From the NCBI GenBank assembly GCA_948144175.1, contig CANXME010002073.1, positions 186,001 to 250,000 on the forward strand: 64,000 nucleotides of DNA, given 5' to 3'. Shown piece by piece: positions 1 through 64,000 of this stretch (its first letter is position 1; each line of letters starts with the position of its first letter). The notes beneath the pieces are model-generated. The model did no database searches, was not told the DNA's origin, and saw nothing but the letters and a program-made list of their open reading frames with translations. This DNA is from Closterium sp. NIES-65. Its lineage: Eukaryota > Streptophyta > Zygnematophyceae > Desmidiales > Closteriaceae. Both the position numbers and the translations under genes were made by a program.

Positions 1-3000
1 ACGAGCGGAGACAATGACAAGGACCCGAGCAACGATCGGTACCCGGGTCTATTCTACTTCGTGTCGACGCAAGTACCAACTGGTCCAGAGAAGGATGAAG
101 GCTTTGAGGAGCCAGCAGCTGTGGGGAAGGTGACCCTACACTCTCTGGACTATTGGGTGATCGATAGTGGTGCTACCTATAGCATGACACCTCGCCCGGA
201 CTTGCTCACCGAACTCGAACCGTCACCGGTGAAGCATGTCACATCGGCTTTGGGGCAGCGAGCAGAGGTGAAAGGCATGGGCAAGGCCATGTTTAAGGGT
301 GCTGATGGGAAGATGGTGGGCCTCAAAAATGTGCTTTGGGTGCCCAGCCTTGCTGCCAACCTGATTTCCGTGCGGCGGTTGGCAAAGGCCGGCATGGACA
401 CGAACTCGAAGGGAGCCAAGACCTAGACCGCAAGGCTTGGCAATCGGATTCTTTGGGACCTTCATGAGGACAGAGATGTCTACAAAGAGATGTGGCAGAT
501 CCCTGTGGTCCCAATGCCTAAGGAGAGGCAAGTGGCAGCAAGCGCCAGCACCAAAGGTGGAGCGATTGGTAGCGGCGATTGCGCGGACGGTCGCGCTAAG
601 GAGAAGGAGCCCAAGAAGTGCAAACTTGGAGGGACCAGCAAGCTTGGTGGACCTATGGAGAAAGGTGCAGCAGCCAAGGAGCAGCAAAAGGGTGAGAAGA
701 ACCCCGAGGCAGCAGCAGAGGAGGACTACGGAGAGAGTATGTGGGGCATTATTGCGAGCGCGGCATTCGCCAATCCAACTTCGGCTACGGGGGAGTGTGA
801 TTGGCTCACCTTGCATCAGCGCATGGGGCATGTGGCCCTGCCCATCTTGCAGCAGCTAGTAAAGAATAAGATGGTTGCTGGCATACGTGTGATGGGGGAG
901 CCCAATGAGGTACTTGGCTGCCCAACGTGCATGCAAGCCAAGTTCACCCGATTCCCGTTCTCTAGTTCGGAGGCGACGGCTAAGGCACCGCTTGATGAGG
1001 TGGTGATGGACGTGGTGGGCCCCCTGAAGCTGGGAGCTACTGGAGCTGAGTATTTTCTCACCATTGTCGACGTCTACACCCGCATGACTTGGGTGTATGT
1101 GCTGGCCAAGAAGAGCGACGTGGCTGAAATGTTGAAGACGGATTGGTTCCCGATGGTGGAGCGGCAACAAGACCGTCTAGTCAAGTCAATCCGCACCGAT
1201 CGAGGGGGAGAGTTCCTGAGCAAGGAGTTTGGGTTGTGGCTGAAGAAGAATGGTATTCGGCACTCCCTCACCATGCCATACTCCCCTGCAATGAACGGCA
1301 TCGCCGAGCGAGCGAACCGCACAATCACAGAGGCGGCACGCGGGTTGCTTATTGAAGCCGGGCTACCCGACTATTTCTGGCCTGATGCGGTGCGGAGCGC
1401 ATGTGTGGCCAAGAACCGAGCCTTGACTCATGTGGGAGCAAACAAATGGGTACCCCATGTGGAGTGGCTAGGAAGGAAGCCAAAGGTGGATATGCTTCGG
1501 GTGTTCGGGTGCATGTGCATGGCGCTCGTGCCTAAACATCTTCGGCACAACAAGCTTGGTGCCAAGGCGGTGTGGGCCGTGCACTTGGGCATGGCTCAAA
1601 ACAGCAAGGGATGGCTTCTTTGGGACCCATTCACCAAGAAGTTCTTGTTGAGCAGGGACTGCAAGTTCATGGAGAACTTCATGTACAAGGATTGGAAGGC
1701 GGAGAATGAGGCGAAGATAGGCGTGCGGTTTGGGGAGGTGAAGAGTTCCGGCTTGGAGCATGTGGAGCTGCCTTTGGAGCTGAGCAGCGGCAGCACAACC
1801 ACGAGGCAATCCTCCCTTGTGAATGGGGGAGAGGAGGCCAATGATGCAGAGGAAGAAGAGGAGGAGGTGCAGCAAGTGAGCGAGCGTGCACCGTCACTCC
1901 CTTCCCGTACTATGAGTGCTTCACGGATTCGAGCCACACCGCAGCAACACCAAGGCCTTCAAGTCCCTACAGCTGAGGAGGAAGGAAGGGGGAAGAGGAG
2001 AGTTCAACCCCCTAATAGGCTGACTTATGATGCAGTGGGAAAGCAGAGCAAGACAGCCCTGGCCGAAGCGGCAATGATGGTCGGAGACGACGAGGAGAGT
2101 GACTACGAGGAGTGTGCCTTCGCGTTCTTCTGTCCGGTGGAGATGCCGGGAGAACCAGCAACTCTCAAGGAGGCTTTGGAGAGTAGTGATGCTGAGGAGT
2201 GGAAGAAGGCTTTGGAGAGTGAGCTGAAGAGCATCGAGGAGAATGACACATTTGAATTGGTGGAGCTACCGGAGGGGCGTACGGCGATAACGTCCAAGTG
2301 GCTCTTCAAAATCAAGTCGGATGCCGACGGCAAGATCGAGCGCTACAAGTCTAGGCTTATAGCCAAGGGATACCAGCAGAAGGAGACGGTGGACTTCAAG
2401 GAGCTGTTTGCCCCTGTGGTGAAGCCGACGACGCTGCGAACCCTATTTGCGGGAGCCGCCATCAAAGGATGGGTAGTAAAACAAATGGACATCGTAACGG
2501 CATTCCTTAACGGCATCCTTGAGGAGGAGATTTTTATGGCACAGCCAGAGGGGTTTGATGATGGTAGTGGCAGAGTGTGGAAGCTGAAGAAGGCCCTCTA
2601 TGGGCTGAAGCAGGCCCCTAGGCAATGGTACATGAAGCTGCGCGAAGTGTTGGAGGAGATCGGCTTCACTCCCTCAACGGCCGATCACTCCTTGTTCATG
2701 CTTGGCGAGGGGGAGCAGAGGAGCTTCATGGTGGTTTATGTGGATCATATTCTCATATTCTCACCCTCCTCTGACCTTGTGAAGGATGTGATGCTGAAGC
2801 TGCATGACAAGTTCAAGTGCAAGTCCCTTGGTGACGTGAACTTCTAGGGCTCCACATCGAACGAGACGTGGAGAACCGGAGCATGCGAGTGCACCAACGG
2901 AAGTACCTGGAGGCATTGGCCGCCAACTTTGGCTAGAGTGAAGGTCATGTGGCTACTCCCTTTCCCTCTGGGTTCAAGTGTGTGAAGGGGCCAGAGGAGG

Positions 3001-3731
3001 AGAGTGTTGGAGAAGAAGAGAGGCGCCGTTTTCCCTCGTTGGTGGGCAGCCTCATGTATGCGGCGGTAAACACCCGACTGGACGTCGCGTTTGCTACCGG
3101 GCAGCTGGCTAGGGTTGTGCAATGCCCTAATGAAGAGCAGGTAGCAACTGGAATGAGGGTGGCCAAGTATCTTGGCCAAACACCAACCGTTGGGCTGCAA
3201 TACTCGGCGGCGGCATAAAGGCGCAAAAAGGGCGCGGATGTTGTTGAACCCGGGCGTTTGTTCCTCACCGCCTACTCGGATGCTTCATATGCATCGGAAC
3301 CAGAGGACATGACAAGTGTGGGAGGCTTTATATGCTGTGTTGGTGGAGGCCAAACTGCTTGGGAGAGCAAGAAGCAGGTTGACCAAGCTTTGAGCTCGGT
3401 TGAATCCGAGTACATGGCACTCTTCCGTGCCGTACGGGAGATTGTGTGGCAGCGGCGTTTGTTGGCTGAATTGGGGGAGGAGCAGCAAGGACCTACCCCA
3501 CTTTACTGTGACAGCCAGGGTGCCATTGCTCTTGCTAAGAACCCTGTGTTGCATGGACTCACAAAGCACATGAGGGTGAGGTGGCATTGGACGAGGAGCA
3601 TGGTGACCGCGGGAGAAGTTGAGTTGCGGTACGTGAAGACCACGGGGCAGCCGGCTGGCATGATGACTAAGAGGCTGGCGGAGCAGCAGCATTGGAAGTG
3701 TTGCAAGCTGGCTGGGATGGCTCTGAACTGA
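1..3731 (+). pseudogene. copia-1 gag-pol (protease to RNase H), degenerate
   Basis: This is the polyprotein that would process itself, integrate and reverse transcribe copia-1. Visible parts are the protease DSGAT motif near 167-181, the HHCC integrase finger near 810-950, the integrase core with two Asp and the NGIAE Glu (about 1005-1320), the RT block with KQMDIVTAFLNG and YGLKQAP (about 2480-2625), and RNase H (3258-3731) with YSDAS and SVESEYMA. It is broken by an in-frame TAG at 424-426, a TAG plus frameshift at about 2847, a further stop near 2935 and a TAA at 3216-3218. The RT catalytic YVDD reads YVDH (His codon 2746-2748). The element is therefore dead several times over. It is related to copia-4 by the similar RNase H end (LAGM) and the same type of polypurine tract and LTR start. 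Confidence 0.93.
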
Positions 3732-3772
3732 GAGAGCAACATATCCTAAGGCCAACAATCCGAGGGGGAGTT

Positions 3773-4579
3773 TGTTGGTGCAACCCTACGGTTTGCACTC
3801 GGCTTGTTGTCCGTGTGCATGCATGTGTGTGTGTATGGAATGGTATGAGGGCATGGGATAATGTATGTTTCATTCTTATAATTATGTGTGAATGTTGAGT
3901 CATGATGTCGAGTGTGTGTGTCGAGTCAATAGCGAGATATCGCTAGACGCGTGTTACGCGGTCGTTTGTGTCTCGCGCATGGTTTCTATTTTGTCCTGTG
4001 TCGAACGTTTGGCGTGTCGCAGGTGTGTGCAGAAGACCCATCAAGAACTCAAGGATGAGTTTGTGATGAAGATCCCGAGCCTTTGTGTCAAGCCTCGAGT
4101 GATTTCGAAGCTCGCCAAAAGGGTGGACCTCAAGATATTGAAGATAGTTACATTACTTTGTGTAGTGTAACATTTCACTTGGTGTAGGCCCTAGTGAAGG
4201 GTAGTTTCGAGACCCTTCGTGGTTGGGGACAGTGTGGCACTGTTCCACATCACTGTACCTCGGCTCTTGGGGTTTGTAGGAGCTGGGAGTCATTCCCAGC
4301 TCGTAACTCTTCCTAGCTCTTCCTATCTTGTGTTCTAAGACTATGTTGCTGCCATAGTGCCGTTCGTTCAAACCGACGTTGTGTCATCATTTCTTAATAA
4401 ACGCGTGCGATTTAAATTGCCTGTTGTAGGCGACATTAAGGCGCTCCAGATCCAAGTTGAATGAAGTCATTTGGAGTTGTGAGCAGATCGCTATGAACGT
4501 TTGAATCCGCTGTGCAGAAATCCGACTATGCACTCTATCTTTCGTTTTAGGCACATTGGAGCCTACTGTGACTATAACA
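3773..4579 (+). repeat. 3' LTR of copia-1
   Basis: A polypurine tract (GAGGGGGAG, 3762-3770) is followed by TGTTGGTGCAACC at 3773. The repeat ends AACA at 4579, giving matching TGTT/AACA termini and a length of 807 bp. The next base belongs to copia-2 on the other strand. No second copy is in the window, so the boundaries rest on the tract, the termini and the junction. Confidence 0.8.
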
Positions 4580-7500
4580 CAGGTCATCAGGTACATGAGG
4601 CAGCCAACTAGCTCTGAGTAAGGACTACTGGGCACTACGGACTCGTCTGAAGGTGGAGCTGAGAGTGAGTGACCTGTAGCCAAAGAAGTGGCCTGTGCCG
4701 AGGATCAGGTGAAGCCGAAGTGCTGAAGGACCTCCTGCACCATGTGTGACTGAGTCAGGGTAATGGTGCGGCGTGCTCTTTCCCGGGTGATCCGCAAGCC
4801 AGGGTAACTGCGTAGCTCGCCCAGGTCTGTGCACGTATGTCTCTTCTGCAGCTCCGACTTCACCAGGGCGAGAGCCTCAGTGTCAGCAGTGGCAAAGACC
4901 AAGTGGTCGACATACACGAGGTTGTAGAACGGCGGCAGCGAAGTGTCGGTGTGAAGAAACAGCGACGTGTCAGCAGTCGACGGAGCAAACCCAAGAGCCG
5001 CTAGTGTTGTCCTCAATGTGTCGTGCCACTCACGCGGCGCCTGGCGGAGACCGTAGACCGGCCACCGGAGACTCCACTGGGTACCAGGAGGGAACGACCG
5101 AGTGAAGCTAGGAGGGCGGCGCAGGCTGCCCTGCAAGAAAGCTATGCTGAAGTCAAGAGAGTGAAGCTCGTAGTCACCCTGAGCAACAACATGCAGCAGC
5201 ACCCAAAGAGTGGTCATTTTTGGGGTGGGGGAGAAGGTCTGGAAGAAGTCAACTCCCTCTCGCTGACTGTAGCCTCGAGCTACGTAACGAGCCTTGAAGA
5301 CAGGCGGGAAACCTGGCGGCCGCTTCACCCTGAAAATCCACATGCCACTGACAATGTTCGCCCCGGGAGGGGGAACCTCATCGACGTAGGTGCCTGTGGA
5401 CTTCGAGGATACGATCTCTACATCCATGGCTGTGTGCCACTGAGAAGAGTACTCACCTTTGATTGCGTCAGCGTAAGAGCGCGGGGTTGGGATGTCTGGA
5501 GCATCCGAGTCTCCCTCAGGGGCAAGCAGCATGGACGCGAGATGAGGCGCAGCAGCTGCAAGACACTCAAGGTCCTTCTGCTTGTCCTCAAGGACGTCCG
5601 TGCCTAGAGCACACTCACCCTCGATGGATGGAGGACAGACAGACTCAGACTCAACAACAAGACTAGCGGCGTAGTCGAGACGATAGGCAGCAGCAAAGTC
5701 AACCAGCTCAGCGACCAAGGCAGACGCAGCAGCAGACTCAAACGACGGGTCAGTCACAATAGTGGCTAGCAGACACGTGATAGTAGAGTGAGCAGCACGA
5801 GTGCGGTCAGACTCAGGCTCAGGGATGGTAGGCAGAGAAGACGCAGGAGGGGAAGGCAAGAGAACACGCTGCGGAGGAGGAAGGACAACGGACGACAAGG
5901 CGGGTGCCGGTGATAGTCGGCTGACGCAAACGATGGACACTGCGACCGGAACGACTGGACTAGACAGGCGAAACAGGACGTGACGCAGGCTCACGACGCT
6001 CAGTATGACCCCCTGACTGCTCAGTGTAAGGAGAAGGAGCAGGCACCGGTGAGCTAGGCTGGAACGGAAGACCAGTAGATCAAGGGAGACTAAGAACTTG
6101 GCGAAGCACAGAGTCAGGCGGTGGCTGAGACGACGGAGCAAAGAACTGGCATGGCTGGGCAGTGTCACCAGCACTAGTAGCTCCAGCACCTCCAGCAGCT
6201 CCAGAACCCTCAGCTCCACCTCCTCCAAGACCAGCTCCACCATCAGCAGCACCCCCAGAACCGGCACCTCCAGTCCCACAGTCTCCAGCCTCAGTGTCTC
6301 CAGCAGCAGCACCCCCAGCTCCAGGCAGTAGTAGCCTCCGGCTCAGCAGCACCTCCAGCCCCAGCAGCTCCAGTACCTCTAGTACTAGCACCTCCGAGAC
6401 CAGCACCACTCTGAGCTCTAGTGACAGCAGCAGAAGTACCTCCAGCGGCAGAGCCCCGAGCTCCAGAAGCGCAACCCTGACGGCGACCGTACCAGTCGTG
6501 CAGCTGCTGGGAGGTCAGAGGTACACGCGGATGAAGGCGGCTACTCCAAGGAGACCGCACAACAGCAGACTCAGAACCCTCAGCGCCAGCACCTGCAGCA
6601 GCTCCACAACCTCCAGCAGCAGCACCCTCAGCAGCTCCAGAACCTCCACCGCCAACACCCTCAGGAGCTCCAGAACCTCCAGTAGAAACGACTCCAGTAG
6701 TAGAGTCACCAGCGCCAGCGCCTCCCGCAGTAGGGCCCCTAGCTCTAGCAGCGCGACCTTGACGGCCAGCGTACCACTCACGCAGCTACTGTCGGGAGAG
6801 AGGGGGTCGACGACTAGAGTGCAGCGGCGAGGCACCAGCGAAGCGACTGCGGAGACGGCCGCTCCAGGGAGACTGCTCACCAGACTCCTCAGTGCCCCAA
6901 GGTGCAGCACCCCCAGACTCCTCACACTCAGGCTCAGCACCTCCAGGCTCCGCACCCCCAGGCTCTTCACCCCCAGGCTCAGCACCCTCAAGCTCAGCGC
7001 CCTTAGGCTCAGTACCCTGAGGCCCAGCACTCCCAGAAGCAGCACCCCAATCAGGACCTGAGTCACCAGTGACCTCAACCGGCGTAGGCAAGGGAGGAAG
7101 GTCTACCTGAGACACACCTGAAGGAGCAGGATCGGGAGCGGGGAGGGGGTCTACCAGGGTAGCACCTGGAGTGAGGAAAAGCAGCGGGGGGTGGGGGGAA
7201 GAGGGGCACTGCGGTAGGGGAATAGACTGTAAAAGGGAACCGACTCGTCAAACGTGATGTCCTGAGAGGGGAAGACACGGCGCGATGTGGGGTGGTAAAA
7301 CTGCCAACCAGGCGCATCAGGGACAAAGCCAAGGAAGACACAGGGAACAGCGCATGCAAAGAGCTTGTCCGCGGTGGTATCGCGGACAAAGGCACGAGAA
7401 CCCCAGACCGGGAAACGCGATGCATCGCGAACCTTCCCCGTCCATAGCAGTGTGGGCGAGGTCTCCGGCAAGGATACACTGGGCCAGAGGTTGAGCTGAT

Positions 7501-9440
7501 GGGCGGCGTACCGGACCGCAAACGGAAATGGGGGGCAGCCGCATGGACCATGGAGGTACGAGCGACCTCCATGACCAAGCCAATGTGGCGCTCAGCAACC
7601 CCATTCTGCTGCGGAGAGGCCGTAAGCGTGAACGACTGTGTGATGCCGTGTTCCTCACACAAGGCTGCCAAGAGGTCGGAGGAAAACTTACCACCTCTGT
7701 CAGAGTGCAGACGAAGAACGGGAAACTCCGTCTCGAACCGCTCGCGGAGTTGGAGACGAGCAGCGCGGATCCAAGGGATCAAAACATCAGGGACCTCACC
7801 CTTGGTGCGCAAGGGGAAGACCGTGGTGTAACGCGTGTAGTCGTCGACGACCAGCAGGAAGTACTGCTCGTGGCTGTGTCTACGGACGCGGGCTGGTCCC
7901 CACACGTCCAGGTGGAGAGTCTGCAGGGGAGCCTCTGTGGGAGGGAACGAGGAGGAGTGAGGAGCTGTGCGCTGCTGCCCCTCGACACAGGGAAGACAGG
8001 GAGGAGCAGGCGAGGGTGGCAGGGGAGGGAGAACCCTGGGAAGACCAGAGGTAAGGATACGGTGGTGCATGTTGCGAAGGCGTTGCACCGAGGGGTGACC
8101 AAGGTGGTGGTGCCAAAGGAGGGTCTGGTGCGACTAGGCGCGACACGAGTAGGGGGCCGACAACTGACCTGAGGCAGACACAGATGCAGCTACCTGAGGG
8201 GACTCAGTGGTCAGTGTGTACAGGCCTGACCCCGGCTGCCAAGTGAAGGTAGCCAGGTGATGACCCATCTGAGCACACGTGTAGTGGGTCACACGCTCGT
8301 AGGCAGGGATGAACTGGTGAACACCCGCGTCTTGGAGCGCAGAACCTGCCACCAAGTTCGTAGAGAACGAGGGGAGGTAAAGACCCGACAGTGTGCCGGA
8401 CGGGACAGCAGGACAAGGGAGGACAGTGGATGAGGTCGCACGGACTGGACCCCTAGAGGGGTCTGCCAGGGAGAGTGGAACCGGCCGACTGAGCGGCGTA
8501 AGGGTGGTGCTGTCACGAAAGAAGGAGCGAGAAGCACCAGAGTCAAGTGTGAAAGGTGTACAAGGCCTCAGCAGGCGCAGTAACAGAGAGAGCAGACTCA
8601 CAAGTACCTGGAGCAGCAGCCTCACCAGCACCTAGAACAGGAGACGCACTAGCACCTAGAGCAGCAGCCTCACCAGCACCTAGAGCAGCAGGCTCTATAC
8701 CTGGGTGAGGCGGCACGCACAGGTATCAGGCACGGTCAGCACTAGTAGGCAATGCATACATGGCAGTGAGAATAGCATCATAGTCAAGAGCAAATATATC
8801 TACCCTCTGCCCAAGCAGCTCCACCCAGTCGGGGAGCTCAGCCTCATCGCCAAACTCGGTACGCCAGGCGTCGCTCAAACGGGCGAAGCAGCGGGACTGT
8901 GTGTGACTAAGCGTCCCGCAAGCCTGACCAGTCCGAGCACCAGTGCGAATGACGTAAGGGCAGCGAACAGTACTAAGAGACCCTCTACTCTGAGCGAACC
9001 ACTCACGAAGCTACTAGGGCGTGCGAGACTCGCGCGAACGTCACTGGAGCTGCATCTGGCCACCGCCAGTAGCAGCAGTAGGATTAGTAGCAGCAGTAGC
9101 AGCAGTAACAGCCATAGCAGCAGTAGCAGCGCGGCCACCCCTACAACCCCAACTAGCATATCACTCACTAAGCTGTTGGGGCGTGAGGGACTCACGCGGA
9201 CGTCACTGGAGCTGCATCTGGCCACCGCGAGTAGCACCAGTAGGACTAGTAACAGTAGTAGCAGCAGTAACAGCCATAGCAGCAGTAGCAAGAGTAGCAG
9301 CGCGGCCACCCCTACAACCCCAACTAGCGTACCACTCACTAAGCTGCTGGGGCGTGAGGGACTCACGCGAACGTCGCTGGAGCTGCATCTGGCCACCGTC
9401 ACTAGCAGCAACAATAGCTGTAGTAGCAGCAGCAGCACGT
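4580..9440 (-). pseudogene. copia-2 gag-pol, degenerate
   Basis: On the minus strand, protease (LDSGASRSFFRD) lies near 8550, the integrase finger and core with LHLDVWGPA, HSDRGG and QQNGVAE lie at about 8090-7600, a low-complexity linker of Ser/Pro/Gly/Ala lies at about 7120-6080, and RT lies at about 6000-4705 with ARYVARGYSQ and YGLRQAP. The RT active site reads YVDH instead of YVDD (codon 4913-4915). Frame changes occur near 8140 and 7470. The family is the same as copia-A, -B, -3 and -F: similar protease, linker and RT wording. Nothing suggests it is active. Confidence 0.9.
9002..9400 (-). repeat. Triplicated segment in the gag C-terminal region of copia-2
   Basis: Three copies of a 163-172 bp segment start near 9002, 9165 and 9337. 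Each encodes, on the minus strand, a GGQMQLQRRSRESLTPQQL-type block followed by a Ser-codon (AGC/AGT) rich stretch. Other family members here carry one such block, so this is a local expansion inside gag. Confidence 0.8.
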
Positions 9441-9584
9441 GCAGGGCAGGCGCGACAGGTAGGCAGGCCAACAGGCAGGCGGCGCGACGGCGCGCTAACA
9501 AGGCAGGGGCTCACCAGTGGCGGGAAGAGCAGGCGCTCACCGAGCGAGCAGGGCCGGTGCTCGCCGGACGGCGGCAAGGTCGAC

Positions 9585-10757
9585 GCCCGTACACTGAGCA
9601 GACAGGGGCCCTTGCTGAGCGTCAAGAGCCTGCATCACATCCTGTCTCGCCTCTCCGTTCTGGTCGTTCCGGTCGTCGTGTTCCTCATCCGCGTAAGCCG
9701 GCTGTCCCTGGCACCCACCTTGTAGTCCGTCGTCCTTCCTCTCCTCCGCCGCGTGTTCCTCTGCCCTCTCCCCTTGCATCCTCTCTGCCTGACGTTGCGA
9801 ACCCTGAGTCTAACCAGTTTCGTACTGGGCACCCTACTGTCACGCGTCTGTTAGCCACTGTTGTCTCTGACCCATCGTTTGAGTCCAATGCTGCGTCTAC
9901 CCTAGTCGCTGAGCTTGTCGACACTGCTGCTGCCTGTCGTCTAGAATATGCTGCTAGTCTGTCTGTCCTCCATCCGTCAGGGGTGAATGTGCTCTTAACA
10001 TGGACGTCCTTGAAGACAGGCACGAGGACCTTGAGTGTCATGCGGCCGCTGCGCCTCATCTCGTGGCCATGCTGCTTGCCCCTGGGGGAGACTAGGATGC
10101 ACTAGACATCCCGACCCCGCGCTCTTACGTTGAGGATATCGTGGGTGAGTAGTCTTCTCGCTGGCAGACAGCCATGGATGCAAAGATGGCATCCTGGACG
10201 TCCACACGCACGTACGTCGATGGAGGTTCCCCCTCCTGGGGCGAACATCGTTGACGACATGTGGATTTTCAGGGTGAAGCGGCCGCCAGGTTCTCCGCCT
10301 GTCTTCAAGGCTCGTTATGTTGCTCGGGGCTTCAGTCAGCGAGAGGGAGTTTATATCTTCCAGACCTTCTCCCCCAGCCCGAAGATGACCGCTCTTCGGG
10401 TGCTCTTGCACGTTGCCGCTCAGCGTGACTACGAGCTTCACTCTCTTGACTTCAGCACAACTTTCTTACAGGGCAGCTTGCACGACGAGATCTCTCCTGG
10501 CTTCACTGGGTCGTTCCCTCCTGGTACCCAGTAGAGCCTCCGCCGGCCAGTCTACGGTCTCCGCCAGGCACCACGTGAGTGGCACGACACACTGAGGACG
10601 ACACTTGCGGCTCTTGAAGGTACTCCGTCGACTGCTAACCCATCGCTGTTTCTGCGCACCAACACTTTGCTGCCGCCGTTCTACATCCTCGTGTACGTCG
10701 ACGACTTGGTCTTTGCCACTGCTGACACTGAGGCGCTCACCCTGGTGAAGTCGGAGC
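9585..10757 (+). pseudogene. copia-3 linker and reverse transcriptase fragment
   Basis: The plus strand encodes the end of the Pro-rich linker (GTHLVVRRPSSPPPR region), then RT with FKARYVARGFSQ, LDFSTTFLQG, YGLRQAP and an intact YVDDLVFATAD near 10700. There are in-frame stops, for example TAG inside GTQ*SLRRP near 10531, and frame changes near 9990-10130. It is interrupted at 10757 by an LTR in the opposite orientation. The missing RNase H of the same family reappears at 17030, so the two pieces are probably one element split by later insertions and a deletion. Confidence 0.85.
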
Positions 10758-12288
10758 TGCGGAGATAACTACTACAACGGGAGCTAGACTACGGGCTAGG
10801 CACGGGTGTTCGTATAATCTCTGCGTTCGTTGATCCTTAGTTGGTTTCCTAGTGGTCACACTGCTTGCTAGTTCACGGGGCAAGTTGGCAAGAGTTTCAC
10901 TAGAGAAAGTTGACAACAATGGTACAATAAAGTTGGCATGACAAGACTACATCAGAGCTAGCATTCAGGTCGGTCGACTGCCAACACAGCATGGTCGACC
11001 GCGTTCTTGCACGACTTGGTCGACCGCGCTCCAGCAGTGCAAGGTCAACGGCGTGCCAACGTTACAAATTGACGGCGTGCCAGCGTTGCTCCCGCAGAAC
11101 AGCATCGCACCAGCTTCGCAGGTGCTTGTAGATGATTGGCGTGCGAAGCCCTGTCACCTGCACAGCGCACACACCAAGTCAACCTGGCGCTGACGATTGC
11201 ATCTAATCAGCCGCGTCGACCTCGGGATACCACCACCGAGGTCGGACTCGCCAACTTCGCTTGGGCGACCGTCGTACTCCTCCGCTGAACCTCGTCACCC
11301 AGATAACCTGGACGACCGGGCTACCACGTCGACCAGGTGCTTCTGTATGTGCCCGTCCACCTCCCAAGTCGACGGCCACCTCCACTCGACCTCACCAGGT
11401 CGACCACACCCCCAGTCGACCAGCTCCAGGTCGACGTCACTCCTAGTCGACCAGCTCTTCGTCGACCAGCACAGTCGTCAGCTGACCACCCAAGTTGGCT
11501 ACCCAAAGTCGGCGTCACCAAGTGGACGCCCCTTCTACGTTAGCGCCCACTTCCGGGCCGACCTCTTGAAGTCGGCGACCTCCCAAGTCGGCAACCTTGC
11601 ACGTCGGCGCCGACTTCCACGTCGACGTGCCACATCGCCGACCACTAGTTGAAGTCGGTCGCTGGCTTGCGAAGTCGGCGGCATTGCAGTGGCCGCGTGC
11701 AAGTCGACCAACCCCGTCGACCAGCTCGCCCAAGTCGGGGTCGCCCACTGCTGTAACTTGGTCGACCGGGCTACCACGTCAACCAAGTGCTTCTGTATGT
11801 GCCCGTTGACCTCCCAAGTCGACGGCCACCTCCAGTCGACCTCACCAGGTGGACCACACCCCCGGTCGACCAGCTCCAGGTCGACGTCACTCCTGGTCGA
11901 CCAGCTCTACGTCGACCAGCACAGTCGTCAGCCGACCACCCAAGTCGGCTATCCAAAGTCGGCGTCACCAAGTCGACGCCCCTTCTACGTCGGCACCGAC
12001 TTCCGGGCCGACCTCTTGAAGTCGGCGACCTCATAAGTCGGCAACCTTGCAAGTCGGTGCCGACTTCCAGGTCGACGTGCCACATCGCCGACCACTAGTT
12101 GAAGTCGGCCGCCGGCTTCCGAAGTCGGCGGCATTGCAGTGGCCCCGTGCAAGTCAACCAACCTCGTCGACCAGCTCGCCCAAGTCTGGGTCGCCCACTG
12201 CTGCAAGTCGGTTGTACCTCCCGTACACCCAACCACGAAGTCGGCTCCGCCCAAGCAAGGATGGGGCCAACAACAACTCCCGTTTACA
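10758..12288 (-). repeat. Expanded LTR related to the copia-C LTR, minus orientation
   Basis: The reverse complement matches the copia-C LTR (50810-51685) along its length: the end reads TGCGGAGATAACTACTACA on the plus strand and the start reads TGTAAACGGGAG on the minus strand at 12288. At 1531 bp it is much longer than 876 bp because a block of about 450 bp rich in GTCGAC and AAGTCGGC is tandemly duplicated (about 11310-11760 and 11760-12190). It interrupts the RT of copia-3 after GGAGC (10753-10757). Confidence 0.85.
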
Positions 12289-12396
12289 CTCCCGTGCCGC
12301 GTTCACGCTTGGGCCCCCAGCCCACACACCATCACTGCTCGGAGAATAGCTCGTCGACGTGCACCCAACACACAGCACGTCGTCCACCGCACCAGC
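12289..12396 (-). mobile_element. Internal 3' tail of a copia-C-type element
   Basis: This short stretch matches, in reverse complement, the non-coding tail just before the 3' LTR of copia-C (about 56960-57073), including the CACGTCGTCCACCGCACCAG stretch. Similarity stops at 12396, where copia-4 begins. The rest of this element is gone. Confidence 0.8.
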
Positions 12397-15300
12397 GGGG
12401 AGGGAGAGGCCAAGGTCGTGGGAGAGGATTTGGCAGTGAGAGGCCGAGGTGACAACAAGGAGGGGCATGGGAGCTTTGGTGGCAGGGGGAGCACCCGAAT
12501 GGAGGGTTCGTGCTGGTACTACAAGAAGGCTGGACACCCATGGTTCAAGTGTTTCAGCCGACCTGAAGGATGGGCGCCTCCAGGCATGAAGCTGCCAAGT
12601 GGTGAAGGCGCACGAGGTGGCGCTGTGCAAGGTTCAGGTGCACAAGGTGACGGTGCACAGAGTAAAGCTGACCCTGGGATGTTCCTCATGGTTAAGGATG
12701 TGCAAGTGAGTGAGGATGATGTGGGGTCGGTTGGAAAGGTTGTGATGCACCCCCTCACCTACTGGGTGAAAGATTCAGATTGCACAAGTCACATGACCCC
12801 ACGGGCAGATTTGCTTGACGAGGTAAAACCTCATAGAAAGATCAAGTTTGTGGCTACCGCTTCAGGTGCTTTGCTCCCTGTGATTGGTGTGGGGAATGCC
12901 AAGGTAATGGGTGCTAATGGGGGACTTGTGGGACTGTGGAATGTGCTGTTGGTTGAAGGTTTGTCCGCTAACCTTCTTTCTGTGCGCCGGCTGCAGAAAA
13001 GCAAGGCCAAAGTTACGTTCGGCCCAATCAGCTGCCGTGCAAAGCTTGGGAAGTTGCTGCTTTGGGACTTGGACGAGAAGAGCAGCTGCATCAAGGACCT
13101 GTGGCAGCTGCCCATCATCCCTTGGAAGGGGAAACCACCAGCAACGGCAAAGGCAGCGGCAGCGGCTAAGGCAACTGCGGGAGGAGAGGAGACTGCACCA
13201 AGTGATGGGGTCTTGGATGCAGTCAAGAAGGTGCAGCAGCCACAACAGCCACATGGTGAGCTACTTGCTCGTGTGGATACAACACCTGCATGGCCAAAGG
13301 CTTCATCTGGGAGTGGTGAGGCCGATTGAGAGACATGGCATGAAAGGCTACGCCATGTGAATTTTCCTATGCTGCAGAAGGATGGGAGCTTGAAGGGGTT
13401 GGAGGAGAAGGGGGCAGCGAAGGAGATTGGGAGCTGCCCTACATGCCTTGAGACGAAGTTCACAAAGTTTCCCTGCAGCAGCAGCACAGGACCAGCAAAA
13501 TCTCCACTTACGCTTGTGCACATGGATGTTGTGGGCCCCACGAGGGCCCTTTCTCTCTCGGGCAGCCGCTACTTCTTAACCATTGTGGATGACCACACGC
13601 ATGCCGTGTGGGTATACTGTGTCAAGACCAAGGGGGAGGTGGCAGCGGCTGTTCTCAAGAAGTGGATGCCGAGAGCTCAAAGGGAGGGCGGATATAAGGT
13701 GAAGGTGATCCGCACTGACAACAGGGGAGAGTTCATTGGAGCTGATTTTGAGGTGGTGCTGAAGAAGAAGGGGATCCACCATCAGCTCACGGTGCCCTAC
13801 AACCCTCAGCAGAACTACGTGGCTGAGCGGTTCAACTGGACCCTGCAGGAAGGTCTCGCACTCTCCTTGGGCGTGCAGGGCTGCCGGATCCGTTTTGGGT
13901 GACTGCACTGCGGCAGGTCGCCCTTGTGAAGAACAGGGTGCTGGCGACTGTGGGGGACAAGCAGTGGGTCCCCTACACCAAGTGGTATGGGAGTGCACCA
14001 GCAGTCAACATGCTAAGAGCCTATGGCTGCATGGTGGTGTTTCATGTGCCTAAGGAGAAGAGGGGAAAGCTAGAAGCTTCTTGGAGATGGGGTGTGCACT
14101 TGGGACTTGCTAAGGATCACAAGGGCTGGCTGATTTGGGACTTGACCAGCTAGCAGCTGACTGTGTCGAGGGACGTGAAGTTCATCGAGTCCTTGTACTA
14201 CAAGGAGTGGAAGCAGCAGCAGTAGAAGTTTCCTACTACACCTCTGATCATTGAGGCTGATGAGGTGCAGCGGCCTTCGAGGCAAGTGCAGGTCACTGTC
14301 TCAGAGGAGGAGATTTCTGGGGTGACAGAGGATGGGGGAGAACCTGAAGTGGAGGAGCAGCAGCTGCTGCAGGCGCAGTTGCAGCAGCAAGGTGCTCCAC
14401 AAGGTGCCGCACGTCCGGCTGACCGTCCTAGGAGGGATGTGCGCACTCCTAGCCGGCTGACCTATCTGAGCTTTGGCAAGCCAAAGGTGCTAAGGGCTGG
14501 GAATGTGGCTGAGCAGTGTGATGAGGATGAGATAGCACACTGCTATTCGGCAGCCGTCCCTGAGCCCAAGACGCTAGCGGGCCCGACGCTGAAAAGTGGA
14601 AGAAGAGTGTGAAGGAAGAGTATGACTCTCTGCTGGAGAATGAGACGTGGGAGCTGTGTGAGCTACCACCTAGGAAGAAGGTCATTCCGTCCAAGCTAAT
14701 CTTTAGGCACAAGTAGGACCTGATAGGGAGCTGACCCGCTACAAGTCAAGGCTTGTGGCAAAGGGGTTTCATTAGACAAAGGGAAGGACTTTGACGAGAT
14801 TTTTGCTCCTGCAAGAAAAGAAAAACACAGTGGGTGTGATTGGCAATGGCAGCAAACCGTAGATGGCGGGTGAAGCAGATGGACATTACCACCGCCTTCC
14901 TCAATGGGATCATTCTGGAGGAGCTGTACATGTTACAGCTTAAGGGAGTAGATGATGGGAGCGGCAGGGTGTGCAGGCTAATGAAGGCCATCTATGGCCT
15001 GAAGCAGGCTCCTCGTGCATGGTACCACAAGTTAGACGAGACACTGCTGGCTGGGGGTTTCAAGAAGAGTGAGTGTGATCACAGCCTGTTCCTGCTGCAA
15101 GAGAAGGAGCAGTTCCTCATGCTCCTGGTGTATGTGGACGACATCCTGCTTTTCTCTGAGTCGTCTGCAATGATTGAGCGTATGGAGGAGATGCTGGGGA
15201 TGCAGTTCAAGTGTTCCAAGATGGGAGATCTGAAGTATTACCTTGGGATGCATGTGGAGAGGGACCTTGACAAGAGAGTGTTGAGGTTGCACCAGAGGAA

Positions 15301-16096
15301 GTACTGTGAGGGGCTGGCCGAGAAGTATGGGCTGCAAGATGGAGGGAAGCGAGCAACCCCACTACCTTCCGGGTTCACTGTGGAGTCCTGTGCTGATGAG
15401 GAGGTGGTGGGTGAGAGTGACAAGAAGGTGTTTCATTCCATGGTTGGGGCGCTCAACTATGCGGCTAACCACACGCGGCCTGACAATGCCTTTGCAACAT
15501 CCAGGCTTGCCAGTGTGGTCTCACGCCCCGGTCATGAGCAGCTAGAAGCGGCCAAGAGGTTCGTCCGCTATGCGAGTGCAACAGCATAAGTGGTTTTGGA
15601 GTACAGTGCTGTGAGGCAGAGGCTGCAGAGGGGTGCAGCTTATTTTAGCAAGGGGGAGATGCTCCTGACCTGCTACACTGACGCTAGCTTCAACTCTGTG
15701 AAAGCGGATGGCACTAGCATTGGAGGCTATGTGTGCTTGTTTTGAGGTGGTGCAGTGAGCTGGCACAGCAAGAAGCAAAACGAGGTGGGGCAGTCCTCGT
15801 GTGAGACAGAGTACATGGCCCTGCATCATGGGGCAAAGGAGGTGGTGTAGCTAAGGCGTTTGTTGGAGGAGATTGGAGTTGGTCAGAGGGAGCCGACTAT
15901 CATGTTCTGTGAAAATGAGTCGACAGTGAAGCTTGCCAAGAATGCCTGCCTTCATGGGCTGACAAAGCACATCAGCAAGGAGGTGCGACTGGAGATTGTG
16001 AAGACCCATCAGCAGGCGGCTGATATTCTCACCTAGCGCCTAGCTGATTTTGAGCATTGGAAGGGCATGAAGCTTGCTGGGATGAGTATGCATTGA
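12397..16096 (+). pseudogene. copia-4 gag-pol, degenerate
   Basis: The gag zinc knuckle at about 12510-12555 reads C-x2-Y-x4-H-x4-C, so its second Cys is lost. The protease motif is DSDC (about 12775) instead of DSGA. The integrase core (about 13500-13830) keeps HMDVVGP, RTDNRGEF and a QQNYVAE Glu. RT (14840-15589) keeps QMDITTAFLNG, YGLKQAP and YVDDILLF. RNase H continues to MSMH* at 16096. Breaks include TGA at 13327-13329, a frameshift near 13880, TAG at 14151, further stops between 14223 and 14840, TAA at 15587-15589 and at least three stops in RNase H. It is a close relative of copia-1 and clearly inactive. Confidence 0.92.
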
Positions 16097-16153
16097 GGGT
16101 GCATGCTTGAGCTATGGCATGTGGAATGATGGTAGGCAGCTAGAGGGGGAGTT

Positions 16154-17029
16154 TGTTATGTGATGCCATCACTTGCATTCACGTCTGTCTGCCTCCCATC
16201 ATATGTTCGTGCGTTGCATGCGTGGTGTGAGAGTGTGCAATAATTTGTGTTTTCAGTGGTTTGGATTTTCTGAGTGTGTGTGAATGTTTTTTGGCTTCAG
16301 CGGATATATGAAGTGACCCCACTGCTCAAGAGCTTTCCGACGAACTAAGTATCGCTTCAATCGGAGCACGAACAAGAATGTTACGAACGTTGGAAGTTCG
16401 TATGGTCTTGATATTTGGTTGTGGTGACTATGGGAAGTTGTGGGGTTGACTCCATATGGGGTACAGACTTTTGGGGGTTGGGAAATTCGTCAACATCACT
16501 GTAGATGCTGCCAAGTGGTTGGGAGCAGCCAAACCAGGTTGGCAAGTGTGGCCAAGTTGGGCAAGGTGGATGGCATGGGTTGGGAAAGTGACAAAAGTGA
16601 AAGTGGGGTTGCCTATGGAGAGGGGAATTGTGTGGCATGGGGTTTCATTGGTTGAGGACTATCTTGGGACCTTCCCTCTCGTCCTCCTCATCCCATCCCA
16701 CCTGGTTTATTGCTACTCTAACTCTCTTGTGTAGCAATTGTGGTAATTGTGAGAACTTTGTGATTGAGTTAAGATTCAATGGCAGCATACCCCCCTGTGC
16801 ACCGAAATTGATAAGTCGAGATTTGCTTCACCTTTTCATACGATTCAAATTGGGAAATGTAGCTACAGTTAAGGGCTACAACATATCTGAGTTTAGTGAA
16901 GTTTCAACACTGAACTGTTTGTCGACGGCGTTTCTTGTGAACTCGACGTTTCTGTCCAGAAACTAGGACCAACGATTTTGAGAAATTTAGGCCCCTAATC
17001 TTCGTAGACCTCGTCCTTAGTCTCTAACA
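16154..17029 (+). repeat. 3' LTR of copia-4
   Basis: The polypurine tract GAGGGGGAG ends near 16151 and is followed by TGTTATGTGATGCC at 16154. The repeat ends TCTCTAACA at 17029, giving TGTTA/TAACA termini and 876 bp. The next bases encode RNase H of a different copia family. Confidence 0.8.
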
Positions 17030-17449
17030 ACTCGTTCAGCCTTTGCTCCGGCTCTGTTTCTTGGCGGTCTACCTGCTCGTCTTATATTCTCAGCTCCAGT
17101 TGTGAGGCGGAGATCTACGCCACAGCCATGGCTGCACAGGAGTTACGCTGGCTCACCTACCTGCTGACTGACCTGGGAGAGCGGCCTAGCTCTCCTCCCG
17201 TTTTGTACGTAGACAACAAGGCCGCCATTGCCTTGTGTAAGGAGCACAGACTGGAGCACAAAACAAGGCACATCGCTCTGCATTACTTCCTGGCTCGAGA
17301 GTTGCAGCAGCGGGGTCAGCTTCGCCTTGCTCACGTGGCCACTCGGGCCAACACTGCTGATATATTCACCAAGGTACTTCCGTCTGGTGACCATCAGCAC
17401 TTTTGTGCTTTGTTGGGCCTTGTGCCTACGTTTCCACACTTGCTGTAGT
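17030..17449 (+). pseudogene. RNase H C-terminal part of a copia-3-type element
   Basis: The reading frame encodes AAQELRWLTYLLTDLGE, YVDNKAAIALCKE, then HKTRHIALHYFLARE and ANTADIFTKVLP, ending PHLL* at 17449. This is the RNase H of the family that includes copia-2, -A and -B. Its N-terminal half was cut off by copia-4. Orientation and family fit the RT piece at 9585-10757; about 160 codons between them are absent. Confidence 0.88.
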
Positions 17450-17707
17450 CTTTGCTTGTACTGCGATATACATATATATATACGTGTGTGTATGTGTGTA
17501 TATATTTATACCTGCATGCTTGCTCTTACTAGGTAGAGATCACTGTACTGTTCTTGTTGCATAAATACCTCTGCATGTCAACTGGCCTTATGGCCGTTTC
17601 CTTGTGCTCGGTGTGTCTGGTGACGTTGTGATCGACTCTGAGCTTGTTTTGTTTTCCTTGACTGGTCTTGTGACCTTTTGCTCTCCCCCATTTTGCCTAT
17701 GGGGGTG
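17450..17707 (+). other. 3' non-coding tail of the copia-3-type element
   Basis: Between the RNase H stop and the LTR there is no coding signal. The tail contains TA/TG dinucleotide runs (about 17465-17510) and ends with CCATTTTGCCTATGGGGGTG, which serves as polypurine tract in this family. Confidence 0.7.
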
Positions 17708-17795
17708 TGTCAAACATATACATATGTTATAGTTTTGGGTAGGCTGTAGTGGGGTAGATACTGTGGGGTACAACCCCTTTGGTTTCCTTCTTGTA
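17708..17795 (+). repeat. Truncated 3' LTR of the copia-3-type element
   Basis: It starts TGTCAAACATATACATATG and follows the 135-bp LTR-B (40089-40223) through the GGTACA and CTTGTA blocks. Similarity then stops and an antisense gag fragment follows, so about 40 bp of the LTR is missing. Confidence 0.75.
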
Positions 17796-17812
17796 CCAAC
17801 ATCTCTCGATAG

Positions 17813-18265
17813 TCAAATACATTCCCGCCTAGTTTCTAAGACGTTCGTACCGATGTACGTGGACTCCAGGTACTCCCACGCTCGCTGTGCAGAGTTCAGC
17901 TCCCCTGCAAACTGGTCCAGATCCACCGCGATTCCATCGGCAACTGAGTGACAAAGCTGAAAGAACGCTTGCTTACTTTGCTTTTTTAACACCGCTATTT
18001 TCTCCTTCGTATCCGTCGTGGAAGGCGTTACTGCCTCCATCGTCTCCTCGTCGGGACGGTAGTACGGCAAGAGGTCCACCTCCTCTGATCTCCGAATGAA
18101 CTTCTTTCGCCACACGTTGTAGTTGTTCCCGTTGAAGCGCTGGGCTTCACTGAGCCCAACCGTCGGTTTCGCCACCAATCGGCCACTCGCAAGGGCCTCG
18201 AGAAGAGCCTTCAACTGCAGGTCTCCAAGACTCACAGTGGAACCCGAACTCGCCTCCTCTCCCAT
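17813..18265 (-). pseudogene. 5' part of a copia gag, antisense
   Basis: The minus-strand frame starts MGEEASSGSTVSL at 18265 and runs 150 codons. FNGNNYNVWRKKF is the NYxxW gag signature of plant copia elements, and RAWEYLESTYI is the usual helical gag segment. It stops where the truncated LTR ends near 17800, so only the gag N-terminus is left. A perfect primer binding site lies 88 bp upstream, which confirms that this is the 5' end of an element. Confidence 0.85.
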
Positions 18266-18352
18266 AGCGTAGGCGTGAATGACTCCTCTTCTCCACTAAT
18301 TTCACTTAGCGCACCAAGTGAATTCACGACGATCGACGCTCATGTTCGTCAA

Positions 18353-18364
18353 GCTCTGATACCA
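18353..18364 (-). promoter_or_regulatory. Primer binding site (initiator tRNA-Met)
   Basis: On the minus strand this reads TGGTATCAGAGC, the exact 12-base complement of the plant initiator tRNA-Met 3' end used to prime copia reverse transcription. The 5' LTR should therefore lie just to the right, between here and ARP3. No CA terminus is visible right next to it, so the LTR borders stay undefined. Confidence 0.85.
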
Positions 18365-18953
18365 GTTCTTAGGATCGTAAACACATTGGTCCGCAACAGT
18401 CTACTTGCTATCGCCTATCGTGTTCTACACGATTTCACGAATCCAATGATATGCGCAGCTCTGCTTGAAGTTGTCAATATACACTTCAGCAATTTTCAGA
18501 ATCTCCAACTGATCAATGTTGTATTTTCCAGAATGAGTACAAGCAGTTGTATAGTCATGCAAGACACAAAACGCGATTCGTAACCTCACTTGTTTCCCTA
18601 GTAGCCGCGTGCGCCTCGTACACCCCAAGTCGCACACGCTACCGATCCGAGTTCAGTGAACACTCCTCAAGTCCGAATCTGGAACTTTCTCGAACACGCC
18701 TTGGTCTCGAACCACAATTTCCCCCGTCGATCTCATTCTCGATGCTGCTCCTCTCTTCCTCGCACATTTCTTCTAGATTTCTCTCACGCCGTAGGCCGAT
18801 TTCCACCACTTCACTCTAGAATAGTCCACACGCTTCCTTTGCCGTCATTCCGCCGTCGCAGAAGCTTTCGCCGTAGGTTCCGTGGTTGGGCGAACCAACC
18901 CTAACACCGGCGACCACCTGTGCGACCTGCGACGAGGCGTCGCCCAGTGTGCG
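18365..18953. promoter_or_regulatory. ARP3 upstream region, probably containing an antisense copia LTR
   Basis: This 589-bp stretch holds no coding signal. Its left part should be the LTR belonging to the antisense primer binding site; its right part must hold the ARP3 promoter and 5' UTR, which are pyrimidine-rich (about 18715-18850). I could not find a convincing TATA box or the LTR outer border. Confidence 0.5.
18897..18904 (+). promoter_or_regulatory. Possible telo-box (AACCCTAA)
   Basis: The octamer AACCCTAA lies 50 bp before the ARP3 start codon. Telo-boxes of this form occur near transcription starts of plant housekeeping genes. A single octamer can arise by chance. Confidence 0.3.
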
Positions 18954-19000
18954 ATGGACCCCACTCAGAGAAGCGCCATCGTCCTAGATAATGGATCCGG
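18954..19000 (+). CDS. ARP3: ARP3 exon 1
   Basis: Encodes [16 protein letters not shown], the start and the first phosphate-binding loop. The exon ends after two bases of a Gly codon, followed by donor GTAACC at 19001. The ATG at 18954 is the only one giving the plant-type M-D-P-T start. Confidence 0.92.
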
Positions 19001-22000
19001 GTAACCCCTTTCGCCATCCCTTTCGCGCTCAGGCTCCCCGCTTCCCTTCCTCCCTCGCCACTTGATAAACCGCAACTCTGTATCGTAATGGCCTCTTCAG
19101 TCGCCTCGCCCCTCCATTCCTCCATGTCGTTCACCCCACTCCTGCTCTGCTCCTCCTCTCCATGCGTCTCCTTCACACCTCCTGCACGATGGGGTTTGAA
19201 GGTAATCCACGGCCCAGCATCGTCATACTCACACAGCGGTCACGCCACAGCTCATGCGAATCTTGTTCCTGTCACTCTGTTCTTCACCCCAACCCCCTTC
19301 CCGCTCTAGGTTCACGAAGATGGGCTTTGCCTGAAAGCTAGACCCCAGCTTCGTCATCCCCATGGCAGCCGCCTGCCACGACTCCTCTGCATCCCACTCT
19401 TGCTCCTCCTCCTCTCCCTTCTTACCTTCCCAGGTTCACCAAGATGGGCTTTGGCGGCAATCTAGAGCCCAGCTTTGTAATCCCCACAGTCGTTGCTTGT
19501 CATGACTCATTCGCCGCCTCTGCTGCGCTGGCGGCGCCTGGAGCCAATGCCGTGTCGCCAGCTCAGCAGCAGCAGCAGGCCCACGTGGCAGCGCTCATGG
19601 CTGACCTGGACGTCCACGTGGGCGAGGCGGCGTACGCTGCTGCACGATCTGGGCCGTACAAGCTGACGCACCCTGTGCAGAGAGGACAGGTGGGTGGAAA
19701 GGGGTGCATGTGGGTGGAGAGGGGTGCAGGTGGGCGGAGAGGGATGCAGGTGGGTGGAGTGGAATGGGGAAACTGACACAACATCCAAGCTTTCGATTGG
19801 TTTGGCCCATTCAAACTGACACATCTCGTGTAGCAGAGGGGACATACCAGTGGGTGGAGGTGAATGGGGTGAGAATCATCAAGACAACGTTTAATCTGGG
19901 CCCCGTATGTAAACGCTGACGCTTCCAGTGCAGAGTGGACAGATGGGTGGAGAGCGGTGCGGGTGGGTCTCGAGGGCCGAACTGGGCCGTGATTCACACA
20001 ATCAGCAGCGTGGATGCGTGGAAAGGGGAGAGGTGGGTGCAGGGAGGAGAGAGTGCACATTCTTCCACCAGACAAGGGCGGCCCGCCGTGGGGCATCTGT
20101 GGCAGCAGAAGGCGTGATGGTTTCTGTCTATCCCTGTGTGATGTTTCCTTCCCGTGTATGCCTCATTCCTTTTTTCCCACCGCCAGATAGAAGCATGGGA
20201 CGCCATGGAGCATCTGTGGCAGCAGAGCCTCTTCAAGTACATGCGGGTGGAGCCAGAGGAGCATGTGCTGCTGCTGGCTGAGAGCCCTCTCACCCCACCC
20301 GAACACCGAGAATACATCGCCGAAATCATGTTTGAAACGTGAGTGGGTGCAGTGCGGTGCAATCAGGTGAGAGCAGAGAAGTCTGTGGTGCCTGTTCATT
20401 CGGGCGGAGTTGGATTGGAGGAGCATGTGCTGCTGCTGGCTGAGAGCCCTCTCACCCCGCCCGAACACCGAGAATGCATCGCTGAATCATGTTCGAAACG
20501 TGAGTGTGTGGGACACGAGTGCAGTGCATTGGGAGCAGAGAGGGCTGTTATGCCATGCTGAGAGCTCTCTCTCCCCGCCCGAGCACCGAGAGGGCTCTCA
20601 GCTAGCAGCAGACAGGGCTGTTATGGCACGAGGTCTCCACCCCCTCCATCGTCTCCACCCCCTCCATCGTCTCCACCCCCTCCATCGTCTTTACTCACAC
20701 AACCGGATACGGAGAGCTCATCACCGAGAGTTCATCACCGAGAGTTCATCACCGAGAGTTCATCGTTGAGAGTTCATCATCGAGAGTTCATCACCGAGAG
20801 TTCATCACCGAGAGTTCATCCCCGAGAGTTCATCACCGAGAGTTCATCATCGAGAGTTCATCACCGAGAGTTCATCACCGAGAGTTCATCACCGAGAGTT
20901 CATCACCGAGAGTTCATCACCGAGAGTTCATCCCCGAGAGTTCATCACCGAGAGTTCATCACCGAGAGTTCATCCCCGAGAGTTCATCACCGAGAGTTCA
21001 TCCCCGAGAGTTCATCACCGAGAGTTCATTGCCAAAATCATGTTTGATAAAATCGTGGGTGCAAAGGGCCCCCTTCCAGTCTACCCTGTGCCCTTACTTC
21101 TTCGATCCCACCCCTCTGTCCCCTTCCTTCCCCTTGCCTCACTCACGCTGTGGATGCAGGTTCAACGTGGCAGGTCTGTACATGGCTAGTCAACCATCCC
21201 TTGCCCTCACTGCAGCAAACACGGCAGCTCAGGTGAAACCAACCCTGGCAGGTTGTGTGTTTCCAACAAGTTCACATGCACATACAAGGCAGTATTTTTG
21301 GAAATGATGGCAGAAAGCATCTAGACATCAATATGTTATGCTAGTTCCTTAGGTTACGCACCCCATTCCTGGCAATTCGGCTATATTATTATATCCCTCT
21401 TGTGAACAAAGCCGCTTTAACTCCCCCCCCATGCCAGTCTCCCAATATCCATCATTACGCTTACCAGTCTCCTCCCCATTCCCCCCATCCCCCCTGCCTC
21501 CGTTCTCCTTCAATCAACTGAATATCTCACCTCTCGTCCTCAGGTTTTCATCCTCTATTGAGACGTGTCATGTATACATCTCTCATTCCCCTTTCACCCC
21601 TGCTTTTCACGTCTTGAGGTCTTCACATGCTCGTCTAACCAGAAGCCCTCGTTATAGTCACACTTTACAGTTTTGGGTTTCTACGTAACCCTAATAAATG
21701 GCCAGCGCTGGTTTCTCTTTCTTGACCCCCAAAGCCCTTATGGCGACACCCCTAAACTAGTGTGGAGTATAGGAAAACGTTTGCGGCAACCTATGCAAGA
21801 AGCGTTGAAGGTACTACTGCTGCTGGTGCTTCTAGACTAGGCCGTGGGGGGGATGTTAGCTAGAAACGAGCTAACAAATCAGCTTAGCTAATGTCCAGCG
21901 TCGACCTATAAATGTGTCGCGGGGGACATTTTCGACAAACACATTCGTGTTCGTCGCCGCTTGGCTAGCTGCGACGAACCGAGCACGAACATATTCAGGC

Positions 22001-25000
22001 GAGCAGGAACATATTCAGGCGAGCACGGACGTGTTCACCCCGGACAGTTTTGGCCAAAAGAAATCACCTGTTGGTCAGTTTGCTCACCTGTTGGTCAGTT
22101 TGCTCACCTGTTGGTCAGTTTGCTCACCTGTTGGTCAGTTTGCTCACCTGTTGGTCAGTTTGCTCACCTGTTGGTCAGTTTGCTCACCTGTTGGTCAGTT
22201 TGCTCACCTGTTGGTCAGTTTGCTCACCTGTTGGTCAGTTTGCTCACCTGTTGGTCAGTTTGCTCACCTGTTGGTCAGTTTGCTCACCTGTTGGTCAGTT
22301 TGCTCACCTGTTGGTCAGTTTGCTCACCTGTTGGTCAGTTTGCTCACCTGCTGGTCAGTTTGCTCACCTGCTGGTCAGTTTGCTCACCTGTTGGTCAGTT
22401 TGCTCACCTGTTGGTCAGCTATGTTGCGCTTGACGCGTCAGGCGTTTTTGACGCTGGCGTCTGGACGGGGCGTCCAGACGCTTGACGCCCGGTGCCCTCT
22501 GCCCTGGACGCCCGCTTGACGCTAGTCCGGGCAGGGTAAAAAAATTTTCCGGGCAGGGGTAAAAAAACCTGCCTAGTAAGGATACGCAGGGGTTAGAATG
22601 CAAGAAGTTAACATTTGTCACCTATAGTTATAAATACTCCATAATATCCAGAAAATCCTGAAAATCTCCAGAAGGCATGGAGGCACTAACAGAATGACCG
22701 GCGGGACTAGGAGTTGACATGATATTTTAATCGTCTTAACCCAATTTTAGCTAGGAAGGCTTAGTAGCGTGACTGGCGAATTCTAGTGTAAGGAATGCTT
22801 GACAATGTCGAGAGAAACAGATCTGTGTAATGTCGACCTAGATCTGGTTCTCTAGTTTAGTTGGGGGCCAACCAGGTTGGGAGAAGTAGATGTGGATGGG
22901 TACAAATGTGTGGGGGGGAATAAGTGAGGGTTGCGTTTTTTAGGTAAAAAACGCGGCCCCCAGTTGGCAATTTCATCGTCAATTCTGGTTGCAATGAAAT
23001 CGCGAGTCAATTTGGTGCAGGAATTTATTTTTTTTCGGGCTGCCCGATTTTTTTTCCCCGAACGTCCAGCGTCAAACCCATTTGACACGTCCGGACGCTG
23101 GACGCTGCCCTTCCAGGGTGTCAGGCGCAACATAGTTGGTCAGTTTGCTCACCTGTTGGTCAGTTTGCTCACCTGTTGGTCAGTTAGCTCAGGTCTACTC
23201 CTAAGCATGCCCTCTCATGGCCCCATCTCTCCCCACCCTCCAGGTCCCAATGACAGGCGTGGTGGTGGATGCAGGCTTTGCTTCAGCCTCTGTCGTCCCC
23301 GTGGTGGAGGGCTATGTTTTGGGGGGCAGCTCTCGCTCCATGCCCGTGGGCGGCGCTCACTCCACGGCCTTCGTGCAACAGCTCATGCGGGTAAAGCGTT
23401 GCTCTCTACCCTTTCATCTCATCTGCAACTCGCTCTGCTCTGCTGGTAGAGGGCTACGTGTTGGCAGGCAGCTCCCCACCTGTGCCGGTTGGGTTGGGGC
23501 CGCTCACCCCACTCCACGGCCTTGGTGCAAGAGCTGATGTGGGCACATAACGCTGATGGTGCAGCAACTCAACCAGTGGTGCAGCAACTCAACCAGTGGT
23601 GCAGCAACTCAACCAGTGGTGCAGCAACTCAACCAGTGGTGCAGCAACTCAACCAGTGGTGTAGCAACTCAACCAGTGGTGCAGCAACTCAACCAGTGGT
23701 GCAGCAACTCAACCAGTGGTGCAGCAACTCAACCAGTGGTGCAGCAACTCAACCAGTGGTGCAGCAACTCAACCAGTGGTGCAGCAACTCAACCAGTGGT
23801 GCAGCAACTCAACCAGTGGTGTAGCAACTCAACCAGTGGTGCAGCAACTCAACCAGTGGTGCAGCAACTCAACCAGTGGTGCAGCAACTCAACCAGTGGT
23901 GTAGCAACTCAACCAGTAGTAGAGGGCTATGTGTTGGGGGGCAGCTCTCGCTCCATGCCAGTGGGGGGCAGCTCTCGCTCCATGCCAGCGGGGGGCGCCC
24001 AATCTACTGCCTTGGTGCAACAGCTCATGCGGGTAACCTGCTCTCTATTCTCATGCTTCTACATCTCTCTGGTGGTACACGGCTGTGTGTTGGCGGGCGC
24101 TCACTCTAGAGCCTTCATGCAAGCTTATGCCGGGTCAAGCTCGTTCGATGCCGCCACAGGTCTGTGTGGTTCGTTCGTCTTCTTCCAAATCAAACACGCA
24201 GGACATGGTATATTTCTATGTGCTATGAGATCATATGGTGTTGTATTGTTGTTACTCTTGATGGATTGTGATGGGAGGTGGCTCTTGTTTTCATTGCTCT
24301 TGCAAGCACCGATCCATGGAGGGTCACTCACTGCACTCTGGAGTATCACTGCACTCTGGAGTATCACTGCACTCTGGAGTATCACTGCACTCTGGAGTAT
24401 CACTGCACTCTGGAGTATCACTGCACTCTGGAGTATCACTGCACTCTGGAGTATCACTTTCATTTCTTATTTGATTACCCCATGGTCACCCCTTAGTTCA
24501 TGTGTTATGCATGGTAAATAGTTATCCACAGGCTCCTGCGCTACCCCATGCCCTACCATGTCCTATCTCATGCCTTACCCCATGTTCCATCCCATGCCCT
24601 ATCCCATCCCCTTTCCCTTGCCCAATCCATGCCCAATCCCATGCCCTATGCCATGCCCTACCCCGTGCCCAATCCTGTGCCGCTATTTTATGCCCTATGC
24701 CATGCCCTACCCAGTGCCCTATCCCATGCCCTACCCAATGCCTTACCCCATGCCCCATGCCCTACCCCATACCCTACCCCATGCCCTACCCCGTGCTCTA
24801 CCCCATGCTCTACCCCATGCCAATATCAGGACCGAGGGGAGCCGGTACCAGCAGAGGAGGCGATTGAAGTGGCGAGAAAAGTGAAGGAGACCTATGGATA
24901 CACATGCTCCGACCTTGTCAAGGTGTGGATACACATGCTCCGACCTTGTCAAGGTGTGGATACACATGCTCCGACCTTGTCAAGGTGTGGATACACATGC

Positions 25001-28000
25001 TCCGACCTTGTCAAGGTGTGGATACACATGCTCCGACCTTGTCAAGGTGTGGATACACATGCTCCGACCTTGTCAAGGTGTGGATACACATGCTCCGACC
25101 TTGTCAAGGTGTGGATACACATGCTCCGACCTTGTCAAGGTGTGGATACACATGCTCCGACCTTGTCAAGGTGTGGATACACATGCTCCGACCTTGTCAA
25201 GGTGCGGATACACATGCTCCGACCTTGTCAAGGTGCAGTGCACCCATGCATGTTAAAGGAGTGAGAAGGAGAGAGAAGGAGAGAGAAGGAGAGGGAAGGA
25301 GAGAGAAGGAGAGGGAAGGAGAGAGAAGGAGAGGGAAGGAGAGAGAAGGAGAGGGAAGGAGAGAGAAGGAGAGGGAAGGAGAGAGAAGGAGAGGGAAGGA
25401 AAGAGAATGAGAGGGAAGGAGAGTGAAGGAGAGGGAAGGAGAGTGAAAGAGAGGGAAGGAGAGTGAAGGAGAGGGAGGGAGAGTGAAGGAGAGGGAAGGA
25501 GAGTGAAGGAGATGTATGGGTACACATGCTCTGATCTTGTCAAGGTACCTCCAGTCCGTAAACATGCAAACACGCAAACATGTAAACATGCAAACATGCA
25601 AACATGCAAACACGCAAACATGCAAACACACAAACATGCAAACACGCAAACATGCAAACACACAAACATGCAAACACGCAAACATGCAAACATGCAAACA
25701 CGCAAACATGCAAGCATGCAAACATGCACACATGCAAACATGCAAGCATGCAAACATGCACACATGCAAACATGCAAACATGCAAACATGCGCACATGCA
25801 AACATGCAAACATGCAAACATGCACACATGCAAACATGCAAACATGCAAACATGCAGACATGCAAACATGCACACATGCAAACATGCAAACATGCTGTGA
25901 TGTACGTGGCTCCATCATCCAGCCATGTACGTGTGTGCTTCCTTCCGCATGCATCCAACTTGCAAGACTCTCCACACGCAAACATGCCAGCATGCACCAG
26001 TGCTCCAATCTCATGTGTGTGCATGTGTTCAGGTACACATGTGTTGAGGTACACATGTGTTGGGGTACACATGTGTTGAGGTTAGGGATGAGCAAGGTGG
26101 CGAACACCTGTTCGGTTCGCCTCGAACGTGTTCGAGGCGAACCGAACAGGTTTTGTTTTTTAGCTCAAATCGTTCGCCGAACAGTGTTCGATGTTCGCCC
26201 GAACACGTTCGTGTTTGGGCCGCTGCTGAAATTTGCCCGCGACGAACACGAACAGTGTTCGAGGTTCGCCCGAACACGCCTCCACAGGCGAACAGCGAAC
26301 ACCTGTTTTTTCCTAAACTGTTCGCCGAACCGAACAGTGTTCGGTTCGGCAAAAGAGGGTGTTCGACAAGAGGCGAAGACGAACATGTTCGTGTTCGCCC
26401 TTTGCTCATCCCTAGTTGAGGTACACATGTGTTCAGGTACACATGTGTTCAGGTACACACGTGTCGAGGTACACATGTGTTCAGGTACACATGTGTTGAG
26501 GTACACATGTGTTCAGGTACACATGTGTCAGGTACACATGTGTTCAGGTACACATGTGTCAGGTACACATGTGTTCAGGTACACATGTGTTCAGGTACAC
26601 ACGTGTTGAGGTACACATGTGTTCAGGTACACATGTGTTGAGGTACACATGTGTTGAGGTACACATGTGTTGAGGTACACATGTGTCAGGTACACATGTG
26701 TCAGGTACACATGTGTTGAGGTACACATGTGTTCAGGTACACATGTGTCAGGTACACATGTGTTCAGGTACACATGTGTTCAGGTACACATGTGTCAGGT
26801 ACACATGTGTTGAGGTACACATGTGTTCAGGTACAGCCAGGTGTGGCCGCCCAGCCAGGTGTGGCCGCCCACCAATGCAAGCTCATGTGGCCCTGTCCCC
26901 TCATCCCCCTCCTCCTCTTTCTCCCTTTCTCTGTGCCCCCAGGAGTTCACCAAGCATGCAAGGGAGCCTTATAAGTACCGCAAGGTCTGGGCCGCCACCA
27001 ACGGTCATGTCATGTCATGTCATGTCATGTCATGTACTCCTGCACCTCCCTTCCCCCCCCCCCCCCAACCTCCCTTCCCCCACCCCACCTCCCGCTCCCC
27101 CCCCCCCCCCCCACACCCCCCTCTCCCCCGCCCCCTGCCCCCCTCTCCCTTCCACCTACCTGTCATCAGGAGTTCACGAAGCACGACAGGGAGCCCAATA
27201 AGTACCGCAAGGTGTGGACCGCCACCAACGCGCGCACCAACACGCCCTACCGCTGCGACGTGGGGCATGAGCGGTTTCTGGCTGCTGAGGTGTGTGCGGG
27301 GATACACAAGTGTGTAGGGCTTAGGGATATGGTTGGCCTTACTGCTGCCATGTGGAGCACGAGCCGTTCCTGGCTGCTGAGGTGAGTGAGGGGATGCACG
27401 TGGGTATTGAAGGGTTTCGGGTTTCGGGGTTCTAGGGGTTCCCACCAACACACCCTATCGCTGCAATGCGGGGCACGAGCTGTTCCTGGCGGGCGATGTG
27501 AGTGAGGGTTTTGGGTTGATTGTCTCAATGAACGGCCATCAACGATTGTCTCAATGAACGACCACCAACGATTGTCTCAATGAACGGCCATCAACGTTTG
27601 TCTCAATGAACGGCCACCAGCGATTGTCTCAATGAACGGCCACCAACGATTGTCTCAATGAACGGCCACCAACGATTGTCTCAATGAACGGCCACCAACG
27701 ATTGTCTCAATGAACGGCCACCAACGATTGCCTCAATGAATGGCCATCAACGATTGTCTCAATGAACGGCCACCAACGATTGTCTCAATGAACGGCCACC
27801 AACGATTGTCTCAATGAACGGCCACCAACGAGTGTCTCAGTGAACGGCCACCAACGATTGTCGTCTCAATGAGCGGCCACCAACGATTGTCTCAATGAAC
27901 GGCCACCAGCGATTGACTCAATGAACGGCCACCAACGATTGTCTCAATGAACGATCACCAACGATCGTCTCAATGAACGCCCACCAACGATTGTCTCAAT

Positions 28001-31000
28001 GAACGGCCACCAACGATTGTCTCAATGAACGACCACCAACGAGTGTCTCAATGAACGATCACCAACGATCGTCTCAATGAACGCCCACCAACGATTGTCT
28101 CAGTGAACGCCCACCAACGATTGTCGTCTCAATGAACGGCCACCAACGATTGTCTCAATGAACGATCACCAACGATCGTCTCAATGAACGCCCACCAACG
28201 ATTGTCTCAATGAACGGCCACCAACGATTGTCTCAATGAACGACCACCAACGAGTGTCTCAATGAATGATCACCAACGATCGTCTCAATGAACGCCCACC
28301 AACGATTGTCGTCTCAATGAACGGACACCAACGATTGTCTCAATGAACGGCCACCAGCGATTGACTCAATGAACGGCCACCAACGATTGTCTCAATGAAC
28401 GATCACCAACGATTGTCTCAATGAAAGATCACCAACGATCGTCTCAATGAACGGCCACCAACGATTGTCTCAATGAACGATCACCAACGAGTGTCTCAAT
28501 GAACGCCCACCAACGATTGTCTCAATGAACGGCCACCAACGATTGTCTCAATGAACGACCACCAACGAGTGTCTCAATGAACGATCACCAACGATCGTCT
28601 CAATGAACGCCCACCAACGATTGTCGTCTCAATGAACGGCCACCAACGATTGTCTCAATGAACGGCCACCAGCGATTGACTCAATGAACGGCCACCAACG
28701 ATTGTCTCAATGAACGATCACCAACGATCGTCTCAATGAACGCCCACCAACGATTGTCTCAATGAACGGCCACCAGCGATTGACTCAATGAACGGCCACC
28801 AACGATTGTCTCAATGAACGATCACCAACGATCGTCTCAATGAACGCCCACCAACGATTGTCTCAATGAACGGCCACCAACGATTGTCTCAATGAACGAC
28901 CACCAACGAGTGTCTCAATGAACGATCACCAACGATCGTCTCAATGAACGCCCACCAACGATTGTCTCAGTGAACGCCCACCAACGATTGTCGTCTCAAT
29001 GAACGGCCACCAACGATTGACTCAATGAACGGCCACCAACGATTGTCTCAATGAACGGCCACCAACGATTGTCTCAATGAACGCCCACCAACGAGTGTCT
29101 CAATGAACGGCCACCAACGATTGTCTCAATGAACGATCACCAACGATCGTCTCAATGAACGCCCACCAACGAGTGTCTCAATGAACGGCCACCAACGATT
29201 GTTTCAATGAAAGACCACCAACGAGTGTCTCAGTGAACGGCCACCAACGATTGTCGTCTAAATGAACGGCCACCAACAATTGTCTCAATGAACGGCCACC
29301 AGCGACTGTCTCAATGATCGGCCATCAACGATTGTCTCAATGAACGGCCACCAACTATTGTCTCAATGAACGACCACCAACGATTGTCGTCTCAATGAAC
29401 GCCCACCAACGATTGTCGTCTCAATGAACGGCCATCAACGATTGTCTCAATGAACGGCCACCAACGATTGTCTCAATGAACGCCCACCAACGATTGTCGT
29501 CTCAATGAACGGCCTCCAGCGATTGTCTCAATGAACCGCCACCAACGAGTGTCTCAATGAACGCCCACCAACGATTGTCTCAATGAACGGCCACCAACGA
29601 TTGTCTCAATGAACGACCACCAACGAGTGTCTCAGTGAACGGCCACCAACGATTGTCGTCTCAATGAACGACCACCAACGATTGACTCAATGAACGGCCA
29701 CCAACGATTGTCTCAATGAACGGCCACCAACGATTGTCGTCTCAATGAACGGCCTCCAGCGATTGTCTCAATGAACCGCCACCAACGAGTGTCTCAATGA
29801 ACGACCACCAACGATTGTCTCAATGAATGACCACCAACGATTGTCTCAATGAACGGCCACCAACGAGTGTCTCAATGAATGGCCACCAACGATTGTCGTC
29901 TCAATGAACGGCCACCAGCGATTGTCTCAATGAACGGCCACCAGCGATTGTCTCAATGAACTGCCACCAACGAGTGTCTCAATGAACGCCCACCAACGAT
30001 TGTCTCAATGAACGACCACCAAGGATTGTCTCAATGAACGACCACCAACGATTGTCTCAATGAACGACCACCAACGAGTGTCTCAGTGAACGGCCACCAA
30101 CGATTGTCGTCTAAATGAACGGCCACCAACAATTGTCTCAATGAACGGCCACCAGCGACTGTCTCAATGATCGGCCACCAACGATTGTCTCAATGAACGG
30201 CCACCAACTATTGTCTCAATGAACGACCACCAACGATTGACTCAATGAACGGCCACCAACGATTGTCTCAATGAACGGCCACCAACGATTGTCGTCTCAA
30301 TGAACGGCCTCCAGCGATTGTCTCAATGAACCGCCACCAACGAGTGTCTCAATGAACGACCACCAACGATTGTCTCAATGAATGACCACCAACGATTGTC
30401 TCAATGAACGGCCACCAACGAGTGTCTCAATGAATGGCCACCAACGATTGTCGTCTCAATGAACGGCCACCAGCGATTGTCTCAATGAACGGCCACCAGC
30501 GATTATCTCAATGAACTGCCACCAACGAGTGTCTCAATGAACGCCCACCAACGATTGTCTCAATGAACGACCACCAAGGATTGTCTCAGTGAACGCCCAC
30601 CAACGATTGTCATCTCAATGAACGGCCACCAACGAGTGTCTCAATGAACGGCCACCAGCGACTGTCTCAATGAACGGCCACCAACGATTGTCTCAATGAA
30701 CGGCAACCAACTATTGTCTCAATGAGCGACCACCAACGATTGTCGCTCAAAGAACGGCCACCAACAATTGCCTCAATGAAGGGCCACCAACGATTGTCTC
30801 AATGAACGGCCACCAACGATTGTCGTCTCAATGAACGGCCACCGGTGATTGTCTCAATGAACGGCCACCAACGAGTATCTCAATGAACGCCCACCAACCA
30901 TTGTCTCAATGAACAACCACCAACGATTGTCTCAATGAACACCCACCAACGATTGTCGTCTCAATGAACGGCCACCAACACGCCCTATCACCGCGACGAG

Positions 31001-33666
31001 GTGAGAGGTCCCTTTCTGCTCAAATGAGGTGAGTGGTTGATAGGACGCCCAATGGACGCCCACAAATGAGCGCACCAGCACGCCTTAAAGCTGCGATGTG
31101 AGTGCGTGGATGTGCTTGGGGTGACGTCTTCGGGGTTCGGGTTTGGTTCTTTGAGGTTTTATTTCAATGGCCAGCCAGCCACCAGTGCTCCAATGCTCTT
31201 CTTCTCTCCTGAAATCAGGGGACACCCAAGCTGACTACTGGCAGAGCAGGTGCATGTAGCAGCAGTACAATTGTTTATGACTGCCCCTCTCCACCCCTCT
31301 TTGCTCTTCCACTGCACCGTTTCTCCCCATGCTGTTCCTCTATGTGTCTTGCCATGTCAACTACGCCTTCTGCTCCCTCCCTCCCTCCCTCCTCCCCCCC
31401 CGGCAGGTCTTCTTCGCCCCAGAGATAGCAGTGAGCAACGTGGGCACGTCGCTGGCAGAGCTGGTGGATGCAGCGGTGCAGACTGCCGCCATCGACACAC
31501 GCCGCTCGCTCTACAAGGTGACGCTTGTGTGGGTGGGTGATCCAAGGGGTGCTTCCTCTGCACTCAGTGGCGTGGCAGGGCCCCCTCCATCCCCCGCCTG
31601 TGCAGGCCGCTGCCATCGACACACGCCGCTCGCTCTACAAGGTGGCTGTTGTGTTTCCATGGTTTGTGCGACAAGGGGTGCTTCCTTGGGCCGGAGTCGA
31701 GGCGGCATCGTGCTGAGAGGGGGAATCGTGACAGTCAGTTGCCTTCCCGGTGGCTCGCCAGCTCATCGCTACTTGCGTGTCCGTGTGCCTTACCCTCCTG
31801 CACAACATCATGCTTTCAGGCACCTCCACCATGTTCAGGCGGCTCCACCATGTGCAAGGACTTGGATCGATCATTATGGCTATCCCCATCGTTCTCCCTT
31901 CCTCTCCCACTCCCAGAGAGCGTCGTGTGTTCAGGCGCCTCCACCATGTGCAAGGACTTTGACCATAAGGACTTTGACCATAAGGACTTTGACCATAAGG
32001 ACTTTGACCATAAGGACTTTGACCATAAGGACTGTGACCCATCATTATGGCCCAGCCTTCTCCCTTTGATCATTATGGCGCGTCATACCCTTGCCCCCAT
32101 GTATCCCGTGCCCCCATGACATGTATCCCGTGCCCCCATGACATGTATCCCGTGCCCCCATGACATGTATCCCTTGCCCCCATGACATGTATCCCTTGCC
32201 CCCATGACATGTATCCCTTGCCCCCATGACATGTATCCCGCAGAACATTGTGCTCTCAGGCGGCTCCACCCTCTTCAAGGACTTTGGGCGGCGCTTGCAG
32301 AGAGACGTGAAGAAAGCTATCGAGGCCCGCATGGCCGGGTCCAGCGAGGTGCGCTTGTAGCAATGAGGTGTGCTTCTAGTGGGATGTGCTTCTAGTGGGA
32401 TGTGCTTCTTGTGGGGTGTGCATTCAGTGAGGTGTTGCCATCATGTTGTTAGCGAGAGATGTGAAGATGTAGCGAGGCCCGCATGGCTGGGTCTAGCGAG
32501 GTGCGCTTGTAGTGAGATGTGCTTTTACTTTATTGTGCTTTTAATGGGGTGTGGGTATAGTGAGGTGCTGCTATCATGTTTTAAGCGAGACGTGAAGGGA
32601 GCTGTTAAGGCCTGGATGCCTGGATCTGCTTCTATTGAGGTGTGATTAAAAGGAAATGTGCTATCACGTAATGAGGTGTATTAATAAGGAAACGTGCTTC
32701 TAGTGAGGTGTGCTTTTAGTGAGGTGGTGTCATCACGTTGTAAGCAAGGCGTGAGGAAAGGCCAGGTTGGCTGGATCTGCTTCTAATGAGGTGTGCTTCT
32801 CGTGAGACATGCTTATTGCGGGGGTGTATAATGGCGTGTGGTCACAGAGGTCACGGTGGTGTCCCACCATCTGCACGAGCACCAATTGCACCAACCATTG
32901 CTCCTTCCCTTCCCTTCCCTGCCCCCCACCTTCCCTCCACCAACCAGCCCAACGCATCTGAATCTGCATGCGCACGCTGTGCGGTTCGTTCAGCAGCTCA
33001 CTTCACCTCATGCCCCGTCACTTCCCCCCCATACCGTACAGCCCAAGGCATCGGACATAGAGGTGGCAGTGGTGTCCCATCATCTGCAGGAGCATGCCGT
33101 GTGGTTCGGGGGCTCTGTTGTCGCCTCCTCCCCGGGTTTCCAAGGGGTAAGCCCTGTGTATAATAGTCCAGTGAGTTTAGTTGTCGCCGTCACCTGTTTT
33201 CCAAGGAGTGAGCAGCAATACCCTGTTTCATATGATTCTTTACCGTATATGCTGTTCTTTCGATTGACTCAACCTCTTCACAATGACAGAGGTTGACCGA
33301 CAGCAGCACAAATTGTCTCTGCATTGGTTCCTGTTAAGTTCCACCTGTTGTCAGCCGTTTCTTTAAGCCGTGAGTGACGTGTCCTCTATTTGGCACCTCT
33401 CTCTGTGCATCGTGCACCAGGTGTGCACCACACGGGCTGCTTGTTTGGAGCATGGACCAAGCACGTGCCGAGAAAACAGGATGATCAGTGCCCGCTTGGC
33501 TCCCGTACTCATCGGTTCGTTTCAACGCATTGTGTCTTGTTTTCCTTTTTGCCCTTCCCCCTCTCTGTGCATCCCGCACCAGGTGTGCACCACACGAGCT
33601 GCTTACTTGGAGCACGGGCCTAGTGTATGCAGAGCAAACAGAATGATAAGTGCCTCTTTGTCGTAA
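18954..33666 (+). CDS. ARP3: Actin-related protein 3 (Arp2/3 complex subunit), 11 coding exons
   Basis: ARP3 pairs with ARP2 in the Arp2/3 complex, which nucleates branched actin filaments in the cytoplasm. The exons given below all have GT-AG borders and join in frame to 1293 nt, i.e. 430 residues plus stop, close to the roughly 420-430 of known ARP3s. Recognisable blocks in order are the nucleotide-binding [95 protein letters not shown] and AVWFGGSV. The start MDPT matches plant ARP3. The extreme C-terminus (after CRAN) is unlike other ARP3s. Introns are packed with minisatellites and copies of exon edges. The hAT element begins 60 bp after the stop. Exon calls come from family similarity and splice sites; no transcript was available. 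Confidence 0.93.
19001..19433 (+). repeat. Intron 1 with two decayed copies of the start of exon 2
   Basis: Copies of the exon 2 beginning start near 19187 (strongly decayed, GATGGGGTTTGAAGG core) and at 19310 (well preserved, with its own CTCTAG acceptor). They are spaced roughly 125 bp apart, the third member being exon 2 itself at 19434. The copy at 19310 has an in-frame TGA at 19332-19334 eight codons in. Confidence 0.82.
19434..19689 (+). CDS. ARP3: ARP3 exon 2
   Basis: Starts after CCCAG with the last base of the Gly codon and encodes [20 protein letters not shown], an Ala/Gln-rich insertion with five Gln, then [19 protein letters not shown] and THPVQRGQ. It ends at a codon boundary before GTGGGT. 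The Ala/Gln stretch corresponds in place to a variable loop of plant ARP3. Confidence 0.92.
19690..20186 (+). repeat. Intron 2 with copies of the exon 2 end and exon 3 start
   Basis: A roughly 20-bp G-rich unit (GTGGGTGGAGAGGGGTGCAG-like, about 19690-19762) repeats the exon 2 donor area about four times. Decayed copies of the exon 2 end (CTGGGCC...CTGACGC...GTGCAGAG) lie at about 19799-19855 and 19893-19955. A copy of the exon 3 start (GGGGCATCTGTGGCAGCAGA) lies at about 20080-20116. Confidence 0.72.
20187..20338 (+). CDS. ARP3: ARP3 exon 3
   Basis: Encodes [37 protein letters not shown] and YIAEIMFE, a core ARP3 block. Acceptor CGCCAG, donor GTGAGT; ends after two bases of a Thr codon. Confidence 0.94.
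20423..20610 (+). repeat. Copies of the 3' half of exon 3 in intron 3
   Basis: 20423-20500 repeats exon 3 from GAGGAGCATGTGCTG to GAAACGTGAGTG, including the donor, but with one base deleted so the frame is lost. A second, shorter copy (GAGAGCTCTCTC...CACCGAGAG) lies at about 20557-20610. Confidence 0.88.
20640..20700 (+). repeat. Short tandem repeat, CCCCCTCCATCGTCTCCA unit
   Basis: About three and a half copies of an 18-bp unit sit between the exon 3 copies and the 14-bp array. Confidence 0.8.
20711..21029 (+). repeat. 14-bp minisatellite seeded from exon 3
   Basis: About 23 copies of ACCGAGAGTTCATC. The unit resembles exon 3 CACCGAGAATACATC, and the array runs straight into GCCAAAATCATGTTTGA, which resembles the end of exon 3. 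The open frames across it come only from the repeat. Confidence 0.88.
21160..21232 (+). CDS. ARP3: ARP3 exon 4
   Basis: Encodes [20 protein letters not shown] plus TAAQ after completing the Thr codon. Acceptor GATGCAG, donor GTGAAA. It matches the FNVPGLYIA region of plant ARP3. Confidence 0.92.
21233..21853 (+). other. Intron 4, left part
   Basis: No coding signal was found. A G-rich tract (GTGGGGGGGA, about 21844-21853) followed by TGTTAGC could be a polypurine tract and LTR start of an old retroelement tail, but no second LTR or pol is seen. Confidence 0.4.
22071..22418 (+). repeat. 20-bp minisatellite in ARP3 intron 4
   Basis: About 17 nearly identical copies of TTGGTCAGTTTGCTCACCTG. 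The array is interrupted at 22419 by a small hAT-type element and resumes at 23136. Confidence 0.95.
22419..23135. mobile_element. 717-bp hAT-type non-autonomous element (MITE) in the 20-bp array
   Basis: The ends are CTATGTTGCGCTTGAC and, in reverse complement, CTATGTTGCGCCTGAC (15 of 16 identical). TTGGTCAG stands immediately on both sides (22411-22418 and 23136-23143), an 8-bp duplication as hAT transposases make. The interior has no convincing coding sequence; subterminal regions are rich in GACGC/GCGTC motifs. Because TTGGTCAG is also the start of the repeat unit, the duplication is slightly less certain than usual. Confidence 0.82.
23136..23183 (+). repeat. Remainder of the 20-bp minisatellite
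   Basis: About two and a half copies of the same unit as 22071-22418, separated from it by the inserted element. Confidence 0.92.
23244..23390 (+). CDS. ARP3: ARP3 exon 5
   Basis: Encodes [37 protein letters not shown] and [12 protein letters not shown], the second phosphate-binding loop region (MTGVVVDxG). Acceptor CTCCAG, donor GTAAAG. 49 codons, in phase with exons 4 and 6. Confidence 0.93.
23446..23545 (+). repeat. Decayed copy of the exon 5 3' half
   Basis: GTAGAGGGCTACGTGTTGG, GCAGCTCC and CTTGGTGCAAGAGCTGATG follow the order of exon 5, with insertions in between. Confidence 0.82.
23557..23916 (+). repeat. 20-bp minisatellite (TGGTGCAGCAACTCAACCAG)
   Basis: Eighteen copies. The unit resembles the exon 5 end GTGCAACAGCTCATGCGG (V-Q-Q-L), and the array lies between two copies of that exon end. 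Confidence 0.93.
23917..24135 (+). repeat. Further copies of the exon 5 3' half
   Basis: 23921-24033 repeats exon 5 from GTAGAGGGCTATGTG to CAGCTCATGCGGGTAA, donor included, with an internal duplication of the SSRSMP stretch. A weaker copy (GGTGGTACACGGCTGTGTG...GCCTTCATGCAAG) follows at about 24063-24135. Confidence 0.85.
24331..24456 (+). repeat. 18-bp minisatellite
   Basis: Exactly seven copies of CTGCACTCTGGAGTATCA in ARP3 intron 5. No exon seed was recognised. Confidence 0.95.
24541..24822 (+). repeat. Degenerate 11-12-bp repeat, CATGCCCTACCC type
   Basis: About 24 imperfect copies fill the end of intron 5 up to the exon 6 acceptor and may serve as its pyrimidine tract. Confidence 0.88.
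24830..24922 (+). CDS. ARP3: ARP3 exon 6
   Basis: Encodes [20 protein letters not shown] and [11 protein letters not shown]. Acceptor ATATCAG, donor GTGTGG (a weak donor). 31 codons. The last 27 bases and the donor are the first unit of the tandem array that follows. Confidence 0.92.
24896..25235 (+). repeat. 31-bp minisatellite built from the end of exon 6 and its splice donor
   Basis: Eleven nearly perfect copies start inside exon 6 at GGATACACATGC and each ends CTTGTCAAGGTGTGG-like, so each carries the exon end plus a GT donor. The last copy has GTGCGG. Confidence 0.97.
25257..25513 (+). repeat. Purine-only repeat (GGAGAGAGAAGGAGAGGGAA type)
   Basis: About 13 copies of a roughly 20-bp GA unit. 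Units reading GAGAGTGAAGGAGA at the right end grade into the exon 6 copy GTGAAGGAGATGTATGG, which suggests that the array grew from the GTGAAGGAGA of exon 6. Confidence 0.9.
25503..25545 (+). repeat. Second copy of the exon 6 end with donor
   Basis: Encodes [14 protein letters not shown] followed by GTACCT. It has Met where exon 6 has Thr; Met is the usual residue in plant ARP3 (KEMY). Confidence 0.9.
25561..25894 (+). repeat. 8-bp minisatellite (GCAAACAT type)
   Basis: About 41 copies of GCAAACAT with variants (GCAAACAC, GCACACAT, GCAAGCAT) in intron 6. Confidence 0.95.
26033..26836 (+). repeat. 16-bp minisatellite (AGGTACACATGTGTTG), split by a MITE
   Basis: Units of 15-16 bp at 26033-26082 and 26415-26836, ending TTG, TTC or TC. 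About 30 copies. The gap is an inserted hAT-type element. Confidence 0.95.
26083..26414. mobile_element. 332-bp hAT-type MITE rich in GTTCG
   Basis: The ends read TAGGGATGAGCAA on both sides as inverted repeats. GTTGAGGT occurs at 26075-26082 and 26415-26422, a perfect 8-bp target duplication. The inside contains more than twenty GTTCG/CGAAC motifs in inverted clusters (for example CGAACGTGTTCG) and no transposase. Confidence 0.93.
26943..27003 (+). repeat. Copy of the first half of exon 7
   Basis: Encodes [20 protein letters not shown] after a CCCCCAG acceptor, then AACGGTCATG. It is a good match to exon 7 (27170-27229) and precedes it by 227 bp. Confidence 0.92.
27004..27168 (+). repeat. 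CATGT microsatellite and C-rich tract
   Basis: Five to six CATGT units (27007-27035) are followed by C-runs of 11-14 that form the pyrimidine tract before the exon 7 acceptor. Confidence 0.9.
27170..27289 (+). CDS. ARP3: ARP3 exon 7
   Basis: Encodes [40 protein letters not shown]. Acceptor CATCAG, donor GTGTGT. 40 codons; complete relative to plant ARP3, unlike the upstream half copy. Confidence 0.92.
27345..27506 (+). repeat. Copies of the exon 7 end, each with a GTGAGTGAGG donor
   Basis: GGAGCACGAGCCGTTCCTGG to GCTGAGGTGAGTGAGG (about 27350-27391) and CACCAACACACCCTATCGCTG to GATGTGAGTGAGG (about 27436-27506) follow exon 7. Their donors are closer to consensus than the exon's own GTGTGT. 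Confidence 0.88.
27510..30985 (+). repeat. 26-bp minisatellite, about 130 copies
   Basis: The unit contains TCAATGAACGGCCACCAACG plus ATTGTC; some units gain GTC (29 bp). It fills nearly all of ARP3 intron 7. The right end runs into CACCAACACGCCCTATC, which resembles exon 7, so exon 7 may be the seed. No open frame of note. Blocks several units long recur at a distance (see findings). Confidence 0.97.
30986..31406 (+). other. Intron 7, right end
   Basis: Holds a decayed exon 7 piece (about 30975-31000) and otherwise no feature until the pyrimidine tract and CGGCAG acceptor of exon 8. Confidence 0.6.
31407..31517 (+). CDS. ARP3: ARP3 exon 8
   Basis: Encodes [20 protein letters not shown] and [17 protein letters not shown], matching the IDTRR(A/S)LYK block. 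Acceptor CGGCAG, donor GTGACG. 37 codons. Confidence 0.93.
31598..31642 (+). repeat. Copy of the exon 8 end with acceptor-like AG and donor
   Basis: After CCTGTGCAG comes an in-frame copy of [11 protein letters not shown] followed by GTGGCT. It could act as an 11- or 12-codon microexon without changing the frame. Confidence 0.88.
31814..32039 (+). repeat. Copies of the exon 9 start and a 15-bp array
   Basis: TCAGGC-CTCCACCATGT units at about 31815-31865 and 31930-31961 repeat the SGGSTM part of exon 9. From 31952, AAGGACTTTGACCAT repeats six times; the first ten bases are the KDF codons of exon 9. Confidence 0.88.
32086..32240 (+). repeat. 22-bp minisatellite (CCCCCATGACATGTATCC core)
   Basis: About seven copies of a 22-bp unit directly before the exon 9 acceptor, where they supply the pyrimidine tract and probably the branch region. 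Confidence 0.93.
32244..32348 (+). CDS. ARP3: ARP3 exon 9
   Basis: Encodes [20 protein letters not shown] and [15 protein letters not shown], the third nucleotide-binding segment (SGGST). Acceptor CCGCAG, donor GTGCGC. Leu stands where plants have Met in SGGSTM. Confidence 0.94.
32349..32830 (+). repeat. Degenerate copies of the exon 9 end and GAGGTGTGCTTCTAGT-like repeats
   Basis: GAGGCCCGCATGGCTGGG...AGCGAGGTGCGCTTG recurs at about 32467-32510, weaker versions at about 32583-32641 and 32745-32790, separated by GTGAGATGTGCTT-like repeats. All are decayed copies of the exon 9 end and the start of intron 9. Confidence 0.85.
32838..32885 (+). repeat. Copy of the exon 10 start region
   Basis: GAGGTCACGGTGGTGTCCCACCATCTGCACGAGCA reads [12 protein letters not shown], a copy of [12 protein letters not shown] in exon 10 about 200 bp downstream. 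Confidence 0.88.
33042..33146 (+). CDS. ARP3: ARP3 exon 10
   Basis: Encodes [20 protein letters not shown] and [15 protein letters not shown]. Acceptor GTACAG, donor [14 protein letters not shown] is diagnostic for actin-fold proteins near the C-terminus. Confidence 0.93.
33178..33216 (+). repeat. Copy of the exon 10 end with donor
   Basis: GTTGTCGCCGTCACCTG...TTCCAAGGAGTGAGC repeats the exon 10 end [10 protein letters not shown] and its donor, with a small deletion. Confidence 0.78.
33421..33582 (+). repeat. First copy of the terminal ARP3 exon (11a)
   Basis: After a GCACCAG acceptor it encodes [20 protein letters not shown] then MISARLAP, and stays open all the way into the second copy at 33583. 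Using this acceptor without further splicing would add 54 residues to the protein. Confidence 0.85.
33583..33666 (+). CDS. ARP3: ARP3 exon 11 (terminal, copy b)
   Basis: Encodes [20 protein letters not shown] and MISASLS with stop TAA at 33664-33666. [11 protein letters not shown] corresponds to the EEYGxSICRxN end of ARP3. The choice of copy b over copy a gives a normal length; both copies have identical acceptor contexts. Confidence 0.78.
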   Translation: MCTTRAAYLEHGPSVCRANRMISASLS

Positions 33667-33725
33667 CAATTCTTGATAGACGCACATACCCTAATCACCC
33701 GGACATAAGACCTTAGGGTCGAGGG
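33667..33725 (+). other. Start of the ARP3 3' UTR, cut by the hAT element
   Basis: Only 59 bp separate the stop codon from the hAT inverted end. The last eight bases (33718-33725, GTCGAGGG) are the target duplication. Confidence 0.75.
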
Positions 33726-33738
33726 CAGGGCCCTAGAT
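33726..33738 (+). repeat. Left terminal inverted repeat of the hAT element
   Basis: CAGGGCCCTAGAT. It matches the right end except for one base. Confidence 0.85.
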
Positions 33739-34274
33739 ATCCAACTTTTTAGTCTGATTCGGAGTCCGTTCAGACTTTTTTTTTTGTACCTAGTCTGCAC
33801 TCCAAGATTATGTACCCTGTCTGATCTTTCAGAGTTTTTTTGTATGAGCTGTCTGTAATTTCAGGCTAATTTTAGAAGTGTAGTCTGAGCCTCAGGGTAC
33901 ATTCCACTCTTGACACAAATGTCTCAATGGCGTCATAAAACCGCTGTACCAGTCTGCACCGCATTACACCTAAGTGTTGAACATTTTCACCACACTGCAT
34001 CTCTTCGTTTGAGACGCGAGGCCTTTGTGACGCGCTTCAGGAATGTACCCTCAGACTTGTATCGGGGGTGCACTCCGAAACCGGTCAAACAGGGGTTTCC
34101 GCCAACCTGGCGGCGTGTAGCACTAACGCCGTCAATCACGGGCCAAAGTTCACCGAGCGCAGCACCGCACAGTCGCGTTGGTAGAGAATTGCTGTAATCA
34201 GTACCAATTCCAACCAATCGCGGCTGCGCATCATGAAGTGTTGGCAAGATTCCTTGCCAACGCATAACTGGCAG

Positions 34275-34305
<31 letters not shown>

Positions 34306-34384
34306 TGCTCGACACCACAACCATCCACCACACCCCACCTTTCTCACTGCCAACGCATAGCTCGCAGCGCGCTGCCACTCTCGT
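33739..34384 (+). other. hAT left non-coding region
   Basis: Contains T-runs and repeated AGTCTG/CAGACT words (33755-33890) that may be subterminal transposase sites, and a run of 32 C (34275-34306). No coding signal. Confidence 0.6.
34275..34306. repeat. Run of 32 C
   Basis: A homopolymer in the hAT 5' region; its length may be an assembly estimate. Confidence 0.95.
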
Positions 34385-35311
34385 ATGACCACATCCATCC
34401 ACCCGAAGCATGGGCCATCTCCTGCGCCACCGTCGCAACCCACCTCGAGGAGCCCTTCGATTCCCAGGGTCTCTGCACCTCTGCACGAGGCCGTCACTGA
34501 ACCAGTCACCGCTGCGCAACAGACGGTGCCCCATGAGGCGTCTGTCGAAGCACCTTCCCGTCCCGCGCCACCGACGAAGCTGCGGTACCGCCAGACCATG
34601 TTTCCGTGGGCAACTCCACCTCCTCCATCGACCGTTGAAACTCCAGCGAGCGATGAGTCTCCCATGCAGGACAGCTCGAAGCCTATGACAGCCTTGAGCT
34701 GAAATACGAAGAAGCTCATGAGCGTTTCAAGACTAGGTGGTCTACTGATTATTCATGGCTGATTCTTACTAAAACATCTTCTGGTGCCCCTTCTTTCAAG
34801 TGCAGTATTTGCTTGGAGTTTGCGGGCTTGACTGGCAAGTGTGGACGGCGTGACGAGGGCGCGACCGACGTGCAGACACAGTCCTTCAAGAAGCATGAAG
34901 GGACTGTGAAGCACCAATTTGCTCTGAAACGGCAGAAGGATCTGCTGCAGAACTACCGGCGACAACAGCGCATCGACATGCACCCGAAGGCACAGGACAA
35001 GGAGCTGTTGCAGGTTTCGTCGCTCGTGGACTCACTGTACTTCATGGGGAAGTGCAACGGGCCCATGGACTCGTGGATCTGGCTGGTGCCCCTACCTGGC
35101 GAAGAAGAAGGTGCCCGGGTTTCCAGAGCAGGGGTACGGCACATACTACAACACGTAAGTAAATTCGGTTGTAGTAAGCACTGTGTACTGAGGTGTCACT
35201 CCTTGACCGTTGCTGATGCCTTTTGTTTTTTTTGTGTAAGTACGGTTTTGGAGAACTCACTCAGGCAATTGCAACGTGGCTCCAAACAACGCAACTGGAC
35301 CACCTTCTAAC
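34385..35311 (+). pseudogene. hAT transposase, N-terminal part with a zinc-finger-like motif
   Basis: A Pro/Ser-rich frame (34385-34702) is followed in another frame by FKTRWSTDYSWLILTK, FKCSICLEFAG and SFKKHEGTVKHQFAL: a C-x2-C...H-x5-H finger of the BED/TTF kind that hAT transposases use to bind their ends. An intron runs from 35155 (GTAAGT) to 35240 (TGTAAG). The next exon encodes YGFGELTQAIATWLQTTQLD and is cut at 35311 by copia-A. The frame change near 34690 and doubtful frame after about 35050 suggest decay. Confidence 0.8.
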
Positions 35312-35439
35312 TGTCAGATTTATATGACATAGCTATTGTAGGCTATAGTGGGGTAGCACATATGGGGTACATCTTTCTAGGAGTTTGTATTTGTACCCAA
35401 CTTTCACTTAGTCATTCATTCCTCGTTCTAGTTTTCTCA
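35312..35439 (+). repeat. LTR-A, 5' copy (128 bp)
   Basis: Starts TGTCAGATTTATATGAC and ends GTTTTCTCA, followed at once by a primer binding site. The 3' copy, rebuilt from its two pieces, has the same length and about seven differences. Confidence 0.93.
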
Positions 35440-35453
35440 TGGTATCGAGCAGG
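35440..35453 (+). promoter_or_regulatory. Primer binding site of copia-A
   Basis: TGGTATCGAGCAGG differs from the initiator tRNA-Met complement TGGTATCAGAGC by one missing base. Confidence 0.8.
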
Positions 35454-35489
35454 TTCCCTCGTGGGAACTGTTCCTAGGGCCCACCGATC

Positions 35490-36410
35490 CGATTTTTTTT
35501 TCTGCCCGGAGCGCGCTCAGCCCCTGCCCGAGTCGCGCTCCCCTCTCTCGACCCTGTCGCGCCGCCTTAGCGGCCCCGTCGCGTTGCGCTAGCGGCCCCG
35601 TCCCATCGCCCTCGCGGCCCCATCCCGTCGCGCCGCCCTAGCGGCTGCGTCGCGCCGCCTTCGCGGCCCCGATCCGCTGCCCTAGCGGCTCCGTCGCCTA
35701 CTCCTGCGGCCCCGGCCCTGCCCTTCCCGGCCCCGGCGCCGCCCTTCCCGGCCCCGGCGCCGCCCTTCCCAGCCTCGATCAGCCGCCCTGCGGCCCCGTC
35801 GCCTACCCCGTGGCCCCGGCGCCGCCCTTTCCCAGCCTCGACGCCGCCCTTCCTGACCTGGCCCAGCCTCTGCTGGCCCCGTCGCCTAGCCCTGCGGCCC
35901 CGGCGCCGCCCTTCCCGGCCCCGATCTGCCGCCCTGCGGCCCCGTCACCTACCCCGCGGCCCCGGCCCCGCCCTTTCCCGGCCCCGACACCGCCCTTCCC
36001 GACCCGGCCCCGCCTCTGCTGGCCCCGTCGCCTACCCCTGCGGCCCCGAGCCGCCCTTCTCGGCCCCGGCACTGCCCTTCCTAGCCCCGGCCCAACAGCT
36101 GCTGGCCCAGTTGCCCGCCCTTCCCGGCCCCGGCCCCGCCTTCACGCAGCCCCGCCGTCACCACCGGACCGCCAGCGCCACCCGAGCCGCCGCGCCACCT
36201 GAGCCGCCCGAGCCACTGGGGCGCCGCACGCCGAGCTGCAGTTGCCGCCGAGCCGCCGTACCGCCAAGCCGCCCGAGCCGCCCGAGCCGCTGACTCGCCG
36301 AGCCGCAATTGCCGCAGTGCCGCCCGAGCCGTCGAGTCGCCGAGCCGCCGAGCTGCAGTTCTCGCCGAGCCACCCGAGCCGCCCTGTCCGGTAAGAGCAG
36401 CGCCTCTACC
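35490..36410 (+). repeat. GC-rich repetitive leader of copia-A
   Basis: Loose repeats of CGGCCCCGTCGCCTACCC and GCCGCCCTTCCCGGCCCC, later CCGAGCCGCC, separate the primer binding site from gag. The frames through it are low complexity. Copia-B (48960-49290) and copia-F (60660-61440) have leaders of the same character. Confidence 0.85.
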
Positions 36411-36458
36411 ACTGCACTGCCCTTACCCCACTCTTCACGCTACTACTCTACTGCTCTC

Positions 36459-39400
36459 ATGGCTACCCCTAGTGTCCTCGCTTTTGACGCTGAGGGTTGG
36501 GCCATTGACTTTGATGTCTGGGTAGATGACCTGCAGCTTTTCCTACAGTGCGATAGGGCGAACACATCCCTCTTTGACCTCACCTCTGGTGCCTCTCGTG
36601 CCCCTGCTGCTAATGCTGACGCCACTGTTTGCTCACAGTGGGCCACGCGCGATGCTGCTGCTCGCCTTGCTGTGCGCCGCCACTTACCGACCACTGAGCG
36701 TGCACACTTTAGCCAGTACAAGAGTGCTCAGACCTTGTACGACGCTGTTGTTGCACGCTACTCCTCCCCTGCCACTGCTGCATTGAGCCGCCTCATGCTA
36801 CCATACCTCTTCCCTGACCTTGCTGCCTTTCCCATATTCGCTGACCTCATTACGCACCTCCGCACTAGTGACACTCTCTACCGCGCTGCGCTTCCGGCTG
36901 AGTTTTGCGCCAAGAACCCCCACCCCCCCAAGTGTATCACCCTCTACTACATAGTCACCCGGCTCCCTGACTCTCTTCGCATAGTCCGGGACCACTTCCT
37001 CTCAGTTTGCCCCACCACTCTCACCGTTGACCTCCTCGAGAAGGCCCTCCTAGCACAAGAGAAGAGCATAGTTGCTGTAGGAGTCTCCCGTAGTGACCCT
37101 CGCACCCCCATCTTTGAGGGGTGTTCCCCTTCCCCCCTTTTGCCCTCTGTTGCATCTGCTGCTGTGGCCGACCTCGCTGGGCTTGAGTCCGTCAGTGCGG
37201 CGTCTACCCCTAGCGAGAGACGCTGCCCTGGCAAGGGCAAGGGGGGCAGGGGCGCTGGAGGAGCTAGCGGGGGCGGTTGAGGCAGCGGTGGAGGCGGGGG
37301 AGGGAGTGGGGAAGGCGGTGGGGGTGGTGGCGGGGGTGGAGGTGTCAGGGGCGGCAGTGGAGGCATAGGCGGCGGCGGCGGTGGCGGTGGGAGCGGAGGT
37401 GGCGGAGGTGGCGGCGGTGGAGGAGGCGGTGGCGGAGGAGGTGGAGCTGGTCGGGGTGGCGCTACGCAGAGGGTCGGCTCTAAGGGTAGTCCGCGCTAGC
37501 AGCAGCAGCAGCAGCGCACTCGTAACATCCCCCCCCTCAGCAGCTCCTGACTGGTACGCTGCACGTCAGCGAGGTGGCGGTACTGGTCCGTGCACCTACG
37601 TCCTCCGCACCGGCGATCGCGCGGGTGAGCAGTGTGGGCTGCGCACTCCACCCAGCGATGCTTTGGCCGCCTGACGGACGCTTGGCGTCACCAGTTCTCG
37701 GAGGCCACTGAGATCCCCCGCTGGGGTGAGCTGTCTAGGGCGGGAGTAGCTATCTTTGACCTTGACTTTGATGCTATTCTTGCTGCCATGTATGCTGTGA
37801 CTATTAGTGATGAGGGTGACTGTTACCGGTGTTTTCCGCACGACCCGGGCATTGAGACTGCTGCTCTAGGTACTGGTGAGGCTGCTGCTCTAGGTGCTAG
37901 CGAGGCTGCTGCTCTAGGTGCCACTGCATCTGCACCCTCAGGTCCTGGTGAGTCTGCGCTCTCAGGTACCGCGTCGGCTTCGGCCTCCCTCACCTTCACC
38001 CTTGACTCGCGGGCTTCTCGCTCCTTCTTTCGAGATCGCACCACACTCACGCCGCTTGGTCGGCCAGTTGCAGTCTTTCTGACAGACCCCTCTGAGGGTC
38101 CAGTCTTTGCTCACTTCTCCACTGTCCTCCCGTGTCCGGCGGCCCCCTCTAGCACCCTGTCTGGTCTTTACCTCCCCTCATTCTCTACAAACTTGGTGAG
38201 TGGTGCTGACCTACAGGTTGCAGGGGTTCACCAGTTCAAACCTGCGAGTCAGCGGGTGACCCACTACACGGACGCTGGGACAGGCCGACAGCTGGCCACG
38301 TTTACACGTCGGCCGGGGTTGAGCCTGTTCACACTGACGACTGAGTCTCCTCCTGTCACTGCGTCTAGTCAGGTAGTTGCGTCGCGTCAGGTGTTTGCTG
38401 CAGCGTCCAAGTCTGGTCCTGAGTCTACCCCCTGCTCGTGTCGCCTCCTGTCTCACGAGACTCTCTTGTGGCAGCACCGCCTTGGTCACCCCTCCCTGCT
38501 TCGTCTCCGAGGCATGGCCTCCCGTGTCCTTGTCTCTGGTCTTCCCTGGTCCCTCCCTCCCCTTCCTTTGAGGCCTGGCCCTACCTGCGTCCCCTGTGTC
38601 AAGGGGCAGCAGTGGACTGCCCCTCACTCCTCCCAGTTTCCTTTGACAGAGGCCCCGCTGCAGACGCTTCACATGGACGTGTGGGGCCCGGCCCGCGTCT
38701 GTGGATAGGGCCACGAACGCTACTTCCTGCTGGTAGTAGAAGACTACTGGCGTTACACCACAATCTTCCCCTTGCGCAACAAGGGTGATGTCACTGAGGT
38801 GATGATCGACTGGATCCGCGTAGCTCGTCTCCAGCTCAGGCAGAGCTTCGGCTCGGACTTTCCTGTTCTGCGTCTGCACTCTGATAGAGGCGGAGAGTTC
38901 TCCTTTAGCCTTCTGTGAGCCTACTTTCGTGCACAAGGCATCCGCCAGACCTTTACGCTTCCGGACTCTCCACAGCAAAATGGGATTGCTGAGCGCCGCA
39001 TTGGCATGGTCATGATGCATGCGGCTGCCCCCCATTTTCTGTGGCCGTTTGCGGTTGGTACGCGATGCATCAGATCGACCTTCACCCCAGGGTCTCCATG
39101 CCGGAGACCTCCCAAGCTTTGCTGTGGACGGGGAAGGTTGGCGATGCGTCTGCATTCCGTGTCTGGGGATCTCGGGCGTTTGTCCGCTACTTGTCTGCGG
39201 ACAAGCTCTCCCCTCGTGCTGCTCTTTGCGTCTTCCTTGGCCTCCCCCCTGACGCGCCAGGGTGGTAGTTCTACCACCCCACCTCTCGCCGGCATCTGTC
39301 CTCTCAGGACGTCACGTTTGACGAGTCGGTCCCCTAGTACCGCCTCTTCCCGTACCGCACTCTGTCCCTCCCCCCGCCACCGCTCTTCCTTGTGCGAGGT

Positions 39401-39637
39401 CCCCCCCCGGTAGACCCCCTCCCCCCTCAGGGTCCTGCCCCTTCGGGTGTTTCCCAGGTAGACGCGATCGAGCCTGTCGAGGTAACTGGTGACTGTGGTG
39501 CTGCTCGGGGTGCCGAGCCTAGGGGTGATGACTCTGGGGGTGCTGAGCGTGTGGGTGCTACGCCTGGGGGTGCTGAGCCTACGGGTGCTACTACTGGGGG
39601 TGTGAGCTTGGGGGTGATGAGACTGGGGGTGCTGAGC
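36459..39637 (+). pseudogene. copia-A gag, protease, integrase and linker
   Basis: Gag starts MATPSVLAFDAEG at 36459 and runs to a Gly-rich stretch interrupted by TGA (37278-37280). A frame change near 37630 leads to the zinc-finger region, the protease with LDSRASRSFF (Gly of DSGA replaced by Arg), the integrase finger and LHMDVWGPA, a TAG at 38706-38708, then DRGGEF, QQNGIAE and the Gly/Glu/Pro linker (GGAEPTGATTGG). RT is absent here: at about 39638 the linker is fused to RNase H. The missing RT lies inverted at 41228-42118. Confidence 0.9.
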
Positions 39638-39844
39638 AGACTGGAGCACAGAACGAAGCACATTTCTCTGCGCTACTTCCTTGCTCGAGAGGTGCAGCAG
39701 TGTGGTCAGCTTCGCCTGCGTTACGTGGCCTCTGAGGCCAACACTGCTGATGTGTTCACCAAGGCGCTTCAGCCTTGTGACCATCAGCGCTTTTGCACTC
39801 TTCTAGGCCTTGTGCCTACTGTACCTCACTTGCTTACTTCTTGA
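39638..39844 (+). pseudogene. RNase H C-terminal part of copia-B, fused to the copia-A linker
   Basis: RLEHRTKHISLRYFLAREVQ to TKALQPCDHQRFCTLLGLVP and TS* follows the linker in an open frame. It continues into 3' non-coding sequence, the polypurine tract CTATGGGGGTG and LTR-B, so it belongs to copia-B. Confidence 0.88.
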
Positions 39845-40088
39845 GTCTGTTTGTACTGTGATCTCTCTCTCTCTATATATATATAGATCTGCATGTCTAC
39901 TCTTGCTAGGTTGTGATCATTGTACCTCTTATTCTATTATAAACCTGCATGTGAACTGGTCTTGTGACCACTTGCTTGTGCTCGGAATTTTTGTGGTATC
40001 CTTGAGATCCACCCTGAGCTTGTTTTGTCTTGCTTTGCCTTGACTGATCTTGTGACCCCTAGTTCTCCCCACTTTGGCTATGGGGGTG
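39845..40088 (+). other. 3' non-coding tail of copia-B with polypurine tract
   Basis: Contains a CT and TA run near 39863-39886 and ends CTATGGGGGTG before LTR-B. No coding signal. Confidence 0.75.
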
Positions 40089-40223
40089 TGTCAAACATTA
40101 TATATGTTGTTGTGTTTGTTTAGGCTACAGTGAGTTAGCCTATAGGGGGTACACAATTCTACGGTTAGGCACTTGTACTATTTTCACTGCTAGTCCATTC
40201 ATCCATGTTCGGTTATTCCAACA
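40089..40223 (+). repeat. LTR-B, plus-strand copy (135 bp)
   Basis: Starts TGTCAAACATTATATATG and ends TTATTCCAACA. It differs at about six positions from the minus-strand copy at 49404-49538. Confidence 0.93.
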
Positions 40224-40297
40224 AAACCCCAGAAAGTTGTACCCCATATGTGCTACCCCACTATAGCCTACAATAGCTATGTCATATAAATCGGACA
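40224..40297 (-). repeat. First 74 bp of the copia-A 3' LTR
   Basis: On the minus strand it starts TGTCCGATTTATATGAC at 40297 after a CTATGGGGGTG tract and ends CTGGGGTTT at 40224. GGTTT is repeated at the start of the other piece (49539), which marks the target duplication made by copia-B. Confidence 0.93.
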
Positions 40298-40559
40298 CAC
40301 CCCCATAGGCAAAGTGGGGGAGAAAAACGGGTCACAAGACCAGTCAAGCAAAGCAAAGCAAAGCAAGCTCAGGGTGGATCACAACGTCACCACACATTCC
40401 GAGCACAAGGTCAAGGCCACAAGGCCACTTCACATGCAGGAGTACACACATAGATATATATACATATAAGGCTAGACAAGCAAGAGCAGGCGTATATATA
40501 TATATGTAACAGTACAAGCAAGGTAAAGACGTGAGCAAGTGAGGCAAGGCAGGCACAAG
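40298..40559 (-). other. 3' non-coding tail of copia-A, inverted
   Basis: Reads like the tail at 39845-40088 on the other strand, with a TA run (40490-40508) and the polypurine tract next to the LTR. No coding signal. Confidence 0.75.
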
Positions 40560-43120
40560 ACCCAGCTAAGTACAGAACCGCTGATGATCATAAGGCGCAA
40601 GTGCCTTGGTGAAGATATTAGCAGTGTTGGCCTCAAAGGCAACTTACGCAAGACGCAGTTGACCACGCTGCAGTAGCTCACGAGCAAGGAAGTAGCGAAG
40701 AGCAATGTGCTTCGTTCTGTGCTCCAGTCTCTGCTCTCGACACAAGGCCAGCATGGCCTTGTTGCCTACGTACAGCACTCGAGGAGAACGAGGTGGCTCT
40801 CCGAGGTCAATCAGCAGGTAGGTGAGCCAGCGAAGCACCTGTGCAGCCATGGCCCCAGCGTAGATCTCAGCCTCACAACTGGAGCCAGGAACAGAAGACG
40901 AGCGGGTAGACCGCAACGAAACAGAGCCGGAACTGAGGCTAAAGGTGTAACCTTGTGACGACCGCCACGTAGCCTGGTCATCAGCCCAAGAAGCGTCTGC
41001 GTGCCGAGTGAGGACCACTAGACTCTCCCCTCCAAGCACAAGCCCCATGCCCGACGTAGTGCACAAGTAGCGCAACACCCTCTTCGCTGTAGCCATATGC
41101 TCTGGTCAGTGTCTCCCAGGAGCAACATAGCGTGCCAAGATGCTAAGAGGGTATGCAAGGTCAGGTCGTGTGCAGGTCGTCAGGTACATGAGGCAGCCAA
41201 CAAGCTCTGGGTACGGGCCACTCGACTCTACGGACTCATCCGAAGGCAGAGCTGAGAGCGAGTGGCGACTAGGCTGAGGAGTGGCCTAAGGCGAGGAGTA
41301 CGTGATGCCGAAGCGCTGAAGGTTATGGTGCGGCGTGCTCTGTCCCGGGTGATCTGCAAGCCAAGGTAGCTGCGCAGTTCACCCAGGTCTGTGCACGTGT
41401 GTCTGTTCAGCAGCTCGGACTTCACGTGGGCGAGTCCAGGAGTGTCAGCTGTGGCAAAGACCAAGTCGTCGACATACACGAGGATGTAGAACGGCGGCAA
41501 AGAAGTGTCGGTGCGCAGAAAGAGGCTCCACTGGGTGCCAGGAGGGAAAGTCCCAGTGAAGTCAGGTCGGCGGCGCAGCCAGATCTCCTCGTGCAGGCTA
41601 CCCTGCAAGAAAGCAGTGCTCAAGTGAAGAGAGTGATGCTCGTAGTCGCGCTGAGCAGCTATGTGCGGTAGCACCCGAAGAGTGGTCATCTTCGGGGTGG
41701 GAGAGAAGCTCTAAATGTAGTCAACTCCCTGCCGCTGACTGAAGCCACGAGCCACGTACCGCGCCTTGAAGACAGGTGGAGAAATTGGCGGCCGCTTCAC
41801 CCTGAAGATCCACATGCCACTGACAATGTTCGCCCCAGGCGGGGGAACCTCGTCAACGTAGGTACCTGTGGACTTCCAGGAAGTCATCTCTTGGTCCATA
41901 GCTGCCTGCCACTTAGAGGAGTAGGGACCCTCTATCGCCTCCGCGTAAGTGCGCGGAGTCGGGATGTCAAGTGCATTCGGGTCTCCCTCAGGGGTAAGCA
42001 GTACGGAAACGAGATAAGGTGAAGCAGCAGCCAGACAGTGGAACTCCTCCTGCCTGTCCTCAAGGACGTCAGTGCCAAGGGCACACTCACCCCCGATGGA
42101 CGGAGGACTCAACAACAAGACTAACAGCGTAGTCTAGACGACAACAAGCAGCAAAGTCGACAAGGTCAGCAACTAGGGCGGATGCAGCAGTGGACTCAAA
42201 GGAAGGGTCAGTGACGACAATAGCAAAGAGACGCGTGACAGTAGGAATGGCAGCACGAAGAGAGTCTGACTCCGGGTCGGCAAGAGCAGGAAGAGAGAAC
42301 TCAGGAGGAGAAGGCAAAGGGGCACGCAGAGGAGCAGTGGACGGACGCAGAGACATCCGGTGCGTGCCAGGGACAGGAGGAGGACACTGACGCGAACCGT
42401 GACCACTAGTGCGAGCAGCACGGAGAGGCGACGCAGGGCGAGACGCAAGCTCACAACGCTCAGCAAGACCTCTTGTAGGACCAGTGCAGGGAGAAGGAGC
42501 AGGCAGTGGGGAGGCTGGCTGTAACTGTAACCAAGACGGGACTGCCTGTGGACACTCTAAGGGAGGAGGAGGACTAGTAGAAGGCGGGAGACCAAGAACC
42601 TGCTGAAGGAGCGGAACGAAGTACAGCCGAGGCCGCGCGGCGACTCCACATACATCAGGGACAGCACCAGCACCCCCAGCGGCAGCACCAGCGCCAACAG
42701 CACCTCCAGCTCTAGTACCTCCTGCAGCACCAGTAGCACCCATAGTAGGACCGCCTCCAGGACGGACAGCAATAGCCTCAGCACCAACACCTCCAGCAGC
42801 TCCAGCTCCAGTCGTACCCGCAGGCCAAGCAGCTCCAGTACTCCCACTACGAGCACCTCCGGGACCCGCGGCACCACCATCCTCAGCAGCCGAAGAAACT
42901 CCAGCTCCAGCAGCACGCCTCCAGCACCGAGCATACTCGCGCAGCTCATGTGGAGAGAGTGGCTCCCGCCGAGACGAAGCACCCGGAGAACCTCCAGGCC
43001 CAGCACCGCCAGACGCCACATGAGCAGGCCCAGCTCCCGCAGGCTCGTCACCCCCAGGCTCAGCACCTCTAGACGTAGCACCCCCAGGCTCAGCACCCCC
43101 AGGCGTAGTACCCCAAAGCG
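40560..43120 (-). pseudogene. copia-A linker end, RT and RNase H, on the inverted segment
   Basis: On the minus strand the linker (TTPGGAEPGGATSRGAEPGG) begins at 43120 and leads to RT with FKARYVARGFSQ and an intact YVDDLVFATAD (near 41460). About 40 codons of RT that should hold YGLRQAP are deleted (GTQWSL is joined to FLRTDTS near 41525), and a stop lies near 41710. RNase H (41096 to about 40560) has YVGNKA where the family has YVDNKA, so a catalytic Asp is lost. Confidence 0.88.
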
Positions 43121-45214
43121 CAGCACTGGAGGAGAACGAGGCTGCTCTCCAAGGTCGGTCAGTAAGTAGGTGAGCCAACGTAGCTCCTGAGCCGCCATGG
43201 CTGTGGCGTAGATCTCAGCCTCACAACTGGAGCTGAGAACAGAAGAAGAGTGAGTAGAACGCCAAGAAACTGAACCAGAGCCAAGACTGAAGGAGTAACA
43301 CTGAGACGACCGCTGAGTAGCCTGGTCGTCTGCCCAAGAAGCGTCTGAGTGTCCAATGAGAACAACTCGGACTCGCCCTCCAAGCACTAGCCCCATGCCT
43401 GACATACTGCACAAGTAGCGCAACACCTTCTTAGCTGCATCCATGTGCTCCTTCCGGTGACGGCCGGGAGCGACATAGCGTGCAAGAATGCTAAGAGGGT
43501 ATGCAAGGTCAGGTCGAGTGCAAGTCATTAGGTACATGAGGCAACCCACAAGCTCTGGATACGGGCCACTCGGCTCTACGAACTCATCCGAAGGCAGAAA
43601 TGAGAGCGAGTGACCGGTAGGCAGAGGAGTGGGCTGAGGCGAGGAGTACGTGAAGCGGAAGCGCTGAAGGACCTACTGCACCATGTGTAACTGAGTCAAG
43701 GTGATGGTGCGGCATGCTCTGTCCCGAGTGATCCGCAAGTCAAGGTAATGGTGCGCTGTGCTCTATCCCGGGTGATCTGCAAGCCAAGGTAGCTGCGCAA
43801 TTCACCGAGGTCTGTGCACGTGTGTCTCTTCTGCAGCTCCGACTTCATGTGGGCGAGTGCCACAGTGTTAGCAGTGGCAAAGACCAAGTCGTCGACGTAC
43901 ACGAGGATGTAGAACGGCGGCAGTGTGGTGTCGGTGCGTAGAAACAGCGACGGGTCAGAAGTAGAAGGGGCGAACCCAAGAGCCGTAAGTGTAGTACTCA
44001 GTGTGTCGTGCCACTCAAGTGGCGCCTGGCAGAGACCCCTAGACTGGCCGTCAGAGGTTCCACTTGGTACCAGGAGGGAACGACCCAGTAAAGCCACGTG
44101 GACGGCGCAGCCAAATCTCCTCGTGCCGGCTGCCGTGTAGGAAAGCAGTGCTGAAGTCAAGAGAGTGGAGCTCGTAGTCACGTTGAGCGACGACGTGCAG
44201 CAGAACCCAACGAGTGGTCATCTTTGGGGTTAGGGAGAAGGTCTGAAGAAGTCAACTCCCTCTCGCTGACTGAAGCCTCGTGCAACGTAACGCGCCTTGA
44301 AGAAAGGCGGAGAGCCCGGCGGCCGCTTCACCCCGAAAATCCACATGCCACTGACGATGTTCGCCCGAGGCGGGGGAACCTCGTCGCCGTAGGTGCCTGT
44401 GGACTTCCAGGAAGCCATCTCTGTGTCCATGGCTGACTGCCACTGAGAGGAGTAGGGACCGGCCATCGCCTCTGCGTAAGAGCGTGGGGTTGGGATGTCT
44501 AGTGCATCCGGGTCTCCCTCAGGGGCAACAAGCATGGACACGAGATGGGGCAAAGCGGCAGCAAAGCACTCAAACTCCTCCTGCCTGTCCTCAAGGACGT
44601 CAGTGCCAAGAGCACACTCACCCTCGACGGACGGAGGACAGACAGACTCAGACTCAGCAACTAGGCTAGCAGCGTAGTCCAGACGACAGGTGGCAGCAAA
44701 GTCGACAAGCCCAGCAACTAAGGCAGACGCAGCAGCGGACTCAAAGGAAGGGTCAATGACAACTGTAGCCAGGAGACGCGTGACAGTAGGACTGGCAGCA
44801 CGAAGGGAGTCTGACCCCGGGTCAGCAAGAGCAGGAAGAGAGGAAGCAGGAGGAGACGGCAGTGGGACACGCTGTGGAGCAGTGGATGGACGAAGCGCCA
44901 TCCGGTGAGTGCCTGGGACAGCAGGAAGACGCTGACGCTGGACACGACTACCGGTGAGAGCAGCACGGATAGGCGACGCAGGATGAGTTTCAGGCTCACG
45001 ACGCTCAGTAAGACCTACAGTTGGACCAGTGTAAGGAGCAGGACCAGGGAGAGAGGAGGCAGACGGTAGCTGCGACGGCAGCTGGGCAGACTAGGACACC
45101 CTAAGGAGGGAGGAGGACACGGAGGAGGGAGCGAACCAAGAACCTGCTGAAGGAGCGGAACAAAGTACGGCCGCGGCCGTGCAGTGACACCTGAACCAGC
45201 AGAGACACCCAAAC

Positions 45215-45440
45215 CAGGGTCCTCAGCACTAGCAGCAGCTCCAACGTCCGGGTCCCCAGCACCAGCAGCAGCTCCAACGCCTGGGTCCGCAGCACCAGCA
45301 GCAGCTCCAACACCTGGGTCCTCAGCACCAGCAGCAGCTCCAACGCCTGGGTCCGCAGCACCAGCAGTAGCTCCAAAACCCGGGTCCTCAGCACCAGGAG
45401 CAGCTCCAACACCTGGGTCCGCAGCACCAGCAACATTACC
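45215..45440 (-). repeat. 33-bp coding repeat in the copia-B linker
   Basis: About seven copies of a 33-bp unit encode GADPGVGAAA-type repeats between integrase and RT. Confidence 0.88.
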
Positions 45441-45714
45441 AACAGCAGCGGGGTCCGCGACACGAGGCGCGCCATCCGAAGAGTGCAGCGCCGCTCATAC
45501 CACTCACGGATCCGCTCACGGGAGGGAAGCTCCCGACTAGGAGGAGAAGTACTAGCACCAGTCCCAGTAGCACGCCCGGCTCCAGAGGTGCCTCTCCTGA
45601 GGCTGTAGTACTGTAAGTACCACTCACGCAGTTGCTCCGAGGAGAGGGCTTCATCACGTGTAGGACTCCCAGGCTCAGTACCTCCAGACTCAGAACCCCC
45701 AGACGCCGGACTCT

Positions 45715-45905
45715 GCTGCTCAACACCCCGAAGCTCAGCACCCCCAGGCTCAGCACCCCCAGGCTCCGCACCCCCAGGCTCCGCACCCCCAGGATCCGCA
45801 CCCCTAGGCTCCGCACCCCCAGGCTCAGCACCCCCAGTCCCGGCACCCCCAGGCTCAGCACCCCCAGGCTCAGCACCCCCAGGCTCAGCACCCCCAGCAG
45901 GACGA
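45715..45905 (-). repeat. 15-bp coding repeat (GGAEP) in the copia-B linker
   Basis: About twelve copies of CTCAGCACCCCCAGG (plus strand) encode GGAEP repeats. Similar stretches occur in the linkers of copia-2, -A and -F. Confidence 0.9.
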
Positions 45906-48900
45906 GAGTCCACAGCTACCTCAACAGGCTCAACCGGGTCTACCTGAGACACACCTGAGGGAGCGGCACCCTGAGGGGGGAGGGGGTCTACAACAGTAGC
46001 ACCTAGCGCGAGGAAGAGAGGCGGGGGGGGGGGGGGGGGGGGAGTGGGGCAGTGCGGTAGGGGAAGAGCCGGTAGTAGTGGACGGACTCGTCAAAAGTGA
46101 CGTCCTGAGAGGGCAAGACTCGGCGCGAGGTGACGTGGTAAAAGTGCCAACCAGGCGCGTCCGGGACAAAGCCGAGGAAGACGCAGGGAACACCACGGGA
46201 GGAGAGCTTGTCTGCAGACGTATCGCGGACAAAAGCTCGAGATCCCCAGACCCGGAAACATGACGCATCGCCAACCTCCCCCGTCCACAACAGTGTGGGC
46301 GAGGTCTCCGGGAAGGAGACACGGGTCCAGAGGTTGAACTGATGCGCAGCGTAACGGACTGCAAACAACCACAGAAGGTGGGGGGCAGCCGCATGGATCA
46401 AGGAGGTGCGGGCGACCTCCATGACCAGGCCAATGCGGCGCTCCGCAACCCCATTTGCTGTGGAGAGGCCGGAAGTGTGAACGACTGCTCAATGCCATGC
46501 TCAGCACAGTAGGCCGCCAAGAGGTCGGAGGAGAACTCACCACCTCTGTCAGAGTGCAAGCGCAGGACAGGAAAGTCCGAGTGAAAACGCTCGCTGAGCT
46601 GGAGACGGGCTCTGCGGATCCAAGGGATCAAGACATCAGGGACCTCACCCTTGGTGCGCAAGGGGAAGACCGAGGTGTAGCGCGAGTAGTCGTCAACAAC
46701 TATCAGGAAGTACCTCTCCTGACCCTGACCACGGACGCGGGCTGGGCCCCACACGTCCATGTGGAGCGTCTGCAAGGGAGCAGTCGTCGGGGGAAACGAG
46801 GAGTGAGGAGCGGTGCGCTGCCGTCCCTTTACACAGGGGAGACAGGGAGGAGCACGTGGGGGTGGGAGGGGAGGAAGGACCCTGGGCAGGCCAGAGACAA
46901 GGTACCGGGAGTGCATGGCACGAAGCCGCTGCACAAACGGGTGGCCAAGGCGGTGGTGCCAGAGGACAGTCTCGTGTGCCACAGAGCAACACGAGCAGGG
47001 GGCCGATAGCTGACCTGACGCAGATGCAGACGCAGACGCAGCAACCTGAGGGGACTCAGTGGCTAGTGTGTACAGGTCCGACCCCGGCTGCCGAGTGAAG
47101 GTAGCCAAGTGACGGCCCGTACGAGCACACGTACCGTGTGTCACGCGTTCGTAGGCAGGGGTGAACTGGTGAACACCCCCGTCCTGGAGCGCACATCCTG
47201 CCACCAAGTTCGTAGAGAACGAAGGGAGGTGGAGACCTGACAGTGTGCCCGACGGGACCGCAGGACAGGGAAGGACAGTGGAAGAGGTCGCAATGTCCGG
47301 ACCCCCAGAGGGGTCAGCAAGGGAGACAGCAATCGGCCGAGCAAGCGGCTCAAGGGCAGTGCGGTCACGAAAGAAGCAGCGAGAAGCACCTGAGTCCAGT
47401 GTGAAGGTGTGCAGTGCTGCAGTCGACTCAGTACCAAGGGGGGCAGACGCACAAGCACCTAGAGCAGCAGCCTTACCAGCACCTGGGGTAGCCGACACGC
47501 GAGTACCTGGAGTGGCAGACGCACTAGTCCTAATGCCTGGGTCGGGCGGCACACACAGGTACTCAGCACCCTTTCCACTAGTAGACATCATATATATAGT
47601 TGATAGAATAGCATCAAAGTCTAGAGCATAGATATCAATCCCCTTCTTTAGGAGATCAATCCAGCGGGGCAGCTCAGTGGCCTGAGGGAACTGAACACGC
47701 CAAGCGTCGTCGAGACGAGCGAAGCAGCGTTGTGTGGCGTGCGGCCGTCCACATTGCTGACCAGTGCGGTCACTAGTGCAAATGACGTACGTGCAGCTAA
47801 GGCCACCCCCCCCCCCCCCCCCCCCCCCCCCCGCCCCCCCACCGTGCTGAGAGTACCACTCATGGAACTCCTGGGGCGACAGAGTGTGCTGCTGGCCCAG
47901 GCCAACGCCAGCACCTCCACGACCACCACCGCCGCCGCCACCTCCTCGACCACCCCAACCCCTGCCGCCGCCTCGTCCACCGCCACCCCAACCACCGCCT
48001 CCGCCCCTGCCACCTCCCCCGTCGCTGCCGCCACCACCCCCACCGCTGCCACTAGCCCCTCCAGTCGCACCACCACCCCCACCGCCTCGACCGCCCCCAC
48101 CACCACCTCCCCCGCCGTCACCGCCACCACCCTTGCCCCCTTTGCCCTTGCCGCTGCGGTGCCCGCTCGAAGCAGACGCAGTACCGACCTTCTCAGCACC
48201 AAGGAGGTCGACAGCAGCAGCAGAGGTCACAGAGGGAAGAAGGGGGGAAGGAGAACACCCCTCAAGGAACGGGGTACGGGGGTCGCCACGAGAGGCACCT
48301 ACAGCGACTATGCTAGTCTCAGCTGCAAGCAGTTCCTTCTCGAGGAGGGCAATGGTGAGCTCAGTGGGGCAGCGAGCTAGGAAGTGGTCCCTGACAGCAC
48401 GCAGTGTGTCAGGGAGGCGGGTGACTTGGTGGTAGAGAGTGAGCCAGAGTGGGAGGGGGTGCGTGGCAAGGAACTCACCGGGCATGGCGGCACGGAAGCG
48501 GGCCTCACTAGTATGGAGGTGCGTGATGAGGTCAGCGACTGTGTGGAACGAGGCCAGGTCGGGAAACAGGTAGGGGAGGGAGAGACGGCCTAGCGCGGCA
48601 GAGGCAGGTGAGGAGTAGCGAGCAACGACAGCTGTGTATAGTGCCTGTGCAGTCTTGTGCTGGCCAAAGTGCTCGCGTTCGTCTATCGGTAGGGAGTTGC
48701 GAATAGCGAAGCGAGCGTGGGCATCACGAGTCTGCCACTGTGAGCGAGCAGTGCTGTCAGCAGTAGCAGCAGGGGCAGGGGTATGGCCTAGGGCGTGATC
48801 GTACAGTGAGATGTCATCCTTGGCAGTGAGCTGTAGGAAGAGGTGCAGGTCATCTAGCCAGGTGTCGAACTTCACTGGGCGGCCCTCAGCATCGAAAACT

Positions 48901-48959
48901 AGCACCGAAGGACTAGCCATAGGAGCAGCAGTAGGAGTAGGCAGGCAGGTAGGACGGCC

Positions 48960-49290
48960 GAGACACGATGTTACAGCCCAGACACGATGTTTGAGGGCCT
49001 CTAGGGAGGCAGGTGCGGGGCCGACGGGGCCTCTAGGGGCGATCGCGGGGCCGTACGGGGCCTCTAGGGAGGTAAGCGTGGGGCCAACGGGGCCTCTAGG
49101 GGCGATCGCGGGGCCGTACGGGGCCTCTAGGGAGGTAAGCGTGGGGCCGACAGGGCCTATAGGGGCGATCGCGGGGCGGTACGGGGCCTCTAGGGAGGTA
49201 AGCGTGGGGCCAGCGGGGCCGTAGGGGACCTCTAGGGAGGTGAGCGCGGGGGCCGTTCGGGGCCTCTAGGGGCGGGCCGTCGGGGCCTTA
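48960..49290 (-). repeat. Tandem leader repeats of copia-B
   Basis: About four to five copies of a roughly 60-bp unit containing GGGGCCTCTAGGGGCGATCG and GGGGCCGTACGGGGCCTC lie between gag and the primer binding site; GTAGGTAGG microsatellite at 49323-49356. Confidence 0.88.
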
Positions 49291-49390
49291 GGTGGCCGTG
49301 AAAAAACCGAGGCGCCCTAGGGCGTAGGTAGGTAGGTAGGTAGGTAAGTAGGTAGTGGTGGGCCCTTAAAAATTTGGTCCTAGGAAGGAC

Positions 49391-49403
49391 CTGCTCTATA
49401 CCA
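49391..49403 (-). promoter_or_regulatory. Primer binding site of copia-B
   Basis: On the minus strand TGGTATAGAGCAG follows the LTR end CCAACA; one change from the initiator tRNA-Met complement. Confidence 0.82.
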
Positions 49404-49538
49404 TGTTGGAATAACGGAACAAGGATGAATGGACTAGCAGTGAAAACAGTACAAGTACCTAACCCTAGAATTGTGTACCCCCTATAGGCTAACCCACTGT
49501 AGCCTAAACAAACACAACAACATATATAATGTTTGACA
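49404..49538 (-). repeat. LTR-B, 5' copy on the minus strand (135 bp)
   Basis: Same length and termini as 40089-40223, in the opposite orientation. Confidence 0.93.
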
Positions 49539-49597
49539 GGTTTTGTATTTGTAACCAACTTTCACTTATTCATTCATTCCTCGTTCTAGTTTTCTCA
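49539..49597 (+). repeat. Last 59 bp of the copia-A 3' LTR
   Basis: GGTTTTGTATTTGTAACC to TTTTCTCA matches the end of LTR-A. 74 + 59 minus the 5-bp duplication equals 128, the exact length of the intact LTR-A. Confidence 0.94.
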
Positions 49598-49602
49598 CTA
49601 AC

Positions 49603-50133
49603 GAGCCCCTTTATCGGGATTACTCTGGACGAGAGGACCGACCGGCGGTGCGGCAAACACATGATTATGATTGCCACTTTTGTTCGCGAAGGTCAAGTTG
49701 TGACTGAGTTCATTGCCCACCTAACGATTGAGAAGGCTGACGCTGCATCGTTGTGTAGTTTGTTGATTTCCCATCTCATGGCAGTCGGCGTGGATCACTG
49801 TCGGATTTCTGGTGTGAGCACGGATGGAGCCTTGGTGATGGTGGGGGCACAAAATGGTATGGTTGCGCGTCTTCGGATGCTCATCCCCAACCTGGTCTCG
49901 TTCCACTGCATTGCTCACCGGTGAGTACGTGCTTATGCAGTGATGTTGAGACGCTGACTTTTTTGTTTCTTTTCTAGCCGAGCTTGTTGAAATGTTTTGC
50001 ACGGAGGCGTTGGCTGCCAAAGCCGCGGCAGAGGCGATTCCAGCCTTCAACATGGTTGACGACATGATCCGCGCCGTCGCAGAGTATCTCGAGCGGTCGT
50101 TTCCATGGCATCAGCGGTTCATGGAGCTGCAGG
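49603..50133 (+). pseudogene. hAT transposase, middle part
   Basis: The exon continues from 35311 with SPFIGITLDERTDRRCGKHM, FIAHLTIEKADAASL, GVSTDGALVMVGAQNGMVAR and LVSFHCIAHR: the catalytic-core region of hAT transposases, with Asp in ITLDE and STDG and the SxHCxAHR motif. An intron with GTGAGT at 49921 and TTCTAG at 49976 is one base out of frame with the next exon (ELVEMFCTEALAAKAAAEAI to HQRFMELQ). At 50133 element G interrupts; the frame resumes at 58481. Confidence 0.85.
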
Positions 50134-50372
50134 TGTCGTGAAACTAACACAATAGGTAGTTAGGAGAATAGTTCGGCCTAGGCTTAGTAGCCTAGGCCAA
50201 GGAGGATCGAGTTGGTTGTGCCAACGGTGTCGAGAGAATTTCGGGAAAAGTGTGTGTTCACTATAGATTTGCAATCACATATATGCAAGTGAACAAAGGT
50301 GCACCACCTAACACAGTTTGTAATAACTACACTAACTACAGCTACAGGCAGTTACAGATATAAACTCTGACA
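50134..50372 (-). repeat. Probable LTR of element G (239 bp)
   Basis: TGTC/GACA termini; the inner border is followed on the minus-strand upstream side by TATGGGGGGG, a polypurine tract. Confidence 0.65.
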
Positions 50373-50809
50373 CCCCCCCATAACTGCGTGCAGCAGGAGT
50401 TTGTGCAGAACACAGCCTGCAGGGGTACACAAATAGCAGCAGCAGCAGGTAGGTAGGTAGGTAGTACAGCAGCAAAGGTACAGCAAGAATTCCTGCTATC
50501 TCCTCACCCTCCCCCTCCCCCTCCCCCCCACACTGCTGCAGAAGCAGCAGAGGGGGGAAGAGAAGAGAGTTGGAGGGACGGCTGCTGGATGGTCTCACAC
50601 CCGCCACCCCAGTGCCACTCCCCCAGCTCCCCCACACCCTCACACCCTCCCCTCAGCGGCAACTGTAGCAGCGGGAAAGAAAGGAGGAGGAGGAGGGCAA
50701 GGGAAGTTGGTCTCACACTCGCCATCCCAATGCGACTCCCCCAGCTCCCCCACATCCTCACACCCTCCCCCCAGCGGCAGCTGCAGCAGTGGGAAAGAAA
50801 GGAGGAGGA
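50373..50809. repeat. Element G interior, left, with two 119-bp tandem copies
   Basis: A GTAGG microsatellite (50449-50464), C-rich runs, then two copies of a roughly 119-bp module starting TGGTCTCACAC at 50590 and 50709 and ending GGGAAAGAAAGGAGGAGGA. Copia-C inserted at the end of the second copy. Confidence 0.8.
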
Positions 50810-51685
50810 TGTCAACGGGAGTTGTGTGTTGGCCCCGTCCACGCTTGGGCGGAGCCGACTTTCGTGGTCGGGTGTTAGGGGAGCAGCCGACCTGCAGCAG
50901 TGGGCGAGCTGGTCGACGAGGAGGTCGACCTGCGGTGGTCGACTAGACCCGGTGGTCGACGAACGAGCAGTCGGTCGTCGAGCAGTCGGTCGTCGAGCAG
51001 TCGGGCGTCGAGCAGTCGGGCGTCGAGCGACATGGTCGTCGACCGAGGGGCATGGTCGACCCGGTGAGGTCGACATCGAGGTGGTCGTTGACTTGGGAGG
51101 TCAACGGACACGTACGGGAGTTGCTGGTCGATGAGGTTGCCCAGTCGACCAGGTTACCTGGGTGACGAAGTGCTGCGGAGGAGAGCGACGGTCGCCCCGA
51201 CGAAGTTGGCGAGACCGACCTCGGTGATGGTATCCCGAGGTCGACGTGGCGGATCAGAGGCAGCCGTCAGCCCGAGGCTGACGTGGTGTGTGTGCTGTGC
51301 AGGTGATGAGGCTCGGTATACCAATCATCTGCACGCATCTGCAAAGCGGGTGCACTGCTGGCATACCGTCGACCTGCAGCGTTGGCAAGCTGTCGACTTT
51401 GCACTGCTGGAGCGCGGTCGACCAAGTTGTGCTGGAACGCGGTCGACCATGCTGTGCTGGCAGTTGACCAACCTGAATGCTAGCTCTGATGTAGTCTTGC
51501 ATTGCCAACTTCATTGTACCATTTGTTGTGATCTTTTCTTAGTGAAACTCTTGCCAAATTGCCCCGTGAACCAGCAAGCAGTGTGAGCACTAGGAAAACG
51601 TCTAAGGACCAACGAACGCAGACATCACACGAGCACACGTGCCTAGCCAGTACTCTAAGCTCCCGTTGTAGTAGTTATCTCCGCA
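50810..51685 (+). repeat. 5' LTR of copia-C
   Basis: TGTCAACGGGAG to TTATCTCCGCA, 876 bp, followed by a putative primer binding site TGGTGCGGTGAGCG at 51686, which does not match initiator tRNA-Met. Confidence 0.96.
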
Positions 51686-51791
51686 TGGTGCGGTGAGCGT
51701 GGACGGCACACGACTTACCTTTCAGTCAGGTCGACGTAGATACCACTTACCTATTTCGTAGTCCCAGGCCGGCAACTGTGCGGAAGTCACT

Positions 51792-54700
51792 ATGGTAGGA
51801 GCCGTAGGTGACGCGGAGGTGGTGGACACCCTGGAGGCACGGTTGGAGAACGCGAGGAGGAAGCATGAGGCCAATGAGTATGGTGACTTGCCCTGGGCGG
51901 TCGTCGAGGCTGGACTCCGCTCCACGTGGGCGACGGAGCACCCGTCTCGACCTGCCTCTCCTCGCCCGGTGAACAACGAAGGCGGCGTCGACGTGGGCGT
52001 CAACGCCGGTGGTTGTCAAGTCGGCAGCAGTGCTGGAGGCACGTCGAGGCAGAGAGGTGTGATACACGCCGGTGAGGTCGGCGGCGTTCAGGCGCGAGGA
52101 ATGCAGTCGACGGCGGCTGCAGGCTCTTCGCAGAGTGACGTTGGAGGTCGACGGAGTGGGCTGTCGCCGATGTCGGCGTCCCAGGTGACAGCAGGTGGAA
52201 TTGCGCCGAGCTACGGCTACTTCAAGTTCACGCCGGACAGGATCTCGGTCACCCCCCCACTGGTCGGTCGACCCGACATTCTCACCTGGAAAGAAGCTAT
52301 CGAGCCCCAGCTGGAGATGGCTGGGCTGATCGGCTTCGCCCGAGGGACCGTGGCGACACCTGGGGAGCACCACCCCGACTTGCGGGCGGAGTTTCGCGCC
52401 GTGCAGCTGCTGACCTTCACGGTCATCTCGCGGTGCTGCTCGCCAGGGGTGCAGATTGCCTTAAAGTGGTGCCGAGAGTATATCGACGCCGGCCACCGGG
52501 CGTGGCACTTCATCGAGTCGACGTACCAGGTCACCGACGACCTGTTTATTGCCCAACTGGAGGGACAGCTGACGCACCTGCGTATGGGTGACGATGAGAC
52601 AGCGACCGACTACTGCAACCGAGCCCGGCGAATTCTCGCCACCATCAGGATGGCCGGCGCGCAGTACTCCACGGCGTCGTACATCACCCATGTCATGCAG
52701 GGACTCTCGAGCAGCTACAACCTCCTGAAGAGGCTGTCCATGGCGCCGAGCACGAGGGCGACGCTCAACGAGGACAACTTAACCTCGTACATCCTGCAGG
52801 ACGAGGCAATGCAGGAGGCTGAGCGATCGCAGGAACTCTTGGCGCAGGCCAACTTCGTCGCCCCGGCGAAGCAAGGAGGCCGACCAGGAGAGCGCGGACA
52901 GTCTGGTGGCGGCGGGAGCGGTGGCTGGATGTCGGCCAAGGAGGTCGACAAGAAGAAGTCGACCAAGAACAGCGGTCGAGGAGGAGGAGGTCGACGATGG
53001 GAGTGCTGGCTGTGCGGCGACCCCGACCACCTCTCCTTCGAGTGCCCCGACCGCAGTGACTCCGACGACGACGACAAGGGCGGCCGCGGGAGGTCGAGCA
53101 GTCGTCGTCCTCGTCGAGGAGGAAACCGGCCGCGCAAGGAGAAGCAGTCGACCAAGACGTCGACTTCGGCGAAGGACGCCGACTCCCCTGCTGGAGGCAA
53201 GGCGCGAGATGACAAGACGCCGTCGTGCTCGCTGGTCGGCGTCGTGGAGCCGACCGTCTCGTTGGCGCCGGAGGCTGGGGAGGACTTCCAGGCGGTGGCG
53301 GCAGCTGTGCAGGCGAACCCGGCGGTGGTCCTGCTCGACAGCGGGTGCTCCCACCACCTGATGGGGACGAAGGAAGCCTTCGTCGACCTGCAGCCGAGCG
53401 GCTTCATCAAGCACGTGCGCGGCTTCAATGGGGCGCTGCAGGATGTCCAGGGCCGCGGCACCGTCGCTCTGCAAGGGGAGGCCGGGAAGCAGGTGCTCAT
53501 CCCCGACGTGCTGTACGTCCCGGGTGTGCGGGCGAACTTGCTGTCGTCCGGCCAGCTGAAGGAGCACGGTGTGAAGCTGCAAGAGGACGGCGACGGGATG
53601 CTGCTCGTCTCGGCAACAGGAGAAGTGCTCGGACGGGCGACGTACTCCGGGCGTGTCCTCTGTACCGACCTGCGTCCCTGCCCAACGAGGTCGACGTCGA
53701 CAACGCCGGAGGTTGTGGCCCTGCGGGCGATTGTCTCGACAACGAAGTTGACGCCGGACCGAATGCATGCGAGGCTTGCACATGTCGGCATGGATACCAT
53801 ACGGAGTTCGGCGAAGAACGAGGTCGCCATTGGGCTGGACCTCAAGTCGGCGCAGGGCGCTGACTCCCCGTGTGTCTCGTGCGTCGGCGGGAAGCTGGCG
53901 CGGCACACCTTCCCCGACAAAGGCTCCGATGCCGACGATGTGCTGGCCGTCGTGCACATCGGCCTGTGCGGGCCGTTCCGCGTGGCTGCCAAGGATGGCA
54001 GCCTGTACTTCTTGTTGCTGAAGGACCGCAAGACCCGCTACGTGTGGGTGAAGCCGATCACCAAGAAGTCGGACGCGTTGCCGGTGTTTGTGCAGTGGCT
54101 GGCGGTGGCTGAGCGGCAGACGAAGAAGTCGGTGTTGATGCTGCGCTCTGACCGGGGAGGGGAGTTCCTCGGGAAGCAGTTCATCGACTTCGTGAACGAC
54201 AAAGGGATCGTCCACGACCTGACCTGCCCATACACCCCGCAGCAGAACGGCATGGCGGAGCGGGAGATGCGGACGGTGGTGGAGTCGGTGCGGACAATGC
54301 TGCTGCACATGGGTGTGCAGCACCACTGGTGGCACCTCGCTCTGCGGCAGGCCGTCTGGGTCCGCAACTGCCTCGAGAGGTCGACGCTGCCGCCGGGGAC
54401 GACGCCGTACTAACTGCTGACCGGGAAGAAGCCCGACTTGTCGCTGGCGCGGGTGTGGGGCTGCATGGCGCAGTTCTTAGTCCCCGAGCAGCAGCGTGGT
54501 GGGAAGCTGCAGCCAAAGGCAAAGTGGGGTCTGCACCTTGGCGTGTCGGCGGCGAGCAAGGGCTGGGAGCTCCTCGACGTCGACACCGACCGGGTGGTCA
54601 CCACGTTGGACGTGGTGTTCTACGAAGAGATGTCGCTGGCCGAGTGGAAAACGGCGTACGGGTCGGTGTCCGGCTGCTCGTCGCTCACTCCGCCATCTGA

Positions 54701-56942
54701 CACCTCGTCGGCGACACTGCCACTGCTTGCCAAGATCGGTGAGCTTCCTATTCAGGACGTTGAGGATGTCCGCCCACCTGCTCCTCCTCCTGCGACCCCC
54801 ACCCCTCCCCTCGTGGTCGATCTGCGTCGGCTGGCCTCGGTATCGGCCTCCGGCGATGAGGGGAGTAGTGCGACGCCGCCTTCGGCCAAGCGCATCGCCG
54901 GTGGCCGACGTAATGAGCGGCACGTCGACGTGGGATTGCAGTCGACGTCGACAGGGGAGGAGCAGGTCGAGAAGCAGGTCGAGGACCAGCGGCCGACAAA
55001 GGAGCAGGCAGCGGTGACGTCGACCAAGGAGCAGTCGGCGACCGGGCAGTCGGCAGGGGAGCCGACCATAGGGGAGAAGTCGGCTGGGACGCCGGCTGAC
55101 GAGCAGCAGGACGTCGAGGGCAGCAGCAACGATGGAGGGGACGCCGAGGAGGTCCAGCCAGGACCACGGCGTTCAGGCCGACTTCGGAGGCCGCCTGACT
55201 TCTTCGTCCCCGCTGCCTTCACCACGGTGTACGACGTGGACGATGAGGCCGACGACCTGCTGTACGACGATCCCGAGGAGGATGAAGAGTTTCCAGAGCT
55301 CGACCCCGACATGTTAGCCGACCCCGAGCACCGTTGGGACATTTCGACGATGACGGTGAAGGAGGCGTTGGCGAGCTGGAAGGGCCCGGCGGTGAAGGCC
55401 GCCATGGAGGCCGAGATTCGTAGCCTCCTCGACATGGGAACGTGGGAGTTGGTCGAACGTCCGCCGGGGGTGAACGTCATGAAAAACCGGTGGGTGTTGA
55501 CGACAAAGTACCACGTCGACGACACCATTGAGCGCGAGAAGGCGAGGCTGGTTGTGAAGGGCTTCACGCAGGTGTACGGCGCCGACTACGACGAGACGTT
55601 CGCGCCGGTGGGCAGCTACGTAACGCTGAGGATCTTCCTCAGCATCGTCGCCGTCCGCAACCTCAACCTGATGCAGCTCGACATGAAGAACGCCTTCTTG
55701 CAGAGCAAGCTCGACAGGGTGCTCTACATGTCCCAGCCAGACTACTTCAATGACGGGACCGGCCGGGTGTGCAAGCTGCTGAAGAGCCTGTACGGGCTAA
55801 AGCAGTCGCCGCTGCTGTGGTACTTGGCGCTCAACGACGTGCTGGTCGGCGCCGGGTGGAAGAAGAGCCAGGTCGACGAGGCTCTCTACTGCAAGGTCGG
55901 AGATGACGGAGTGGCCTGCAGGGTGCTGGTCTACGTCGACGACCTACTCGCCGCCAGCAGTAGCGCCGTGATGTTGAAGGAGTTGAAGGAGCTGCTGGAA
56001 GCCGCCTTCGAGCTGCGTGAGATCTCGCCGGTGCAGAAGTACCTCGGGCTGGAGATCGTCCGCGACAGGTCGGAGGGGAAGCTGTGGCTGCACCAGCAGG
56101 GCTACGCCGACAAGCTGCGTAGGCGCTTCATCGACGAGAAACAGACCGGGCGCACCCCGAAGACGCCGGTCTCGGTCGTTGCCTACGCCGAGCTCACGTT
56201 CGATGACGAGGAGGCACAGGAGCGACAGGAGGAGGAGTACCGGCAGAAGGTCGGCTCGCTGCAGTTTGCGGCGACGAGGACGAGGCCGGACATCGCCTTC
56301 GCCTGCAGCAAGCTGGGGAGCGGCCTCACGGTGAGGAGCGACCAGCACTGGCGCGAGGTCGACCGCTGCCTCGCCTACCTCGCCAATACGCGCGACACCG
56401 CACTGGAGTTCGGCGGTGGACCTGGGTCGCTGGAGCTGGTCGGCTACGTGGACGCCGACGATGCCGGTGACAAGCAGAACAGGACGAGCACGAGTGGCTA
56501 CGTATTCGTCTATGGAGGGGCTGCAGTCTCCTGGTCGAGCCAGCGCATCAAGTGTGCGACGTTGTCGTCGACTGAGTCGGAGTACGTGGCAGCCACCGAA
56601 GCTGGCAAGGAAGGACGTCGACTTCGTTTCCTCCTTGCAGAGTTCCGGCAGCTGGATGCCGGGAAGCCGACCGTCCTTCGGGTGGACAACAAGTCGGCTA
56701 TCACAGTCGCCGAGGGCATGGGGTTGACGGGCAACCTCAAGCACATGGAGCGGCGACAGGCCTGGCTGTAGCACATGGTGAAGCGCGGGAAGTTCTCGCT
56801 TAGGTACATCCCGACCACTGAGCAGCCAGCCGACTTCCTAACGAAGGCGCTGCACTATCCGGCCTTCAACCGGTGCTCCGACGCAATCGGCCAGGTGCGC
56901 TTGGCCGACGTGGGCGACGGCGACAACGACGTGCAGCGGTAG
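51792..56942 (+). pseudogene. copia-C gag-pol, 1716 codons with two nonsense mutations
   Basis: The frame starts MVGAVGDAEVVD at 51792 and ends CAG CGG TAG at 56942 without a frameshift. Gag has an intact zinc knuckle CWLCGDPDHLSFEC (about residue 403), protease is LLDSGCSHHL (about 514), the integrase finger follows (HARLAHVG, CVSCVGGK). The integrase has HIGLCGPF where HIDLCGP is expected, so its first catalytic Asp is Gly; the second Asp (SDRGGEF) and Glu (QQNGMAE) remain. RT (QLDMKNAFLQ, YGLKQSP, YVDDLL) and RNase H look intact. TAA at 54411-54413 (probably from GAA in TPYELLTGKKP) and TAG at 56769-56771 (probably from CAG) interrupt it. Confidence 0.96.
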
Positions 56943-57073
56943 GTGTCATGCCCTCTTGCATGGCTGGTGCGGTGGACGACGTGCTGTGTGTTGGGTGCAC
57001 GTCGATGAGCTATTCTCCGAGGAGTACTGCCGAGTGGACTTGAGGGGGCTCAAGCGTGAACGCGGCAGGGGAG

Positions 57074-57949
57074 TGTCAACGGGAGTTGTGTGTTGGCCCC
57101 GTCCACGCTTGGGCGGAGCCGACTTTCGTGGTCGGGTGTTAGGGGAGCAGCCGACCTGCAGCAGTGGGCGAGCTGGTCGACGAGGAGGTCGACCTGCGGT
57201 GGTCGACTAGACCTGGTGGTCGACGAACGAGCAGTCGGTCGTCGAGCAGTCGGTCGTCGAGCAGTTGGGCGTCGAGCAGTCGGGCGTCGAGCGACATGGT
57301 CGTCGACCGAGGGGCATGGTCGACCCGGTGAGGTCGACATCGAGGTGGTCGTTGACTTGGGAGGTCGACGGACACGTACGGGAGTTGCTGGTCGATGAGG
57401 TTGCCCAGTCGACCAGGTTACCTGGGTGACGAAGTGCTGCGGAGGAGAGCGACGGTCGCCCCGACGAAGTTGGCGAGACCGACCTCGGTGGTGGTATCCC
57501 GAGGTCGACGTGGCGGATCAGAGGCAGCCGTCAGCCCGAGGCTGACGTGGTGTGTGTGCTGTGCAGGTGATGAGGCTCGGTATACCAATCATCTGCACGC
57601 ATCTGCAAAGCGGGTGCACTGCTGGCATACCGTCGACCTGCAGCGTTGGCAAGCTGTCGACTTTGCACTGCTGGAGCGCGGTCGACCAAGTTGTGCTGGA
57701 ACGCGGTCGACCATGCTGTGCTGGCAGTTGACCAACCTGAATGCTAGCTCTGATGTAGTCTTGCATTGCCAACTTCATTGTACCATTTGTTGTGATCTTT
57801 TCTTAGTGAAACTCTTGCCAAATTGCCCCGTGAACCAGCAAGCAGTGTGAGCACTAGGAAAACGTCTAAGGACCAACGAACGCAGACATCACACGAGCAC
57901 ACGTGCCTAGCCAGTACTCTAAGCTCCCGTTGTAGTAGTTATCTCCGCA
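57074..57949 (+). repeat. 3' LTR of copia-C
   Basis: 876 bp, preceded by the purine tract GGCAGGGGAG. Four substitutions against the 5' LTR, all transitions. Confidence 0.96.
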
Positions 57950-58470
57950 GAGGAGGGGAAGGGAAGCATACCACCCATCACCCCAACACCCGCCACCTCC
58001 ATACCCTCCCCCCCACGGCTGCAGGGAAACGAAGGAGGAGGGGGTGGGCGGGGAGAGAGTCGCAGAGCGGCTACTGATGGTTGGCGCGGGTAGGTCAGGG
58101 GCGGCTTCAGGGAGTGTAGGTGCGGGGTGAGGTAGTGGCGGCTGCACCGAGTGCAGGAGCGAGGGCGACTGCTCCAAGGGCAGGCGCCGGGTGATGCAGG
58201 GGCGGCTGCAGCAAGTGCACGCGCGAGTGAGACACCACCGAGTGCGCCAGGGGCGGGTACGCGGCGGCTCAGGTAGGTAGGTAGGTAGTGCACCGTCGCA
58301 CGCCACGGGGCGCACGACGGGCAGGGCACCGTCGCGTGCCATGGGGCGTACGACGGGCAGGGCACCGTCGTGTGCCACGGGGCGCGCGACGGGCAGTTCA
58401 GGTAGGTAGGTAGTTTAGTTCCCCGTCGCACGCCACGGGGCGCACGACGGGCAATTACAGATATAAATTT
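57950..58470. repeat. Element G interior, right, with 38-bp repeats
   Basis: A purine/C-rich module like those at 50590-50809, then GC-rich sequence, then four copies of CACCGTCGCACGCCACGGGG plus CGCACGACGGGCAG at about 58290, 58328, 58366 and 58421. No coding signal. Confidence 0.8.
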
Positions 58471-58480
58471 TGACAGCAGG

Positions 58481-59825
58481 AGGTGTTGACGTCGACAAAC
58501 CTTGAGGTGCAAGGGATTTGCGACGTACGGTGACTTTCAAGAGGTGCTGCAGTCGCACGCTTTCTCCAAGTCCTACCCGCCGTCATGGTGATGTTGTCGG
58601 AGTGGAAGGACTAGACCATGTACGAGCTCGTGACGTCGTACAAGTTCCAGTTCCTGATCATGTTCCTCGTGGACCTTCTCGAGCAGCTCAACGTCCTCTC
58701 GTCGGTTTTCTAGAAGCGGGAGGTTAGTATCTTGGGTGTGTGGTTTGTCTTGTTTCCAACACTAATTCCGGTGTACAGACTTTTGTTTCACTTTTGTTTT
58801 GCAGCTTGACTACGCGTTGGTGCACACCCAGATCGTCCGTACAACCTCCCTGTTGGAGAGCCGGTACATCAATTGTGGTGATGACTTCGTGGGGGTGCCC
58901 AACGAGAGGCTGCACCACTTTATTGAGAAGCATGGTCCGACGGGGTCACCAGAAATGGTGGTTGAAGGAGCATCGTCGGACGGCAGTCTCAGCCGCTTCA
59001 AGATTACCCTTCACGAGTGCACAAACTCGAACTATCGTGGGCCGGGTCATCACCAAGCCTGCGTGGTGCTCTGCACCGACATGGCCGAGCTTGTCGTTGA
59101 GAACCTCCAGTCAAAGCTAGGCGACCTTGACTCTCTTTCTGGAGTGAGACTGTTTATTCCGGACGGATGGCAACCAAACTGGGAGCGAGATGCACGGCAG
59201 GCACAGTGCCAGGAGTGGTTGTTGTCGCTTGTGACGTTGTTCCACGCAGATGAGTCCGACGAGATCCTACTAGGTCAGTTACCCTATGTGTTACCCTGTT
59301 CCCCTTAGAAACCGCATGGTTAACTAAACCCGTGTCTTGTCTAGCCTTGCAGGCATTGACAATAAGCGGGCCTTTAAGGAGCTGCGGACTTTGTGTCCGG
59401 TCCTTGCCAGGGCGCCGAAGAGCGAGCGAAAGTTCCACACGGAACTCCATGCCATTCTCAAGACACCACACTGGCAGCAAGCATACCCCAACCTCGTCGG
59501 CCTTTGGGTGGCTATTGCAGTGCTTCCTCTCAGCACTGTTGAGTGTGAGAGAGGGTTCTCTCGACTGAATCTCATCAAAACGTGGCAGCGGGGCAATATT
59601 AAGGATTGCAAGCTTAGTGATCTGCTGCTTATTTCAATGCTAGACTATGAGCTAGATGTCCTTGGGGTAGTGGAGATTTGGCGCAGCTACAAGAAGCGCC
59701 GGCCAGTCACAGCCCTTCCTGCAAGACACAGGGAGGAGCCCCTGAGGCCTGGGAAGGAGCCTATGGATGAGCCAGTAGTGGTGGCATGTGCTCCTATAAA
59801 ATCTTTGTTAGACTCTGATGCATAA
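58481..59825 (+). pseudogene. hAT transposase, C-terminal part with dimerisation domain
   Basis: The exon resumed after element G runs to 58722 (ELVTSYKFQFLIMFLVDLLE region) and carries three in-frame stops (TGA where RWLSRG is expected, TAG, TAG). After an intron, 58805-59273 encodes LDYALVHTQIVRTTSLLESR to FHADESDEILLG. After a second intron (acceptor TTGCAG at 59352) the last exon encodes GIDNKRAF and GLWVAIAVLPLSTVECERGF to ISMLDYELDV, ending at TAA 59823-59825. PLSTVECERGFS is the hallmark of the hAT C-terminal dimerisation domain. Confidence 0.9.
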
Positions 59826-60010
59826 ATGTGAATTTTGTTAGTGCCTCGGCATCAGAGTAAAATTTGGGTGTTAGTTTGTGAGATGAGCGTTGAAAGTTAA
59901 ATTCAGTCTGTACTTTCAAACTAAAAATTGCTGCCAACTCTGACAGCTAGAGTACCAAGAGGGGTGCACTATGAGCCCTCAGAGTGCCCCAAAACGAATC
60001 TAGGGGCCTG
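59826..60010 (+). other. hAT right non-coding end and terminal inverted repeat
   Basis: No coding signal. The last 13 bases (59998-60010) are the inverted repeat. Confidence 0.75.
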
Positions 60011-60018
60011 GTGGAGGG

Positions 60019-60440
60019 GGGTGGGGGAAGCATCTAAGGTCCTTCACTATTTGTAACAATTATTGTAGGGCTAGTATTATTTGAGCCTACCATAATCGGT
60101 GTTGGAGTAAGAAGGGAATTGGCTTAGCATTTCCGTAGGTGCAGCAATATCGCACCCGTCACTATTGAAGCAGCGTTAGCAGTAGTATCGGATCAGCCCA
60201 TACAAGGGCAGGAAGGTCAACAGTCGCAAAAGTCAACTGTCGCGTCTGTTGACCATCTAGACCGACGACTGACGAGCGAAGAATAGCAACAGGCATAACT
60301 GTCCATACAGTTTACACGCAACAACTCGATAGTAGAGAAAATTGCAAAAGACGGAGTTACTGTAGAAATTGTTAGAGTGAGGATCTTAGATAGGATAGGA
60401 ATGCTTTAGAAGAGTTTGGCAGTAGAAGTCTTGTTGTAGG
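60019..60440. other. Sequence right of the hAT element
   Basis: No gene or repeat was recognised. If the hAT insertion cut the ARP3 3' UTR, the displaced end of that UTR should begin here; no clear polyadenylation signal was seen. Confidence 0.5.
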
Positions 60441-60573
60441 TGTCAAACTACAATGCTACTTCTATTGTGTAGGCTGTAGTGGGGAAGGCTATATGGGGTA
60501 CAACCCAATTAGGGTTAGTACTTGTACTCATTTTGATCTCAATGGAATCATTCCTGCTCGCTAGGTTCCGACA
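60441..60573 (+). repeat. 5' LTR of copia-F (133 bp)
   Basis: TGTCAAACTACAATG to GGTTCCGACA; shares the GTAGGCTGTAGTGGGG, TATGGGGTACA and ACTTGTACT blocks of LTR-A and LTR-B. Confidence 0.87.
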
Positions 60574-60587
60574 TGGTTTCAGAGCAG
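60574..60587 (+). promoter_or_regulatory. Primer binding site of copia-F
   Basis: TGGTTTCAGAGCAG follows the LTR directly; one change from the initiator tRNA-Met complement. Confidence 0.85.
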
Positions 60588-60659
60588 TAGGTACGTAGGA
60601 CCGTTTTTTTTTCGCTCCCACCATTACCTAGTGACTGACTGCGGTTACCACATTACCCC

Positions 60660-61440
60660 ATGCCCTGTCCTGCACTGCGCCGTCAGCGCGCGCCCTGCCC
60701 TACCCTGCCTTGCGTCACACTGCCTGTGTACGCCCTGCCCTACCCCGCGTCGTGCTGCCCCGCGCACGCCCTACCCTGCCCCGCGTCGGGCTGCCCCGCG
60801 CACACCCTGCCCTGGCCCGCGTCGCGCTGCCCAGCGCACGCCCTGTCCTGCCCCGCGTCGCGCTGCCCCGTGCACGCCATGCCCTACCTCGTATCGCGCT
60901 GCCCCGCGCACGCCCTGCCCTGCCCCGCGTCGTGCTGCCCCGCGCACGCCCTGCCCTGCCCGGCGTCGCGCTGCCCCGCACATGCCCTGCCCTGCCCCGC
61001 ATCGCGCTGCCCCGCGCATGCGCTGCCCTGCCCCGTGTCCTGCTGCAGCTCGTGCCCTGCTGCCCTGCGTGTCGCGCCCTGCTGCAGCCCGCGCGTCATG
61101 CTCTACTGCTCTGCGCGTCACGCCCTGCTACAACCCGCACGTCGCGCCCAGCTGCCCTGCGCGTCGCGCCCTACAGCAGCCCGCACGTATCGCTCTGCTG
61201 ACCCACGCGTTGCGTTCTGCTGCAGCCCGTGCGTTGCGCCCTGCTGCCCCGCGCGTCGCGCCCTGCTGCAGCCCGTGCGTCGCGCCCTGCTGCCTTGCAC
61301 AACGCGCGCCCTGCTGCCCGTGCCGCCCAGGCCGAGCCGCGCCGCCGAGCCTGAGCCGCCCTGCCCAACCCGATCCGCCCTGCTTCTCGTGCTACTGGTG
61401 CTGCTAGGAGTGCTGGAGGTGCTGCAGCCTAGCCTCACCG
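60660..61440 (+). repeat. GC-rich tandem leader of copia-F
   Basis: About a dozen copies of a roughly 35-bp unit with GCTGCCCCGCGCACGCCCTG and CCCTGCCCCGCGTCG, decaying into CTGCAGCCCG repeats. Frames through it are open because of the repeats. Confidence 0.9.
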
Positions 61441-61529
61441 AACCGCTCTAGTGCTCTTACTGCTGCTACTGCTGCTTGTGCTACTGCCTTCCCTCCGTAC
61501 TGCCCTATTGGTCGCGCCTCCATACTTGC

Positions 61530-63690
61530 CCGCTATGAATTCACTTCGTAGTAGCAGTGGGAGTGGTGACAGCGGTGGTGGCAGCAGTGGGATTGGTGGT
61601 GACCGTAGTAGCAGTTGCTGTGGAGCTGTTCGGTGGGGAGTTTTTGGCGGTGGCCTGATGCAGCTGCAGCGACGTCTGCGCGAGACCCTTTCGCTCAGCA
61701 GCTTCGTGAGTGGTACGCTCTAAGTGGGGGGGAGTACTGTCCGTTGCCCATACATCATTCGCACAGGTAATCAGTCTGGTCAGACTTGCGGGACAGTTGG
61801 TCACATACAGGCTCGCTGCTTTGTCTGTCTGAGCGACGCCTGGCGTGCAGTGTTTGGCAACGAGGCTGAGCTCCCCTACTGGCTAAAGCTGCTTCAAGAC
61901 TATGACACTATCCTCATTGCCATGTATGCTTTGACTATTAGTACCCAGGGTGACTTTTACCTGTGTGTGCCACCCGACCCTGATATAGCGACTGCTGCTT
62001 TAGGTGCTGGAGAGCCTGCTCTAGGTGCTGGTGAGTTTTCTCTCTCTGGTACTGCGCTTCCTGAGGCCTTGCACACCTTCACGCTTGACTCAGGTGCTTC
62101 CCGCTGCTTCTTTCGCAGCAGCACCATAGTCACACCACTCGCAGCACCGGTTGCACTCTCTCTAGCTGACCCCTCTGGGGGACCAGTTCGTGCACGTTCC
62201 TCCACTGTTCTCCCGTCTCTCGCGGTTCCGTCTGGCTCACTGTCAGGTCTTCACCTCCCCTCTTTCTCTACGAACATGGTGAGTAACTCCGTCCTTCAGG
62301 ATGCTTGGGTTCTTACCTTAATCCCTGGAGGACAGCGTGTGGCAATCTGCACGGATGCACAGACGGGCCGTCAACTGGCCACATTCACCCGTCGGCCTGG
62401 GTCGAGCCTGTACACACTGACTACTGAGCCTCCTCAGGTAGCTGCGTTTGCGTATGCGTTAGGTCAGCTAGCAGCCCCCTGTTCGTGTCGTCTCCTATCG
62501 CACCAGACTCTCCTTTGGCACCACCACCTTGGTCACCCCTCCCTGCCACGCCTCTGTGGCATGCACTCCCGCCTCCTTGTCTCCGGTCTTCCCAGGTCCC
62601 TGCCTCCCCTCCCACCCTCGTCTGCCCCTCCCTGCCTTCCTTGTGTCGAGGGGCGGCAGCGCTCCGCTCCTCACTCATCCTCGTTTCCCCCGACAAATGC
62701 TCCCCTACAGACTCTCCACATGGACGTGTGGGGCCCAGCCCACGTCCAGAGACAGGGCCGCGAGGGATACATCCTGCTGGTTGTTGACGACTACTCGCGT
62801 TACACCACGGTCTTCCCCTTGCGCAGCAAGGCAGAGGTCCCTGATGTTTTGATCCCTTGGATCCGCGCTGTTTGTCTCCAGCTCCGCGAGCGGTTCGACA
62901 CGGACCTTCCTATCCTGCATCTGCACTCTGACAGAGGTGGTGAGTTCTCCTCTAACCTCTTGCGGGACTTTTGTTGTGGGGAGGGCATCCTCCAGTCGTT
63001 CACGCTTCCGGCCTCTCCTCATAAAAATGGGATAGCTGAGCACCGCATTGGCTTAGTCATGGAAGTGGCTTGTACCTCCATGATCCATGTGGCTGCCCCC
63101 CATTTATTGTGGCCGTTTGTAGTCTGGTACACTGTGCATCAGCTCAACCTCTGGCCCCGTATTTCCTTGCCGGAGACCTTGCCGACACTGCGTTGGACGG
63201 GAGAGGTTGGCGATTCGTCAATGTTCTGGGTCTGGAATTGTCGTGCCTTTGTCCGCGATTCCTCTGCGGACACGCTCTCCTCCCTCGCCGTTCCCTGCGT
63301 CTTCCTTGGCTTTTCCCTCACGCCGTGTCCTATCCTCTCAGGACGTCATATTCGACGAGCCGGTTCCCTTTTACCATCTCTTCCCCTACCGCACTGCCCC
63401 TCTTCCCCCCCTGCCGCTCTTCCTCGCTCCTGGTCCCCCTCCGGTAGACCCCCCCCCCCCTCAGAGTCCTGCTCCTTCAAGTGTGTCTCAGGTAGACCCA
63501 CTCCCCTTGGTTGAGCCTGTCGAGGTCGCTCGTGACTCTGGTGCTGCTCGGGGTGCTGCGTCTGGGGGTGCTGCGTCTGGGGGTGCTGAGCCAGCAGTTG
63601 CGGAGCCTGATCGTGCGGAGCCTAGAGGTGTTGAGCCTGAGCGTGCGGAGCCTGGGGGTGCTGAGACTGCGGGTTTGGAGCTTGGGGGTG
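61530..63690 (+). pseudogene. copia-F gag remnant, protease and integrase
   Basis: MNSLRSSSGSG at about 61535 leads directly into the gag C-terminal region (GGLMQLQRRLRETLSLSS), so about 250 gag codons present in copia-A and -B are missing. From 61724 the frame is open to 63514: zinc region TCGTVGHIQARC, protease LDSGASRCFFRS, integrase finger, LHMDVWGPA, HSDRGGEF and the Glu of HKNGIAE. A deletion near 63330 removes about 20 codons (FSLTPCPILSG joins two conserved segments), the frame changes and the Gly/Ala/Glu linker follows. It ends near 63690 without RT. Confidence 0.88.
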
Positions 63691-64000
63691 TTGCGCATGC
63701 TATACATTCAATTCATTACCACAGTAGTATATGCAATATAATTATGAATTTTTCCTTCAGTATTTAATTCATCATATCCATCATTATACTTCATTTACCC
63801 ATAAAATCTTTCGGCATATGCATTACGGAATAAACTGTCGTACGTTCACAGTAACATTATTTCGGCAGCCTATAGAGTATAGGTTCGGTCAAGGCAAACC
63901 AAGAAATGAGTATAAATGTGGCACGGCACGTGCTACATTGTCGTGGCAAATACATGGCAGTCAGTCACTTAGTTACCATTCATTAGATTTTTTTCATCCT
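63691..64000. other. AT-rich sequence of unknown nature
   Basis: Composition changes abruptly to about 60 percent AT. A TATAAAT at 63912 could belong to a promoter or LTR, but no repeat partner or coding signal is in view. Confidence 0.45.

Follow-up and report, generated by a model that had tools for sequence, protein, structure and literature searches.

Copies of exon edges in the adjacent introns of ARP3 and CCT-family genes of Closterium sp. NIES-65

Described systems and the ARP3 locus

Minisatellite (VNTR) growth is a well-known process. Duplications within genes, including those of whole introns with flanking parts of exons, were reportedly described by Gao and Lynch in 2009 and are like those found here; we know of no description of arrays of border units in that work. 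Internal gene duplication is termed commonly observed in a passage of PMC4974935 that refers to Gao and Lynch (2009). For the potato RdRp gene, the same paper gives a single case of a tandem genomic duplication that crosses an intron-exon boundary. With regard to competing splice sites, the statements of PMC9225289 on long flanking introns are that the sites nearest across the exon are preferred; for 3' sites, the preference for the upstream site is merely reduced.

The DNA analyzed here (the window) is a stretch of 64,000 nucleotides from contig C1775 of a genome assembly of 874 Mb and 2400 contigs. The exon boundaries of its ARP3 gene (Table 1) were placed on the basis of DNA and homology, and the predicted product matches the Arp3 chain 3dwl with an E-value of 4.3e-121. 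A second haplotype of the region (haplotype B) is present on contig C1745. On contig C213, six or more strong actin matches, several of them with long open frames, are located between 0.47 and 3.1 Mb. Domains of Copia-type retroelements (RVT_2, rve, gag_pre-integrs, and Pol_BBD) occur on both sides of ARP3; the scan covered 9 of 38 long open frames and found domains in 7 and nothing in 2.

Two stretches of the ARP3 introns are absent from haplotype B. The first (window 22419-23134, ∼716 bp) lies within a 20-bp minisatellite of intron 4. Judged by eye, an 8-bp direct repeat (TTGGTCAG) accompanies ends that resemble inverted repeats (CTATGTTGCGC / GCGCAACATAG), an appearance like that of a hAT-type insertion. 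The second (window 26083-26414, ∼332 bp) lies in intron 6; again by eye, a direct repeat (GTTGAGGT) along with inverted ends (TAGGGATGAGCA / TGCTCATCCCTA) suggests a MITE-like insertion.

Table 1. Coordinates of the ARP3 gene model, of exon-edge copies and arrays, and of neighboring retroelement domains (window positions unless another locus is named)
Feature	Position	Strand	Remarks
Copia-type domains	427-2844, 4705-6339, 12103-13326, 46401-49265, 51762-56768, 61724-63511		domain scan
ARP3 gene	18954..33666	+	430 aa, 11 exons with GT-AG introns; modelled on DNA and homology
Older copy of exon 2 5' edge	19132-19233	+	73%, offset -258
Copy of exon 2 5' edge with AG	19308..19362	+	85%, offset -124
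ARP3 exon 2	19434..19689	+	gene model
Copy of exon 2 3' edge	19894..19976	+	76%, offset +247; AT in place of donor GT
ARP3 exon 3	20187..20338	+	gene model
Copy of exon 3 3' edge with donor	20418..20554	+	period 162, 84%
Additional exon 3 3' edge copies	20557-20591, 21016-21063	+	
14-bp minisatellite, 22.7 copies	20712..21029	+	unit related to exon 3
ARP3 exon 5	23244..23390	+	gene model
Copy of exon 5 3' edge	23444..23543	+	71%, offset +142; terminates at donor
Copy of exon 5 3' edge	23962..24047	+	85%, offset +642
Additional exon 5 3' edge copy	24096-24140	+	
ARP3 exon 6	24830..24922	+	gene model
31-bp array, 11 units	24895..25235	+	unit = last 28 bp of exon 6 + GTG
Copy of exon 6 3' edge with donor, beyond array	25502..25546	+	89%, offset +622
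Copy of exon 7 5' edge with AG	26940..27003	+	88%, offset -227
ARP3 exon 7	27170..27289	+	gene model
Copy of exon 7 3' edge with donor	27336..27399	+	83%, offset +92
Additional exon 7 3' edge copies	27443-27508, 31053-31100	+	
ARP3 exon 8	31407..31517	+	gene model
Copy of exon 8 3' edge with donor	31600..31686	+	80%, offset +124
Exon 9 piece from near 5' end	31931..31961	+	87%; sister piece 31835-31863
ARP3 exon 9	32244..32348	+	gene model
Copy of exon 9 3' edge with donor	32454..32527	+	84%, offset +154
Exon 10 piece from near 5' end	32840..32881	+	83%, offset -213
ARP3 exon 10	33042..33146	+	gene model
Copy of exon 11 5' edge with acceptor	33396..33492	+	82%, offset -162
ARP3 exon 11	33583..33666	+	last base = end of stop codon; gene model
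CCT5 exon 7 array	L021 6211-7638		reverse-complement orientation

Extent and arrangement of the copies

Each ARP3 exon was searched together with its 25-bp flanks. Clear same-strand copies were found for both edges of exons 2 and 7, the 3' edges of exons 3, 5, 6, 8, and 9, and the 5' edge of exon 11. Weaker or interior copies were found on the 5' side of exons 3 (26 bp), 9 (29-31 bp, twice), and 10 (42 bp), and a copy of the 3' edge of exon 10 (36 bp, 78%) falls below the 32-bit threshold. Exons 1 and 4 gave no copies in this search. The copies that a preliminary description of the locus had noted at exons 2, 3, and 5-11 are confirmed, some of them being weak, and most of the clear ones carry the splice site as it had stated, the exceptions being the copy of the exon 2 3' edge and the nearest copy of the exon 5 3' edge. 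The self-comparison that it had proposed as a check was carried out as a matrix of 11 exons against 10 introns, in which the excess in adjacent introns was found. All plus-strand scores of 36 or more pair an exon with its own adjacent intron, and the maximum for non-adjacent pairs was 24. The minus strand gave one score of 40 (exon 3 against intron 3), with all others at 25 or below. In a scan of 40-mers outside minisatellites, 38% were duplicated in exon interiors, 33% at exon edges, 18% in introns, and 0.04% in shuffled sequence. Because interiors are duplicated as often as edges, the ARP3 copies extend deep into the exons.

A Pfam search for CCT chaperonins revealed partial duplicate matches adjoining exons of three genes, and a proteasome family search revealed a similar duplicate pair in one gene. 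The CCT search gave 93 matches in 11 genes among the matches listed, with 87 of 166 candidates scored; 10 of the 11 CCT-family genes were analyzed in both haplotypes, the gene on contig C584 being omitted. One haplotype provided 43 coding segments, or 40 after subtraction of three that were themselves copies. A copy in the segment's own surroundings (2.5 kb per side, at least 36 bits) was present for 31 of these 40, and the control rate, which includes true CCT paralogy, was 7%. Two segments of an organelle-type chaperonin (L033) had no copies of at least 36 bits within 2.5 kb on each side.

Exon models were built from PDB homologues for CCT2 (8 exons), CCT5 (9 exons), and CCT7 (6 exons, partial), with GT-AG imposed by the aligner. 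Among the 60 exon edges of these genes and ARP3, 37 have a copy of at least 32 bits in the adjacent intron (ARP3 13/20, CCT2 9/14, CCT5 9/16, and CCT7 6/10). The same search gave 5/1324 for exon edges against introns of other genes, 0/312 against non-adjacent introns of the same gene, and 1/60 on the minus strand. The sole minus-strand match over threshold is a piece of exon 3 in ARP3 intron 3 (window 20587-20613, position by eye, 40 bits). An exon-versus-intron search of other genes with control introns, as had been suggested, thus shows the excess there also, and the view that the copies are far too systematic for chance is borne out by the ARP3 matrix and the controls for the 60 edges. The local and repeated character ascribed to the process holds in other genes too, as in the 31 CCT segments. 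The pattern of exon-edge copies is real and systematic and occurs in most of the genes sampled, which are ARP3 and the CCT family of one genome.

A copied 5' edge is located in the intron ahead of its exon, and a copied 3' edge in the intron after it. Queries of up to 120 bp also matched the opposite-side intron in 23 of 52 cases, since at this length they take in most of a short exon; with non-overlapping exon halves the number was 3 of 52. The copies are same-strand direct repeats that span the exon border, with the copy alongside, which is the arrangement that identifies a border tandem duplication. The nearest copy is spaced at a median of 156.5 bp from its exon edge (110-190 bp in 27/38, a multiple of three in 13/38), and second and third copies are often farther away. 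The splice dinucleotide is aligned and intact in 30 of the 38 nearest copies (AG 15/15, GT 15/16), a retention that is biased upward because alignments tend to end ahead of an altered site; among the rest, the alignment is cut inside the splice site in one and fails to reach it in six. Alignments of nearest copies end 1-9 bp past the splice site in 15/38, before it in 6/38, and at least 10 bp into the intron in 17/38, giving 21/38 with no match to the intron flank beyond 9 bp. The tandem period reaches into the intron at ARP3 exon 3 (162 bp), ARP3 exon 6, CCT5 exon 1 (174 bp), CCT5 exon 7, and the CCT4 array.

Many copies are gapped within the exon part, and no consistent splice signal was seen by eye at their inner boundary. 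The nearest copies are one-sided and do not have the two splice sites and coding constraint that characterize mutually exclusive duplicated exons. Modelled introns are longer than 250 nt in 27 of 30 cases; the three shorter ones contain no copies at the 32-bit threshold but have little room for any. The idea that a 5' and a 3' copy together represent an older exon, each being one half of it, was dropped as not convincing. Where an exon or segment had copies on both sides, their ends fell within 10 bp in 7 of 18 cases, against an expectation of 4.0 or 2.9 (P = 0.07 or 0.01) depending on the null chosen. One L015 segment with internal stops was omitted from this test and from the CCT third-position and copy codon-position counts given below.

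Longer arrays are found at two of the edges. At CCT5 exon 7 the 124-bp unit includes an acceptor and 56 bp of the exon, and its ∼11 copies are 98-100% identical, so that about a dozen near-identical acceptors precede the exon. In the ARP3 exon 6 array the exon end itself is the first unit. The preliminary description held that the minisatellite units come from the same exon edge, which is mostly unsupported: the units of 4 of 18 ARP3 minisatellites are closer to an adjacent exon than are random exon pairs at P ≤ 0.05, with another three at 0.057-0.061, and the same holds for 2 of 8 arrays in CCT2, CCT5, and CCT7 combined. Its proposal that the copies inflate a 1.3-kb coding sequence to 14.7 kb also finds little backing, since exon-edge copies make up 11.6% of ARP3 intron and leave most of the 14.7 kb unexplained. 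The corresponding shares are 25% in CCT2, 49% in CCT5, and 44% in CCT7. Repeats identified by TRF cover 47% of ARP3. In intron 7, a 26-bp minisatellite of ∼131 units occupies 3.46 kb (window 27518-30979); it is shorter in haplotype B, and its unit shares a short core with exon 7.

Haplotype differences and codon positions

Haplotype B has copies at the same ARP3 exons, mostly at equal offsets, which are shifted where minisatellites of other length intervene. The ARP3 exons differ between haplotypes at 3 of 1293 sites, all of them third codon positions, and the copies diverge like intron (22/1153 against 70/4334). For these counts, and for the copy codon-position counts, intron 7 was aligned at its two ends only. 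At the CCT loci the haplotypes differ by 0.1-2.2%; the differences amount to 7/2697 at exon third positions of the CCT segments and 143/36543 in introns.

The L015/L016 pair was identified as CCT4 from its best match, CCT delta (E 2.1e-59). Intronic acceptor units at one exon number three in haplotype A (spacing 127, 128, and 112) and four in haplotype B (128, 112, 112, and 112), and in every unit the exon start comes after AG. By eye, B's first unit appears to join the acceptor of the first unit of A to most of the body of the second unit of A. Downstream of the exon lies an 88-bp tandem array (L015 6862-7248, reverse-complement orientation), whose unit number differs between the haplotypes, giving a 294-bp difference.

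At CCT1 (L023/L024), haplotype B carries one additional unit of 136 bp. The inferred working exon of haplotype A has an acceptor and first codons (GCA ACC) that match an intronic copy in B, and the inferred working exon of B begins GCC ACA, which encodes the same amino acids. A deletion between the two copies would convert the B arrangement into that of A. The opposite step cannot have been a plain duplication of A, since B has a new pyrimidine tract that is absent from A at that place. Duplications polymorphic between haplotypes were considered as an unbiased test of placement and set aside as too few; the 10 locus pairs contain 33 indels of at least 20 bp, many of which are minisatellite changes.

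Differences between copy and exon amount to 6.0%, 5.9%, and 22.4% at first, second, and third codon positions for the 38 edges, a ratio of 3.76. This set includes two arrays, those of the ARP3 exon 6 3' edge and the CCT5 exon 7 5' edge, whose omission gives a ratio of 3.98 (bootstrap of 35 edges, 3.27-4.94), with a third-position excess in 32 of the 35. A neutral copy beside an exon that changes synonymously is expected, at the rates seen between haplotypes, to give a ratio of 1.6 (95% interval 1.25-2.21) when copies are pooled over positions and of 2.0 (1.14-3.58, P = 0.016) when position rates are estimated separately. Within the copies, haplotype differences are spread over the codon positions as 9/2462, 12/2470, and 14/2472; this count skipped poorly aligned stretches, after which the ARP3 copies contribute 12/934. 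The copies are today without clear coding constraint and evolve like intron.

The third-position excess and the present neutrality together suggest that the copies were under coding constraint for part of their past. One route to such constraint is exchange between copy and exon, at which CCT1 hints, and another is a diverged donor. Gene conversion of exons from decayed copies, or faster synonymous evolution of the exons, was rejected as a present-day source of the excess because exon third positions (7/2697 in the CCT segments and the three sites in ARP3) change no faster than introns.

Explanations and comparison with known systems

The best account, which we hold with moderate confidence, is recurrent tandem duplication of units that span exon borders, with the innermost unit being spliced. 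The units, mostly of 110-190 bp, would consist of intron end, AG, and exon start, or of exon end, GT, and intron start, and would be duplicated in tandem repeatedly. Only the innermost unit, which is contiguous with the rest of the exon, would enter the mRNA, and the outer units would be intronic. Provided that splicing uses the innermost sites, the mRNA is not altered by a border duplication, and the gene would survive. We infer for this organism that the inner sites are chosen through exon definition. Unit number would shift by recombination or slippage, so that introns lengthen and another unit may enter service. In favor of this account are the confinement of the copies to adjacent introns, their spacing, the unit numbers at CCT4, the haplotype pair at CCT1, and the intron-like divergence of the copies. 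The short match to the intron flank in 21 of the 38 nearest copies counts against plain duplication, because a recent tandem duplication should match the intron too, and the third-position excess is not explained by plain duplication and decay. The duplication of ARP3 exon interiors as often as edges and the scarcity of intron-only events also count against it.

It is possible, and we put it forward tentatively, that exon ends are long-lived tandem arrays whose units rotate between service and retirement by recombination with the exon. A unit in service would be spliced and subject to coding selection, and a retired one would be intronic and neutral. If true, this would explain the coding-type differences of the copies, the allelic switch at CCT1, and the border excess described below, and introns would grow from retired exon ends. 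Exon ends would also gain spare parts, and synonymous change could enter exons in tracts.

We regard as rather unlikely that local duplication is uniform and occurs anywhere, with exonic events purged, intronic ones decaying, and border copies staying visible through exon conservation. The abundance of intron-internal minisatellites in ARP3, as seen in its TRF coverage, the present neutrality of the copies, and the occurrence of intron-only duplications with spacings similar to those at borders are all consistent with such a process. However, uniform duplication predicts more intron-only events than are observed. Outside minisatellites the four genes contain 80 duplicate pairs, of which 65 involve exons (11 of them being one CCT5 array) and 15 lie within introns, and 10 of the latter touch an exon-derived copy and are secondary. 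There are thus 48 distinct exon-derived copies and at most five independent intron-only pairs, this being an upper bound, with ARP3 31832/31928 and CCT2 2210/2504 lying on exon-copy pieces. With units of the same lengths placed at random, the expected ratio of border to intron-only events is 0.37. When only pairs with at least 90% identity and a length of at least 50 bp are counted, there are still 11 at borders and 2 within introns. The third-position excess likewise argues against uniform duplication.

The pair count excludes minisatellites with units of up to 80 bp, which may hide intron-only events in ARP3; they account for only 6%, 1%, and 9% of the span of CCT2, CCT5, and CCT7. Because exon conservation slows the decay of border pairs and minisatellites are left out, part of the border excess is bias, but we do not think that all of it is. 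Exon-intron borders, already proposed as the target of the process, are over-represented among non-minisatellite duplications.

An origin of the copies from a diverged coding source, such as introgressed or ancient alleles or lost homeologs, joined beside the exon, is improbable. Synonymous differences would then have been present from the start, and pairs with 0-1% mismatch at positions 1 and 2 do differ by 10% at position 3 (22/214, or 22/119 without the five rows of the CCT5 exon 7 array); the intron flank unmatched beyond 9 bp in more than half of the nearest copies fits as well. Against this, several pairs match well into the intron, the haplotypes at the CCT loci differ by no more than 2.2%, and the CCT matches come in near-equal-score pairs or a triple, with no obvious diverged second set among the 87 of 166 candidates scored.

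Still less credible is that the copies function as alternative ends of exons and are maintained by selection on protein and splicing. The codon-position pattern and the AG and GT that are intact in nearly all aligned cases speak for such selection, but the retention of splice sites is inflated by where alignments end, many copies are gapped in the exon part, and no consistent inner splice signal was seen by eye. The proposal is unsupported by the haplotype changes, which fall about equally on the three codon positions of the copies, whereas the exons barely change. An assembly artefact, conceivable in a repeat-rich region of a contig-level genome, is negligible as an explanation, since the ARP3 copies agree on two haplotype contigs and assembly errors do not produce the divergence of several to 29% between copies and exons that is seen outside the exact arrays.

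That copy number differs between chromosome copies points to a route of intron growth. The genes offer a natural experiment in intron lengthening and in the choice of the spliceosome among near-identical sites, as with the CCT4 acceptors 112-128 bp apart. The tests used here, which compare adjacent with other introns, split differences by codon position, and compare haplotypes, can be applied to any phased genome.

The preliminary description knew of no mechanism that produces such copies. A need for a new one to explain the basic pattern is not supported, as border duplication is known from a single case (PMC4974935) and the use of inner sites would follow from exon definition (PMC9225289). 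As far as the potato RdRp gene is described in PMC4974935, that case is alike in being a tandem duplication over one intron-exon border in a gene still in use. It differs in being a single event with a new intron that uses a cryptic exonic donor, whereas here the gene models do without an additional intron and such duplications recur at the majority of borders in the four modelled genes. Intron gain of the AGGT type described by Rogers, as outlined in parts of PMC3443670 and PMC2891723, resembles the present case in that an exonic tandem duplicate ends inside an intron. In that model, however, the resemblance is between the intron start and the downstream exon and between the intron end and the upstream exon, which is the reverse of the arrangement here; opposite-side matches with exon halves were confined to the 3 of 52 given above. 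Introner elements, which are related introns across many genes, do not appear to account for the copies, as judged from the 5/1324 matches of exon edges to introns of other genes.

VNTR growth is similar in that the arrays of ARP3 exon 6 (31 bp × 11) and CCT5 exon 7 (124 bp × ∼11) include the splice site, but exon-edge copies here mostly comprise one, two, or three diverged units, each ∼150 bp long. The literature searched gave no report in which several genes have exon-edge arrays at most of their exons, an absence that is weak evidence. The pattern is best filed as local tandem duplication across exon borders, and what looks new is its scale, at most borders of four modelled genes, its iteration, and the presence of haplotypes with a different unit as the working edge.
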